This document shows, in pieces, positions 1 to 64,000 of a stretch of 64,000 bases of DNA (its first letter is position 1; each line of letters starts with the position of its first letter). Source of the DNA: Zygnema cylindricum (Eukaryota; Streptophyta; Zygnematophyceae; Zygnematales; Zygnemataceae); contig JBBHKE010002598.1 of assembly GCA_037447655.1 (NCBI GenBank), positions 62,001 through 126,000 on the forward strand, written 5' to 3'. The translations under genes were made by a program, and so were the position numbers. The notes under the pieces are model-generated. The model was not told where the DNA came from and ran no database searches. It saw only the letters and a list, made by a program, of their open reading frames with translations.

Positions 1-480
1 ACAACCTTCTTCCACGGAGAGTTTGAAGAAGAGATCTTTCCTTCTTCCACGGAGAATTCCAAGAAGAGATCTTCATGCGACAACCGGAAGGTTTTGTGCA
101 GGAAGGAGAAGAAAGCAAGGTGTGTCGATTGATAAAGTCACTTTATGGGCTGAAACAGGCTCCTCGCCAGTGGAACAAGAAACTGGATGATTTCTTGACA
201 AATCTAGGATATGTCCGGATCAGTTTGGATCATTCCATTTATCTATTCGAGGATGAGAAATGTATAATTTTCATTGCAATTTATGTTGATGATTTGTTTG
301 TTTTAAGGAAATCAATGGAAAAAATTAATAAACTGAAAAAGGATCTAAAGACTAGATTTGAGATGAAGGATTTGGGAGAAGCAAAATATATTTTGGGATT
401 TCAAATAGAGAGGGATAGAGAGAAGAAAATAATCAGACTAACTCAATGGGAAATATGCTAAAAAATTCCAAATGGATAAG
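1..480 (+). pseudogene. Ty1/copia reverse transcriptase fragment, broken
   Basis: The frame from 75 reads as the palm region of a copia reverse transcriptase. It carries SLYGLKQAPRQWN, the catalytic YVDD box (about residue 70) and the downstream DLGEAKYILG block. The family copies retrotransposon RNA into DNA. Just upstream, a 35-base segment (about 5-39) is repeated almost exactly at 40-74. Because 35 is not a multiple of three, the duplication shifts the frame across the motif that would precede the palm. No RNase H region follows; the frame stops at 461 and plain spacer begins. It resembles the pol of the copia element at 20436-26693, so it is probably a truncated relative. The 5' end lies outside the window. 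Confidence 0.85.
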
Positions 481-518
481 GCAAATAGTTGTACTACTCC
501 AATGGATTTAAAGAAGGG

Positions 519-721
519 AGATGCTTATCGTTATTAGCGTTAAAGATTTATTAGTATTAATGCCAAACTAGAATTAATAATACTAATTTAGTGCAAGGAG
601 ACGTGGCAGATAGTAGTCCACTTCCTTAAATAATGTTGTTTAACTCTATTTTCTGATTTTTGGCCAAAAAAATGGCGACAGAATTAGAGTTATTAACACT
701 AATAACGATGAGCGGTGTAAT
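519..721. mobile_element. Short TIR element (MITE-like)
   Basis: About 200 bases are bounded by inverted repeats of about 21 bases: GCTTATCGTTATTAGCGTTA at the left, and the complement of a close variant at the right, ending in ACGATGAGCGGTGTA. The right end shares the GCGGTGTA terminus and the CGTTATTAG block with the larger elements at 4670, 29621, 32420 and 35597. No coding sequence is seen. Confidence 0.5.
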
Positions 722-1802
722 TTTTAGAACCAAGATCTTGCAATAAATAAATTCCATAGCGTTGTTTGCAAATAGTTTTTATCAAGTCTTATAATCTATC
801 AAGTCTTGTCATTACATATGCCAATTTCAAACTTATCTTGCAATAAGAGAGATGGAACATAATCCCATTGCAAATAGTTTATCAAGTTTTATAATTCATC
901 AAGTCGTATCCTTAAATATTGATCAATTTTCAAAGTTGCAAAAATGGCTCAAGACCATCTGACAATAAACACTAACTTCTGTAGCAGCTTAAGCAGGAAA
1001 GCTTTCTAATTCTATTAAGGCTGTTGCCCATGTAAATCTGCATATTGACTCCCTACCAATAGAAAATCAAATAGCGGCCCTCAATTTACAATTTTGATTC
1101 AACAACTAACTTCCTTCTTTCATTCCTTCCTTCCTAGTCATCACTCTAGGGCCTTTGTCTTACATTTACAAACCTACATTTACAAACCTACACTTTCTGT
1201 AATCTCAACTAGTCTCTATGATCATAAATGGAGAAGGGTATAAACATCTGCAAGACTAAAAAAATGTCATTTCTATACAAATTTCCGATGATTGCCGGGT
1301 TTTTGAAAGGAACTGTTTTCAGAATGTCTATCTATCCAAAATTCAACCATCAACGAATCTTAGCATCATGGTTTATTGGAAAACCAATCTGTACAGATAA
1401 TGTTGTCTGGAAAACTAGCTCAAGGGTCTTCAGAAGACCTGCCCAAAAAAAAGGAAAAAGAAATGTCAGAAGCTCGAAAATTAATAACTCTTTGAGTACC
1501 AACATTTGAGTGTTACGCCAAAAAAAAAAAATGAAATCAGAGCAATCATAAAATAAGCATTCTCCTGGGTCCAAAAAAAAAAATACATGCTAAAAAACAG
1601 AAAAAAAAAAATCCCTCATGTCAGTTCACACCACAAGTTCAGTCGTGGATTTTTTTAACCAGAAACCATATTGTGGAGCTAATAAACACTTGTTCAAGAA
1701 GTGGACAACTCTAAATTACTATTATTTGACAGTAAATGCATTAATATTAAGATGTTCTTACTCCAATACTTATGGAACGGTTTTAGTTCACTGAAATACT
1801 AC
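722..1802. other. Spacer without recognised gene
   Basis: AT-rich sequence with several A-runs of 8-11 bases around 1520-1610. The short open frames here (for example 1228-1509) resemble no family I know and lack convincing splice context. This stretch follows the stop codon of the minus-strand rhodopsin, so its 3' UTR probably lies in the last few hundred bases. Confidence 0.5.
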
Positions 1803-3789
1803 TCACTCTGCCTTTCCCGAGGGAGCAACCGAACTTCCTCCGAGCCGCAAAATCAGAGTCCAGCCAAACACCACTTTGGCAAGGATGTCCAATATGCCAT
1901 AGCAGGCCACTTCAGCGTCCACACTAATTGTGTTTGAACCCTCTCCAAAGGCCCAGACCACAGGGTACAGCAGCCAGACGAAGATCAGCAGCGACGCCAG
2001 GCCGACGTACAATCCACCTAAACCGTAGGATCAACCAAAACAAAATCAGTACATTTAAACGCTTGTACTATGCAATTGTGTCCCATAATAGGAGTATATA
2101 TTATACAGATTCTCCGGATAAAATATGAGCATAGTATGTTGACAACTTGACACTACATATAGCGTTCCGTACTTATTGCGAACCGTACACATTTGTAAAA
2201 GGATACCAGACGAATTTAAAATCTTGGCGGGAGATTTTGTATAAAGATTGAAGCACATGGCCAGAAACGGAAAAGGGGAGACAAAGCGATTGCATTCAAA
2301 AGAACCTAAATACTTTCCCACAAACAGTGAAGGTGTGCTCTGGAAACAGACATGCATTCTATGTTGCCATTCATTCTCACCCATTGCGCTGCTCCTTGCA
2401 TTCACTTGGCGACGAATAGAAAAGGCAAGGTCCCAGAAGATTAACACCATGAACAAACAACCGAATGAATACCATCCCCATCTGCTCCAGCCGACAGCAA
2501 GTGCTCCAAAAAGACCAGTTAAGATCATGAGAACATCATAGAAGATGATACGAGCCGTGTGCTCGAATGTAGGAATGCCCAAGAGAACAAGATCTAAGAG
2601 GAGAAGTGGCGTAGTAAGGAGCCAATCCACATATCGGGCATAATGAAGTTCACGATATGTCGTTCCTTCCACGAGAACCAGTGTGGAACCGCCACCTGTT
2701 GCCTGCACCAGTTTCAAAATTGTAACTTCAGCTTCAGTACCAGTTAAAAAAAATTGCCGCAAACCTCACGAAGAACGAGATATTTTTCAAATCAACTTAA
2801 AGCGACAAGCAGTGGCAAGTAGACATTTATCACATTGACACTTACGCGGAAGGTATGGAACTAATTTTGGCTAGCACTTATGTTTCCATGCCAACGACAA
2901 ACTGACTTATCAAACAACACTAATAAATATCCTGTTTTGGCTGTAGAATTGTGGTCAATAAAAACAACCAAACATTTTTGTTTAAGGAGCTGGGATAAGA
3001 GTAAGAAGCAGCACTAATAGATAAAATTTGACAAGATGAAATGACGTTTAAAACTGCGAGGTAAAAACTATGAAGAATATAATCTAGCAATTTTGACTCC
3101 AGTCGAATCTGGCTCAAATTAAAAATACAAAACATCCTGGCACGTTACTTATGGTCATCAGCCTAAAATTTTAAAGCAGTGTGCTTTCTACCACCTAGTA
3201 ACATTTCAAATTTTGAAAACTTGACAGAAGAGATCAGCAACATGAAATAGTAACGAGACTTCAAAGGGAGGAACTAACCATGGTGAAGTAGGAGAGTGTA
3301 GCGATAGCCATAATTGCATATGTCACATCTGATTGCCAGAAAACAGAAAAAGACCAGGAATTATATTAAAAAACATAAACCGTTTCAAGCAATATTGATT
3401 AGAAATGCTGTAAGAAAAATCAACTCTAAAGCTAAAGGTGGCTAAACTTGGAGTCGGAGTGACTTACTCCGTTACAAAAAACCACATTACTACCTAGCAT
3501 TCACAGAAAGGACTATTTTCTTACATGAAAGCATTTCACAGCATGTTTCAATTATTTTGGTTTATTATTCTAAGTGCATTTTCATACCAATCTTTCCACT
3601 TTCCACTTTAGCTGTATTTCTTCACAAGACCTTTGCCAAAAACTTACAGTAATGAAGCCGCTGATCAAGAGGACTTGAATTTGGACGACGATAGGAAAGA
3701 AAAGCCATTCCTAATGCAGAGGCAAGGAATATTCCAAATACAGTGTAGAGAATAGCATAGCCGCCTTTGTCCAAATATTCAAAAGCCAT
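1803..3789 (-). CDS. Microbial-type (type I) rhodopsin, proton-pump motif, complete 4-exon gene
   Basis: Seven-helix retinal protein of 242 aa. Exons in transcription order are 3789-3648, 3328-3279, 2702-2381 and 2017-1803. All junctions are GT..AG and the phases match (1, 0, 1). The ATG at 3789 is chosen because upstream in-frame codons include no other ATG and helix A follows at once. Helix C reads RYVDWLLTTPLLLLD, giving R87, D90, T94 and D101, equivalent to R82, D85, T89 and D96 of bacteriorhodopsin. Helix G reads GILDILAKVVFG with counterion D215 and Schiff-base lysine K219. E197 (in FGEGSN) and E207 match the positions of the proton-release glutamates. By family knowledge, D-T-D proteins of the Leptosphaeria/Acetabularia type are outward light-driven H+ pumps; the pump role here is inferred. 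There is no long C-terminal extension, unlike channelrhodopsins. Confidence 0.95.
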
Positions 3790-4669
3790 TGCTGGAAAGC
3801 ACGTTAAATAAAGCTCTTGCAACTGCTGATCCTCCTGCTACAATATGAAACAGAACTGCTGAACCTCTGCCGTATCAACTGGTCAGTTACTTGAAAGAAA
3901 GATGATTAGAAGATGATTGCAAAAAGTTTCGACTCTCTGGCTGTATCAGCTGTCAGTTACTTGAAAGGATGATTAGAAGTTGATTGCAGAAGGTAATAAT
4001 GTCTGGCAGTATCAGCTGGTCAGTGGCTGGAAATGAGATTGCTGGAACTGGTTAGCTGCAGGATATAAGTGACTCCTGGAAGCCTGCAAGGAAGTTTCTA
4101 CTGGGAGCTGCTGGAGTGATAGACTTTCCAAGCTCATCAGTTGCTTATATAGTTACATAAGTTCTGGTTTTAGAGTGGTGCTAGACCGTACAGCACACAG
4201 ACACGACAAATAATTGTACCAGAAGCAGCTTCATGACAGTACGGACGTGTCTTTTTCGCATTTTGTAGCCAATAAGACACTGCGCCTCCATTATATCGTT
4301 CGTGCGTTTCGTGTTGCGACCCTATACTGCGGTGATGTTCCGTGCGTTCGAAAAAGTGTCGGCGTTCTACACGAATGGCGAGTGTCAAAATGTTTTTCAA
4401 AAAAATTGTTTCGACTCTAGAGAGTATGGTTAGTTGGTTCCATCAGGAGGTCTCTGTAATAGTACGGACAGCAAAACATTTATATTTCAGAGGCCTCGGT
4501 TACGTCGCGTAACGTCTGCAAATAAGTATTTACATACGTGTTCTGATTTAAGTGGTTCCACGTAAGTTGACGATCAAATCTCTAAAATCGTCAAAGATTT
4601 CAAAACCGACCATTTTAGTATGGAAATCCGTACTTGCGTATTGCGTACGTGTACTTCGCAAGTGTTCTG
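3790..4669. promoter_or_regulatory. 5' flank of the rhodopsin gene, with short direct repeats
   Basis: No gene is visible. Immediately upstream of the rhodopsin start, a segment containing the text CTGTATCAGCTGTCAGTTAC, followed by TGAAAG..ATGATTAGAAG..GATTGCA, recurs two to three times between about 3865 and 4030 with small changes. The promoter presumably lies here, but no clear TATA box or other core element could be assigned. Confidence 0.4.
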
Positions 4670-5236
4670 TACACCGCCAATCGCTATTAGCGTAGAGTAC
4701 GCTAGTTCCGTCCCGCTTTTTTTTTTTTAATTCTCCAATAGCGTAGCTTATTCTATTTTTTTCTGTACGCCATTTAGGGTTATTTTCCACGTACCTTACA
4801 AAACGAAAGTACGTCATCTTTTAAATAGTGTGGCGTACGGTCAGATTCAGACCGTACAAAAACGTACCTTTTTAAGCGAAAAAAAAAAACAATTCATTAT
4901 GTTTAGTAGCTGCGGACGCATGAGAATGTGCGGTCTAAAAATGGGATCAAATCGGGCTGTCAAATATGACGTTCGCACATATTCGTCGAACAACCACGTT
5001 TCGACTGTGTGAACGTACGATTTGTGTACGATTTGTCAGATTTTGTACAAATACCTATATTTATGTAAGCATGTTTGCGACCGACATTTAATTTTTTCAA
5101 AGACCCAAATTATAATTATTAAACAATTAGAATGTATGTTTTTTTTCAAAATTTTCAAATTCTTAATTTGCGTAAACCATAGTAATTATTCATGTACGCT
5201 AAAGAAACTTCTACGCTAATAGCGATTGGCGGTGTA
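4670..5236. mobile_element. TIR element, TACACCGCC family, copy 1
   Basis: This 567-base element begins TACACCGCCAATCGCTATTA and ends with the complement of the same sequence, giving inverted repeats of about 25 bases. A second copy of nearly the same length lies at 32420-32980 and shares most of its interior, including the T-run near the left end and the block with CGGACGCATGAGAATGTG. Neither copy encodes a transposase, so both look like non-autonomous DNA transposons. The TA at each end may be the target duplication. Confidence 0.8.
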
Positions 5237-5344
5237 CCGCATCAATGTACCTCAGAGATCTCCTTCACTCAGCTAACTCAGGAAAAAACCGTATTTCTTT
5301 TCGGCAAATATTTTACGGTCACCTTGTCCGAAGGCACGTGACTT

Positions 5345-5650
5345 TTGGGACGTGTGAAAATTTTCATTTTTCATCGACGCACGTGTCTATCGTCCAAGTG
5401 TAGCGATTTGACAGGTTATGTAATGGTGAACTCACCTCCGCGAGGTGGGCTCGCCATTACAAAGGCGGATGGAGCGATTGCTATGCAGATGAAGAACCAA
5501 AATGTAATCGGACGGTCGATATCTTCTCCCGGATAATTGGAGAATCGTAATCTAATTTTCTGTAATGTTGTTTTCAAGAAACTCACGAATATATAGTACG
5601 GCATGGTACGAGCAATTAAAAAATTCAGTATTAAACAGTTCAAAAGTAGG
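5345..5650. mobile_element. Partial copy of the AGGGTGAA-TIR element with its central dyad
   Basis: This segment shares its interior with the elements at 7072, 18787, 29728 and 36303. It has an imperfect dyad around 5430-5462 centred on CACCTCCGCGAGGTG and the downstream block AATTGGAGAATCGTAATCT..TGTAATGTTGTTTT. The outer inverted repeats are not intact here, so it is a fragment. Confidence 0.5.
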
Positions 5651-5659
5651 CGTTTTTAT

Positions 5660-6545
5660 TAGTGTTGTGTATCGGTAAGGATTTGTCGATAATCGATATG
5701 GGCCTTTTTTCGGGGACACGGTAATCGATTTATTGGTACGATATATCCCTATCGGTTTTATCGCCGATAAGATGCCGATAATATCGGCTACTTATCAGCG
5801 ATAATGCCGATCACGATAACTATAGGCGATAACAGTACGAGTCGTACGGATAAATGTACGGCATGTACACTCAACTGTACGTCTTATTCCCCCGACGCGC
5901 CCTACTCACAACCCCTGAGGTACCTACCAATTAGATCATTTGTACAAGCCGAAAGTACAGTTGCTGGCATAAGATGTGTACGCCTTTAGTACGGCTCTAG
6001 TTAAAACGATGTACCTTTCACATCCGACGCCGTGGCTTTATCCCTTTATTTTGTGAGATCCACTTGAAACCTGCCACGTGTCAATCCGTCGGCTTTTTTG
6101 GCAAAAGCCGCCAAAAAAGCCATTCCGAGATGTAAGCGCTCAGGCTGACCGTCCGCTCGTATTTTCTCATTAAATGTCGTCCATTCGATTCCGGCGGCGC
6201 GCATAATGTTATTTTGCATCCGTTGTACTTTGTGTCCGTCGTCTTTTTACCGTTCCATGATAATCAGTTTATCGGTACAATTCCGTACGTTCCCGTAAAA
6301 TTTGTGTTCAGTTAACCGCCCAAAAAGTACTACAAAGTGCAACGTATTTTTTCGTCAAATTCCGTACATTTCCCGTAAAAAACCGTACATTTCTCGTAAA
6401 TTTACTGTTCAGTTTACCAGACAGAAAGCACTCCAGACAAAAAGTACAGAAAGTACAAATATATCGGGACCGCTGATCGTTCGATAACCGATAACCATCG
6501 GTATCGGTGTTATCGCGATAATTTTTTTCCCGATACACAACACTA
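5660..6545. mobile_element. TIR element, TAGTGTTGTGTATCGG family, copy 1
   Basis: This 886-base element starts TAGTGTTGTGTATCGGTAA and ends with the complement CCGATACACAACACTA. The sub-terminal arms are rich in short ATCGAT/TATCGG dyads. The interior has a hairpin at about 6089-6121 (GGCTTTTTTGGC, short loop, GCCAAAAAAGCC). The copy at 59957-60854 is the same element in reverse orientation. More diverged relatives lie at 30566-31442 and 34776-35598. No transposase is encoded. Confidence 0.8.
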
Positions 6546-6957
6546 GTTTTTATGTTAGGCCTTTGGTAGGCGCACTAAACTTGGCACAAAACTCACGTAG
6601 AATAAGGCATACTGTATGTGTGTGCATTTGTGCACGCTCTTGTACGAACGTACGAATCTGACGTAGGATCATAGTACACCGCACGTCGCCGGACAAAATT
6701 TTTCAGCGAACTGTTACGGTGTAGGATGAGTTGTGTTATGGGCTTTTCATGTGATCGTCTTAGATCGCTACTTTGATCAATGACCGTCCGATCGTCCGAA
6801 TCTGACGGTTTAAATAAAAAATACCACAGAACTCACAGAAAAAAAAATTGTCCGAATGTTTTTCAAAATTTAGACATGACGTTTAGTTCTCTATCGATCG
6901 ATGTGCAACTCAACCCTATTACTATTTTTCTTCATTTTGCGACCAATACAATATGGG

Positions 6958-7029
6958 TCTTAAGGTCATATTGTATGTTTTGCATACAACAAGCATATTG
7001 TATGGGCCTACTTTCACCTACTTTTGAAC
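6958..7029 (+). repeat. About 70-base dispersed repeat, copy 1
   Basis: A block containing CATATTGTATGTTTTGCATA and TATGGGCCTACTTTCACC recurs with few changes at 17400-17470, in the same orientation. The core TTGTATG..CATACAA can form a hairpin. In this copy it lies just outside the TIR element that begins at 7072. Confidence 0.6.
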
Positions 7030-7071
7030 GATGGTATTAAACCTCACTTTTCGTCTGATGTAACCACACCG

Positions 7072-7813
7072 TCAGGGTGAAGTTCCATCATACGTTTTTG
7101 TAATTGTACGGCAAACTCTACAGACCGGGTCGATTGAGTCGAAGTTCCACCATGTAGAGTCTGTAAGCCACGTGTTCTAAATTGATTGGCGGCCACGCAA
7201 GCTACGATCCGATATTGAATATCTTTCAGATTTTTAGCACCGACAAACTTAACTTCAAATCTTGACTTGCGTACCATGTACCTGCGTACGAAGTAATCAT
7301 ACGACATAACTTTTATACTTTTTGCAGACGCTAGTCTGTAAGCCAGCTCATTTTTTAGGAATTTGATTTTCGAACATAACGAAAGTCCTTTGAGAGAAAT
7401 AGTGTGACGAAAAAAAGTTACCGAAAATAGCGTGACGAGGGAATGTTACGAAATTTCGTTTTTATTTTTAGTTGTATTTTGGAAACCTCGTGTCATGTGC
7501 AAATCTTAAGATTTTTCGTTGGTTTTCCATCTTGACACGTAGCTTAATTGTCCACCGTGTCACATTTTTTTTTTATGTATTTGCCAACCCACCTCCTCGA
7601 GGTGGGTTGAGTGTAACAGAGAAAATTGAAGTGAACTCTTCCCAGATGAACATCCGACGACCAGTATTACCTCCAAGACCTTTGGAGAATATTGGCAAGA
7701 TTCTTTGTAATGTTGTTTTTCGTATAAAAACAAAATAAGCGGTATGATTTGGTACGGAGAGTCGCGGATTTCTGTAAAAAAGCCACTTTTCGCTTGATGG
7801 AACTTCACCCTCA
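7072..7813. mobile_element. TIR element, TCAGGGTGAAGTTCCATCA family, copy 1
   Basis: This element of about 742 bases is bounded by TCAGGGTGAAGTTCCATCA at the left and its near-perfect complement TGATGGAACTTCACCCTCA at the right. Near 7587 the interior carries the dyad CAACCCACCTCCTCGAGG.. with its complementary arm. It also has a block near 7684 (GGAGAATATTGGCAAGATTC) shared with the relatives at 18787, 29728 and 36303. No transposase frame is present, so it is a non-autonomous element. Confidence 0.75.
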
Positions 7814-8264
7814 GTCGAGGTTTCGTGAAAGTAAAGATTTCAAGACGAGATCTTTCTCCATGTTCCTCGTACAGTCGCACAGTCATACAGTTGTACAGCT
7901 GTACAGTCGTACAACATTGTGAGTATTCGTAAGTACGGTTGCTCAAAAAGCTGGTTTAGGATTGTACGCTCTTTGTACAGCGCGTATCGCATGAAAATTG
8001 ATACCGATGTTTTTGAGGCATCTCGATGTCGAGCCTGAAATTACCATTATTGCTCGTCGCGATGCAATCGCGACTTTTTTATTTAATCAATACAATAATC
8101 AACAAGATAATTCATAATTTCATATATAATAAACTAAAATTAAGAACAATAAAATATAGTTTGAAAAATTAATAATCGTGATATTACATTATCATCATTT
8201 GCTACTTTTTTTTTTTTTTCAATTTGAACAGGCCGCTTTACTTTTTTTTGCTTCAGCATGTTCC

Positions 8265-9508
8265 CATTTACATGACGTGACGTGTCATGACGTAAAAGTT
8301 TAATCTTCAGAATTGCACGGAACAGTGTCTATTTCTACGCGACGGGGTAATATTCACGACGTGACGTGACATGTCATGATGTGAAATACTTTGCTTCAGC
8401 AGCACACGGAACAGCGTCGATTTCTACGCGACGGGGTAATATTCACGACGTGACGTGACATGTCATGATGTGAAATACTTTGCTTCAGCAGCACACGGAA
8501 CAGCGTCGATTTCTACGCGACGGGGTAATATTCATGACGTGACGTGACATGTCATGATGTGAAATACTTTGCTTCAGCAGCACACGGAACAGCGTCGATT
8601 TCTACGCGACGGGGTAATATTCACGACGTGACGTGACATGTCATGATGTGAAATACTTTGCTTCAGCAACACACGGAACAGCGTCGATTTCTACGCGACG
8701 GGGTAATATTCATGACGTGACGTGACATGTCATGATGTGAAATACTTTGCTTCAGCAGCACACGGAACAGCGTCGATTTCTACGCGACGGGGTAATATTC
8801 ACGACGTGACGTGACATGTCATGATGTGAAATACTTTGCTTCAGCAGCACACGGAACAGCGTCGATTTCTACGCGACGGGGTAATATTCATGACGTGACG
8901 TGACATGTCATGATGTGAAATACTTTGCTTCAGCAACACACGGAACAGCGTCGATTTCTACGCGACGGGGTAATATTCACGACGTGACGTGACATGTCAT
9001 GATGTGAAATACTTTGCTTCAGCAGCACACGGAACAGCGTCGATTTCTACGCGACGGGGTAATATTCACGACGTGACGTGACATGTCATGATGTGAAATA
9101 CTTTGCTTCAGCAGCACACGGAACAGCGTCGATTTCTACGCGACGGGGTAATATTCATGACGTGACGTGACATGTCATGATGTGAAATACTTTGCTTCAG
9201 CAACACACGGAACAGCGTCGATTTCTACGCGACGGGGTAATATTCACGACGTGACGTGACATGTCATGATGTGAAATACTTTGCTTCAGCAGCACACGGA
9301 ACAGCGTCGATTTCTACGCGACGGGGTAATATTCACGACGTGACGTGACATGTCATGATGTGAAATACTTTGCTTCAGCAGCACACGGAACAGCGTCGAT
9401 TTCTACGCGACGGGGTAATATTCATGACGTGACGTGACATGTCATGATGTGAAATACTTTGCTTCAGCAACACACGGAACTGCGTCGATTTCTACGCGAC
9501 TGCATGAA
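8265..9508. repeat. 89-bp tandem satellite, about 14 units, with a three-unit higher-order period
   Basis: The unit boundary CTTCAGCA recurs at 8394, 8483, 8572, 8661 and so on to 9462, exactly 89 bases apart. A diverged first unit starts at 8305 and the array ends inside the unit at 9462. Two diagnostic sites vary: CAGCAGC or CAGCAAC, and TTCACGACG or TTCATGACG. From 8928 onward their combination repeats every three units (267 bases). Each unit contains ACGTGACGTGACATGTCATG, with TGACG motifs and the 10-base palindrome TGACATGTCA. Confidence 0.95.
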
Positions 9509-9575
9509 TTTTAGGGTGTCACGTCGTGGACGGAAACGGAACCAGAATTTTCGATTTTTCTTGCAGAGACTTTCT

Positions 9576-9839
9576 GATCTTGTAACCCTAATCCAAGCTC
9601 TTGACTAAAACTTCCAACCCTAACCCTAACTGTAACCCTAATCCTCATTCTAACCCTAAGCCTAAACCCATTATGAGCCCTAATCAGAAAAACTAATTCT
9701 TAATCCAAGCCTTATCCAGTAATCCTTCCTTTATATTTATTCTAACCTTAGCCCTGAATCTGAAATCTTAACCCTAACCCTAACTCTGATTTCAACTCTA
9801 TTCCTAATCCTACCCTAACGCCTTCCTAGCCCTAATTTC
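9576..9839. repeat. Degenerate CCCTAA (telomere-like) tract
   Basis: This stretch is full of CCCTAA, CCCTAAC and one-base variants, interrupted by unrelated bases, and reads as a decayed interstitial array of the TTAGGG type. It lies between the 89-bp satellite and the start codon of the USP gene. Confidence 0.75.
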
Positions 9840-9847
9840 TGACGTCA
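9840..9847. promoter_or_regulatory. CRE-type palindrome TGACGTCA
   Basis: A perfect TGACGTCA lies 22 bases before the ATG of the USP gene. bZIP factors are known to bind this site. The satellite just upstream also carries repeated TGACG motifs. A regulatory role here is inferred. Confidence 0.4.
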
Positions 9848-9869
9848 GCTAGATTCGGCGGAACGGAAG

Positions 9870-10446
9870 ATGAAGACGGTTTTAGTGGCAGTCGACGGCT
9901 CCAAATATTCAAAAGAGGTCAGATATGTGACACGTGGCACCCTTACATTGCGTGTTGCACTGGCTTGCAAGTGTCAACTTGCACCATATGTGACACGTGT
10001 CTTCTAACCTTACGAGTTGGGAGTGACATTTGTCACGCTCTACTGCAAGGATTATAGTTCAATTATATTAGTAAAAAATAAATGAAAAACTATTATTTGT
10101 AAGTCTCCCTTTTTTTTTTTTTCTTTTTGTTTATGTACAATAAATATATCAAAAAGTACACATAGAACAGTAAAAACAAGAAATGATGGCGTCAGCCCTA
10201 TTTTTCCGAAGGGATGGATGGCAGGCATTCTTGTTTGCTCTGAGTCTTTTGGACTCTGATGACGTCATCATGGCCCTCCATGTATGTGACGATTTTCCAG
10301 GTTGCTGATGGCCCTTAACCCTTTCTTTGTTATATTTAGGAAAAAAAAACGGAAAAGGAATTAACAAGTTACGTCATTTTTGTTTCGTTTTGGTTTTTTT
10401 TCGCTTGTTCCCTTCCTCGCTCGTCCTCTCTCCAGCTTCCCCCCCA

Positions 10447-10478
<32 letters not shown>

Positions 10479-11913
10479 CCTCTCTCTCTCTGTCTCTCTC
10501 TCTTTCTCTCTCTCTCCCTCCCTCCCGGCCCTCCCTCCGTCCCCGCCCTCCCTCCCTCCCTCCCTCCCTCCCTCCCTCCCTCCCTCCCTCTCCACCTCTT
10601 TTTCTATACTTCATAAACTCAGAGAGTTTTTATTGTTTTCTGAGTGGCTCTGGATGTGCCACGTGGCAGGTGGTGATTGGCCGGAAGGAGTCATTGCAGC
10701 CGAAGCGTTACAATCTGCTCAAGACAAGGAACAGGCGAAACAGGAGGAGCTTATGAACGAATATCGGAGAATGATACCTTTAGACGTAAGTTTTTTTTTC
10801 AAAAGTTTAGAGTTGCTTTGTTTGGAAACAAAGTTAAAAATAAAAAAATAACAAGGAAATGCAAGTTTTTTGTTCCTCGCTTTTAAATCAAGGGTTTTTG
10901 AAAATCGAAGTTTTTTAACGCCATCAATTTTGAAGTCATGGTAGGTTTTATTTTTCAGGTTCTTTCTTGCCAAGGTTGTCAATTAATCCCTTTTTGCGAA
11001 AATTAAGATAAGGAATTTGTCGTTGGGAGTCAAACATATTTAGTTATTTACATCTTATTGTAAGAACTTTAAAGAAAAATAATGATTTTTACCGTTGTGG
11101 TTCGATGTTTTCCTTTCATTTTTTTTGATGCAGTCAAAATTTATATCGATTGTTTCTACCGGAGATCCACGAATTGAAATTTGTGAAACCGCAGATCATG
11201 AAGATGTGGATCTTGTAGTCGTAGGATCGCGAGGATTGGGTAAAGTTGCGAAGTAAGTTTTTTGTTTTGTTTTGTTTTTTTTTGTTTCTCTTTGATTTGT
11301 TTTGTTTTGTTTTGTTTTGTTTTGGCTTGATTTGTTTGCCGTTTGTCCCTTTTCTCGACTAGAAACCAATTGATTAGTGTGAGAATTTTGTGAAAAAATA
11401 AGAAATGTCAAATATTAATCATGTCTTCCCTTGATTTACTTGATTAACAAAATAAAGTTAATTGAAGTAATTTCTTTACTGGAAAAAGAAGGAGCTTTAA
11501 TCACTTTGCATTGTATTAACCCGTGTATCTCCCTTTAATTTTTGTACCATTTATGTTGTTTCCATTTATGCATTATTTTTCTCTTGTCGATAATATTTCA
11601 CCGTACCTTTTTACCCTTATGCTCGCTTTTTATCATAAAGACTATCATTTTGTGTCATTTCTTTAAGTCTATTACTTTTTTTGTTGTTTTTTTTTTCGTT
11701 TTTTGTTTTTTTTTTCTTTTTTTTTGTTTTTTTGTTTTTAGGCTTTTAATCGGGAGTGTGAGTGACTCCGTGGTTCATAATTGTTCTCGTCCCGTTCTCG
11801 TTGTTCCCTCTCTTCACCAAAAAAAGGTAGGGAAAAGTCTCATCGAAGAGAAAAAATCGTCAAAATTTTCGACTTGTTTTTCTTCTAACGGTGGGAATAG
11901 TGTCTTCCCTTGA
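9870..11913 (+). CDS. Universal stress protein (UspA-fold) domain protein, 5 exons
   Basis: The exons 9870-9917, 10225-10300, 10670-10785, 11134-11252 and 11742-11913 splice with GT..AG borders and matching phases into 176 aa. The N-terminus MKTVLVAVDGSKYSKE is the classic first strand and ATP-contact loop. Exon 2 gives the second strand (VIMALHVCDD). Exon 4 gives DLVVVGSRGLGK, and exon 5 completes the G-2X-G-9X-G-S nucleotide-binding signature (GSRG..IGS), followed by SRPVLVVP. This is therefore the ATP-binding USP class rather than the UspA-like class. The C-terminus has a Lys/Ser-rich tail of about 35 residues. Plant and algal USPs act in stress signalling, usually as dimers; the substrate here is unknown. 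The second exon contains the 14-base palindrome TGATGACGTCATCA (10257-10270) within coding sequence. Confidence 0.93.
10441..10604. repeat. Pyrimidine microsatellite (CT)n / (CCCT)n in USP intron 2
   Basis: A nearly uninterrupted C/T strand runs first as CT repeats and then as CCCT repeats. It lies inside the intron between exons 2 and 3 of the USP gene. Arg/Glu/Gly or Ser/Leu/Pro reading frames over it are artefacts. Confidence 0.9.
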
Positions 11914-12519
11914 CAAAGAAATAGTTTTTTTTCCATTGTCGTTTATTCTTTTTCTGGTTACTACTATTATTATTATTTTTTTGGTTTAAACGAGAACTAG
12001 TGGGTCCATAATATTCGTCCAAATTTAATTTGTACAAAAATTGTTGCTTTTCACTTCGGATATTTTTGTTTTACTTTATTTGTAGTGAGGGAGGAAGATA
12101 AAGTGAAGCAAGGATAAAGTGAGGACGAAGGAAGTCCGAAAAATTAAGAGATGGAAAACAGATGTAGACGTGGATATCAAATTTTGTTAGTTTTGACACA
12201 GAATATTTTTGCCGATGTATCACAAACTCCGTTATTCAAGTTAATTTTTTTATTTTTTCATGAACTTTTTTGCAGTGTTTACCAACTCTTGGTGCAATTT
12301 ACTCTTTCTTCTTCAATTATATATTTTCTTGCCATCACTCATCATCCTCCTGACTTTTGTTTTTTTCATCGCCTGAAAACTTTACTTCTCTGGTCCCGTT
12401 TCGGTTTTTTAACTACCTGCCCAATTCTCATACTTTTACATATTCCTTGTATTCCTTTTTCTTCTCATGCTCTTGTTAGTCAATTACCTGAAAAAAATAG
12501 AAGCATGAAATACATATGC

Positions 12520-13058
<539 letters not shown>

Positions 13059-13071
13059 TCCTATTCTACTC

Positions 13072-13432
13072 CTTGTCCATCTTCTCCCTCCCTCTACCTC
13101 TCTTTCTCTCTCTCCCATCTCCCACTTTCCGTCCATATCCCTCTCCCTCTCAGTCCTCTCTCCCACTGTCCATATCTCTCTCCTCTCGCCCCCCTCTCTC
13201 CCATTCTCCCACTCTCCGTTCATCTCCCTCCCCTCCTCTGTCTCTCCATCTCTCTGTTCATTTCCCTCTCGCTCTCCTCTCTCTCTCTCCCTCCCTCTCC
13301 CTTTCTTGCTCTCTTTCCCTCTCCTCCCTCTCTCCCTCTCTCTCTCTCCCACTCTGTCCATCTCCCTCCCTCTCTCTCCCCTCTCGCTTTCCGCCCATCT
13401 TCCTCTCCCTCCCTCTCTTTCGCTCCCACTTA
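13072..13432. repeat. (CT)n-rich pyrimidine tract
   Basis: About 360 bases of C/T-only or C/T-dominated sequence made of CTCTCTCC and CCCT blocks, directly following the CA microsatellite. No gene is supported. Confidence 0.9.
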
Positions 13433-14376
13433 CAAGCCAAGACAGGCTCAACAACCAAGTGGATTGTGCATCCAAGCTATTAAAAACACATTCTTTTCTT
13501 CTAAACACCACAAACATCCGTATTCAATGACTTTAACCGCATTTCTGACACACATGAAGAAAGCTGATTGTCAACTTATCAAACACCAAGAAAACTTTCC
13601 AATTACTTCTTTATGAACTTACATACAAAATACCTACAGACTCTTAAGGAATTGGTTCTAAATAGTAAGAAATAGACTGTAAATAAGTAATAAAGTTACG
13701 AGAGTATTGTATTTTAGAACTATTTTGAGCCTAGAACTAACATAATTTTAGAATCTTTGCTTAAATTCGAATCTAATAATAGGGGAAGTTTAACTAAATT
13801 TCTACCAGGTTTCAGTTTCATGATTAAGAAACTTCTCCTTTGAGAAATGTTTTAGACTAAATGAATACTTCATGAGTATAATGAATTTCTAGTAAATAGG
13901 TACCTCCTTCCTATTCGAAGACGATAAAAAAAATACAAGTAAAAAATCACTCGCTATGATAAATACAAATAATTATAGACGATAAATAAAACGGCTCCCA
14001 AAAATATGCTTTCAAAAAGAGAAGGCTTAAGATTGAAAAAACTAAAGTAAAAGAAAAAAACAAAAAAAGGGATGACTGAAACTTATATTGTCGTTCTACT
14101 TTAACTAAACTCCAACATGGAAAGGTTTAAGATAAGTCGTAACAAAGGGAACCCAAAAAATTAGTAACCATAAATGAAGTGGATGATCGATACTTAGATT
14201 TTCTTTTCTCTTAAAACAAATCTTCTCACTTTCACGAAACTTTTTCGTAAAAATAGAAATAAGAAGAAATGGATCATCGATGCTTCGACTTTATTTCTCA
14301 CTTTAACCAAACTCTGACGATTTAACGGTTTCCATTCTACTTTAACCAAACTTCAAAGTTTTAAACGGTTTTTATT
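13433..14376. other. Spacer beyond the 3' end of the BTB gene
   Basis: AT-rich sequence without a recognised gene. Between about 14095 and 14395 a short motif (ACTTTAACCAAACT and variants) appears four to five times. The last occurrence overlaps the final codons and stop of the minus-strand BTB gene, so the 3' UTR seems to be built from short duplications of the gene end. Confidence 0.5.
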
Positions 14377-16230
14377 TCACTTTAACCAAACTCCCACATG
14401 AAGTCTCATAATCCCATCGGGAAAATACAAACTCGGATTTCCAATAACTTCACTCCATGGTTTACTAAAAAAGTCCGGAAAACCCCACCCGTCTTTGCAA
14501 ACCTTACTCACAAAATCTTTTTGGACTCTCGGTTTCGCGTCCGAAAAGGAAGTCGACGAATCCGAAGTCGAGGAAATCAATGTAAAACGAGCTTTACAAT
14601 ACGCCTCTTTCACAGTCGAAAAACTATGGATTCTCAAATAAATGCAAAACCTCAGGTCTCCCTCTTGTGTTCTCTTTTTTGCATAAGCGTCGACTGTTAT
14701 CCACACCCCATCTTTCACATAAACCGGTTGCATTTCAATTCTCGAACTCGGGTCGACCCATGTAAGACAAGCCGAGAGAGGAAGCTCGAGAAGGAGAGAA
14801 GCCTCGGGAGGAGAATACGAATTTCTCGGTCTTGTATTCCAAAGGTTTTTTGTCCATCGGGTTTTGATAAAACAAGAGCAAAATCTTTCGGCGTTCGAGG
14901 CTAAGGAGTTGATTACGAGGGAAGTGAGTTCTTTAGTATTCATTTCAGGTTCATTTAAAACAGAGTCTTTTAAGTCGGAGGGAGATATCCATTCGAATCG
15001 AATGTGTTCCGAAAGATCTTCCAAAACTCTCATCCTTTCGTCGATATCTTCGGGGAAATGAAATCGAAGCCATTCGAGAACTGATTCGAAAACTACCTTC
15101 TCCGTCGAAACTCTTAAGTCGTCGGATTCCAAAATGGTTTTGAGAACGTGGGAAGATAAACCCAAGAATTCTGAGAATTCTGCACTTTTATTTAGTCTTT
15201 TCTCGATCATTTTCTCCATCAACGGCCCAAAATGTTCAACGAGACAGTTTTGAGAAGGTTCTTTTAGAGTTTGAATGGCTGGATTTGATTGGAGGGTTTG
15301 GGACAGATCCAAAATAATGGAAGCTTGGGAAGGTTTTAATTCGGAAAGTTGTTTACTTAAAAAGTTTCCGCAAACCTTAACACAATCTTTTACAAGAAAT
15401 TTGTCCGCGATGATAAGAAGTTGAATTAAAGCCTCAAAGGAAGATGTGAAATTATCGGAAATCTTTCCTTGGTACATAACACATAAGAGTTCCATCATGG
15501 CTGGTTCTTCTGCAAAAGAGAAAGTAGAAGGAATGAGAGAAAAAGTGAGAAAAAATGAGGAAAACGAGGACAAATTGAGGGAGAGGGAGAGGGAGAGGGA
15601 GAGGGAGGGGTCATTGATTGTAACATACTAATACTTGATTGGTATTGTATTTCTCACCGCGAGCCAAAATTTTAACCAAAATGGGACGTTTTTTTTGTGT
15701 TTCGACTCTCCCATCCCATTGGCGAAAAGTTTTTGAAAAAATACCACAATTAGGCACATTAAAAATGTTAATACTCGGTTCTACATATTAGGTGCAATAA
15801 TTGGAGAAGTATATATATACTTCGTTTTTTTAACTACATTTTCTCACCATCGGCTGACTTTTGAACCGAAATAGGACAGAGAGATTATAATTATCAATAC
15901 TTCGTAATTACATAGTTACAAAAATTACAGAAGATTAGATATGAACATAAGATTATATGTAGAAGATTATAAATAGTTTTTGGGTTTTCTCACCATCGGC
16001 GGAAATTTGAACCGAAATTGGACGACTTTTGTCGCTCGATTCTTGCATCCCATTGGTGAAGAGTTTTAAAAAGAAATCCGATTTTGCCGCTAGTAATAAA
16101 GAATTGACAGGAATTTTCCGATTTGGTTTTTTAATCGTTTCAGGAAATGAAGAAGAAGAAGGAGAATTTGATTTTTTATTTCCTTCGAAATTTTCAACAT
16201 CGTCGTCTATTTCTCCATCTTCAAATTTTT
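14377..16230 (-). CDS. BTB/POZ-BACK protein of the LRB/POB1 type, 5' end missing in gap
   Basis: Two exons are visible: 16230-15994 and 15509-14377 (stop TGA). The junction is GT..AG and joins ...ISAD with EEPAMMELL in phase. About 455 residues are visible. The first exon begins at an acceptor at 16231-16232, so earlier exons lie in or beyond the assembly gap that begins at 16340. The order is an acidic linker (EDGEIDDDVENFEG), the BTB fold (IPVNSLLLAAKSDFFLKLF, then ELLCVMYQGKI), a BACK domain (VLKTILESDDLRVSTEKVVF), and a C-terminal beta domain ending with FVSK..GWGFPDFF..PWSEV and SLYFPDG. This last block matches plant LIGHT-RESPONSE BTB/POB1 proteins, which recruit substrates to Cullin-3 ubiquitin ligases. 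That role is inferred from family membership. Confidence 0.88.
15642..15890 (-). repeat. Two degenerate copies of the BTB exon 3' end inside its intron
   Basis: The minus-strand segment around 15745-15652 reads KLFANGMGESKHKKNVPF in one frame, parallel to KLFTNGMQESSDKSRPIS of the real exon (about 16075-15994). It is followed by a GTGAGA donor-like site. A shorter copy at about 15883-15841 repeats the last part, again with CGATGGTGAGAAAA. The exon end with its splice donor has therefore been duplicated twice in the downstream intron. Confidence 0.7.
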
Positions 16231-16302
16231 CTGTAGTCAAAATAACGACAAAAAATACAAAAACTGTTATTAGAACTGACAAAGTTGGGACCATTAATGT
16301 GT

Positions 16303-16339
<37 letters not shown>

Positions 16340-16981
16340 NNNNNNNNNNNNNNNNNNNNNNNNNNNNNNNNNNNNNNNNNNNNNNNNNNNNNNNNNNNNN
16401 NNNNNNNNNNNNNNNNNNNNNNNNNNNNNNNNNNNNNNNNNNNNNNNNNNNNNNNNNNNNNNNNNNNNNNNNNNNNNNNNNNNNNNNNNNNNNNNNNNNN
16501 NNNNNNNNNNNNNNNNNNNNNNNNNNNNNNNNNNNNNNNNNNNNNNNNNNNNNNNNNNNNNNNNNNNNNNNNNNNNNNNNNNNNNNNNNNNNNNNNNNNN
16601 NNNNNNNNNNNNNNNNNNNNNNNNNNNNNNNNNNNNNNNNNNNNNNNNNNNNNNNNNNNNNNNNNNNNNNNNNNNNNNNNNNNNNNNNNNNNNNNNNNNN
16701 NNNNNNNNNNNNNNNNNNNNNNNNNNNNNNNNNNNNNNNNNNNNNNNNNNNNNNNNNNNNNNNNNNNNNNNNNNNNNNNNNNNNNNNNNNNNNNNNNNNN
16801 NNNNNNNNNNNNNNNNNNNNNNNNNNNNNNNNNNNNNNNNNNNNNNNNNNNNNNNNNNNNNNNNNNNNNNNNNNNNNNNNNNNNNNNNNNNNNNNNNNNN
16901 NNNNNNNNNNNNNNNNNNNNNNNNNNNNNNNNNNNNNNNNNNNNNNNNNNNNNNNNNNNNNNNNNNNNNNNNNNNNNNNNN
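16340..16981. other. Assembly gap (642 N)
   Basis: A run of N follows a (GA)n tract at 16303-16339. The simple repeat probably broke the assembly. The missing 5' exons of the BTB gene may lie here, so the true distance and content are unknown. Confidence 1.
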
Positions 16982-18430
16982 TCTATGGCTGTTGAGTGAC
17001 GGTGCTTTCGGGTGATGCTTTGGGTCTTGTTAGGCGTGGCGTGAAATGTTCAGCGCGCCAATGTGTTTTGTACGGCGCACGTATGCATATGGATTGCGGC
17101 GCCTTGTGTTTGGTTTCGTAGTGGGCTTTCGTGGCAGTGAGTTGTCGGTATCTTAGAAGGTATTTAGGGAACGACTTGTGGCTGCCTTTCATCATCAGTG
17201 GCAGTGATCAGAGTCAGCAATCTGAGTGAGTGAGTGAGTGAGGAAATATTTTGTAAGTGAGAAAAGCTTAGTGAAATATATTTATGTTTTGTTGGATTTC
17301 AGTGTGATCTATAAAATTGTGATTTGTATATTTTTATTTGCTTCCGCTGTGATTAGTTAGTGTATTTGTGAGCGTCAGATTGATCCTGATTTATAACAGT
17401 CTTAAGATCATATTGTATGTTTTGCATACAATAGGCATATTGTATGGGCCTACTTTCACCTTCTTTTGAAATATGCTTTAAATGAACATTCGTTCTAAAT
17501 TTCACACATGTGGTTGGCTCCCACGATTGGGCCGCATAGATAAAGACAATAACTGGTGCATACTAAAATGCACGTTTGGCTTTTTTATTTTTAATGTTGA
17601 AAGAGTTCTCATTACCTTCTAATGAACGAATGCACATTGCCTTTAACGGTTTCACACGTGTACAACAAAATATTTTTGCGTTTTGTGATACATGTGCAGC
17701 GCCCTGAAAATTAGTTGAAGGGAGGGAAGAAAAGCGGTGGGTGGGCGGTCTTTCTCACCGACTTTTGGACAATCTACGACGTGTCTTTGTACATTTGCCA
17801 CTTTTCGCACGTGTCTTTCCTTTGACCGTAAGGCAATAATTAGATAGCCGAAGTGGACGGTGGTATTTTAGTGCGCTCTGTATTGTCGGCTACGGAAGAT
17901 GGTCTTGCCGTACAGTCTTTGGTACATTTTGTCTTTATTTCCAACCGCGTCAATCGCTAAAATCTACCAGCATTAATAGCTTAACTACGGTTAGTACGGG
18001 TTGAAAGTAGCGATTAAATTTTGAAAAGGGAAATAAAAATGTGCAAAGAAACATTGAACATTAATAGTGTTGAATCTAAAACCAATTGGTAATCGATTTC
18101 AAGTTGTTCGAGTACAAGTCTTACATGTTATTAGGTAGCGATATTCACTCTTATTTGTATTCCGATGTTACAAGTATCGTCGATATAATGAATAATTTCA
18201 AAGCAAAGAAAGTGTAAAAATGTTCGGAAAAAAAAAATTGTCGAGTCCTACATGCCTTATGCTTCTAATCAATTAATTTCGTCTTTCGTTTCTTTTGTTT
18301 AGGGTCTTCCAAGGTTTCAGGGGCATTTTGCTTTCTTAAGGGTTTTCAGCATTTATTCGAGTTTCAAGGTTTTTCAAGGTTATTTAAGTTTTTAAGTGTT
18401 CTCAAGTGTGCACGGGACACACCACCATTA
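16982..18430. other. Spacer without recognised gene
   Basis: No supported coding region. There is a short GAGT repeat at about 17222-17241. The dispersed block at 17400-17470 is the second copy of the one at 6958-7029. Several TTTCAAGG/TTTCAAG variants lie near 18310-18400. Confidence 0.5.
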
Positions 18431-18432
18431 GA

Positions 18433-18735
18433 GGTAGCAATTGGGTGCCCAAATCCGTACCTGGCCAGCTACGTCGGATCTGAAACCAAATCGGGTGCCA
18501 AATTTTAGGGGCCAGGCTGATTCAGGCGGGTGATTCACCAAAAAAAAAAAAATCAGGTACGGCCGAGTAAGCAAAGAACAAAAAAATTGAAGGTTATGTA
18601 TTGTCTATACTATCCAACATAATTCTACTTTTTACTTTTCGTATTGCGGAAGGTATGAGGGAGATGAACGATCAATTTTGTAAATTTTCGGATAACACTC
18701 GCGTACAAATTCGGGTAACCGTTTGCGACCTCTGC
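18433..18735. mobile_element. TIR element, AGAGGT(C)GCAA family, uninterrupted copy
   Basis: The ends are TTAGAGGTAGCAATTGGGT at the left and TTTGCGACCTCTGC at the right. The interior resembles the copy at 37384-38092, including CGGCCGAGTAAGCAAA and ACTATCCAACAT. The 240-base MITE found inside that copy is absent here, so this copy shows the empty site near 18590-18610. Confidence 0.6.
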
Positions 18736-18786
18736 TACAAATACACGACAAAATATTTCTCGCACTTAAAGACGCCCGTCCTCAAA

Positions 18787-19460
18787 TTAATGGTGAAGTT
18801 CCATTAGATGAAAAGTGAGGTTGTTTATAGAAATTCGGGCCTCTTTGTATTACACCGTACCTTTTATTATGTTTTTATTAGGAAAACAACATTATAGAGA
18901 ATCTTGCCAATATTCTCCAAAAGTCTGGGAGTTAACAATGACCGTTGGATATTTTTTCACGAAGCATTCGCTTCAAAAAAATTTGTAATTGGTGATGTAC
19001 CTCGCGAGGTACATCACCAATTGCATAAAAAAATGAGCTGCAACACGCTAGATAATAAGCATACGTGTCAAGCTGACGACCAACTGAAATCAAAAAATTT
19101 CCGCACAAGATATACGCATTCAAAAATCTAACAGAAAAGAAAAACGAAATGTCGTAACGCACTTTCGTCACGCTACTTCTTTTAGCGCCCATTCGTCATA
19201 CTATTTATGACAACGCTTATCTGTCACGCGAAAAAACAAGAACCCTAAAAAAATGAGGTGGTATCTGACAAGGCGTGTGCAAAGAGTACAAAAGTTGTGT
19301 TGCACGATGACCTGCTACGCACGTATATGGTACGCAAATGGAGATTTTTGGTCGGTGTGAAAATCATTAACGATTTTCAATATCAAATCTATAGTTACGT
19401 GGCGCCACTCTTTTGCTAACCGTGGATTACAGACTCTGCACAATGGAACTTCGTTCAAAG
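18787..19460. mobile_element. TIR element, AGGGTGAA family, reverse-oriented copy
   Basis: Left end GGTGAAGTTCCATTAGATGA, right end near ACAATGGAACTTCGTTC. The interior block around 18900 (GAATCTTGCCAATATTCTCC) is the complement of that in the 7072 element. The centre holds a perfect palindrome (listed separately). Confidence 0.6.
18987..19022. repeat. Perfect 36-base palindrome
   Basis: The left half AATTGGTGATGTACCTCG is followed at once by its exact complement, with no spacer. It occupies the centre of the TIR element at 18787-19460. The other copies of this family have imperfect dyads at the same place. Confidence 0.95.
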
Positions 19461-20104
19461 TGTAGCATCCTGTAATGTTGGCTGTACGATTACATAATGT
19501 CGTAATGGAAGCCAGAAGACGTGGCATATTATGGTCCACGTTCTTAAATAGTGTAATTTATTATATTTAAGGTATCAATGTCAAAATTTTGGGGTGCCGA
19601 TATAGCGTACATAAGGCTAATAACGATTCACGGTGTAGCTTTCAAACGGTATCTGACAGTGGGTATCTGACTTGGACGCTATGGACAATTGTCATCCAGC
19701 AGTGATTCAACTTGTGATTCGTGCTCTCTTTAAAAAGTAACTGACAGCAAGATAGTGAGAGCAACGTAAAGAATCATCATCATCTAGCTGTCAAAGATTC
19801 AAATTGTGATTGGTTTATATATTTTTCACAAAAGATGACAACGACGCTTAAGACAATCGTCATCCAGCTGTGATAGATCGGCATCTCGATTATTTTTACA
19901 TAAGCTGTTGTGAAGCTGAAAAAAATAATTCTCGTCGCTATAGATGTCCTATGCGCATAAAACAGAGTGAGTAAACTAACAATACTGCGCAGAGTGCGCA
20001 TAAAACAATTTCAAACTTTATGAAATTCGCAGTAAAATTCGTATTTTTTTTCTACTTTTCAAATTGATACATTTAAATATTAAAAACCCTAAAAATTGAA
20101 ACGT

Positions 20105-20215
20105 GTAGCAAACTGAACAGACACTCTCGTCGCTGAACCAGGGACCAAACTGCTTGGTTGCTGAACTAGCGAACAGACTGTCTGGTTCTTGAACCAGCGA
20201 CCAAACTGCCATATC
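20105..20215. repeat. Short minisatellite, about 30-base unit, 3 copies
   Basis: The phrases CTGAACCAGGGACCAAACTG, CTGAACTAGCGAACAGACTG and TTGAACCAGCGACCAAACTG follow one another at intervals of about 30 bases. No coding role is seen. Confidence 0.7.
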
Positions 20216-20435
20216 GTGGGTACAACAGGGCCTTGTTAAAAAATGCCCATGATTAAAAAAAACCAAGTTGAAAATCAAAAATGGCAAAGTTAACATTGAA
20301 AGCAAAAAGAAAACAAAATTTGTATTAATCTAGGGATATGGTCAAATTCTCACTTAAAAAATATGTCAACTCAATGCAGGCTATGAAAATATATATCTCC
20401 TTAATCTCTCTTTACTCCAAATCAACATCAAACAT

Positions 20436-21343
20436 TGTTGAAAATCACTAAAAGATTAAATAAAAAATTTCTAGGTCTAAACTAGATAAATAGAAAAAAA
20501 GAATCACAGAAGTCTTCCTCCGCCTCTCTCTCTCTATCCCCCATACTTGTTGTAGTCACTGAATGAGAGAGAGAGAGAGTAGTGGAGCCATGGTTATCTC
20601 AGCTCCACCTAGGTAGGACTAAAGAGTGACCAAAGTCACTCTCAACAAAAGGTTGAGTCCGGCACGACTCGAACCTCTGACCGGTAGAGCATGGCGTAGA
20701 CTTCCGCTCTAACCGGTCCTTCGTAAAAGTTTGCTAGAGTATATAGGGTTTGATAACTATTTAAATAGTGTCAAGATAATTATTTCGATTAACAGAAATA
20801 CAAATATACAAACATGGAACACGTTAAATACAGTACGGATACTATTCCGCAAGAAACAAATAAATCGGACATTTGTTTCGACAGCTGAAATCAAAATACG
20901 AAATTCTATCCAACGGCGCACATCATCGCCGAGATCCCGGAATGGTCACTTTGGCATTATGTGATGTGGCATGTTTTGGCGCCACGTGGAGAGATAACAT
21001 TTTGTCGCGCGAATTTTGAGGAACATACGGACAAGTGAAAAGTGGACACGTGTCAGCTTAATAGCCTTGTCGTACAAAGGCCGTACAGAAAGTACATCGG
21101 CAATAGTACTTTCTTCTACTATACAGTGATATGATTGGTTCGTACAGTCAGTAGATAAGGGTTGTGAGAGGGAACTAGGACTTCGAAAAAATATGGTAGA
21201 TGGTCTTCTCTCTCTTTGAGAGTTCGTATATATTGGCATCTTTGCCACCTTATAACTTATCGCCTGGTTGGGCGTTTTTTGAGATTCTTTTTTGTACGGA
21301 CTCAAAGGAGTCCAGGCTGCAGAGGGGTGCAGTCAAATTGTCA
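20436..21343 (+). repeat. Left LTR of the copia element
   Basis: 908 bases with TG..CA ends. It contains a CT/GA microsatellite pair near 20525 and 20565. A strong hairpin at 20680-20717 (ACCGGTAGAGC with a complementary arm) lies next to an antisense tRNA B-box-like GGTTCGAGTC. Confidence 0.9.
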
Positions 21344-21415
21344 ACTTGATTACTTTGGTAGCAGTGATTGCCATTGAAAGTGGGTTAGTTAACAACTTTC
21401 TAAAGGCTTCGTGAA

Positions 21416-22292
21416 TTGTGTAGTCCAATGGAGGACAAAGAATTGCAGGTTAGGGGCCCACCCTCTAGTGTGCCAATCTTCAATGGATTAAGGTTTATCT
21501 ATTGGGAAGCCATGATGACAAGGGCTTTGTGTGAAAAACGATTTTGGGATATTGTTAGTGGACAAGTGAAACGTCCACCTCAAGGAATCCCACCAAGGTT
21601 TGATGGAATAAGGTTTTTAAGTAACAACATGTGTTGCTGCAGAGGAGGAAGATGATGGGGACAACAGTGTGTCCGAAATGGGGAAAGTAAAGGAGACTCC
21701 TCTTACTGCTATTTCTCCTATTCCCACGACACCCGGAGCGGTGATCGTGAAGACCGTGGAGACAAACACTCAAATGTGGGATGACACCAATATGGCTGCC
21801 AAAAATTTCATTCTAAGACACCTTACTCAAGCTTTGGCAACTCCTCACCTTCACGTTTACAAAGCCGAGGGGTTGTGGGTGAGTTTGGTGGATATTTATA
21901 GAGCTGGTAAAATTCAAGAGCTTCAGTTAGCAGAGCAAAAATTGAGAAATTATACTTTCAAAGGGGGAAAGATGCTAGACTACTGTAATGATCTTTCTTG
22001 TTTGTATATGGAGATGGAGAAAGCCGGATGGATAGGTAGAATGAAAATGAAAGTTAACACTCTCGTCATGAAGTTACCCAACGAGTATGAGAATATAATG
22101 TATCTGGTACAGGATATGACTAATAGTTTATGGAAGTGGAATACAGTGGTCCGCATGATATTTGTGCAGGAGAACACAATTGAGATCAAGAGGGGAGGAA
22201 AGAGCATTCAAGCTCTAGCCGCCAAATGGGACAGGTGGAGACAAGATCCAAAAAAGCCATACAAAGGAGACAAAGTTCAGCTTGGAGGATAA
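21416..22292 (+). pseudogene. copia gag (degenerate)
   Basis: The frame opens at about 21429 (MEDKELQ, after the spacer that follows the primer site) and includes FNGLRFIYWEAMMTRAL. It breaks near 21655 and resumes at 21669. The second part contains the typical UBN2-like gag block (WVSLVDIYRAGKIQELQLAE, KLRNYTFKGGKMLDYCNDL). A damaged zinc knuckle (FCKKPVHF) follows at about 22318. Gag forms the particle that packages the element RNA. Confidence 0.8.
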
Positions 22293-22567
22293 AAGGCTCC
22301 AAAGGGCCTTTCTCACTTTTGTAAGAAGCCAGTACACTTTATTGCAGATTCTATAAAGCTGTCGGAGTTGAGGCTCCAAGAGAACCATGGAGGGGATTCT
22401 TCCGGAGGGAAGAAAAATGAAATTGTGGTCACAAAAGTGGAAGGAGAGATTAAGGACAACTCCTCCGAGGAGGATGGAGAGTTTTTATTTGACGAGAGTC
22501 TGGAGGAGAAGGAGATCCCTCGGAGACATAAGTGTGCCCTTGGAGCGATTCGGGAAATTCCACAGGA

Positions 22568-25500
22568 ATGATGGATCATTGACTCAAGTGCATCCATGCA
22601 TATGTGTCGTGATAAGGACCTCTTCACTAAGCTAAGGAAAATCCCAATTGAAGAGATAGAGTATGGGGATAAGAGTGTGGTTACTACGGATCTAGTGGGG
22701 TCGTAGATCTGAAAGTCTTAGTGGAGGGTAAGACTTCTATACTCACTTTCTCAGATGTACTCTATATTCCTCAGCTAAGTAAAAATCTTGTCTCTACATC
22801 TGTGTTAGACGACAAAGAGTTTGATACCTTTACTAGAAATGGAGTTTTTACAGCTAAGTATGGGGATGAAGTCTACTTCATTGAAGATAAGGGTAGCCAA
22901 GGAATGTTTAGCCTTAACTTGAGTGATGAAAAGAAGAATGCTTACTATGTTGGTGTCCCAAAATTGATGATTTGTCATAAGCGGTTGGGACATGTGCACT
23001 TTGATAGGTTGAGGAAAGTGAAGAAGCTTAGTGTAGTAGAATGCATTCAGTTTGGTGATAATGAAATGGCGGATGATTGTAGTGGGTGTGCACTAGGTAA
23101 AGCTCACAAAATTCCTTTTCTTAAAGCCGCAACTTATAGAGGAGAAAAGGTACTTGATTTAATCCACACAGATATCTGGGGACCAGCAAGAGTACCCTCA
23201 GTTGGAGGGAAGAGGTATATGTTGACAATTACTGATGACTGGTCTAGGTACTCTAGAGTTTACTTCCTAAAAACAAAGTCTGAAACACCAACTTACTTCA
23301 AAGAATATAAAGCCTCGAGTGAGAAATTGCATGGAACCCCCATTAAGAAAATAAAGAGTGATAATGGGAGAGAATATACCTCTAACCAGTTTGAGAAATA
23401 TTTGAGAGATGAGGGAGTTCAACACCAGAAAACTATACCACATTATCTGGAACAAAATGGGGTAGCTGAGAGGTTAAATCGAACACTAGGAGATAGTGTA
23501 TGCAGTATGTTGGCTAACAAGAAAATAGGAAAGAGATTTTGGGCAAAAGCCACGAATTTTGCCAACTACATTAACAATAGAGTCCTTACCTCAACAGTCA
23601 AAGGTATGACAACTTATGTGAGATAGGTTGGAACAAAACCGGATATCTCTCACCTTAAAGTATTCGGTAGCCCAGTTTACAGTCTAGATACGGATAAGAA
23701 AAACTGGAAACTTGATGCTAAGGGAAAACTTGGATATTTTGTGGGATATGATGACGATGTCAAGGGATATAGAGTCTATGACTTAGCAAAGCAAGATATC
23801 ATTCTGGTCACACTTGTCATGGATAAAGGCAAGTTAATTAACCCCTTCAAATATACCAAGAAGATAAGAATGAGGTTTGAGTCTGAAAATGACGAGAACT
23901 CTGTTTTTCCCGAAAGGGACATGTGTGAGACAGTGATTGCAGATTCAGGGGAGATCTAAGATACATGAGTGTTACCAAATACCTCACATATTCTAATGGA
24001 ATTCGAGGAGACAGAAGAGGAGGAATCGGAATCATTTTCCATGGATAGGGTAGGGAATGAGACAGTAAGGAGAAACCCAAGACTTCCCTCTATTCCAGCG
24101 ACAGAGTTTTAAGGCGGGAGAAGGAGCAGCAAAAGGATACAAGAGAAACAGGCTGCTCATAAGGTAACTAAGCTATCTCATCCTGATGAGCCACAGTCAT
24201 ACTTGGAGGCAGTGAACAACCCAGAAAAATACAGATGGATTAGAGCCATAAATGATGAGATGGCTTTGATCATGGAAGCAAATACTTGGGAGCTAGCGGA
24301 TTGTCCTCCGGACAGAAAGCCTATTGGTTGTAAATGGGTATTTAAACTAAAACTGAACCCAGATAATACCATTGAAAGATATAAGGCTCGCTTGGTAGCA
24401 AGGGGGTTCACTCTAAAGGAGGGGATTGACTAAGAAGAGACATTTGCCCCATTTGTTCGTTTTCCACCAGTAAGGATTTTCCTCATTCTAGTTGTAGCAG
24501 AAGACATGGAAATCCATCAGATGGATATTAAGACCGCCTTCCTCAATGGTGTGTTAGAGGAACAAATCTTCACGCGGCAACCTGAGGGGATTGTGGAGGC
24601 TGGGGAAGAGAGCAAAGTCTGCAGACTCATAAAGTTCTTATAGGAACTTAAGCAGGCTCCCCGAACGTGGAATAACAAACTAGATGAGTGTCTCACTAAT
24701 CTAGGATATATCCGGATAAACTCTGACCATTCTATCTATATGTTTGAAGATGAGATTGGTGTGATTTTTATCGCAATTTATGAGGATGATCTGCTGGTGT
24801 TAAGTAAGTCTTTGGAAAAGAACACTAACTTAAACCAAGATCTTAAAAAGAGATTTGACATGAAAGATATAGGAGAGGCAAGATATATTTTGGGGATTCA
24901 AATGGAAAGAGATAGGGGGAAAAGGATCAATAGACTCACTTAGAAAGAAGTAATAGGAAATATGCTTGAAAAATTCCAGATAGAGAAAACAAACAGTTGT
25001 ACCATTTCCATGGACTTGAAGAAAGTAAGTGATGGGAGTGTAGAAGGAGAAGTGATAATCTTAGATGATCAAATTAGTCCAGAAGAGAGAGAGTTTATGA
25101 ATTCTATCCCTTACACGAAGGTTGTAGGAAGCCAAATATACTTTATGAATTTTACCAAGCCGGACATAGCGGCAGCAGTTGGAGTACTTAGTAGGAGTCT
25201 TCATGATCCTAGAAAGAGAGACTGGGAGGCAGCCAAGAGATTCATGAGATATTTGGTGGGATATATGGTTGCATTTGGGAGGGAAGCACAGTGATATCAC
25301 TACTTGGAGTGATGCCTGTTATGGGGATGCACCTATGAGAAGATGCACTTTTGGGTATGTGTTGTATGTGGGTGAAGGTGCTTACTGTTGGAGCAGGAAG
25401 CAACAAAAGGTGGTTGTTCAGTCTACTATGGACGCTGAGTATATGGCCTCTTGTTCTGCTGTGAAAGAATATATGTGGGTCAAGTCATTGTTGCAAGAAG

Positions 25501-25772
25501 AGGGGTATATAAAGGAAGGAGTGCATGAAGTCCTTTGTGATAATCAAGCTGCAATTGCAATTGCAGCCAATCCAAAAAATCATTTAAAAGCTAAACATAT
25601 GGACATAACATTGAGCTTCGTAAGAGAAAAATTTGAAAATAAATTTTTGAATCTTGTGTATAGACCTGATGAAGAAATGGTGGCTGACATGATGACCAAA
25701 CCTGTGTCCTCTCCCAAGTTAAAATATTGTAGGGAAAAATGCGGGTTGAAAGAAAAAATAAAATTAGACTAG
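22568..25772 (+). pseudogene. copia pol (protease, integrase, reverse transcriptase, RNase H) with stops
   Basis: The protease region has WIIDSSASMHMC near 22572, where DSGAS is expected. Integrase (22721-23626) shows the HHCC finger (CHKRLGHVHFDRL..CSGCALGK) and acidic residues in HTDIWGP, KSDNGREY and NGVAERLNRT. In-frame stops occur at about 23624 (TAG), 24433 (TAA), 24642 (TAG, inside the LYGLKQAP block) and 24942 (TAG). The reverse transcriptase carries IAIYEDDLLVL where YVDD is usual. RNase H (25269-25772, shifted frame) has WSDACYGD, DAEYMA and CDNQAAIAIA. The stops and the frameshift make it non-functional. Confidence 0.9.
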
Positions 25773-25785
25773 AAAATAAGAGGAG

Positions 25786-26693
25786 TGTTGAAAATCACTA
25801 AAAGATTTAATAGGTATTTTATAGTTCTAAGCTAGATAAATAGAAAAAAGAAGCATAGGTAGTCTTCCTCCGTCTCTCACTCTCTATCACACATACATGT
25901 TGTAGTCACTAAATGAGAGAGAGAGAGTAGTGGAGCCATGGCTGCCTTAGCTCCACCTAGGCAGGACTAAAGAGTGACCTAAGTCACTCTCAACAAAAGG
26001 TTGATTCCGACACGACTCAAACCTCCGACTGGTAGAGCATGGCGTAGCCCTCCGCTCTAACCGGTCTGTCGTAGGAGTTTTCTAGAGTATATAGGGTTTG
26101 ATAACTATTTGAATAGTGTTAAGATAATTATTTCGATTAACGGAAATACAAATATACAAACATGGAACAGGTTAAATACAGTACGGATACTATTGCGCAC
26201 GAAACAAATGAATCGGACATTTGTTTCGACGGTTGAAATCAAAATACCAAATTCTATCCAGCGACGCACATCATCGCCGAGATCTCGGAATGGTCACTTT
26301 GGCATTATGTGACGTGGCATGACCTAGCGCCACGTGGAGGGATAACATTTGGTCGCGAGAATTATGAGGAACGTACGGACGAGTGAAAAGTGGACACGCG
26401 TCTGCTTAATGGCCTTGTCGTACAAAGGCCGTACATAAAGTACATCGGCATTATTACTTTCTTATTGTACTCTATAGTGATATGATTGGTTTATACAGTC
26501 AGTAGATAGGGGTTGTGAGAGGGAACTAGGTCTTAGCAAAAATCTGGTAGATGGTATTCTCTTTCTTTGAGAGTTTGTATATATTCGCATCTTTGCCACC
26601 TTATAAGTTATCCATGGTTGGGCGTTTTTAAAGATTTCTTTTCGTACTGACTCAGAGGAGTCTAAGCTGCACAAAGAAGCAGTCACATTGTCA
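25786..26693 (+). repeat. Right LTR of the copia element
   Basis: 908 bases, the same length as the left LTR and similar throughout, with scattered substitutions. Downstream the similarity to the element's leader continues (PBS-like site and start of gag) as far as about 26796. Confidence 0.9.
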
Positions 26694-26849
26694 ACTTGTT
26701 TGCTTGGGGAGCAGTGGTTGCCATTGAAAGTGGGTTAGTTAACAACTATGCAGAGGCTTCCTGAATTTTCTAGTCCAATGGAGGACAGAGATTTGCAAAC
26801 ATGTCTTCATCAAACTCCTCTTCCCCTACCTCCCCTTCCTCTTCCTCCC

Positions 26850-28706
26850 ATGCTACCATTTCCTCTTATTAATTAACATCGCTGGTGTTCCTGTAATAAT
26901 CTGAGATTGCTAAAGACCCAAACCAAATCATTTGCTCTTTTAGCTGTCAACCTGTTCATTTTCTTAGAGTGAATGTCAATCTGTTCCTTTTCTTAGAGTG
27001 AATATGGTCATAGTTGACCAATTCCTCTCACATGAGCTGGCAATTATACATTAGGCAAAGATGTTAATTGCTATTTTCTGTAAGATAGGGGTGACAGCCC
27101 CAAACTGTTGCCACCACTTCCACCTTGGCATCTGCTTAGCAAAAGTATTTGTCACCTCCGTCCCAAATATGCCCTCTAAACCTTTATACTTAGACAACTC
27201 ACAGTAGGCCCTAGCCTGGTCTGCCTTATTTGGTAACATCTTATCAAGCATTACATGAAATCCTTCCATTATTTTCACATTTCAAAGTTGACCATACTTA
27301 TCACTTTGGTACTCGGGATGGAGTAAAATGTCGGAAGCATATATGGGTCTATGTGCCATCTCCTATCTGGTGATGAAGGCATTGCCACGTTCAACTCCTC
27401 CAAAATATGCAGGCGTTCGTAATTTCACGTTCCTCCTTTGCTAGATAACTTCACTAAAAACTCCCCAATAGTGTGAAAACCATGATAACCTTCCCCACAT
27501 TTGGGCTCCCTTTAACGTACTCCCTCATCAGCCGCACTAGTGATTATGAAACAGTCCCAACCTCGATTACTCTCGTCCAAAACTTCGGGTTCAGGATAAG
27601 ACCTTTAATCTTAGCACCATCTAACTTGTATGTAGACTTGAATAACCATTGTTTGTAAGCATCTTAAAACATCAAGATCTCCAAGCTATCATTCACTTGT
27701 AAAAACCTCACTAGCATGATAAAATTTGTAGCAAACTTGGTCTCTCTAGGATTCAAAAGCCTAAGTTTGGAGATTTTGTGGAACAAGGCTGGAGTCATGT
27801 GATGATTCATGAAAAATTTCAACATCTCCTTCGCCTCTCGGACAGGTGTTGAAATAAATGATAGCTTGCCCCAATCCTCCAATATTAGGTCCAATACGTG
27901 GGCAACGCATGGTGTCCACGTCATCGAAAGATGCTTTTTCAGAATCATCGAGGCGGCAGCCTTGTTCACAGAAGCACAATCTGTCACAACTTGTACCACA
28001 CGCAGAACCCCCACCGCAATAAATAATTTCTCTAACACCTGACAAACGTATTCAGCATCCTTTATTTTCCCTCGAGTGTTTTCCGCCTTGAGAAACATGT
28101 CACCTTTGGGGGTGACAGCTAGAATGTTCATGAGAGGCGTATCATTAACGATTATCCAACTGTTTGATGTGATGGAGGCACCTGTGATTTTTATGGTGTT
28201 GTAGTAGCTTGCCAAATCGATAGTGATCGTTGCTTTCGTCTCAAACAGAAGGCGATTTCTTATAGTATTCATGTGAGGTAACTTGTAAGACGACCCTATA
28301 TCCCCGGTCTTCTTCAGTGCTACCTTAAAATATGGGTTGTCTAATAGTCCAAACAACATACCATTGGCAAAGAAAGCTTTTGCCCAAGCTACAACGACAT
28401 TTTTTTTGTTATGCATATTGAATATATAATTTATTTTGGTCTGAACACCTTTTACCTTTCTACTCGATCTAGTTCAAGGACATCCAATGAGTTCATCCAA
28501 ATGGGATATGACACGTTTTTGAGAGCTATGAGAAGATGTTGTGGTTTCCATACATTTAACTCGGCTTGCATTTCATCTTGACATAAAATACAAGCTCTAA
28601 TGCCCCCGCTTTTACCATTTCCAAGCAGATGGTTTCTAATCCTAGTTGCTTGACCATTGTATTCGAAATTGCAGTATAGAGACATGCACATATTGTTATT
28701 CCCCAA
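26850..28706 (-). pseudogene. hAT-family transposase with BED finger and DUF659, decayed
   Basis: On the minus strand, a BED-like zinc finger comes first (28706-28452; CNFEYNGQATRIRNHLLG..CILCQ). A long DUF659/catalytic-core frame follows (28416-27664) with ITSNSWIIVNDTPLMNILA, VVQVVTDCASVNKAAA and WTPCVAHVLDLILEDWG. Next is the C-terminal block (27278-27051; WWQQFGAVTPILQKIAINIF). The hAT dimerisation motif appears near 27040 (SCERNWS), followed by a duplicated HSKK-NRLT segment. Frames are interrupted between the blocks, so no complete protein is made. The order and motifs match plant-type hAT transposases, which cut and paste DNA transposons. The terminal repeats were not identified. Confidence 0.88.
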
Positions 28707-29620
28707 GCAACACTCTTTTTGGAGCCTTAACGTGTTCCCACTCGATTCCTCGTTGCTTGGGCATAGATGCTTTTATTTAGGTTCGTGGAAACTTGAAGGG
28801 TGGCTTCAATCACATGTTTAATGGCCGATTTTATGGCGTCTTCAATGGCGCCTTTCTTGTGAAAAAGGAGGCTTATTTTTGAAAGAAGAGTGGAGGACAC
28901 ATCAAAATTCTCGCGGGTAAATGAACCAACGTCATTTTTTTTAAATGTCTTTACAATTTCCGTACAGTGTGGAACATACAGAATTTACAAATTATACAAA
29001 ACAATCGAATACTACGTAGTTTTCAAAAAAAAAGTCCAAATCCGTATGAATAGAACATCTACGCTCGTCGCAGATATTCTTTGTACATAACGAAAATTGT
29101 AACGGGAGCACATATCGTCGGACAAAAATGTTTTTGTCAATTTTTTCCTAAAACACGGCAAACCACTTCGTAGTTTGTACAATACACTACTCTCATATTT
29201 CAGAATAACAAGAACGTGTGTGAAATTTTCCACCACGCTATGTAAATTTCTAGTTGACATACTTGCGAGATAAAAAAAAATATAACCAATTTTTTGGTCA
29301 CTAGAGGATGAAAACAATGAGGAAGACATATTTTAAACCATTAAAATTTGTGCACATATGCAATTTCGGGTAAGCACGTGGCTATTGCATTTTTTACTTT
29401 TCTGTTTAAACTTCTATTTCGGAAAAATTGAGGTGCACAATATCTCATCCCCATAATTTTGTGTAGCCACGTGTGACAACTAACAAAATAGATTTTTTTG
29501 CGATGGTTGAAAATGGACAAAACAAATACGAATTCATGTCATATTGTTCAGCTGTCTATATACGATTATTTGTACTGTACACCGCACCGCAAATTCTGTA
29601 CACAGTAGAGTACTGTATTG
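28707..29620. other. Spacer without recognised gene
   Basis: Sequence immediately upstream of the hAT transposase relic, then AT-rich spacer. Short repeated GTACAG/GTACACCGC strings appear near 29570-29600, just before the next TIR element. No coding region is supported. Confidence 0.5.
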
Positions 29621-30561
29621 TACACCGCGAATCGCTATTAGCGTTAACAAATATTTAGTGTTAAAAAACAATTAGGGTGATTAACGCAAATTGGGAATTT
29701 GGGGATTCTCAAGAAATCAATCACTCTAAGGGTAACGTTCCATCAGACATTTTTGTAATCATACGGGCCGAGTTAATTAAGTCTATGTTCCATCACGAAG
29801 AGTTTGTAAACCACGTGTTATACATTGAGTGGCACCACGTGGGTTTTGACCCGATATTCAAAATCTCTTAAAAATATTCACACCGACAAATTTCACTGTA
29901 TATCTTCACTTGTGTACCATGTATCTGCGTTCCAAATCATAATTCGACAGTTCTTTTGTACTTTTTGCAAACGCCAGTCTTTTACGCCAACTCATTTTTT
30001 AAGGTTCTTGTTTTCAAACATGACAAAAATCCTTTGCCGCAAATAGTGTGACGAAAGAGCGTTGCAAAAAATAGAGCAACAAAAGACGCTTCGAGATTTT
30101 TTTTTTTTTCAGTTGCTTTTGAAAAGTACACACTATAAGCAAATTTTGTGATATTTTGTTGCTTGCCCCTTGTGACACGTAGCTTAATCCTCCAGCGTGT
30201 CGTGATTCATTTTTTTTTCTCAATCTACCAACCCACCTCTTTGAGGTACGTTGGTAGCTACAGAGAAAAATTAAGCGAATGCCTTGCATATGGTTATCCG
30301 ACATTCGCTGTTATCTCTAAGACCTTCGAAAAGTATTGGCATGGTTCTTAGTAATGTTGTTTCGCGTATAAAAACAAAATAAGGGGCACGGTTTGATACG
30401 AATAGTCGCCAATTTCTATAAACTACCCCCACTTTTTGACTAATAGAGCGTGACCCTAATTTGTTTTTTTGGGTTTTTTTAATCATTCTATTTAAGAATC
30501 TGGGTAAAAAATTATGGGCGCCAAATTAGCGTGATTAACCCTAATAACGATTCGTGGTGTA
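29621..30561. mobile_element. TIR element, TACACCGCG family, with a nested AGGGTGAA-type segment
   Basis: It begins TACACCGCGAATCGCTATTA and ends CTAATAACGATTCGTGGTGTA. The interior from about 29728 to 30452 has AAGGGTAACGTTCCATCA at one end and a diverged complement near 30440. It also shares the blocks AACCACGTGTTATACATTGA and CAACCCACCTCTTTGAGG with the family at 7072. This looks like one element inside another, or a chimera. Confidence 0.65.
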
Positions 30562-30565
30562 GTTC

Positions 30566-31442
30566 AGTGTTGTGTGTCGAGGGCCTCTTGCCAATATTCC
30601 CTATGCACTTAACTTAAATTACTAGATAGTCAATATATCGTAGAGATATATCGATTAACTCAATATCACGATATATTGACATTATATTGGCTCAATATGT
30701 CGATATATATATACATATAGAAATATATATATGTTTATATGTATATATATATAAATATATATACTATATATGGGGGTTTCAGGGTTTATAGGGTACATTA
30801 CCGTATGCTCCTATATATTTCAGTATAGTAGACAAAGATTTGTCGTATTATTAGGTTTGTAGGGTACACTTTCCGTATAATTTCGTACATTTATGTTAGC
30901 TGATCGTAATTTTAAAGGATTTAAAGATTTTATAGTATTTTGCTTTTCGTACATTTTCATACATGTCCGTACAGATAAATATATACGAATTTTACGAAAA
31001 GTATAAAATCGACAAATATTACGTAATTTTCACATATGATATCAAATCTCTACGAATTGGACATCTATGAGCGTAATCAACAATCAAAAGGACATTGAGG
31101 AATGGTATGGGAGCGTGGAACCCAAGTAAAACCTCTTTAAATAAAATATAATCAAGGAAAAATCCCGATTTTTTACCGAAATCGGGGGGAAGGGGGCTCG
31201 CGGCGCGTCCGGGGAATATGACGTACAGTTGAGTGTACTGGCCGTACATTTATCAGTACGGTATGTACATATATCACCGATAGTTATCGATATCGGTGCT
31301 ATCGTCGATAAATACTGATAAATGTTGGTTATTTTTATGGGATAACACCGATAACGATATATCTACCAATATATCGATTCTTGGGTACCCGAAAAAATGT
31401 CTATATCGGTTATTGGCAAATCCTTACCGATACACAACACTA
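30566..31442. mobile_element. TIR element, GTGTTGTGT..TCG family, diverged copy
   Basis: It starts CAGTGTTGTGTGTCGAG and ends TTACCGATACACAACACTA. The arms are rich in ATATATCGAT dyads. The interior near 31216-31240 (ACGTACAGTTGAGTGTAC, complement) is shared with the copies at 5660 and 59957. Confidence 0.7.
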
Positions 31443-32419
31443 CAAATTATGGGCCTTTGGTCGTCCGTTTAAAAACCTTTAAAATGGTCGATTTTTTGTT
31501 CATCTGCACCCCTAAACGGCGTGTCCCTCGGTCGACGTCGCAAACGGGTAGCTTTGTCCCTTGGCCCATGTCAAGTATCGGGTAGCTTTGTCCCTCGGCC
31601 AACGTTACTTAACGGGTAACTTCAAAACGGTTAGCCGTCCGTTTCAAGAAGTATGATTTCGTGCCGTTAATTGCAATAAAGATTCGTCGTATAGTTAATT
31701 TTTTGCTCAATTTTGCTTTCAATTGTTGTGTTGTTTTGGGTCGCGTCTACAAATGTCTGTAAAGACGTCTAGGATAATACAATAGTACTTCAACATTTCG
31801 ACAAAAAGGACACGGTCCATGCGCGTCTAAGGGGCACGATCAATGGGCATGATAAACGGACACGATCAGCGGACACGATAAACAGGATACAGTCCATGTC
31901 CGTTAGATTTGACGTCATCAAAAGGTTTACTTTTGTCCCTCGCCCGACCTCACCAATCGGGTAACTTTCAAAGTACCCCATCGGCAATCGTTTTTTACCG
32001 TCAAATCGTGGATACTCGATCTTGTCAATGAATAAAGATAATGCCGCCACCTGTAATGAGTCTTCAGCCGTCTATCCTTATGAATAGAGATAATGCCGCC
32101 ACCTATAATGAGTCTTCAGCCGTCTATCCTTCGTTTGTGACCGTCCGATCATAAAATGCTTGCAGTTCAGAAAATAACCGTCCTTTTCAAGAATTACGAT
32201 TTCGTGTGGTTAATTATTTGCTTGATTTACCGTCAATTGCTGTGTAATTTTGGGTTGCGCCTACAAATGTAAGTACGGAGGTCCGAAATAGTACAATAGT
32301 ATAGTACTTACACCTTTTTATAAACAGTAAACAGTCCATGCGCGTGTAACGAGCATGATAAACCTGAAGTGAGTCTTCAACCGAAATCCTTCTTTCGTGA
32401 CCGTCCGATCATAAAATGC
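31443..32419. repeat. Spacer with short tandem duplications
   Basis: No gene is seen. A phrase of about 53 bases starting GATAATGCCGCCACCT occurs twice in tandem at about 32038 and 32091. Variants of ACGGGTAGCTTTGTCCCT recur three times near 31540-31620. Blocks with CATGCGCGT..CGGTCCATG recur here and at about 33150, beyond the element at 32420. Confidence 0.6.
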
Positions 32420-32980
32420 TACACCGCCAATCGCTATTATCATAATGTACGCTAATTCCATCCCGCTTTTTTTTTTTTTTTCCATTGGCGTAGTTCATTC
32501 TATTTTTTTCTTTACTCTATTTAGGGTTAATTTTTTAGTACAGTACAAATTGGAAGTACGTCATCTTTTAAATAGTGTGTTGTACGGCCATAGTCAGACC
32601 GTACAAAAACGTACTTTTTTAAGTGAAAAAGTAGAATTCATTTTATCTAGTAGCCGCGGACGCATGAGAATGTGTGGTCTAAAAAGGGGATCAAATCGGG
32701 TTGTCAAATATCACGTTCGCATATATTCGTCCAACAACCACGTTTCGACTGTGTAAACGTACGATTTGTGTCCAATTTGTCAGATTTTGTACAAATACTT
32801 ATACTAGTGTAAGCATGTTTGCGACCGACATTTACTTTTTTCAAAGACCCAAATTAGAATTATTAAACAATTAGAATGTATGTTTTTTTTCAAAATTTTC
32901 AAATTCTTAATTAGCGTAAACCACGGTAATTATTCAGATACGCTAAAAAATCTTCTACGCTAATAGCAATTGGTGGTGTA
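32420..32980. mobile_element. TIR element, TACACCGCC family, copy 2
   Basis: 561 bases, bounded by TACACCGCCAATCGCTATTA at the left and the complement of a slightly changed version at the right. The interior matches the element at 4670-5236 over most of its length, including the T-run and CGGACGCATGAGAATGTG. Non-coding. Confidence 0.8.
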
Positions 32981-33261
32981 GCAGTTCAGAAGATAACCGT
33001 CCTTTTCAAGAAGTACAATTTCGTGCCGTTAATTCTTTGCTCGATTTACGGTCAATTATTGTTTAATTTTGGGTCGAGCCTACAAATGTACACACGGACA
33101 TCTTGAATAGTACAATAGTACAGTAATTACACCTTTTGGTAAACAGTAAACGGTCCATGCGCGTGTAACGAGCATGATAAACGGGCATGATAAAAAATGA
33201 CATGGTCTCATGCCTGTGTAACGGGCATCGATTTGGTAGTATAATAAAACAATGAGACACC

Positions 33262-34080
33262 GGAATCACGCGCCGTTAATTTCCCCTTGAAGAGGACTCT
33301 GAAAGCTTTCGAACGAGCTATCAACCGAAAGAATCGGCCGAGAAAGAGCGGGAACCGTGAGTTACCGATGACAATCGATTGAGACCCAAACATGGGTACC
33401 CGACAGTATTTCAACCGTATCTTTGCAACGAGACAACGGAATCACACGCCAAAAATTCTACTGGAAAGAGGACTTACAAAGCTACACAATGATTTTTGAC
33501 AAGTCAAAATCCGGTGAGCGACAGCGAAATTCGTTTGTTACCAAGAATGAGAATCGACTCCGGTCTTTTAGTCGGGTACCGGTCTGTATTTCAGGCATAT
33601 CGTTCAAACGACAAATTGGAATCATGCGCCGATAATTGTGTCGTGAAGAAGACTTTCAAGGCAACGCAACGTCAAACGTCAAAAATCGGCAAGCGACGGC
33701 GGAGAAATTATTCCGCGACTCCGTCCTGAAAAAACATTATGCCACAAGGTCTCTTGTCAAGGTACCGATTGAATTTCGGCCGTATCTTTGCAACGAGATA
33801 CCGGAATCATGTGCCATAAATTTTGCTGAGAAGAGGACTTACAAAGCTTTAAAACTTATGACAAGCCAAATCCGGGGAGCGACAGCGAAATCCGTTTGGT
33901 ACCAAGTATGAAAATCGACCGCGGTCTCTTATTCGGGTACGAGTCCGTATTTCAGGCATATCTCCCGAACGACAAATAGGAATCATGCGCCGTCAATTGT
34001 GTCATGAAGAGGAATTTTAACGCTACGCAACAAACCTTCACACATCGAAATCCTCAAGTGACAGCAGAGAATCAATTCCT
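33262..34080. repeat. Tandem array of about 178-base units, 4.5 copies
   Basis: The phrase GGAATCA(C/T)GCGCC or a close variant starts units at 33262, 33438, 33618, 33803 and 33979, giving lengths of 176, 180, 185 and 176. Units 2 and 4 share internal blocks (TCCGG.GAGCGACAGCGAAAT), and units 3 and 5 share others, so the array has a dimeric period of about 360 bases. The open frames across it are incidental. Confidence 0.8.
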
Positions 34081-34147
34081 CAAAGTTAGTCCCCGAATAA
34101 TCCTCTTTATTGGACTTTTTGTACACCGCTTGGATACCTAATAGTAG

Positions 34148-34778
34148 TCTTGGGCAGAGGTCGCAAAAGTCAAAAATATTCATACCCGAAACCGACCGTT
34201 TTTTTTTTTCAAAATCTGAGTAACCGACGCCCGAACGAGTTTAGTCACGCTCCAAAATTGTTAACCGTTTACCGACCGTCGTTTACGAAAAAAAAATTAA
34301 CCGAATCTTGATTTTTCGCGACTAACCGTGCCCGCCCGTAACCAAAAAAGTACAAAATTAATCAATGTACGAATAAATAAGCCAATAATTACGATTTGTC
34401 GCGTTCCCTAAGATTTTCGAAATGAATAGTGTACTACTGTGTCAGATTTGCGACGCTTTGTCGCGTTCCCTTTGATTTGCGAAATATATTGCTTACTACA
34501 GTACCGTGTCAGATTTACGACGCTAATCATGATGCCACGTACTTCCACGATACAAAAGTACAAAGAACAATAATGCTGGAAAAAAAAAGTACAAAATTTA
34601 CATTTTTTTTGGTTTTTTGTTTGACCAACTGTAACTGACCGTTTTTTTTTTCCTGGTGAGTCAACCGACTGTAACCGCCCGACCCCCAAAATTTGGCAAC
34701 CGAATCCGTTACGGATCCGGCGCGGGCTGTCGGTTAACGGTAGGTCACGATTTCGGTTGACCGTTTGCGACCTCTCGT
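34148..34778. mobile_element. TIR element, GAGGTCGCAAA family
   Basis: It starts CAGAGGTCGCAAAAGTCAAA and ends TTGACCGTTTGCGACCTCT. The inside is rich in short ACCGAC/ACCGTT phrases, and a phrase of about 50 bases with GTGTCAGATTTRCGACGC occurs twice near 34440 and 34510. Non-coding. Confidence 0.65.
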
Positions 34779-35598
34779 GTTGGGTGTCGAGGACCGTTTG
34801 CCGATATTTGATATATATCGAATTTCAGGTACCCGATAATCGATATATCGCTTCGATATATCGAATTTTAAACCATCGCGATGTATCGCCGATATATCGA
34901 AACTTTAAAAAGAAAAAAGAAAAAAATCTCACAGGTTATCAAAGTCAAGTGACTTTTGACAAAGTGACTGTAAAATCTTTGCCGTAAAGAAATACGGTTT
35001 TTTCATGAAAGTCAGCAGAGTGAAGGAGATCTATGAGGTACATTGATGAGGTACACTTGTGAAGTACAGGTACGTTATACGCAAGTACGATTTTCCAGAC
35101 GAAAAAGGTCGGTTTCTAGATATTTGATGATTTGTTGGATTTTATAATCAGCTGAAGTGGAACCACTCATATCCGAACACGTATGTAAAACTAATTTACA
35201 AACGATACTTGATGTACCCGAGGCCTCTGTAAAACATAAATTTTGTTGTCCGTACTATTACAAAGACCTCCTCGTGTAACCATACCCCAAATAAGTAATC
35301 ATTAGAATTACAGAATTAGTACTTTTTTGTCGGTTACATTTTGCGGCGTCTACCTTTAAGTCACGGAACAAAAATCACGGCGTACGTGGCGTATTAGACA
35401 ATTTGACTTTTTCGCTAAAATAACATATTATATAAAAAAATAAAAATATTAAATTTAAAAAATACTATATATCGCGATATATATCGCGATAATTTATGTT
35501 GGTCTCGGTACGATATATCGAGGATTCTTCTCGATCGATATTCGATATATCGAATATCGAGATTATCGCGATATGAATTTACTCGATACCCAACACTA
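34776..35598. mobile_element. TIR element with GTGTTGGGTGTCGAG ends
   Basis: Left GTGTTGGGTGTCGAGGACC and right CTCGATACCCAACAC are near-complementary. The arms consist largely of TATCGATATATCG dyads. This is a relative of the elements at 5660 and 30566. It directly abuts the neighbours on both sides. Confidence 0.65.
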
Positions 35599-36216
35599 CA
35601 CCGCGAATCGTAATTAGATTAAATTACTCTAATTCGGTCGCTCGAAATTTCGACTCTATGACATCAAATAGAGTAAATGATTCTAATTTTTTCATTATTC
35701 TAATTTAGGTAAGTTTAATTAGCGTAACAGAATTGTAATATAGGTTCGTTTTAAATAGTGTGGAGTACGGACGACGTTCGACCGTGCAAAACTGTACTTT
35801 TTTAAGTAAAAAAGTACAAATAATGATTTAATACAATCGCTCTTGCACGTGAAATTGGACTAAGCGAAAAATCAATCACATCGAAAAAAAGCCATTCGCA
35901 TAACTCTCGTCCGTCGACAGCATCGTCGTCAGTGTTAACATTAACTGACATTCAGCGCGACAAATAGTCCTAACGTCATAATTACGTCAAAACTATACGG
36001 ACTGACAGATTTTGTACGTCTACGTAATTTAGTGTTTATAATTTCAGCGCGGATAATTATTGCCGACATAACCCAATATAGAGTACTTAAATAAATTAGA
36101 GTAAACTTCGATTGTGAAAAAGTTCTATCACATAAAATAGAGTTCATTACTCTAATTGTTTTTTTTTTTTTTTTTACTCTAATTTTTTCATTACTCTAAT
36201 TACGATTCGCGGTGTA
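35597..36216. mobile_element. TIR element, TACACCGCG family
   Basis: 620 bases, bounded by TACACCGCGAATCGTAATTA and TAATTACGATTCGCGGTGTA, a perfect 20-base inverted pair. A T-run and repeats of CTCTAATTTTTTCATTACTC lie near the right end. No coding capacity. Confidence 0.8.
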
Positions 36217-36302
36217 CCTAATAGACTAAGTCGTGAGAATGTTCCAATTCGGGTTTTTCTAATTTTGTGGTGTAGAAGACCTTGAATAATGAAACTTTCA
36301 CC

Positions 36303-37052
36303 AAGGGTGAACCTCCATCAGGCGTTCCCCGTAATCGTACGGACAAGTTTAGTTGCAGTAATATTTGTATCACTTCTCCATCAGGTTGCCATCGACGCAC
36401 CGATTGCTGACGTGCTCGATTGCGATTGGAACTACGTAGGATCTTGTTCAGCCGGCCGGGAATATTAAAAGATTCGAAAAGCACAAAATTTGAACAGCGT
36501 ATGTACGGACGAACGCAGATTTAAATATCTAGCAGCGCTACGGGAATGTACAATTTGTACGTTCTTGTCATTTCGTTGTACCAACCGTTTCGAAATCCTT
36601 TTCAAAATAAAAATTTGTACTTTATCGTTTACCATTATGTTTTGTACGCAAAGTCCTTTCCACGAAGTAAAAGATTCGTAAGAGAAGTATCATGCGGCAA
36701 AGGTTTTTTTGTCGCTTGGCACGTGGCCTTTGTCAATTATGAGGTCGCCATCGCTAGTCCGCCGTGGATGATACCTTTTTGTTTCCAAGTGTACCAATAG
36801 ACACGTCCAGTGTGTGGCAACTCTCCTCCTGAGGGCAGTTGAGGAGACTCTCCGACACTAGATAGAAGAAGCGTTTGCTTCGAAAACGCAAAATCGGACG
36901 GTCGAAATTTTCGCCAAAAAGTTTGGAGAATCTTGCCGAATCTCCATTAAACATGTTTAAAAAAAAAGAGGAAAAAAGTAGTACGACCTAGTACGGAAAG
37001 GTACATCTCCTAATAAACAACCCTACTTTTCGCCTCATGGAGGTTCACCCTA
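36303..37052. mobile_element. TIR element, AGGGTGAACCTCCATCA family member
   Basis: The left end AGGGTGAACCTCCATCA is matched by TGGAGGTTCACCCT at the right. The block GGAGAATCTTGCCGAATCTC near 36925 is shared with the family. The central palindrome of the other copies is replaced by an imperfect dyad (CTCTCCTCCTGAGG..GAGGAGACT). Confidence 0.7.
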
Positions 37053-37383
37053 AGTCGAGTTCTTCCTAAAACGAACGAACGTGTAGGAATAATAACATTT
37101 GGAAAAGTCCATTTAAAGTGGACTTTTTCACAAATAGTCCACTTAAGTGGACTTTGGCAACCGGTTTAGATTCCCACTATCCCTATCTACTATCTAGCGA
37201 AATCACAGCCAAGGGAACGGGCTTGGAAAAATCAGCGGGGAAAGAATTCCCTGTTGAGCTTGACTGTAGTTCGACTTTGTGAAATGACTTAAGAGGTATA
37301 TCATAAGTGGGAGGCTTTGCCGCAAGTGAAATACCACTATATGTATATATATACATACATATACATCGGGATAGTTCGAAGCA

Positions 37384-38092
37384 ACTCAAAATGGAGGTCG
37401 CAATCGAGTACTTGAATCCGTAACTTATTCGTACCCGACCGGCTGCGTTGGATTCGGTACAAATTCGAGTACGAAAATTTGGGGGCTGGCCGGATTTGGG
37501 CATGTAATTGAAAAAATAAATAAATAAATCATGTACAGCCGAGTAAGCAAAAAACGTAAAAAAAAATTAAGGTTTCTTAAGTACGTTCCACTACAGTACA
37601 CCGTGTATCGCTATTAGTGGTTAATCTTTTTTTTGCAATTTAAATATCTTTTCCCCGTACACGCTTGTCGGATTAGAGATCTGACGGCTGCGATTGAACG
37701 TTAAGATTCTCAACTTCCGATTGGTGGTCTGCCTGTAGAAATAGAACAAGTGAGTACGGAGAAAAGTTGTTTTAACTCGCTAAAAAATTATTATTAACAC
37801 TTATAGTGATACACGCTGTACTGTAGTGCCCATACTATCCAACATTATTAAACTTTGTAGTGTCGTGAAAGGTACAAAGGAGATGTAACATTTATTTTGA
37901 CCTTATTTTGGCAAGGGTAGTTACGAGAAATGGAGTTTCGGTTAACCTCTTTTTGTAAACAGGTATCGGATACCGGGTAGCAATTTAGGAGCGTGACATA
38001 ACCCAACCGGATTTCGGGTGTTCAGATTTTGAAAAAAGAAAAATGTCGAATTCGAGTATCTAAAATTTTGACTTTTGCGACCTCTACCTCCA
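37384..38092. mobile_element. TIR element, GGAGGTCGCAA family, interrupted by a MITE
   Basis: The ends are TGGAGGTCGCAATCGAG and TTTTGCGACCTCTACC. The body matches the element at 18433-18735 and is split by the 240-base element at 37589-37828. Confidence 0.65.
37589..37828. mobile_element. 240-base MITE nested in another TIR element
   Basis: It starts CACTACAGTACACCGTGTAT and ends with the near-complement ATACACGCTGTACTGTAGTG, giving inverted repeats of more than 25 bases with few mismatches. It interrupts the host element. The related element at 18433 lacks it at the equivalent point. Confidence 0.75.
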
Positions 38093-39718
38093 ATCGACCC
38101 CGGGGGGAGAGAGGGGGTTGTAGTGGTTGTCCTTCCATACAATATTCGTACAATATTCCCATAACATATCTATAGGGACACCCACATCCCACCAAATACA
38201 TCACGATAATTTTTGCTAATACGTGAGGGATGTATCGAGCCCTTTGACTATTCAATATTAAAATTATCAAACATCGAATTTATTGCAATAAAAGTTACCC
38301 AATACATAACACTAGTTATTACAATGGTTACTGAATGAGCATGATTAATTGCTATCTAGAATATTTAATGGTTGCAATTACTAAACCTCGCAACGTCAAC
38401 TGAAGATTTGACCTTTAGAAAAGTTGGTTAGAAAGATTGTTCATTCTAATACTTGTAAGGGCATTAAACATTTTATCATAAAGACTAAAATGAGTTTCAA
38501 TGTCCACGGCAAAAAAAATAAAAGGCAAAATGTAACATTAATATGCACTTTCATATGTACCGTAGAGCTATGTAATACTCTTATGAAGAACGTTAGAAAG
38601 ATTACTCCGATGCCATGTATACTTTCACGTATAATTACAATGTAAAACGGAAAANNNNNNNNNNTATTTAATATGCGCGTACGTATACTTGCACGCGACT
38701 TTTTTACCATAGTTAGAGCAGCGGTTTTTGGAGCAAGCGTGTGCTAGATGATATTAGCGAACAAGACGTCACACTTGCATTTTATACAAGCGTACACGCT
38801 TCAGTACTAGAATGTCAATTTCTTCACTTGACAAAAATAAAATGTGCAGGTGTATTTGTCAAAATATTGACACATAAGTTCACACTGCAGAACAAGCGAT
38901 TATAGTAGATCGTGTGCGAACGAGGTTTTTGGCGACGAGATTGATACCATTTTTTCAGCGCACGTTCATATGCATGCGCGTATAATTTATATTTTTTTTT
39001 TATTAATTTCAAGTAAAAAGGTACACATATGTACGGTCTGACATCATCCGTACACCACAATAATTATATATTGCTGTACTTTCGGTCTTGACGCTATTTT
39101 GGTACGGAACCTCAATTAAAGTCAAGGAAAAATTAAAATCACGTATACTATTTTTGGAAAAAAAATTGATTTTAAGAACCCAATTTAGTGTCGTTGACAC
39201 TAATAACGATGCGCGGTGTACTTTATCTCGCTCATCGTTTCCATCCTCCTTTCCTATTCCTCTTTCCTTCTTTTTCTTCTGCTTTACAATCACTATCATC
39301 TTCTTCTCTTTCTTTTTTTTCCTCCTTGGCTAATTATTAACGAAACTTCCTGGACAAGAAATACTTTTTCTTTCCCCCGCTGGTCCTTTTTGTCTTCCTC
39401 TTCCTCTTTCCTTTTTTCTCTTCTGTTTTATGATCATTATCATCATCTTTTTCGTTTGTCTTTTCATTTCCTTATTTCATTTAAAAAGGGAATTGTTGTC
39501 TAGAAGCTTAATACTTTCTGAAAATTCCTCATCTGATTGTGGTGATAATTGTTATATCTTTTATGTAATTGCTGGTAACTTTTATGTCTTTGATTTTTGT
39601 TGCTTATCGATCATTATGTCTCTAAGTTTTCATAACCGTTACGTCTTTATGTTTTTTTCTGATAATTAGTACGTTTCAAATGTTTTACTGACATTTTTGA
39701 CTGTTTTTTGGTGTCCAG
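38093..39718. other. Spacer without recognised gene
   Basis: AT-rich sequence containing the short gap. A TIR-family terminus lies near 39198-39219 (CTAATAACGATGCGCGGTGTA), without a clear left partner. Pyrimidine-rich sequence runs from about 39230 to 39460. No coding region is supported. Confidence 0.45.
38655..38664. other. Assembly gap (10 N)
   Basis: Ten N bases, probably a placeholder of unknown true length. It lies upstream of the polymerase I fragment, so missing 5' exons of that gene could be hidden here. Confidence 1.
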
Positions 39719-41029
39719 AATTAATCACAATTCGCCACTGCCCCTCCGGTAACTGTTGCAAAAAGGGACTTTTGGAAGAAACTGACGTTTCTCGAGTTGA
39801 AAAGTCTATTCTTAATAGTAATCCAAAAAATGAAAAACCCTTTTCCACACGAGGAAAAAAACAAATAAGTACGAGTGTTCTCGATGAAAGCCTTCCGAGA
39901 TCGTTTTTAGGCTCTGTTTCAGAAACTTATTCGACTGTAATGACCAAGTTTCTGAAGAAAGACCAGAAACCGGAATGGAAAAATCTTCACAATTGATGAA
40001 AATTAGTATATTCGCAGTCTCGCAGACCCGAGGGAATCTGTAGGAGTATTGAAAGCTCAGTTAGTGGGAGAACCTTTTACTCCAATGAGGTATGGCCCAA
40101 AACTTGAACTGGTTCTATGTCGGTTCTATGTCAGTTCTCTGTTGGTTTTTTCTTGAAGTTAAAGGTCAAAATTGCACACTAATGAGTCTGTCGGTATTTA
40201 GTGTGGACCAATGGTGGAGAATTGGAAAGTTAGGTGGTAGAAAGCTGTCCATTCAAACAATTTTGACCAAATGTTGAGAACATGACCGAAAGACGACCAA
40301 AAGTTGACCAAAAAATGAATAGAGACTGCTTACTGCTTACTGTCTTAAAAAAATTTGTGCCATTTTTCATTGTGCTTTTCAAACCAAAGAAGAAAAATGA
40401 TCCGGCTGAAACATTTACCAAGTTTTTCTGTATCGTTGACATGCTCTAAAAACTGGCAAAAAAGCATACAAATTTTGCTTTCAAATATCCAAAAGCTCGC
40501 AACAATATTTTTTGCCGACTAGAATTACTGCCTTTTAGAATCTTGTGACATTTTTGCTGCTTTTTTACTAGAAAAATGAATGTACTCCAATTCTCTTTCT
40601 TTCCTAAACTCAAAAAGTCAACTTCTCCTTATAATTCTTGGTTTCATTTTTTTCTTTTCTGATCCGTGTTCTATGTTTCTGTAGAATACATGCTTAACTT
40701 GTGTCCTTCTCTCTCGCTCTCTCTCTCCCTCTCCCTCTTTTATTTCGCAAGAAGGATGCGGAACAAATAGCGGGACTTCTCCGAAAACGGAAATTTTAAA
40801 AGAAATTGCTGTCAAACAGTTTGCCCAGATGGAAAAAACAGGTTTTAACAGTTTGAACTGCTCAATTTGCATTAGTTCCTATGAGCTGAATAGGTATCCG
40901 GATGAGCTTGGTTTAACTTTCGAAGAGTTAGTTACGGCTTTTAAAGATAATTTTATGCCGAGATTATTAATGGAGGTAAAGAGAGTTCAAGCAATATCAG
41001 ATGGGATAGGAAACGGGAAAATAGTCGTG

Positions 41030-41340
41030 GGAAAAGAGGGAGGAGGAGGTGGAGGAGGAGGAGGGGAAGAAGGGGAGGAGGGGAGGAGGGGAAGAAGGGG
41101 AGGAGGAAGGAACTGAAGGGGAAGACGCGGACGGAAAAAAAATATGGAGGAGGATGATGATGTGGGAGGAGAGGAGGAAGGACATGATGCTGAAAAAGAG
41201 AAAGGACGGTTGACTGACGAGCATGGATATGAGGATGAGAACGATGAGGAGGAAGAGGAGGAGGAAGAGGAGGACGAGGAGGAGAAAGTGGAGGAAGAGG
41301 AGGACGAGGAGGAGAGTGAAGTGAGGGAAAGGGGATAAAA
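41030..41340 (+). repeat. Purine-only tract (GGA/GAG)n within the RPA1-like gene
   Basis: Nearly pure A/G sequence made of GGAGGA and GAGGAAGAGG blocks. Part of it (41144-41338) reads as an acidic stretch (DEEEEEEEEEDEEE), consistent with the acidic loop of Pol I large subunits. The Gly-rich first part is probably intronic, because a GTAAAG donor follows codon GAG at 40975. Confidence 0.7.
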
Positions 41341-41789
41341 ATGCGAGATATTTGGACGGGGGGGAACAAAAGATGGAAAATGATGACAACGAAGACGAGG
41401 AAGAGGAGGGAGAGAAAGCTTCAAAGGATGCGAGGGGGCAGAAGGAGAGTGATGATGTTGAGAGAGGTGGGAGGGTAGAGAGTGATGTTGAAATGGATGA
41501 CAATGAGATTCATTTTAAGGGGCCTGTATCAGAAAAGGAAAAGAAGGAGAAGGTGAAAAAGCAGGAGAAGGAGAAGGAGAAAGAGAGAACAAAGGAGACA
41601 GTGAAACAAAATCAAGCAAAAAGAGTAGCAACAGTTCCTGTGAAGGAAAAAAAGAAGGAACAATAATTGGGAGGAGTCGAGGTAGAGGGAGGGAAGAACT
41701 GGTGCAAGGCCAGCATCAGTCTCTCCCTTGATGCCTCAAGAATCCTTCTCTACGAAGTAAGTTTTTCTGAACCTGTACCCCCTGTCCCT

Positions 41790-42870
41790 CTCCCCCCCTC
41801 CCCTCGTGGAACATCTATTTACTCTGTTTCTGCTTCTGTTTCTGTTTGCATTGCCATTTCTTTTTTTCCGTTTTCGATGGCTCCTTTGTTTCCAATTTCT
41901 AAAAACGTATGTTTCTATTTCCACTCCAATTTCATTCCCAATTCCATTTTTTGTTTCGATTCCTGTTTCTGTTTCTATTTATGTTTTTATTTTCATTCCC
42001 ATCTTTGTATCTGTAACCGTTTCCGATCTCCATTTACGTTTCCGTTTCTGTTTGTGTTTCCGTTTTTCTTTAACAATTTCATTCCCATGTTTGTATCCTA
42101 TTCGTTCCTTTTTTATTTCCATTTGCGTTTCTCGTTTCTGTCTATGTTGCTTTTTCTTCCGTTTAACTGGCACTTCGTTTGACAACATACATTTGTAGAC
42201 GTCTACAATTGTTGCTATTTTTGTTGATGTCTACGATTTGACGCAAATTTTGTCGACGTCTACAACCATCGCAGGTTTTATAGACGTCTACAACCATCGC
42301 AGGTTTTATAGACGTCTACAACTGTCACATATTTGAAGTAATGAAGAATTAAGCAACGATGTTGTTTTTGAACATCGGAACACTCTGAAAAGTGCTACAG
42401 AGAATCTTTGCTAAAAAACAAAGAAACAAGGAAGTTTCGGTTACATCAAAACGTACCCTTACTCAGTTTCTGCTTCATCACCATTTCTTTTTTCCTTTTC
42501 CAACGACTCTTCTGTTTCCATTTCCTTCTCCGCTTCGTGAAAACGTCCATTTCTATTTCCACTCCCAGTTCCATTCCCAATTTCATCTCCTTTTTCGTTT
42601 CTGTTTGAAATCCTGTTTCCGTTTCCATTTCTGTTTTCATTTTCATTCCCATTTTTGTATCTGTATCTGCTTCCGATCTCCATTTAGGTTTCCGTTTTTC
42701 TGTATCCGCTTTCGATCTCCATTTACGTTTCCGTTTCTATTTGTGTTTCTGTTTTTCTTTAACAATTTCATTCCCATGTTTGTATCCTATTCGTTCCTTT
42801 TTTATTTCCATTTGCGTTTTTCCTTTCTGTCTATGTTGCTTTTTCTTTCGCTTAACCCACCCTTCTACTT
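41790..42870 (+). repeat. Intron made of duplicated pyrimidine-rich sequence
   Basis: Within the intron between 41756 and 42921 a stretch ending around 42180 is repeated at about 42530-42870, offset by 688 bases. The two share, for example, AACAATTTCATTCCCATGTT (42074 and 42762) and the flanking TTTCC/TTTCTG phrases. Between them, at about 42193-42330, lies a minisatellite with AGACGTCTACAACCATCGCA units of about 30 bases containing the palindrome AGACGTCT. Confidence 0.75.
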
Positions 42871-43348
42871 GTTTTCGTTTCTATTTTGTCTGTTTGTTTC
42901 CATGTCTTTTTGTATTTAGATTGTGGAGAAGACAATTGCCAAAGTTTTAGTCCTTTCAACCAAGGGAATCGACCGATGTTTAGTCCTCAATGGAGATGGT
43001 CCCGATAAACCTTCCAGACCACGAATCGAGGGTTTAAACATCGAGGGAGTAGCGATGATTGGAGAAGATGACCTCGATTTGACAAAATTGACAACCAATC
43101 ACATCGCAGAAGTTCTTTCGTGGCTGGGAGTGGAGGCAGCGAGAGGAACGATATTATCCGAAGTTCAAAGAGTTTTTGGGATGTACGGAATAAATGTGGA
43201 TGCTCGTCATTTGAGTCTCGGTGCCGAGTTTATGACTCAGGAGGGAGATTATCGAGGGTGTAATCGAGTAAGGATCGAATCGAGTCCTTCTCATTTTCAA
43301 AAAATGAGTTTCGAAACTGCGATGGATTTTTTAACGGATGAGACGTGA

Positions 43349-45816
43349 CAAGGACAACAGGATTGTTTGGAGTCTCCTTCTCCTCTAATTGTCCTCAGGA
43401 GGATCATAGAGGCGGGAACCGGTTCTTTTGGTTTGTTGCAAAACATAGGTTGCACATAAGTCAGTAGTTGATAAAGAAACACGGATATTTTTGTAAGTAA
43501 ACCGCGGAAAACATAGACGGGCAATAAACATCTCGCGGGAGTTATAATCTCGAGGATGTTGAAATATAAGAGAAGTCGTATTCAAAAGTAGGACTAGAGA
43601 TGTCATCAAGAAGTTGAGATGTTTGTGAGACTTTTGGGCCAAATGGCAATAAAAATGGTTGATGGGAATGTATTGTGATTTTCTGAAAATTGTAAATGTG
43701 GTTTAATGTGGTTGTGTCTTATTTCACTGCTGTTTTTCAACTGGTACAAAAGGATGGGAGGTGAGCGTTGACAGTCGATATTTTGTAAGCAGTAGCACGG
43801 TCTGTTACCTTATGATGTGTTGATAGCAAAAGTGCTCAGTTTGAAAACAGAGGAATGAATGGAGTAAACATAGCGAGTAAAGTGAGTGAATCGAGGGAGC
43901 GAAGCATAATTGTGGGGTACTTATTTTTAACTGCAGTAATCTTATAACTGTCTCGTTGAAAGTTTATATTCTTTTTCGTGATCAGCTAGCAGTGTCGCGC
44001 ATGTGTAACAATGACGACCGGTGTCGTATCGTGACAGCTTGTTAACCAAGTTTCAAACATTAGTGTAAAAGAGTTAGTAGGAAAGTGGCAATTTAGACAG
44101 GCAATTTGGAGCGAAACAAGTGCATTTCTATTCCCGCGTCATACCTTCGTGAAGTTGCCTTTGCATGGTTCAATGCAGTCGTAGGTTCTCACCATATAGT
44201 CTTTGGCAAATCTCAAGAGTATCGAGGATTAGAGACGTCATTTTGACCGCAGTCTTCGCAGACTCAATTGTGACCCAGTCATAAAAAGAAAATGAGGCTT
44301 GTTCCAAAGATTTGTCGAGTCGAGCCTCATGTCGCCTGCATACATCATCAAACAAATGTTGTTGTATAACGGGACACATGTATTTGAAAATAAGTTGTAA
44401 AGGATGTAACATTACGCTATTTTGGCGAGGACAAAACATCAGAAGTTGAGGGGAATACTCACTATTTGCCACAAAGAATGCGAGACGGAATAAGTTTCCA
44501 TTGTTGGATGCTTTATTGTAATTGTGACTGTGTATACCATACTAATTTGGGTGTGTAAAATAAAGATATTCGTGTGTAACTTCAACCACTACAATAATTG
44601 TGTGAATAGTAAAAACTAACGTATGTCAAAGTAGTTGGCTCGAATCTCCTTCAAAAGAAACCTAGTATGGTGTGGTAGGAATGGCAATTCAGTTTGGTAG
44701 ACACGATATGGCAATTTCGTTGTTAATCCTAATTTTATCTGGTGGTTTTAACCGCACGAAATAGCAAACGAAATTATTTTTTTGTACGCCACCAAGCCAA
44801 CCCCCACCCAAAAAAATAGCACCTCCAAGGCCTGTACGGCAGGACCATATTCCACAGCCAACAAATATAGAGTGCACGAAAAAATCACCGGCCACTTTGG
44901 CTATCCAATTATTGCCTTTCGGTAAAGGGGAGGGGGAGAGGGAGGGAGAGAGATCGAGAGAGAGGGAGAGAGTGGGAGAGAGAGTTCAAAACCTAAGAAA
45001 TTTGAAGGAAAAAATTTCAATCTTATTTTTTTCTAAAACCCAATGCTTTTTTTGTAGTTTTTGGATGTTGAAATCATTGCAATAAAAATATGTTATGATT
45101 AAAATTCGATAAAATAAGTAAAAATTAACAAATTAACTTTTTTTTTTCAAAGGCAACAATCAGAGAAAAGGAAAAGAAGTCACGATCCTAATGGGGGGGG
45201 GGAGGGAAGGAAGGGGGAAGGTGGGAGGGGGGAGCAATAATATATATATAACCGGATAAAGAAGCCATCAGAAACCATTGAAAACTTCTAAAAATAAAAA
45301 ACACAAACACCAATTTTCCAACAATAGAAAAACTTCTTTCACGATTTAATGTCCTACTTATTTGTGGTAGGTGTCGCTCTCTCAGTCTCACGCAATTCAT
45401 GCTTCTTGGCGTTCAAGTCTTCACATCTGTAAATATTTTGGAAAACTAATTTGGGTTTATGCCTTTTAATCGTCATAAAATAAAGTATATCAAACTGATC
45501 TGAACTTAGATATGACGAAATTAAACACAAATTAAACTCAGTACCACAGAGTATTTGAAGGATAACAGTCCAACTCAATTAACTCACACTGTCTGTTCTA
45601 CGAAGTAGTATCAGATAAAAAACCTCGAATGTAAATATCCAATCACATATTCAAAAGTGGCACCAGCGGAGCTCTAACAATGTCGAAACTTCAATGATTC
45701 TTAGGTGATCAGCACTAAATAGACGTCAATATTGATCGTGGAACTACACCCGTTTTTTCTTCTTTAAACCCGATTAAACCAGAGACAGAGATACTCCGGC
45801 TAAACTCTCCACATGC
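43349..45816. other. Intergenic region without recognised gene
   Basis: This lies between the 3' ends of two convergent genes (RPA1-like on plus, LRR-protease on minus). The open frame at 44170-44472 on minus (100 aa) matches no family I know. A GA-rich tract lies near 44925-44985, and a G-rich segment near 45193-45232 (GGGGGGGGG..GGGAGG) could form a quadruplex. Confidence 0.5.
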
Positions 45817-47789
45817 TCATGCACACGGCCCAGGATTGGAAACACAGATGTTGGGATTCGATTTTTTCCGAAGTGATCGCAAAAAATTGGCTGTACATGT
45901 GTTGTTGTTTAAGGCTTTGAACGTGTCTTTCTTCTTCGCATTGGCGCGCTTTATAAAACATTTTTTGAGACCTTTGCAATCAGTTGTTTGAGGCAATTTG
46001 ACAGCCTTACTATTGGGTGCTGCGCAGCCTGCCATAATCGTTCCCAAATCTCCAACGTCGAGGCAGACCTGAACGCATGGAAACTGCATCAGTTTCTCGT
46101 GTTGACAAAGCATGTGCACATTCTTTAAAAATGAAACGGAGGTTGCGAGTACAAAATTATGGATTATTTTATTGATTGTTCTGGCCTGTCGTTTTTTATG
46201 ACATACCTCTTCGTTGTGACCCATCACAGAGGTGCCAGAACTATCAATGCGTGAGCAAAATATTCCGACGTTGAGAGTGTAAAACTTGACGGTATTTTGA
46301 AGCTTCTCAGCATCAGGATCCATGAGATTTGCAATGATAGAATCACATGAATCTTCCGATTTGACTTCATAATACTTCACACAAGGTAAAGGGTACGGAA
46401 GATGTCCTCGAGTGATGCACACCTGGAAAACAATAATCCATCAAATGGACAAAATAGACTCTGTTAGTGGTCTCCACAACTTCTCAACATTGAAGCGCAG
46501 TAAACTTTCGGTTCAAAAAAGTTCATCTACAAATAGAATAAATTTCTCCAAACCTGCTGGAATGGCTGAAGCTCGGAGCAGTCAAGATCTGGATTTGGTG
46601 ATTCAGGTCCGGAGAGAGCCGTCAGATTGAACATTTCTTGAATCGAATTACAGCTGTCATCCTGCAAGCATAAGAATTCACTTATGATTTAACATACTTA
46701 TGGTTAAAAATCATGCAAAAAAATTCATGCGTGAAGATGATAAACAAGGAAGAAGAAAATTCAAGAAACCTTTGGTGCGCTCAAAGTAAGTTTATTAGAG
46801 AAATGTTCTTCCATGCATTGTTGGAAATATGAGATGGTCGTACATTGCGTCAATCAGCCGTTACGGCAGTGTAAAAGAATAACTGACCTCAGCGACTGTG
46901 TACGGAAGAGAGCAGTTCCGATAAGCAGTCACATTGACGGATGTCCCAGGGGGCAATGGGATGCTGCAGTTAAGATTCTGCAATTTCCGAAAAATAGTGC
47001 AATGAGATTAACTAATCGGAATGCTTGCGGTGATCGACACTGTTTAGAGTGTGCTTTTTACATAGGCGCATGTCAATGAACCTCCATTATTTTGAACTAA
47101 ATAAAAGTCTTTTTACATGCACATGTGCCTGAAACAGCAGGTGAGGTGAAAGACAAAACGTGAAATGAAAATAAGCATCGTTTCATGAAAAAGCAACTTT
47201 CCATGTGTATTTTTCATCATTTTATGTTTCATGGAAAGAAAACCAAATATAACCACATATATCCGGGTAAGGTACCGCTCATCTCTATTTTACTGCTCAG
47301 ATATTTCATTTTTGTGACATCCAAAAAATACTCATTATTTCTTTTTCCTATCGGAGTGATACTATATGAATGAACAGAATGTGGAATGAGCTAAAAGAAA
47401 AAAATACAGCACAGCCAGTGAAAAAAAAATCATGAGTTTAGTAAAGATAGGGTATTACCGAATGAAAAAAGAGAAACATACTCCTAGCGGGATGCAAAAA
47501 AGAGCTCGTTACCATTCAACTTTAAATCAACATTGACTAGTTTTAACATTTGGAGCAGTTACATTGTTGCCGTATTTTCTAAACATTGGGAAGTGAGCTT
47601 TTGGAGGCTTATCAAACACGACAATTTGAGAAAAGTCATAAAACAGAAATAAATGGGAAGATGTCGCTACCACGTTCTGTTTTGCAAAGTCACTTTTTGG
47701 GACTCCATACACACTAGCGATAGCATTGCAGGTCACGGTTCCACTCTCTGGCACAGTATAATAATTCAAGGCCCCTCCGAGGATGACGG
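45817..47789 (-). other. C-terminal LysM-type repeat region of the LRR-protease
   Basis: Five exons encode Cys-rich LysM-like repeats. The first repeat begins [20 protein letters not shown] and continues through [12 protein letters not shown] to [16 protein letters not shown]. The second has [16 protein letters not shown] and NPDLDCSEL. The third has [16 protein letters not shown] and [14 protein letters not shown] fourth, weaker unit ends the protein ([22 protein letters not shown]). LysM modules bind N-acetylglucosamine polymers, so this end could anchor the enzyme to chitin, peptidoglycan or related glycans. All exon junctions here except the first are phase 0, so repeat units can be added without breaking the frame. 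Confidence 0.8.
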
Positions 47790-50700
47790 CTGCAAAAGTG
47801 AACCAGGATCTGCAGATTATAGCACTTTGCAAACCTCGCATTGCAAAAAAAAACTGAAATTCAGAAACAACTCAAACTGATTCAATAATCAAGAGAACTA
47901 CTGCGTAGCATGTGAGAAACCGAGTTCCATCTTGCCCTTTCAATTTACTTCCTATGACATGTCAAGATTCTGTGAGTTTGTTATTTTGTTATTTTGCTGC
48001 TGACCTGGCACACAGGTGAGAAGGTTCTCAGCATCGCTGGGCGAATAGCCCATAGGGCAAACACAGAGATAAGTTCCCGGATAAAGCACAGAATTCACGC
48101 AAATACCCACGCCACATGGATTTTTGGAGGTAAATGTGCAAGGATTGGCTGCAAGGCCACACAGAACATCAATTTGTATGTTAAAAAAACCATCGATTAT
48201 AAAGAATATATCTGGAGGATTTCCAATCGTCCTTATAATGAAATAATGGATAAAAATACCAAACAAAAGAACTTCAATATCTTTTATCCTTTCCTGCTTT
48301 CTGATCTGGATGGCTAGATCGTGCAATGATACCTTGACATCATAAAAAAAAACAAAAAATATATAATGGGATAAAAACCCAATTTAACTTTACTACCATT
48401 AAATTATGCCCCATGCTATATATTTCTTTACTCTAATAGCGACACTCGGTTTACTGAGTGGCATTTTGGGAGTAAGTAAAAAACCTGGAGCACAAGTTTG
48501 TGTGCCATCCGTGTTAGTGACTGCCACGAAGTTTTCGTCGCATTCACATAGATTTGTTGTGCCTGACGGAATACAAATTCCTTTGCCGCATGGATTCATC
48601 ACTCCCGGACCAAAAAGCGCTTTCAATTTCTTCTTTGAAAAATTGTTTATGTTACAAGGGTCGCCTGCATAAATGTAAAAAATACATACAAATTTAAAAA
48701 ACCATTAACTTTTCTTTTAGATAAGTGATAAATCTCGCTTCAAACTTGAAAGTTTTGGAAAGGGATCAGAAAGGTTTTGATTCATTCCTGGCAAGCAACC
48801 AAAGCTCTCTACGACAAAATACATTGCATTGATCTGTGTTTGGATCCATTTGATAACAATTCTCAAATAATGCAAGAAAAAAAATGTCAACCATCCAAGG
48901 AAAGAATTGGAACATATTATATTTTAATAGGAATCGTAATGACCAGGGGTAGCTGGTCTTCCTTACTTGCATTCTTTACAATTGGTATAAGTGCCGGCAA
49001 GGTATTTATTCCGCAAATTCCGGGCCCTCCAGTAATTTTTAGTCGCATGTAGCCTTTGTCGCCCCAATTCGGGCCCCAAGAATTTCGAATGAGCCAATAG
49101 GGCGGACTGGAGGTCAAATCGTAACCAACCACAACGACCGTGTGGTCCACTCCATCGGAAAAACAATCTTCATCATCAAAGACTCCCTGTGGAAACAACG
49201 AGAAAGGCCTCTTTATCAAATCGAACCGATACACTTATGTAAATCCTTTTAAACTATATAGATTTGAAGAGAATCCGTAGAAAGATAGTTCTCCAAATAT
49301 ACCTAAAAATGAGCCTTACATTGACACAGAAGGAATATTTCCGAAGCCGCTTGAAGAGGCTGCCCGACCGGGCTTAACATAATAGCTAAAATTTTAGAGC
49401 AGGAGATTTCTGTTCTCAATGCAAATAGATTCTTTTTGAAAATTTGAATGCTTCCAATATTTATGGGAGAAATCCAGAGGGGAATAGATACTGAACTAGT
49501 TGTTCCCACTTTGGCCAATATACTGACTTACTGCTGTGGAAGCTACATAGGGCAATTAAGGGCCAACAATTTTGAAAAGGGTTCCCCTTTGGTGGAACCA
49601 ATAACCCACTTCGCAATACATCGTCGTTCGAGGATCGGCGCAGTCAATCAACCAGGATCACTCAAAACAGTCGAACTTGCGTCGAAAATTTCGAAACTTT
49701 TTCGATCAAAAGTCGTTTGCGAAATCAGGATCAGATCAAATCGATCAGATCGATCGACGGAGATCAATCAATCCACGATCATCATCAGATCAAGATCCGC
49801 TGTGAAACGATCAGATCGGATCCGGGCAAAATCGGATCGCACGTCTTTGCAAGCAAATCCGCCAGGCAAAATCGATCAGGCAGAAGAAGGAGGAGATGGA
49901 GAGTAAGAGAGATATAGGAAAAAGATGCCTCACCATATAGTCATACCTTGAACAAACAAAAAAATAGATATCCAAATCACTTGTCAATGGCTAAAAAATT
50001 TCTCATCAAAACACAACTATACAATACCATAAGGAATATGGGCATTTTTAGAGGTCCAAACTGTTGAAATCTAGTATTGAGCTCTGAATTTTTAACAAAA
50101 TTTGTTTCTAAAAGAAATCATAGCAAAATTGTTTTTTTTTTTTAAAGTTACCTTGTTGCTTATGAAACACACGATTGCCTCTCTTTTGGCCGTTCTGAAA
50201 ACCTTGCCGTGTTTGTAGACTGTTGACCTAGACCTTCGTAATGGATTTTAAAAGTTGAATTCGGATTGATCTTAGAAGGGAAAGAAAGTACTTGGAAAAG
50301 GGTAAAGGATGCTCTTGCTCGGATGTTTTTGTTTGGCTAACGAGAAGGACAAAATGCAAAATAGCCTAGGTAACACAGGGCTAAATCCTTGGAGAATCTA
50401 ACTTGGTTCCTGAGCTGCTTGGATGTTATTGTTTGGCGAACAAGATGGACAAATACAAAATAGCCTGGGTAACAGAGGACTATAATCCTTTTAAAACCTA
50501 ATTTGATTCATGAGTGTATAAAAGTTGCAACATTAACAAATCCAATTTTTTGACATCTACAACACGTTAGCCAAGTATGATGCTATATTAGCCGGCCAAC
50601 TTTATACGGAACTCACCATTTTGGGATCATAATTGACAAAGGTGCTACCACTTGCTTCTAAGCTCACGATTGCTGTTTGTTGTTGGAGAGCCAAAAGCAA

Positions 50701-53700
50701 TCCCAGCCAGCCATTCAGTTGGACCCTCTCAAAAGATGATATGGTCCACAGGTTGCTTGTCTGCATATTCCAAGAACTCCCTGGTCAAGCAGACAGAACC
50801 GACATCGCAATGACATGCGACTTAAATTGGAAGGGAAAATACTGTCCCATGGGCTTCAGCAACCATTTTCTACATGCAGCAAGCCTTTATATTTATGTTA
50901 CAAGATATAATAGTAATTCTTTTGTTTCTGTTTTTATTTTTATTATTATTCTGAAATGCATGAGGTAAGAAAATTACTTGTCCTCCTGAGCAAATGCTTG
51001 GATTATAGTCGGAAGCCAACATTAGAGGATTTTCAGAGGCATAGTCAAGGGCCTCTGTTGGCCATCCACCGATAGAACAGTCACGCGCCAACCTGGAGCA
51101 TTTCGAAATTTGCTCCTCTGCAATGTTCGGAACATCTAAACTTCCCGCACTCGTAATGTAAAAGGCAGTTTCAATAGCCGACGTGGATGCAAAGATCCAG
51201 CAAGTGCCTGGAATGCTAGAAACGTCGTTAATAATTTTTGGATAAAAAAGGACTAAAACTTACATGGTTTAACAACTTCCTGTTGTCTAAAAACTTAACT
51301 ATGATAAAAAAAATTGTTGATATTACATATGATTAACGGTGCCATTCTAGCACCAGCTGTTGAAAGTCTATGGAAAATGAAAATGGAAAAAAGATCTTTA
51401 ACAATAAAAAATATTGTATTTGCAACCAGATACATCTGTGCAATTGTCCATTCTTAGTTGACCGTTATAAGGATGATTAAGGGCGGTCTTTCTTAAAAAT
51501 TAAACTTAAGTCGCCTTCGAACACACGTTTTTTAATCATGGCAAAACTCTTTGACTCATCTTGCCATATCCCAACCTGGATCATAACCTGACAAAATCAT
51601 AGTAATGTTATGAAGCAAGGGTAACTGCAAGTTCCATTGACCTCCTTACTAGGTACGAGTCTATGCTGGAATGGTCTTTGACATACTGCAATTTTTCTGG
51701 TCCTTGATTGGTGCCACAGCTCGTCGCTTCACCCAGTTCCAGTTGGTCGCCACCATCCACGACGGTTTGTTGTCGTCATCTGGTTGTATGTATCCCAAGC
51801 TCACATAACGGAAATATTTGTTCAAACGTTTAGGCTTTGCTCCTACACGACTTGTAAGCCCTAAACCACGTTCCTCTGCAGATTCAAACCGAAAATATGG
51901 TTAAACATTGGATATGTGGAAAGGGTTAGTCGACTTTTTATTGATAATGATTTCATTTAAAGTAGCAATCGTTTCATCTTTTATTTAATCAATATTCTTG
52001 CAACGCATACCTTCCTAGCTTGTGGTTCATAAAAATCATAAATTCGAGAAAACCTGTACAACCAACATATGTGAACATATGTCACCAATAATCTAGCAAA
52101 AAGTCATGCGCTACAATAATTGCTACTTACCAAATGTGCAAGTGGCACTGTTTCCACTCGTGTTATACCCTTGGTCACAAGTGCATGGCACATCCAAACC
52201 AGTACAGTAGCCATGACCTCCACAAACTCCCATCGGTTGTGTTGCATTGCAAAACCTCTCACAATCAGATACAGGCCTTCGTGGAGGTCTTAAGCCATCA
52301 CAAGCATCGGCAATGTCAAAACAGTTGTTTTTGACAAAAACACAAGTTGGATTGCTATTCACAACGACGCTCGCTGATGAGAAAAAATTGTTGCTAACGT
52401 CAACTTTGAACTCTGCCAAAGTTTGAAGTCCAAGAATGAAACTGCCAGTGAGAAGGTTGTTCTGCAAATACCTGCAACACCCACAAAAAATGTAACAAGT
52501 GTCGTTATTTGTTCTCCTCGTTTGTGACATTTGCCGCACAAAATCACGATTCTAGAAATACCTAACTGCTACACTTTATTAATAGATAGCTCAGATTTGT
52601 CACCTACGTGGGAACGTATTTGACCCTTATTCATACCATTGTTTGGACTATGCATCATCATCCACGTCACTCAATTTTGAAATGGAAGATAAAAGTAATA
52701 AAAATATTCTAATTTTGGAGGAAACGATAATTGGGAATTTTCAAAATTGCCTCATCTTTAAATTGTCGAAAAAACGTTATGGAGGCGACCAAATCCAAGT
52801 TTTAAAACTGTTATTTTTCTTTTTATATTTTACAGCCTTCTAATAATTGCAAGATAATGCTTAAAAATATGGTTTGGACGTGTACTTTTCATATTGCAGG
52901 CATTCTAGACTCCAAATATTACAACGACAATTGCAAGTTTTATGCTTGTGATTACGTTTTTGCTGCCATCATACCATTAACAATATTTGTGTCTTAAAAG
53001 CAAATAAATGACAAATAAAGAGATATAACTTACAGCTTTTCGAGTTTTTTAAGATTAGAAAAACTTGTAGGCATTGTGCCCATCCACTTGTTCGTGGACA
53101 TATCTCTGCAACATAGTCGACAACATAGTCGGCATATTGCAGGAAAGGATAAATAATCAAGAACTTGGGTACTTGTCTGGTATGCGGTAGGCTCAACTGT
53201 CTCCTTACTTTCATAGTCAATTACAAAAATTGGGTTGATTGTTGATTAACTTACAGTATCCGCAACCTGCTTAGGCTGCCTATATTTGGAGGTAAAGTAC
53301 CATTAAAATTGTTTTCGTCCAGATACCTGAAACATTCATTTGAAGTAGCTGCCTGCGCTTTAGGAGTGAACGATGGCATCTTCAAAGAAGCATATAAATA
53401 GCCTTCAACCAAAAGCTAACAGTACAAGAGCTGTAACGGTATGCAACCCATCATTGTTTAAACCAGGCATAAGTCAAGGATGCATTAACAAATAGAGAGA
53501 GCATACGTGTACCACCTCCACTTAAACAAAAATGTTGGATATAAATGTACTTGTAATACTTACAACTCTTGGAGTCTTGTCAAATTCATAATACCAGAGG
53601 TAATTGGACCTATTAGGTTGTTTTGAGAGAGGCGTCTGCAAACCAACAATCACATCACCACAGTAAAATGCGATCGACATTTATGTTAAAAAATGGAACA

Positions 53701-56700
53701 TCGCATTTACCTCTTTTTTATGACTTTCTGAATTTTCTCTGCCATATATTTGATTCTTTTTGCTTCCCTCTGAAGTTTTGACCCAAACGGAAACCTGCAC
53801 TTAGTTAATTCTGTGCCCACACCCTTGAAATATAGTTAAGGAAGTTAAGGATTTAAAAATAGAGGGGCCATATTTATTAGCTTAAACTGTAACTTAACGA
53901 TGTCATGTTTATGCAAAATGTTATTTGCTTCTTTTGTGTGTTTTTCCCCGTTGAATCTGCATTACTTCCATCACACTCATTAGCATCTTGCAATATGTTG
54001 CAGACATCATCTTTTGAGACAGTTGTGTCTATGTATTCATTCATGTTCTCTAATGGTTGAAATGAAACACAGTCATCTTACAATACTTGAAGACTCGTCA
54101 AATTTTCGACAGATGCTGGTATCCCACCACTCAACTGGTTTTTTCTCAAATTTCTGTCACAAATCAAAGCATCGCACTTTTAAGTACCGCACCAAAAACG
54201 GAGGCACGTTTGACCCTTTTTCGATCAGTTTTTTTCTAGCGTCAGTCAATGTGATCCTGAACTCAATATCTGTTGAAAATTTTAGGGAAATCCAAAATCC
54301 TCCAAATTTGGACGCAAGTTTGGAGGACAAAAGGTTATTTTATTTCAGTTCTTTTTGTTTCTTTTATTTAAAATAGTAGCTTATTTTGTACTCCTGCTAT
54401 TTTGTGGATTTATGATGTCCTTTATTTTTTTCTGGTTTGAATCTCACAAAAATAATATACATTTCATTATTTGGGAAAACATGTATATCCAGGCGGTCTT
54501 TTTGAGCCCATTTTTTCCATGCATTGCAAAAGTTTGAAAAATTAAAAACCTGGAGCATAAAAATCTAAAAAATGATTTTTTTTTCTTTTTTTCTTCATTT
54601 GGTATAAATCTATCTTAAATCTTTGAATCTTATGGGAGACACTCAAATATTTATACGGAAACCCCTTCACAGCCTCACAGTCACATTTTATGACTGTTTT
54701 CTAACATATCTAATGTTAACATTATGTCGTCTGGAACAGCACCGTACGTGTCTTTTAGGTTGTTTATGGTTTTCTGACAGGAAAAATTAAGTCTTCATGT
54801 AGGAGCATAAAATAAAATTCAATTTAAAACCAACAAAAAAAAACACCAACTATGATGACTTTGACCCCCAAATTAGAGGGCTTGAAGCTTTCCAGTTTTC
54901 AGCATTTAAAAAAAAAAACTGAAAAGCACGTGATAAAGGCTAAGAAAAATCCACCTTGAGATAGACACTTATTCTTTGGGTGGATTAATTGATGCATTGA
55001 TTTTTTATTTTTTATTGGTTTGAAATCGAAGTTTGCTATATGAACCAAAAATCCAGCATTTTTTTTGTAACACTTTTTCCTTTTTTTTAATAGATACGCA
55101 CCATGCATTTTAAAGCAAACCATCCCCTCCCATGGCAGTAATGATTTATTTGTTTATATTTTCTTTTTCGGTTCAAAATTCCGTTCAATGTTATACCAAC
55201 CTTTTTAAACCAAGAAGATGGATGGTTCTTCTAATTTTAAAAGCTGTCACATTGGGGTTACCTCCAATGGGCTTAAATGCATTAAATTTCCTCGTTCACC
55301 AGAAAACAAGCTTTTCGTGTAGCTATCAATCTTCGCTAGAAGGCCCTCAAAAACCACATTTTTTTGATTTCTTTGCACGGTTCTATGACCGCTGTTGGGA
55401 TCGATAAAATCTAGTATTTTTTTTTGATTTAGAGGTCACGCCAACAGATGTGTCTCTATTAAAAAAAATCCGATTTGAGCAAAAAAATGTTTAGTATATA
55501 TCAGGTTCAGCTGCAAACCTCGACATGTTTTACACTTCTTTTTTTTGTTTAGTATTTGTACAACCATTTTAGTGACCAACACGTACCCTGTTGATAATCA
55601 CAGTACGTATCGTTGACGGATCTAGTATTAAAGGATCGATGGATGAAAACGGGTCCCATTACTCGTTCTCTACTTTTAACTTAGAAGGCCACTTTTGTAT
55701 TTTGGTAAATATGACGACAAAAAATACGGATGACACAAAACATTCCCTAGTCCGAGGTTCTTTAAATTGATCATTGAGGAAAAATCGTGAGTGAAAGTAG
55801 CTCTAGCGACGCACGTAAAACTCTTGTGCAAACATTTCTGTCTACGGCTTGAAGATTTATGATGATATAGAAATAGTCACGCAAAAGCGATGGAAGGAGT
55901 TCTTTAGAAAGGAAAAGGAGAGAAGTGGGAGTTAAATAAAACGAGGCACAAATGAGAAGCGCCAAATATCTATCACACATATCCCATACGCTGTTTTTTG
56001 CTGGTGATTCCACAAGTGAGAGTCTTCCATTCAACTAGATGTTCCAGTTTTCAGAAAGATCCGATGCATGATTAAAGAACATGTTATGATTCACATTAGA
56101 ACCATTTTTTTTTCATAAATATGTACGGATTGATAGAAACCGTACTTGTAACTATGAATCTGTACTTCGAACAGGGACAAAAGAAATTTATGCCACTGAA
56201 TTCGTCTTGAGAGACTGATATTATTGTTTTGTTATGGGACAAAAAAATTGCCATACTCACAATGATCTAAGCTTTCGTAAATTTCCCAGAGACATTGGAA
56301 TGGATCCACGTAAATCATTGAAAGAAAAATCTCTGAAATATAAATCATTGAAACAATATTGTTATAATCACGTTAATCTCATGAAATTGAATTCCTTCTC
56401 AAATCACCACCTTTAGAGTCTTCACTACCAGTTCATCAGTTGCTCATGCAGAATGCCACGAATTCTCATAACCAGCATATGTGCTACAATCGCCAATTAA
56501 GCCTAATCAAGTGCCTATGTCTTCACTTACAGCTCTAGAAGAGTATCCAAGAGGCCTATGGCTTCCGATATGATCCCTCCCAAACCAAGTCCTGAAAGAT
56601 CCCTGCATTAGAAAACATGAGCCTTTGATAATCACTTTATTTTATTTTCAAGTGATGCGAATATTGAGAATTACTGATCAGACAAGCTTGCTAGACTAAA

Positions 56701-58893
56701 AGGGTTGGAATTGCAAAATGTGCTCTGAACATCCAATCATGTAACCCTGATTGTATTGATTAGGTTCTCTCTTGTTTAAATGTCCACCAACCGCTCTTCC
56801 CTCTCCAGCCAGGTCAAGGATCGTTCTTTTTCTTCAGTGGGTGAGTATCAAGGGCTTATCTTAGCCTGCTGGTGGAATCAAGGGAAACTACTCACAGTTG
56901 CTGATTCAATCAGTTAGTCTTCTAGTGGAGGCTTAGGATTGGTGGAGGGGCCTAGGCATTCTCTTTATTTTTCACCTCAAAACAAGGATTACCTTTGGTA
57001 ACCTATATAATAGGTTAGCCTCAAAAAGAAGGCGAGAACATAACTTGACCACTTTTTCCTATGGTTTTTCGATTTTTTTTTTAAAAAGAAGCCGTCTTTC
57101 CATTCGTTCAGATCCTCTCAGTGCAAATAACGCAAAAAGATTGTTGGGATTTTAGACGGAATGATATAGCAAACTTAATGTATATATGAGGTAGAATTTT
57201 TCAGTACTTCTTAGAGAAAATTACGGGATGTAATGAGCGACTAATTTTGAGAAGTGGGAGAAGTCGAATTGTTGTGATAGGGAAGAGCTACATTGGAGAG
57301 GAAATGAGTCACCGTTAATAATGAATGATACTTAACAGATTAGACTGACAACTGTTAAATTAGTTATTTTTTTGTTGCAGAAAGTCGATGGCATTATTAT
57401 ACATGGTTTGGATTTCAAACGTGTAGAACGATGAACAGACATTTTTTAATTGTTAAATTTGCTGTTATATATCGTGCATAATGCATTTCTTATCCATTAA
57501 AAAGTAAAAAATACATACAACTTGATTACGATCTTGTTCTCGCAAGTCACTTGGCTCCACTTGCATACATCGGAAGAATCTCCCCATGTTGAAAGTTTGT
57601 CACTTCGGTCGATCAGCCCAGCTTTGATTCGCAGCAAGATACTTCCTGATCCCACATCATCAATTGGGAATCTTCAACATACCTCCGTGTTCATTTGCTA
57701 AGAACTCTCCCATCCTGCACTCAATGGAACTCTCTTGTTTTCGCAAAGCATGAATACAACAAATAGTCATGGAAACCCCTGATATGATGTTCGTCATGCT
57801 AACTATGACCTATCTTGATTTATATGATTAGTTGCCGAATTCCAACAACTATCTTGTTGCTAGAAATTTGGAGCTTCTGACTTGTTTTTCGAAAACTATA
57901 AATTGGCCCTGGAGGAAGGGAACATTGCAAAGAAACTGATGTCATTGGTATTTAGTAATGAAGTAATTTGTGCAATTTATTGTCAAATTTCAAACATAGA
58001 TAGTCATCGCGGTTTTTTCCTTTTTAAGTTTCAAGCATTGCTAATATTTAATTCGTCAAAAATAAAGTAGAGAATAAGATTTTGAAAGAATTTGATGGGA
58101 ACAACTCGGCATGAAATTGCTTTTGGATCATTTTTTATTTGTTTAAAGTCGTACCTGGTGACATTGGTCCAAATCAAAATGGGAAAGGTGACAATGGTGG
58201 TGGGAGGATGAGCAAATTTGTGCCACACAAGAACATAATAAACTAAAAGTTTGAACACGATAAATAAATGAAACCAAGAAAAGAAATAAAAGAAATGAGC
58301 GCAGAAAGGAGGAATGGAGAGTTGGTAATACAAGCTAGAAAATGATAGAATAACGTATCACCTGGTAGTGGTGGTGGTGAACTTGGAGGAAGAAGACTCA
58401 AAGGAGAAGGTGGGGAATTTGGAGGAAGTGAAGAAGGTTGAGAATTTGGTGGGGCGAGAGGTGAGGAGGGAGGTGATATGAGAGGTGGAAGACGAGGGGG
58501 GCGGAGAAGGGGTGGCGAAAGTAGGGGAGGACGTGGGGTTGGTGGAGTGGGAGAGGGAGGACGGGGGGCGAGAGGGGGTGGATTGGGTGGAGGAGAGGGA
58601 CGAGGGATAGCGGGTGGAGAGGGTAGAGGAGAAGAAGCGGGGAGACGGGAGGGAGGAGGAGAGGATTGTGGAGTAGGAGAGGGAAGAGGGGGGGCAGGAG
58701 GTGGTGGATTGGATGGAGGAGAGCGACGAGGAGGGAGAGCGGGTGGAGAGGGTGGAGGAGAAGAAGGGGGGAGACGGGAGGGAGGAGGAGAGGATTTTGG
58801 AGTAGGAGAGGGAGGAGGGGAGAAACGAACGGGCGGTGGTGATTGCGACACTACAAAAAATGGAAAAAGAAGCCCCACGCCATTACTTGCCAT
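45817..58893 (-). CDS. Multidomain secreted-type protein: Pro-rich, LRR, EGF, papain-like protease, EGF x2, LysM array
   Basis: One gene of 19 hand-spliced exons: 58893-58362, 57645-57519, 56602-56531, 54153-54082, 53635-53564, 53326-53255, 53105-53034, 52471-52131, 51875-51687, 51207-50978, 50760-50617, 49186-48967, 48664-48485, 48148-48005, 47789-47671, 46977-46888, 46661-46554, 46422-46207 and 46068-45817. Every border is GT..AG and every phase matches, giving 1083 aa and a TGA stop. Residues 1-178 are Pro/Ser-rich after a short hydrophobic start ([18 protein letters not shown]). Next come an LRR N-cap (to about 220), LRRs (to about 370), a Cys-rich EGF-like domain (to about 453), a C1A protease (about 495-705), two EGF-like domains (about 715-822) and LysM-type repeats to the end. 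Chitin-binding LysM papain-like proteases are known in volvocine algae; the LRR head is the unusual part. The start and signal peptide are the least certain features, and an earlier exon is possible. Confidence 0.88.
48005..48664 (-). other. Two EGF-like exons between the protease and LysM regions
   Basis: Each exon encodes one EGF-like unit and is flanked by phase-1 introns, the classic shuffling arrangement for EGF modules. Exon 48664-48485 reads [20 protein letters not shown] with a closing TCAP. Exon 48148-48005 reads [14 protein letters not shown], then CVCPMGYSP and a closing TCVP. Equal phases at both ends make them symmetrical modules. Confidence 0.85.
48967..51875 (-). other. Papain-family (C1A) protease domain of the multidomain gene
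   Basis: Exons 51875-51687, 51207-50978, 50760-50617 and 49186-48967. Mature-type N-terminus [19 protein letters not shown], then [13 protein letters not shown]. Inferred catalytic residues are oxyanion Gln513, nucleophile Cys519 (six residues apart, as in papain), His656 ([12 protein letters not shown]) and Asn676 ([17 protein letters not shown]). [10 protein letters not shown] fits the usual C-x-GGW segment. The common GSCWAF is STCWIF here. No I29 prodomain (ERFNIN type) lies between the first EGF domain and the protease; only about 40 residues separate them. Activity against a particular substrate is unknown. Confidence 0.9.
49725..49850. repeat. GATC-dense cluster in an intron of the protease gene
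   Basis: About a dozen GATC sites lie within roughly 130 bases, many as CGATCAGATC or GGATCAGATC, forming a degenerate short repeat. It lies in the intron between the exons ending at 50617 and starting at 49186. Confidence 0.75.
52131..57645 (-). other. LRR head and first EGF-like domain of the multidomain gene
   Basis: Exon 57645-57519 is an LRRNT_2-type cap ([20 protein letters not shown], then [10 protein letters not shown]). Five exons of exactly 72 bases (56531, 54082, 53564, 53255 and 53034 as low ends), all in phase 2, each encode one 24-residue plant-type LRR, such as [20 protein letters not shown]. Exon 52471-52131 starts with another repeat ([20 protein letters not shown]) and ends with the Cys-rich block [27 protein letters not shown]. 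Plant-type extracellular LRRs of this kind usually bind proteins or peptides. Confidence 0.9.
54154..56530. other. Long intron of the LRR region, possible decayed LRR exon
   Basis: A 2.4-kb interval separates two adjacent LRR exons. I find no intact exon. At 54773-54702 (minus), a 72-base segment after a CAG acceptor reads [17 protein letters not shown] in one frame, which resembles an LRR. It is out of phase with its neighbours and lacks a GT donor. Confidence 0.5.
58362..58893 (-). repeat. Pro-rich coding exon with internal duplication
   Basis: This first visible exon encodes Ser/Pro-rich sequence of the hydroxyproline-rich glycoprotein kind. A unit of about 45 residues beginning [17 protein letters not shown] is repeated as [16 protein letters not shown] and continues in the same pattern. 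Such regions are usually extracellular, heavily glycosylated spacers in green algae and plants. The Gly/Arg-rich plus-strand frame over it is its antisense shadow. Confidence 0.8.
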
Positions 58894-59956
58894 ATGAACA
58901 ACAGTGCTTTTCCAGAAAATGTGGTCTTCATTGAAGGTCCATTGCATTATGGAGGTAGGATTTTTTTTTTTGATAGCAATCGTTACAAGTTGGGGGATTG
59001 ATGTTGAGAGGAAGACACACAAAGGAAAATATCAAGTTGGAAAAGATAGGGAAAAATAGTTGAAGGGGAGGGGAACGAGGACTTCTGAATATGAATGTGA
59101 GAGAAGGGTATTAAGAGTGGAGAGAGGTGTGGAGAGGACAAATTTAACTAAAAAAAGGTTGAAATAACATGTCATTTTCTTAAGTACATGTTTGAATTTC
59201 CTCCCTATTTCGTCAACTTAACAACATCTTTAAACTTCAATACCGTAATCAATATCTGATTTTGTTTCGGCCAGACTGGTTCACTCCATACGTTTCAGGA
59301 TAATATATTCTGAAACAACTTAGCTTACATTAAGTTAGAAGTACCATGAGCATGTACTTGCGAGAATTTAGAGCACAATAGAGGTTGAACACTGTAATCT
59401 CTAATTCTGTGCTGGGTTGAACACTAATCTCTGATTCCATGCTCTGTTATCACCCTATGAGAACAATATATTTTTTTGTAGGTATAATTGACAAAAAATA
59501 ATCAATTCATTTAATACTGATTTTTACTCCCATGTCTTTCATAGTCCTTACGAGTTACAAATTCTGAATGCATGTCCAAACCAAGTAAATCATTTCTCAG
59601 TGGATTATCAAATATTTTCAGACTTAAAAAAATACGTCGATAAAAGAAATTGATCGATTGTCTTAGAAAATCTTGAAAAATATTCCTGTGTGTTAATCAC
59701 AAAATTGAAGATTAACAAAAAAATACGGCCATATTTAAGTCATGCATACAAACTTGAAAAAATAGAAAATAATAATTATGGACGATTGACAAAGTGGATA
59801 TTTATTCAATATACGTTCGAGAATGTAATATATCTTGTGCAACAGACGGGCTATTTATTTCCAGTTTCAGAAAAGAAATAGTTCCCACCAAAAAGTTTAA
59901 ACGTTTGGCATTCAATTTCTAAACTTGCAATATTCCAAAAAGAAGTCTCTATTTGC
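58894..59956. other. Upstream flank of the multidomain gene, no gene recognised
   Basis: AT-rich sequence. It presumably contains the promoter and 5' UTR of the minus-strand gene and possibly an earlier exon. A phrase of about 27 bases (TTGAACACT..AATCTCT..ATTC..TGCT) occurs twice near 59386 and 59414. No core promoter could be assigned. Confidence 0.4.
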
Positions 59957-60854
59957 TAGTGTTGTGTATCGGTAAAAAAATTATCGCGATAACACTGATA
60001 CCGATAGTTATCAGTTATCGAACGGTCAGCGGTCCCGATATATTTGTACTTTCTGTACTTTCTGTCCGGAGTGCTTTCTGTCCGGTAAACTGAACGGTAA
60101 ATTTACGAGAAACGTACGGTTTTTTACGTGAAATGTACGGAATTTGACGAAAAAATACGTTGCACTTTGTAGTACTTTTTAGGCGGTTAACTGAACATAA
60201 ATTTTACGGGAACGTAAGGAATTTTACTGCTAAACTGATTATCATGGAACGGTAAAAAGACGGCGGACACAAAGTACAACGGATGCAAAATAACATTATG
60301 CCCGCCGCCGGAATCGAACGGACGACATTCAATGAGAAAATACGAGCGGACGGTCAGCGTGAGCGCCGGCATCTCGGAACGGCTTTTTTGGCGGCTTTTG
60401 CCAAAAAAGCCGACGGATTGACACGTGGCAGGTTTCCAGTGGATCCCAAAAAATAAAGGGACAAAGCCACGGCGTCGGATGTAAAGGTACATCGTTTTAA
60501 CTGGAGCCGTACTAAAGTTGAACATTTCTTATGCCGGCTACTGTACTTTCGGCTTGTACAAATGATCTGATTGGTAGGTACCTCAGGGGTTGTGAGTAGG
60601 GCGCGTCGGGGGAATAAGTCGGGGAAATAAGTCGTACAGTTGAGTGTACACGCCGTACATTTATCTGTACGGCTAGTACATTTATCGCCGATAGTTATCG
60701 TTATCGGCATTATCGCCGATAATTAGCCGATATTATCAGCTATTTATCGGCGATAAAACAGATAGCGATATATCGTACCAATATATCGATTATCGGGTCC
60801 CCGAAAAAAGGCCCATATCGGTTATCGGCAAATCCTTACCGGTACACAACACTA
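59957..60854. mobile_element. TIR element, TAGTGTTGTGTATCGG family, copy 2 (inverted)
   Basis: 898 bases, starting TAGTGTTGTGTATCGGTAA and ending CCGGTACACAACACTA. The whole interior is the reverse complement of the element at 5660-6545, including the hairpin GGCTTTTTTGGC/GCCAAAAAAGCC at about 60387-60415 and the block CATAATG..GCGCCG or its variant. It lies between the multidomain gene and the paralogous exon at 61788. Confidence 0.85.
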
Positions 60855-61787
60855 CTATTTACCTTCAAACTTAAAATACGCCATTAAAGATTCTGTTGGC
60901 TCAGTACTCGCAACAGAGTGATGAAAAATCCAATCAGCATATATATTGCAAATACTAATTCACCAAAATTATTTGGAAATTTAAAGTCATGTGATTAAGT
61001 GTATTCTTTCCCCTTTCACGAAATTATCCAGAACCCGAATTTTGAAACCAAAATCAGCACGTCCGTTTCTTTCAGTTTTGAACCTTGGAAGATATTGACC
61101 ATGAAACTGGCTTACTAAAGTTAATTTTGTTAAAAAGCATATGTCGAAAATTGAAAATATCTGACATGCAACCAGAAGCTCACAATCCTAGGCCATTATA
61201 ATGCGGCCAATGGTCAATGCTTTCACAGTCAACATGTTTTTATTCGCTGGGTATTGTTTCTTCCGACAAGATAAAAAATCAGACACCAAGATTTTCCATC
61301 AACAAAAAGGGCATCGCATTCTTCTGAATAAGTAACCTAAATTTTTTACCATACTTGCTATTTTTTCAATCGACAAAATCAATTGAAGCAGAAATCACCA
61401 AAGATTGTGCTCACGATCTAATTCAAACTTTATGGCGCTTTCTTGAAATATAACAACAATATTCCAAACGTTCCAAGTATAATGATCAATTCTGGTGATT
61501 GTGCATTTAATATCATAAGTATATCATTTGTCTTCACAAGTTAGTTTGCACTTGAAGTAAATACATACTCTTTTCAATAGTTTCTAGCTCACGGCTTATA
61601 CATTTCTTTCATGTTTACATATTAAGATCTTAATTGATTGAAAGTTATTTTGATACACAAAGAAGCTACCATGAATAACTTATTGGCAAGGAACAAGCAC
61701 GAGAATAAACAATAACAAATTCAGCAATTCGATTTTATTTCCTCTAAGTGGACGTTCTACTTTGCGTCTTGTGAAAGGAGAACATAC
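60855..61787. other. Spacer without recognised gene
   Basis: AT-rich, no repeats of note and no supported open frame. If the exon at 61788-62071 belongs to a working gene, its next exon should lie here or beyond, but none with a matching phase and cysteine pattern was seen. Confidence 0.5.
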
Positions 61788-62071
61788 ATTGGCAAATGAA
61801 CTTGCTCGCCAGATTGTTGTACCCTTTATTGCATGCACATGTACGTGATATCTCGGTCGTGCCATTGGAACAAATACCGCCTCCCCCACAAGGCCCTCCC
61901 GGCTGGGTCGCGTTGCAAAACGCTTCACAATCACTTTTTTTCCGTTGGCTATTGGATAAACAGCCTTGTACAAGGCTTGGGCCAAACAGGCAATTGGCTC
62001 CCATCTCATCACAGGTTGGGTGTTCGTTGACTCCAAAAATTGGCCCGATGAAATAGTTGTTTGAAATATCA
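61788..62071 (-). pseudogene. Orphan LRR/EGF exon, paralogue of the exon at 52131-52471
   Basis: After a CAG acceptor the exon reads DISNNYFIGPIFGVNEHPTC, then a Cys-rich block CEAFCNATQPGGPCGGGGIC and CACNKGYNN, ending at a GTATGT donor in phase 1. It parallels the LRR/EGF exon of the large gene ([20 protein letters not shown]), with the same exon-end phase. No LRR exons were found upstream to 64000 and no protease exon downstream. It is either a partial duplicate or one exon of a gene that is otherwise unrecognised. Confidence 0.75.
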
Positions 62072-64000
62072 CTGTATATATGCTCCAGCATTGTAAAAGA
62101 AAGAGACTTGGTAAGCTATACAAATTAGTGACAACAAATAACAAAATCAAATGTTCATTAAGGCACGAACTTTGATGCTTATACAAAAATTATAAAGGAA
62201 TGGCATACACAACCTCTCATTTCACATAACATGAGTACATCTTTAATTTTGAAAATATAAAAATTTCTTCATGAAATGTTCATTTAGCATTGTGACTGAT
62301 TAATGGCTATTTGTAACTAATGACTAGGATCATATAAAAAGCGTTTGTTTCTAATATTCTTAGCTTTTCCTAAACATTTTCTACAAATGTGGCTTATCTG
62401 GAAATCAAAACAATTAATTTGTCGTATGGACACTTAACAAACGCTAATAAAACGAGATTTAAAAGGAAATGAAGGAATAACTGATGTAAAAACTAATGGA
62501 TTTTCTTGCATGCAATGCCTCGCTCCACCCTGTGTTCCCACACAGCCTCTCACTTTGGCCCCCACCCCTTTCACTGGGAGAAAAAAATGGGACGGGGGGC
62601 GGGTGGAGGGAGGTACAAGGTGGAGATGGCTGAGTGGAAGACAGGCGAGGTAGAGGGTAGAAATGGGTGGAATGGAAGGGTGGAGAGTATTGGCTATGCA
62701 AGGTTAGAGGGTAGGGGGTAGGGCTGCTAGGGGGGTAGAGATCAAAGGGGCCTAGAGGGTAGAGGGCAAGGGGGCTGGTGGAGAATATCGGGTAGGGAAA
62801 GGGCAGGTGGAAGTACTCGTGAAACATGGTGGAGGGTAAAGTGTGAAAGGGGGTTAGAGGCTAGAGGGCCACAAATGAGGCAGGTGGTGTTCTTCATGGG
62901 CTGTGGTGTGGGTATAGAGTGTCGTTGGGGGGAAAAGGGGGTTGTGTGTGTGTGTTTTGCATTTTTGGAGGAATTGTAAACATCCATTTTGTTTCTATAT
63001 TATGGATTTTAGGAAATTTAAAAGAAATAACCATTTTTGGGATTCAACGGGTGATGTTTTTTTTTTTTTACTCCGAGGACTTAAAATAGGGCGGATGTGG
63101 GAAAAAACGGTCGGGGGAAAGGGGGTGTTGAAAGGAACTTCTTGAAGATTGTGACAAATTTTATTGTATAATTCGCCTTACTTTTTTCATATGTTGAAAT
63201 TGTTTTAGGGTTTTTTGTGATTTTCAGGGTTTTTCAGGGATTTTTAGGGTTTTTTTTAAGAGTGCGTTGTGATCATCAAATGACACTATGAACGAGAGAA
63301 AAAAATAAAGTAAGCCTACTTGCAAACCTGTTCGTTTTTTCTTTAATTTTTATATCACCTTTTTTCTTTTTTTTCTATTGGGTTTGAGATAAGATGGGTT
63401 TCAATTTCAAACGTATCATTTTTTATTCAGAAAGAAAAGAAAAGTTTGTTACAAAACTTATGAAAATTTTATGGTCGGCTCTCTACTTGAAATTAGGTTT
63501 AAACACATTTACCCACCCTAAAGGTTGTTCCATTTCAAATTTTGAAAAAAAAAATCATTCAAAATTCTCAAAATAAATTTAAAGAAAAATGAAAAGTCGC
63601 AAAAATAACAACCATTGCAAAATGCAATTTTCCACGCCACATGACATTCGCTATAGTTACCGCTCTCCACTCCCCTCCGCACCCCCCCAACGTATGTCAC
63701 AAAAAAAATCATCAAAACCATCTGAAATAAAAAAAATCCTGAAAAACATAAAAAAAACATAAATGTATTGCTTTACGCCACATTAATTTCAATCACAATC
63801 CTCTCCGCTACATTTGTTATTTTTTTAATTTTAATATAATCATATATTATATGTTTGATGCAATGATTTTTTTTTTTTTTATTATTATTTCTATTATTGC
63901 TTCCTATTTATTATTTAGTACTTTATTGAAAATTTTATGCTTACTTATTATTAGTGATTATAATGTATCATTGATGTTACAACTGTATAACACATTTTAT
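62072..64000. other. Spacer with G-rich strand and A/T runs
   Basis: No gene is recognised. From about 62585 to 62940 the plus strand is rich in GGG runs (GGGTGGAGGG, GTAGGGGGTAGGG), a possible quadruplex-forming stretch. It reads as low-complexity Pro/Ser on minus. A short TG repeat lies near 62942. The GGGTTTTT phrase recurs near 63210-63255. Confidence 0.5.

Follow-up and report, generated by a model that had tools for sequence, protein, structure and literature searches.

A single gene was located on the minus strand of the window, the 64-kb stretch of Zygnema cylindricum DNA analyzed here, and extended from 58893 to 45817. In the spliced model, 20 exons separated by 19 GT-AG introns were joined in frame and encoded a predicted protein of 1125 aa. 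From the N- to the C-terminus, the modules were arranged as a short hydrophobic N-terminus, a Pro-rich region, an LRRNT, 7 LRRs, an EGF, a papain-type C1 protease, two further EGFs and a LysM array. The sequence-only reading had described an in-phase fusion of these parts with 19 exons and 1083 aa; the place and strand of the exons and the in-phase fusion were retained in the spliced model, and the exon and length figures had to be replaced by those given above.

The N-terminal half of the protein was encoded by exons 1 to 9 (all coordinates hereafter refer to the minus strand). Exon 1 (58362..58893) carried the hydrophobic N-terminus, in which the hydrophobic run was short (11 residues) and signal-peptide-like by eye, followed by a region judged extensin-like from its composition, with 49% Pro in residues 18-177. 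Exon 2 (57519..57645) encoded the LRRNT_2. The first repeats were each placed on one 72-nt exon of phase 2, as supported by the spliced model and the comparison of paralogs: LRR 1 on exon 3 (56531..56602), LRR 2 on exon 4 (56261..56332), LRR 3 on exon 5 (54082..54153), LRR 4 on exon 6 (53564..53635), LRR 5 on exon 7 (53255..53326) and LRR 6 on exon 8 (53034..53105). LRR 7, the C-terminal cap and EGF-like module 1 shared exon 9 (52131..52471), which ended in phase 1. A 15-nt microexon at 57683-57697 was dropped from the model, since the acceptor before the LRRNT was conserved and the microexon donor word was absent in 3 of 4 paralog loci, the fourth locus having no match there; the Pro-rich exon also joined the LRRNT in frame without it.

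The junction between the LRR/EGF part and the protease agreed with the sequence-only reading, in which a GTAAGT donor at 52130 in phase 1 was followed by an acceptor at 51875: exon 10 (51687..51875) opened in the same phase into the protease N-terminus. According to the spliced model and the homolog alignment, this exon contained a linker bearing a YFRYxSLGY-type motif, together with the first part of the C1 protease as far as QKNCS. The remainder of the protease was distributed over exon 11 (50978..51207) with the catalytic Cys (STCWIF), which was also read in paralog exons, exon 12 (50617..50760) with the middle part, and exon 13 (48967..49186) with the catalytic His and Asn (IRNSWG). For exon 12, an acceptor at 50780 resulted in stop codons, and 50760 was taken instead. 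EGF-like modules 2 and 3 were encoded by exon 14 (48485..48664) and exon 15 (48005..48148), and the LysM array by exon 16 (47671..47789), exon 17 (46888..46977), exon 18 (46554..46661), exon 19 (46207..46422) and exon 20 (45817..46122), the last of which also carried the C-terminus and the stop. No match was found at the gathering cut-off when the whole window was searched against Rfam.

Searching the 1125-aa protein for LRRNT_2, LRR_8, Peptidase_C1 and LysM had been suggested as a check by the sequence-only reading, and all of these domains scored over their Pfam cut-offs: LRRNT_2 with 32.7 bits, LRR_8 with 45.6 bits, Peptidase_C1 with 128.8 bits (cut-off 20.7) and LysM, as one unit at residues 866-902, with 31.5 bits (cut-off 20.9). 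The EGF score of the window protein was 17.7 bits against a cut-off of 21.5; EGF exceeded the cut-off in the homologs P0078 (30.4 bits), P0009 (25.4 bits) and P0012, and not in P0003. EGF-like modules 1, 2 and 3 held 7, 6 and 6 Cys, respectively. In the alignment with papaya protease omega (1ppo), the oxyanion Gln and the residues that we take to be the catalytic Cys, His and Asn were all intact. No I29 prodomain (Inhibitor_I29, PF08246) was matched before the protease up to E 1, nor in P0078, P0003, P0009 and P0012 up to E 0.01, and the domain was absent from the precomputed Pfam lists of P0001-P0064. In the window protein, Pfam also matched no granulin domain up to E 1 and no kinase, and a simple hydropathy scan found no 19-residue stretch with mean hydropathy above 1.5 that could form a transmembrane helix. 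One unit of the array, lying mostly on exons 17-18, resembled the chitinase A LysM (5bum, E 0.003).

The arrangement of the gene was then compared with its paralogs in the same genome. Among the matches listed in the genome search, the first protease exon was found at 20 places besides the window gene and a near copy of it, and 99 places resembled the last protease exon. The LRR/EGF exon lay upstream on the same strand in 19 of the 20, and the 72-nt phase-2 LRR exons were present in the same 19 loci. A Pro-rich open frame preceded the LRRNT in 4/4 paralog loci read. Downstream of the protease, the EGF 2, EGF 3 and first LysM exons were present in 8/8 loci read, exons 17 and 18 likewise had downstream matches, exon 19 was matched in 7/8 loci, and exon 20 in 4/8 only, partly because the compared stretches end there. 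The dN/dS ratio was below 1 in all 17 exons tested of the 20 (0.08-0.46 against the window gene, 0.08-0.56 over all pairs), with the lowest pooled value of 0.08 in exon 13, the His/Asn exon, and these values indicated that the paralogs evolve under purifying selection. Some observations counted against the interpretation given below: the LRR/EGF exon was not found within about 4.3 kb upstream in locus L046, the exceptional one of the 20, nor within about 2.2 kb in locus L087; locus L089 carried stop codons; and a stop was carried by 3/4 aligned last exons. The recurrence of the module order in 19/20 loci upstream and 8/8 downstream, with dN/dS below 1, showed that the gene is more than a chance arrangement.

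These data also bore on whether two adjacent genes, an LRR-EGF protein and a C1-LysM protease, had been wrongly joined. L046 would fit such a case, as would P0038, a Closterium prediction with C1-EGF-EGF-LysM and neither LRR nor lectin. The kept order and strand in the paralog loci, the phase-compatible junction and the gene predictions of Closterium and Mesotaenium, which also join both parts, argued against it. Based on the upstream and downstream paralog exons and these predicted proteins, two separate genes were rejected as very improbable. The earlier claim of one fusion gene was supported by the paralog loci, the dN/dS values and the predicted proteins of the two genera, and the locus almost certainly represents one genuine gene belonging to a multi-member family.

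A search for the same architecture in other algae, likewise suggested before, was successful: 8 predicted proteins, 7 from Closterium and 1 from Mesotaenium, had the same order without a lectin. The window gene is therefore not unique, and the view that only this gene places LRRs ahead of such a protease was not supported. The Mesotaenium protein P0078 (jgi/Mesen1 ME000166S01720; Mesen1 presumably stands for Mesotaenium endlicherianum) carried LRRNT, LRRs, EGF, C1, EGF-EGF and LysM in one co-linear match of 836 aa with 36% identity, but this gene prediction, for which no study was found, had a longer LRR stretch and no Pro-rich N-terminus by eye. Among the Closterium proteins, CLOP_g11111 (P0009), P0018, P0019 and P0027 were LRR-EGF-C1-EGF-EGF-LysM, P0009 matching the window protein in pieces with about 29-40% identity; many of the Closterium relatives differed by adding a legume lectin or by carrying Ser at the catalytic Cys. 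Tested against NCBIfam, P0078 and P0003 gave only matches far below the cut-off. None of 1403 candidates matched residues 369-600 at E 0.001, and this search was judged poorly sensitive, because relatives with that junction exist.

The head of the protein varied among relatives. An LRR stretch was found in 37 of the best 64 matches (63 Closterium proteins and P0003), and in some relatives legume lectins replaced the LRRs or accompanied them. P0007, P0011, P0032, P0033 and P0046 had LRRs by phmmer together with Lectin_legB in the Pfam lists, and P0051 had a Lectin_legB head by its Pfam list, phmmer alone having given no head. The EukProt transcript-derived protein P0003 shared the C1-EGF-EGF-LysM tail, with 40% identity over 96% of the queried region, but its head consisted of two legume lectin stretches with a Pro-rich linker and no LRR. 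In the C1 domain tree, 44 rows formed one clade with support of 96/92 against five other C1 rows, and 6 head changes were needed when heads were labelled from phmmer matches and Pfam lists. Based on the same C1 clade and the same tail, a zygnematophyte LRR/lectin-EGF-C1-EGF-EGF-LysM family is proposed, to which the window protein is assigned. Lectin_legB has been reported in 26 combination architectures and as prominent in Zygnema (PMC11096116). In the titles and abstract openings of the literature searched, no description of an LRR-C1-LysM protein was found.

Several known systems resemble parts of this protein. The C1 fold and catalytic residues are shared with land-plant papain-like proteases (protease omega, ficin, RD21 type), but those have an I29 prodomain and are not known to carry LRR, EGF or LysM, RD21 possessing a granulin tail. 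LRR-extensins (LRX) of land plants likewise combine plant-type LRRs with a Pro-rich extensin-like stretch; their extensin part is C-terminal to the LRRs, and they are not known to contain a protease or LysM. That order was not found in the window protein, where the Pro-rich stretch precedes the LRRs. A Volvox chitin-binding (LysM) cysteine protease, in which the protease is joined to chitin-binding modules, is reportedly induced by wounding and sex pheromone and is not known to have an LRR head; no volvocine C1-LysM protein was among the matches of the two protein searches. In land plants, LRR, L-lectin and LysM serve surface receptors as their recognition parts.

Taken together, we infer that this one gene may encode a secreted cysteine protease of the papain family (C1) with a recognition part on either side. 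The N-terminal Pro-rich extensin-like stretch could anchor the protein in the wall or in mucilage. A protein or peptide would be the ligand of the LRR head, and a GlcNAc-containing glycan that of the LysM tail; the protease would thereby be brought onto its target and cut there. The large zygnematophyte family would have kept the C1-EGF-EGF-LysM chassis and varied the head (LRR, legume lectin or both), and the likeliest use appears to be extracellular defence against microbes bearing chitin or peptidoglycan. As a whole, this proposal of a glycan-tethered protease in defence is tentative, and we give it slightly less than an even chance. The family occurs in the closest algal relatives of land plants. 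It allows a test of whether these algae coupled recognition to extracellular proteolysis, and of how a papain without I29 is restrained.

A fast arms race was not supported, given the purifying selection and an LRR face that was not hypervariable, its concave positions being not clearly more variable than others (four repeat classes, LRR 2, 4, 5 and 6, of 8-12 sequences each, from 12 of 21 sequences). Both results would also suit a self-directed wall or mating protease. Its LRR and Pro-rich parts would attach to a self peptide or to the wall of the alga itself, its LysM would bind the alga's own GlcNAc-bearing matrix, and the enzyme would trim wall or mucilage proteins in growth or conjugation. 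The extensin-like region points the same way, as does a match of the head to the solved structure of LRX2 (6qxp), which ranked below those to many LRR receptor kinases. The Penium secretome, in the part of the source consulted, contains an LRX1-like protein and cysteine proteases, with no indication of membership in this family (PMC6027541). Such a protease would poorly explain the roughly 100 places among the matches listed in one genome and the lectin heads in some relatives, and we consider this role possible and rather unlikely. Compared with it, extracellular defence remained our preferred reading.

The catalytic residues were examined for a further possibility, in which these proteins act mainly as secreted receptors or decoys for glycans or proteins, with proteolysis secondary and catalytic residues merely retained by the window gene. 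The catalytic Cys was replaced by Ser in 15 of the 37 aligned homologs, His and Asn being kept in 37/37, so that activity is not general across the family at large. Within this genome, Cys was kept in 23 of the 24 second protease exons read, the window included, the remaining one having Ser. This retention and the strongest constraint of the tested exons on the His/Asn exon argued against a mainly binding role, which we regard as improbable. In the structure model of P0009 (mean pLDDT 61.3), Foldseek returned mostly LRR receptors among the 50 matches listed, which was uninformative on the protease, and the tail of the model displayed four beta-alpha-alpha-beta units when its secondary structure was read by eye.

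The gene on the minus strand (58893 to 45817) was assembled from 20 exons, separated by 19 GT-AG introns, and its open frame encodes 1125 aa before a stop. LRRNT_2, LRR, Peptidase_C1 and LysM, the profiles proposed for a check in the sequence-only reading, were all matched above the Pfam cut-off in the spliced model, and EGF was matched below it. Exon 1 carried a hydrophobic run of 11 residues and a Pro-rich stretch (49% Pro). Six LRR exons were 72 nt long and in phase 2, a pattern found in plant LRR genes, and the seventh LRR was encoded together with a Cys-rich cap and EGF module 1 on a single exon. The phase of the protease-opening exon fitted this preceding LRR/EGF exon.

The recurrence of this arrangement across paralogs of the same genome was analyzed. 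The first protease exon was listed at 22 places: 20 paralog loci in addition to the window and its near copy on contig C2631. When about 4.3 kb upstream of each of these 20 loci (2.7 kb in L052) was read, the LRR/EGF exon with LRR exons ahead of it was found on the same strand in 19 loci, and it was absent from the ~4.3 kb upstream in the remaining one (L046). Past the last protease exon, read at eight loci on contigs of those 20, EGF 2, EGF 3 and the first three LysM exons (16-18) followed in order in all eight, while exon 19 was matched in seven and exon 20 in four, partly because the stretches read stop there. A Pro-rich open frame was present upstream of LRRNT in all four paralog loci read there. 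The flanking exons on both sides of the protease support the earlier proposal of a single fusion gene.

The last protease exon was matched at no fewer than 99 places, the window's own included, with 51-96% identity among the matches listed; the window's own row reached only 84% because it extends beyond the exon edge. Duplicate contigs or broken copies may be among these places. Identical scores were obtained for the rows of contigs C364 and C825, and stop codons in both the second and third protease exons (P2 and P3) of the more distant locus L089, on contig C775, indicated that some listed places were broken copies. Of two other distant loci, L088 held the EGF exon with P1, P2 and P3, and L087 held P1-P3 plus an extra P2 farther upstream, with no EGF exon found within ~2.2 kb. 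The near copy on C2631 (L010, L012 and L036) was 98.9% identical to window 50842-52708 and only 84-90% identical farther downstream, the stretch holding exon 12 gave no match, and the copy looks like a paralog mosaic or an assembly join.

The first protein search yielded 75 proteins, including 63 named Closterium, the transcript-derived EukProt protein P0003 and 11 with a C1 match only. An LRR stretch was detected in 37 of the 64 homologs (63 Closterium and P0003). The module order of the Mesotaenium prediction P0078, from the second search, was identical to that of the window gene, and the same order without lectin was displayed by eight predictions in total (P0009, P0018, P0019, P0027, P0078, P0080, P0082 and P0084). 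An LRR head on such a protease is therefore already present in database predictions and not peculiar to this window. The C1-EGF-EGF-LysM tail was supported by P0003, the head of which was a double lectin, and P0085, likewise derived from a transcript assembly, was a shorter C1-EGF-EGF-LysM piece; P0001 looks like two adjoining copies fused by the gene predictor. Beyond the proteins named Closterium, C1 and LysM occurred together only in P0003, P0078, P0083 and P0085 in the lists of both searches, which depend on short shared words, with scoring limited in the second to the 8000 best candidates; absence from other lineages is therefore not implied. No printed description of an LRR-C1-LysM protein was found in a literature search that covered mainly listings and abstract openings. 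Each module is already known individually.

Heads varied within the group. In the window's genome 83 legume lectin matches were detected, and by-eye comparison of the match lists showed 12 C1 places preceded by such a match on the same strand at a distance of no more than 6 kb; in L094, one of the 12, lectin was followed by P1 to P4 on the same strand. A tree of C1 domains, with five other C1 rows for comparison, placed the group's 44 rows in a single clade (96/92). Six head changes were required where two would suffice, with head labels taken from Pfam lists, several long branches, and window-genome rows assembled from separate exons (joined over 6-9 kb in C2069, C761 and C1958). Lectin-headed P0003 and L094 adjoined LRR-headed rows of the window's genome. 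One Closterium clade (100/100) contained 12 LRR-plus-lectin and three lectin-only rows, and the latter predictions may be truncated. Given the LRR heads in Mesotaenium, Closterium and the window's genome, an LRR-headed ancestor would be the simpler reading.

Gln, Cys, His and Asn were intact in the window protein. Of 24 copies of the second protease exon that were read, those of the window and C2631 among them, 23 kept the catalytic Cys and one (L078) had Ser. In the alignment of 37 homologs chosen from the 64 (36 Closterium and P0003), 21 had Cys at this site, 15 (such as P0012, P0025 and P0005) had Ser and one had a gap, and His and Asn were present in all 37. In 10 of the Ser-bearing homologs the following Trp was also Ser; the Ser variants would fit the alternative of binding without cutting. 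The I29 prodomain was not found by Pfam profiles on the window protein and four homologs or in the Pfam lists of the best homologs. A YFRYxSLGY-type motif directly ahead of the mature protease, whose YAS/YVS-type end was seen again in many aligned homologs, may represent a short propeptide.

Pooled Nei-Gojobori dN/dS was calculated for 17 of the 20 exons (exons 1, 11 and 12 left out; 4 to 20 loci per exon). Against the window, the lowest value was 0.08, for the His/Asn exon, and the highest 0.46, for LRR 4; over all pairs the range was 0.08 to 0.56, at dS of 0.36-1.52 and with conserved copies favoured by the required exon match of >75% of length. A stop was present in three of the four last exons aligned. 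Mean entropy in four LRR repeat classes was 0.82, 0.20, 0.89 and 0.52 bits at concave positions versus 0.61, 0.81, 0.63 and 0.50 bits at other variable positions, slightly higher in three classes and lower in one, and no hypervariable LRR face was seen in this comparison.

On these features, the protein is probably secreted, and its Pro-rich stretch would anchor it to wall or mucilage; LysM would bind a glycan and the LRRs a protein target, and the protease would cut at the site so reached. The LysM unit closest to a solved structure matched that of a chitinase at E 0.003, which makes chitin-type glycans a first guess as ligand. Defence would be the first choice of role, given the size of the family and the diversity of its heads; the unremarkable LRR face and the extensin-like stretch would fit a wall or mating role nearly as well.

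Other features were also observed in the window. An exon-like open frame at 2055-2765 (minus) matched Bac_rhodopsin (77.8 bits), a microbial-type rhodopsin in a streptophyte alga, and 42920-43348 (plus) matched RNA_pol_Rpb1_5 (61 bits), an exon of the RNA polymerase largest subunit. BACK and BTB were above cut-off and MATH below it at 14377-15627 (minus), near a run of unread bases at ~16.3-17.0 kb. Copia-type retrotransposon pieces were located at 27-461 and 21621-25772 (plus; gag 44.6 bits, integrase 52.9 bits), the assignment of 27-461 and 25248-25772 being made by eye. DUF659, which occurs in hAT-like transposases, was matched at 27664-28473 (minus, 114 bits). A tandem array of an 89-bp unit (13.3 copies, 98% matches) occupied 8316-9500 and was followed by AACCCT-type repeats at 9616-9672.
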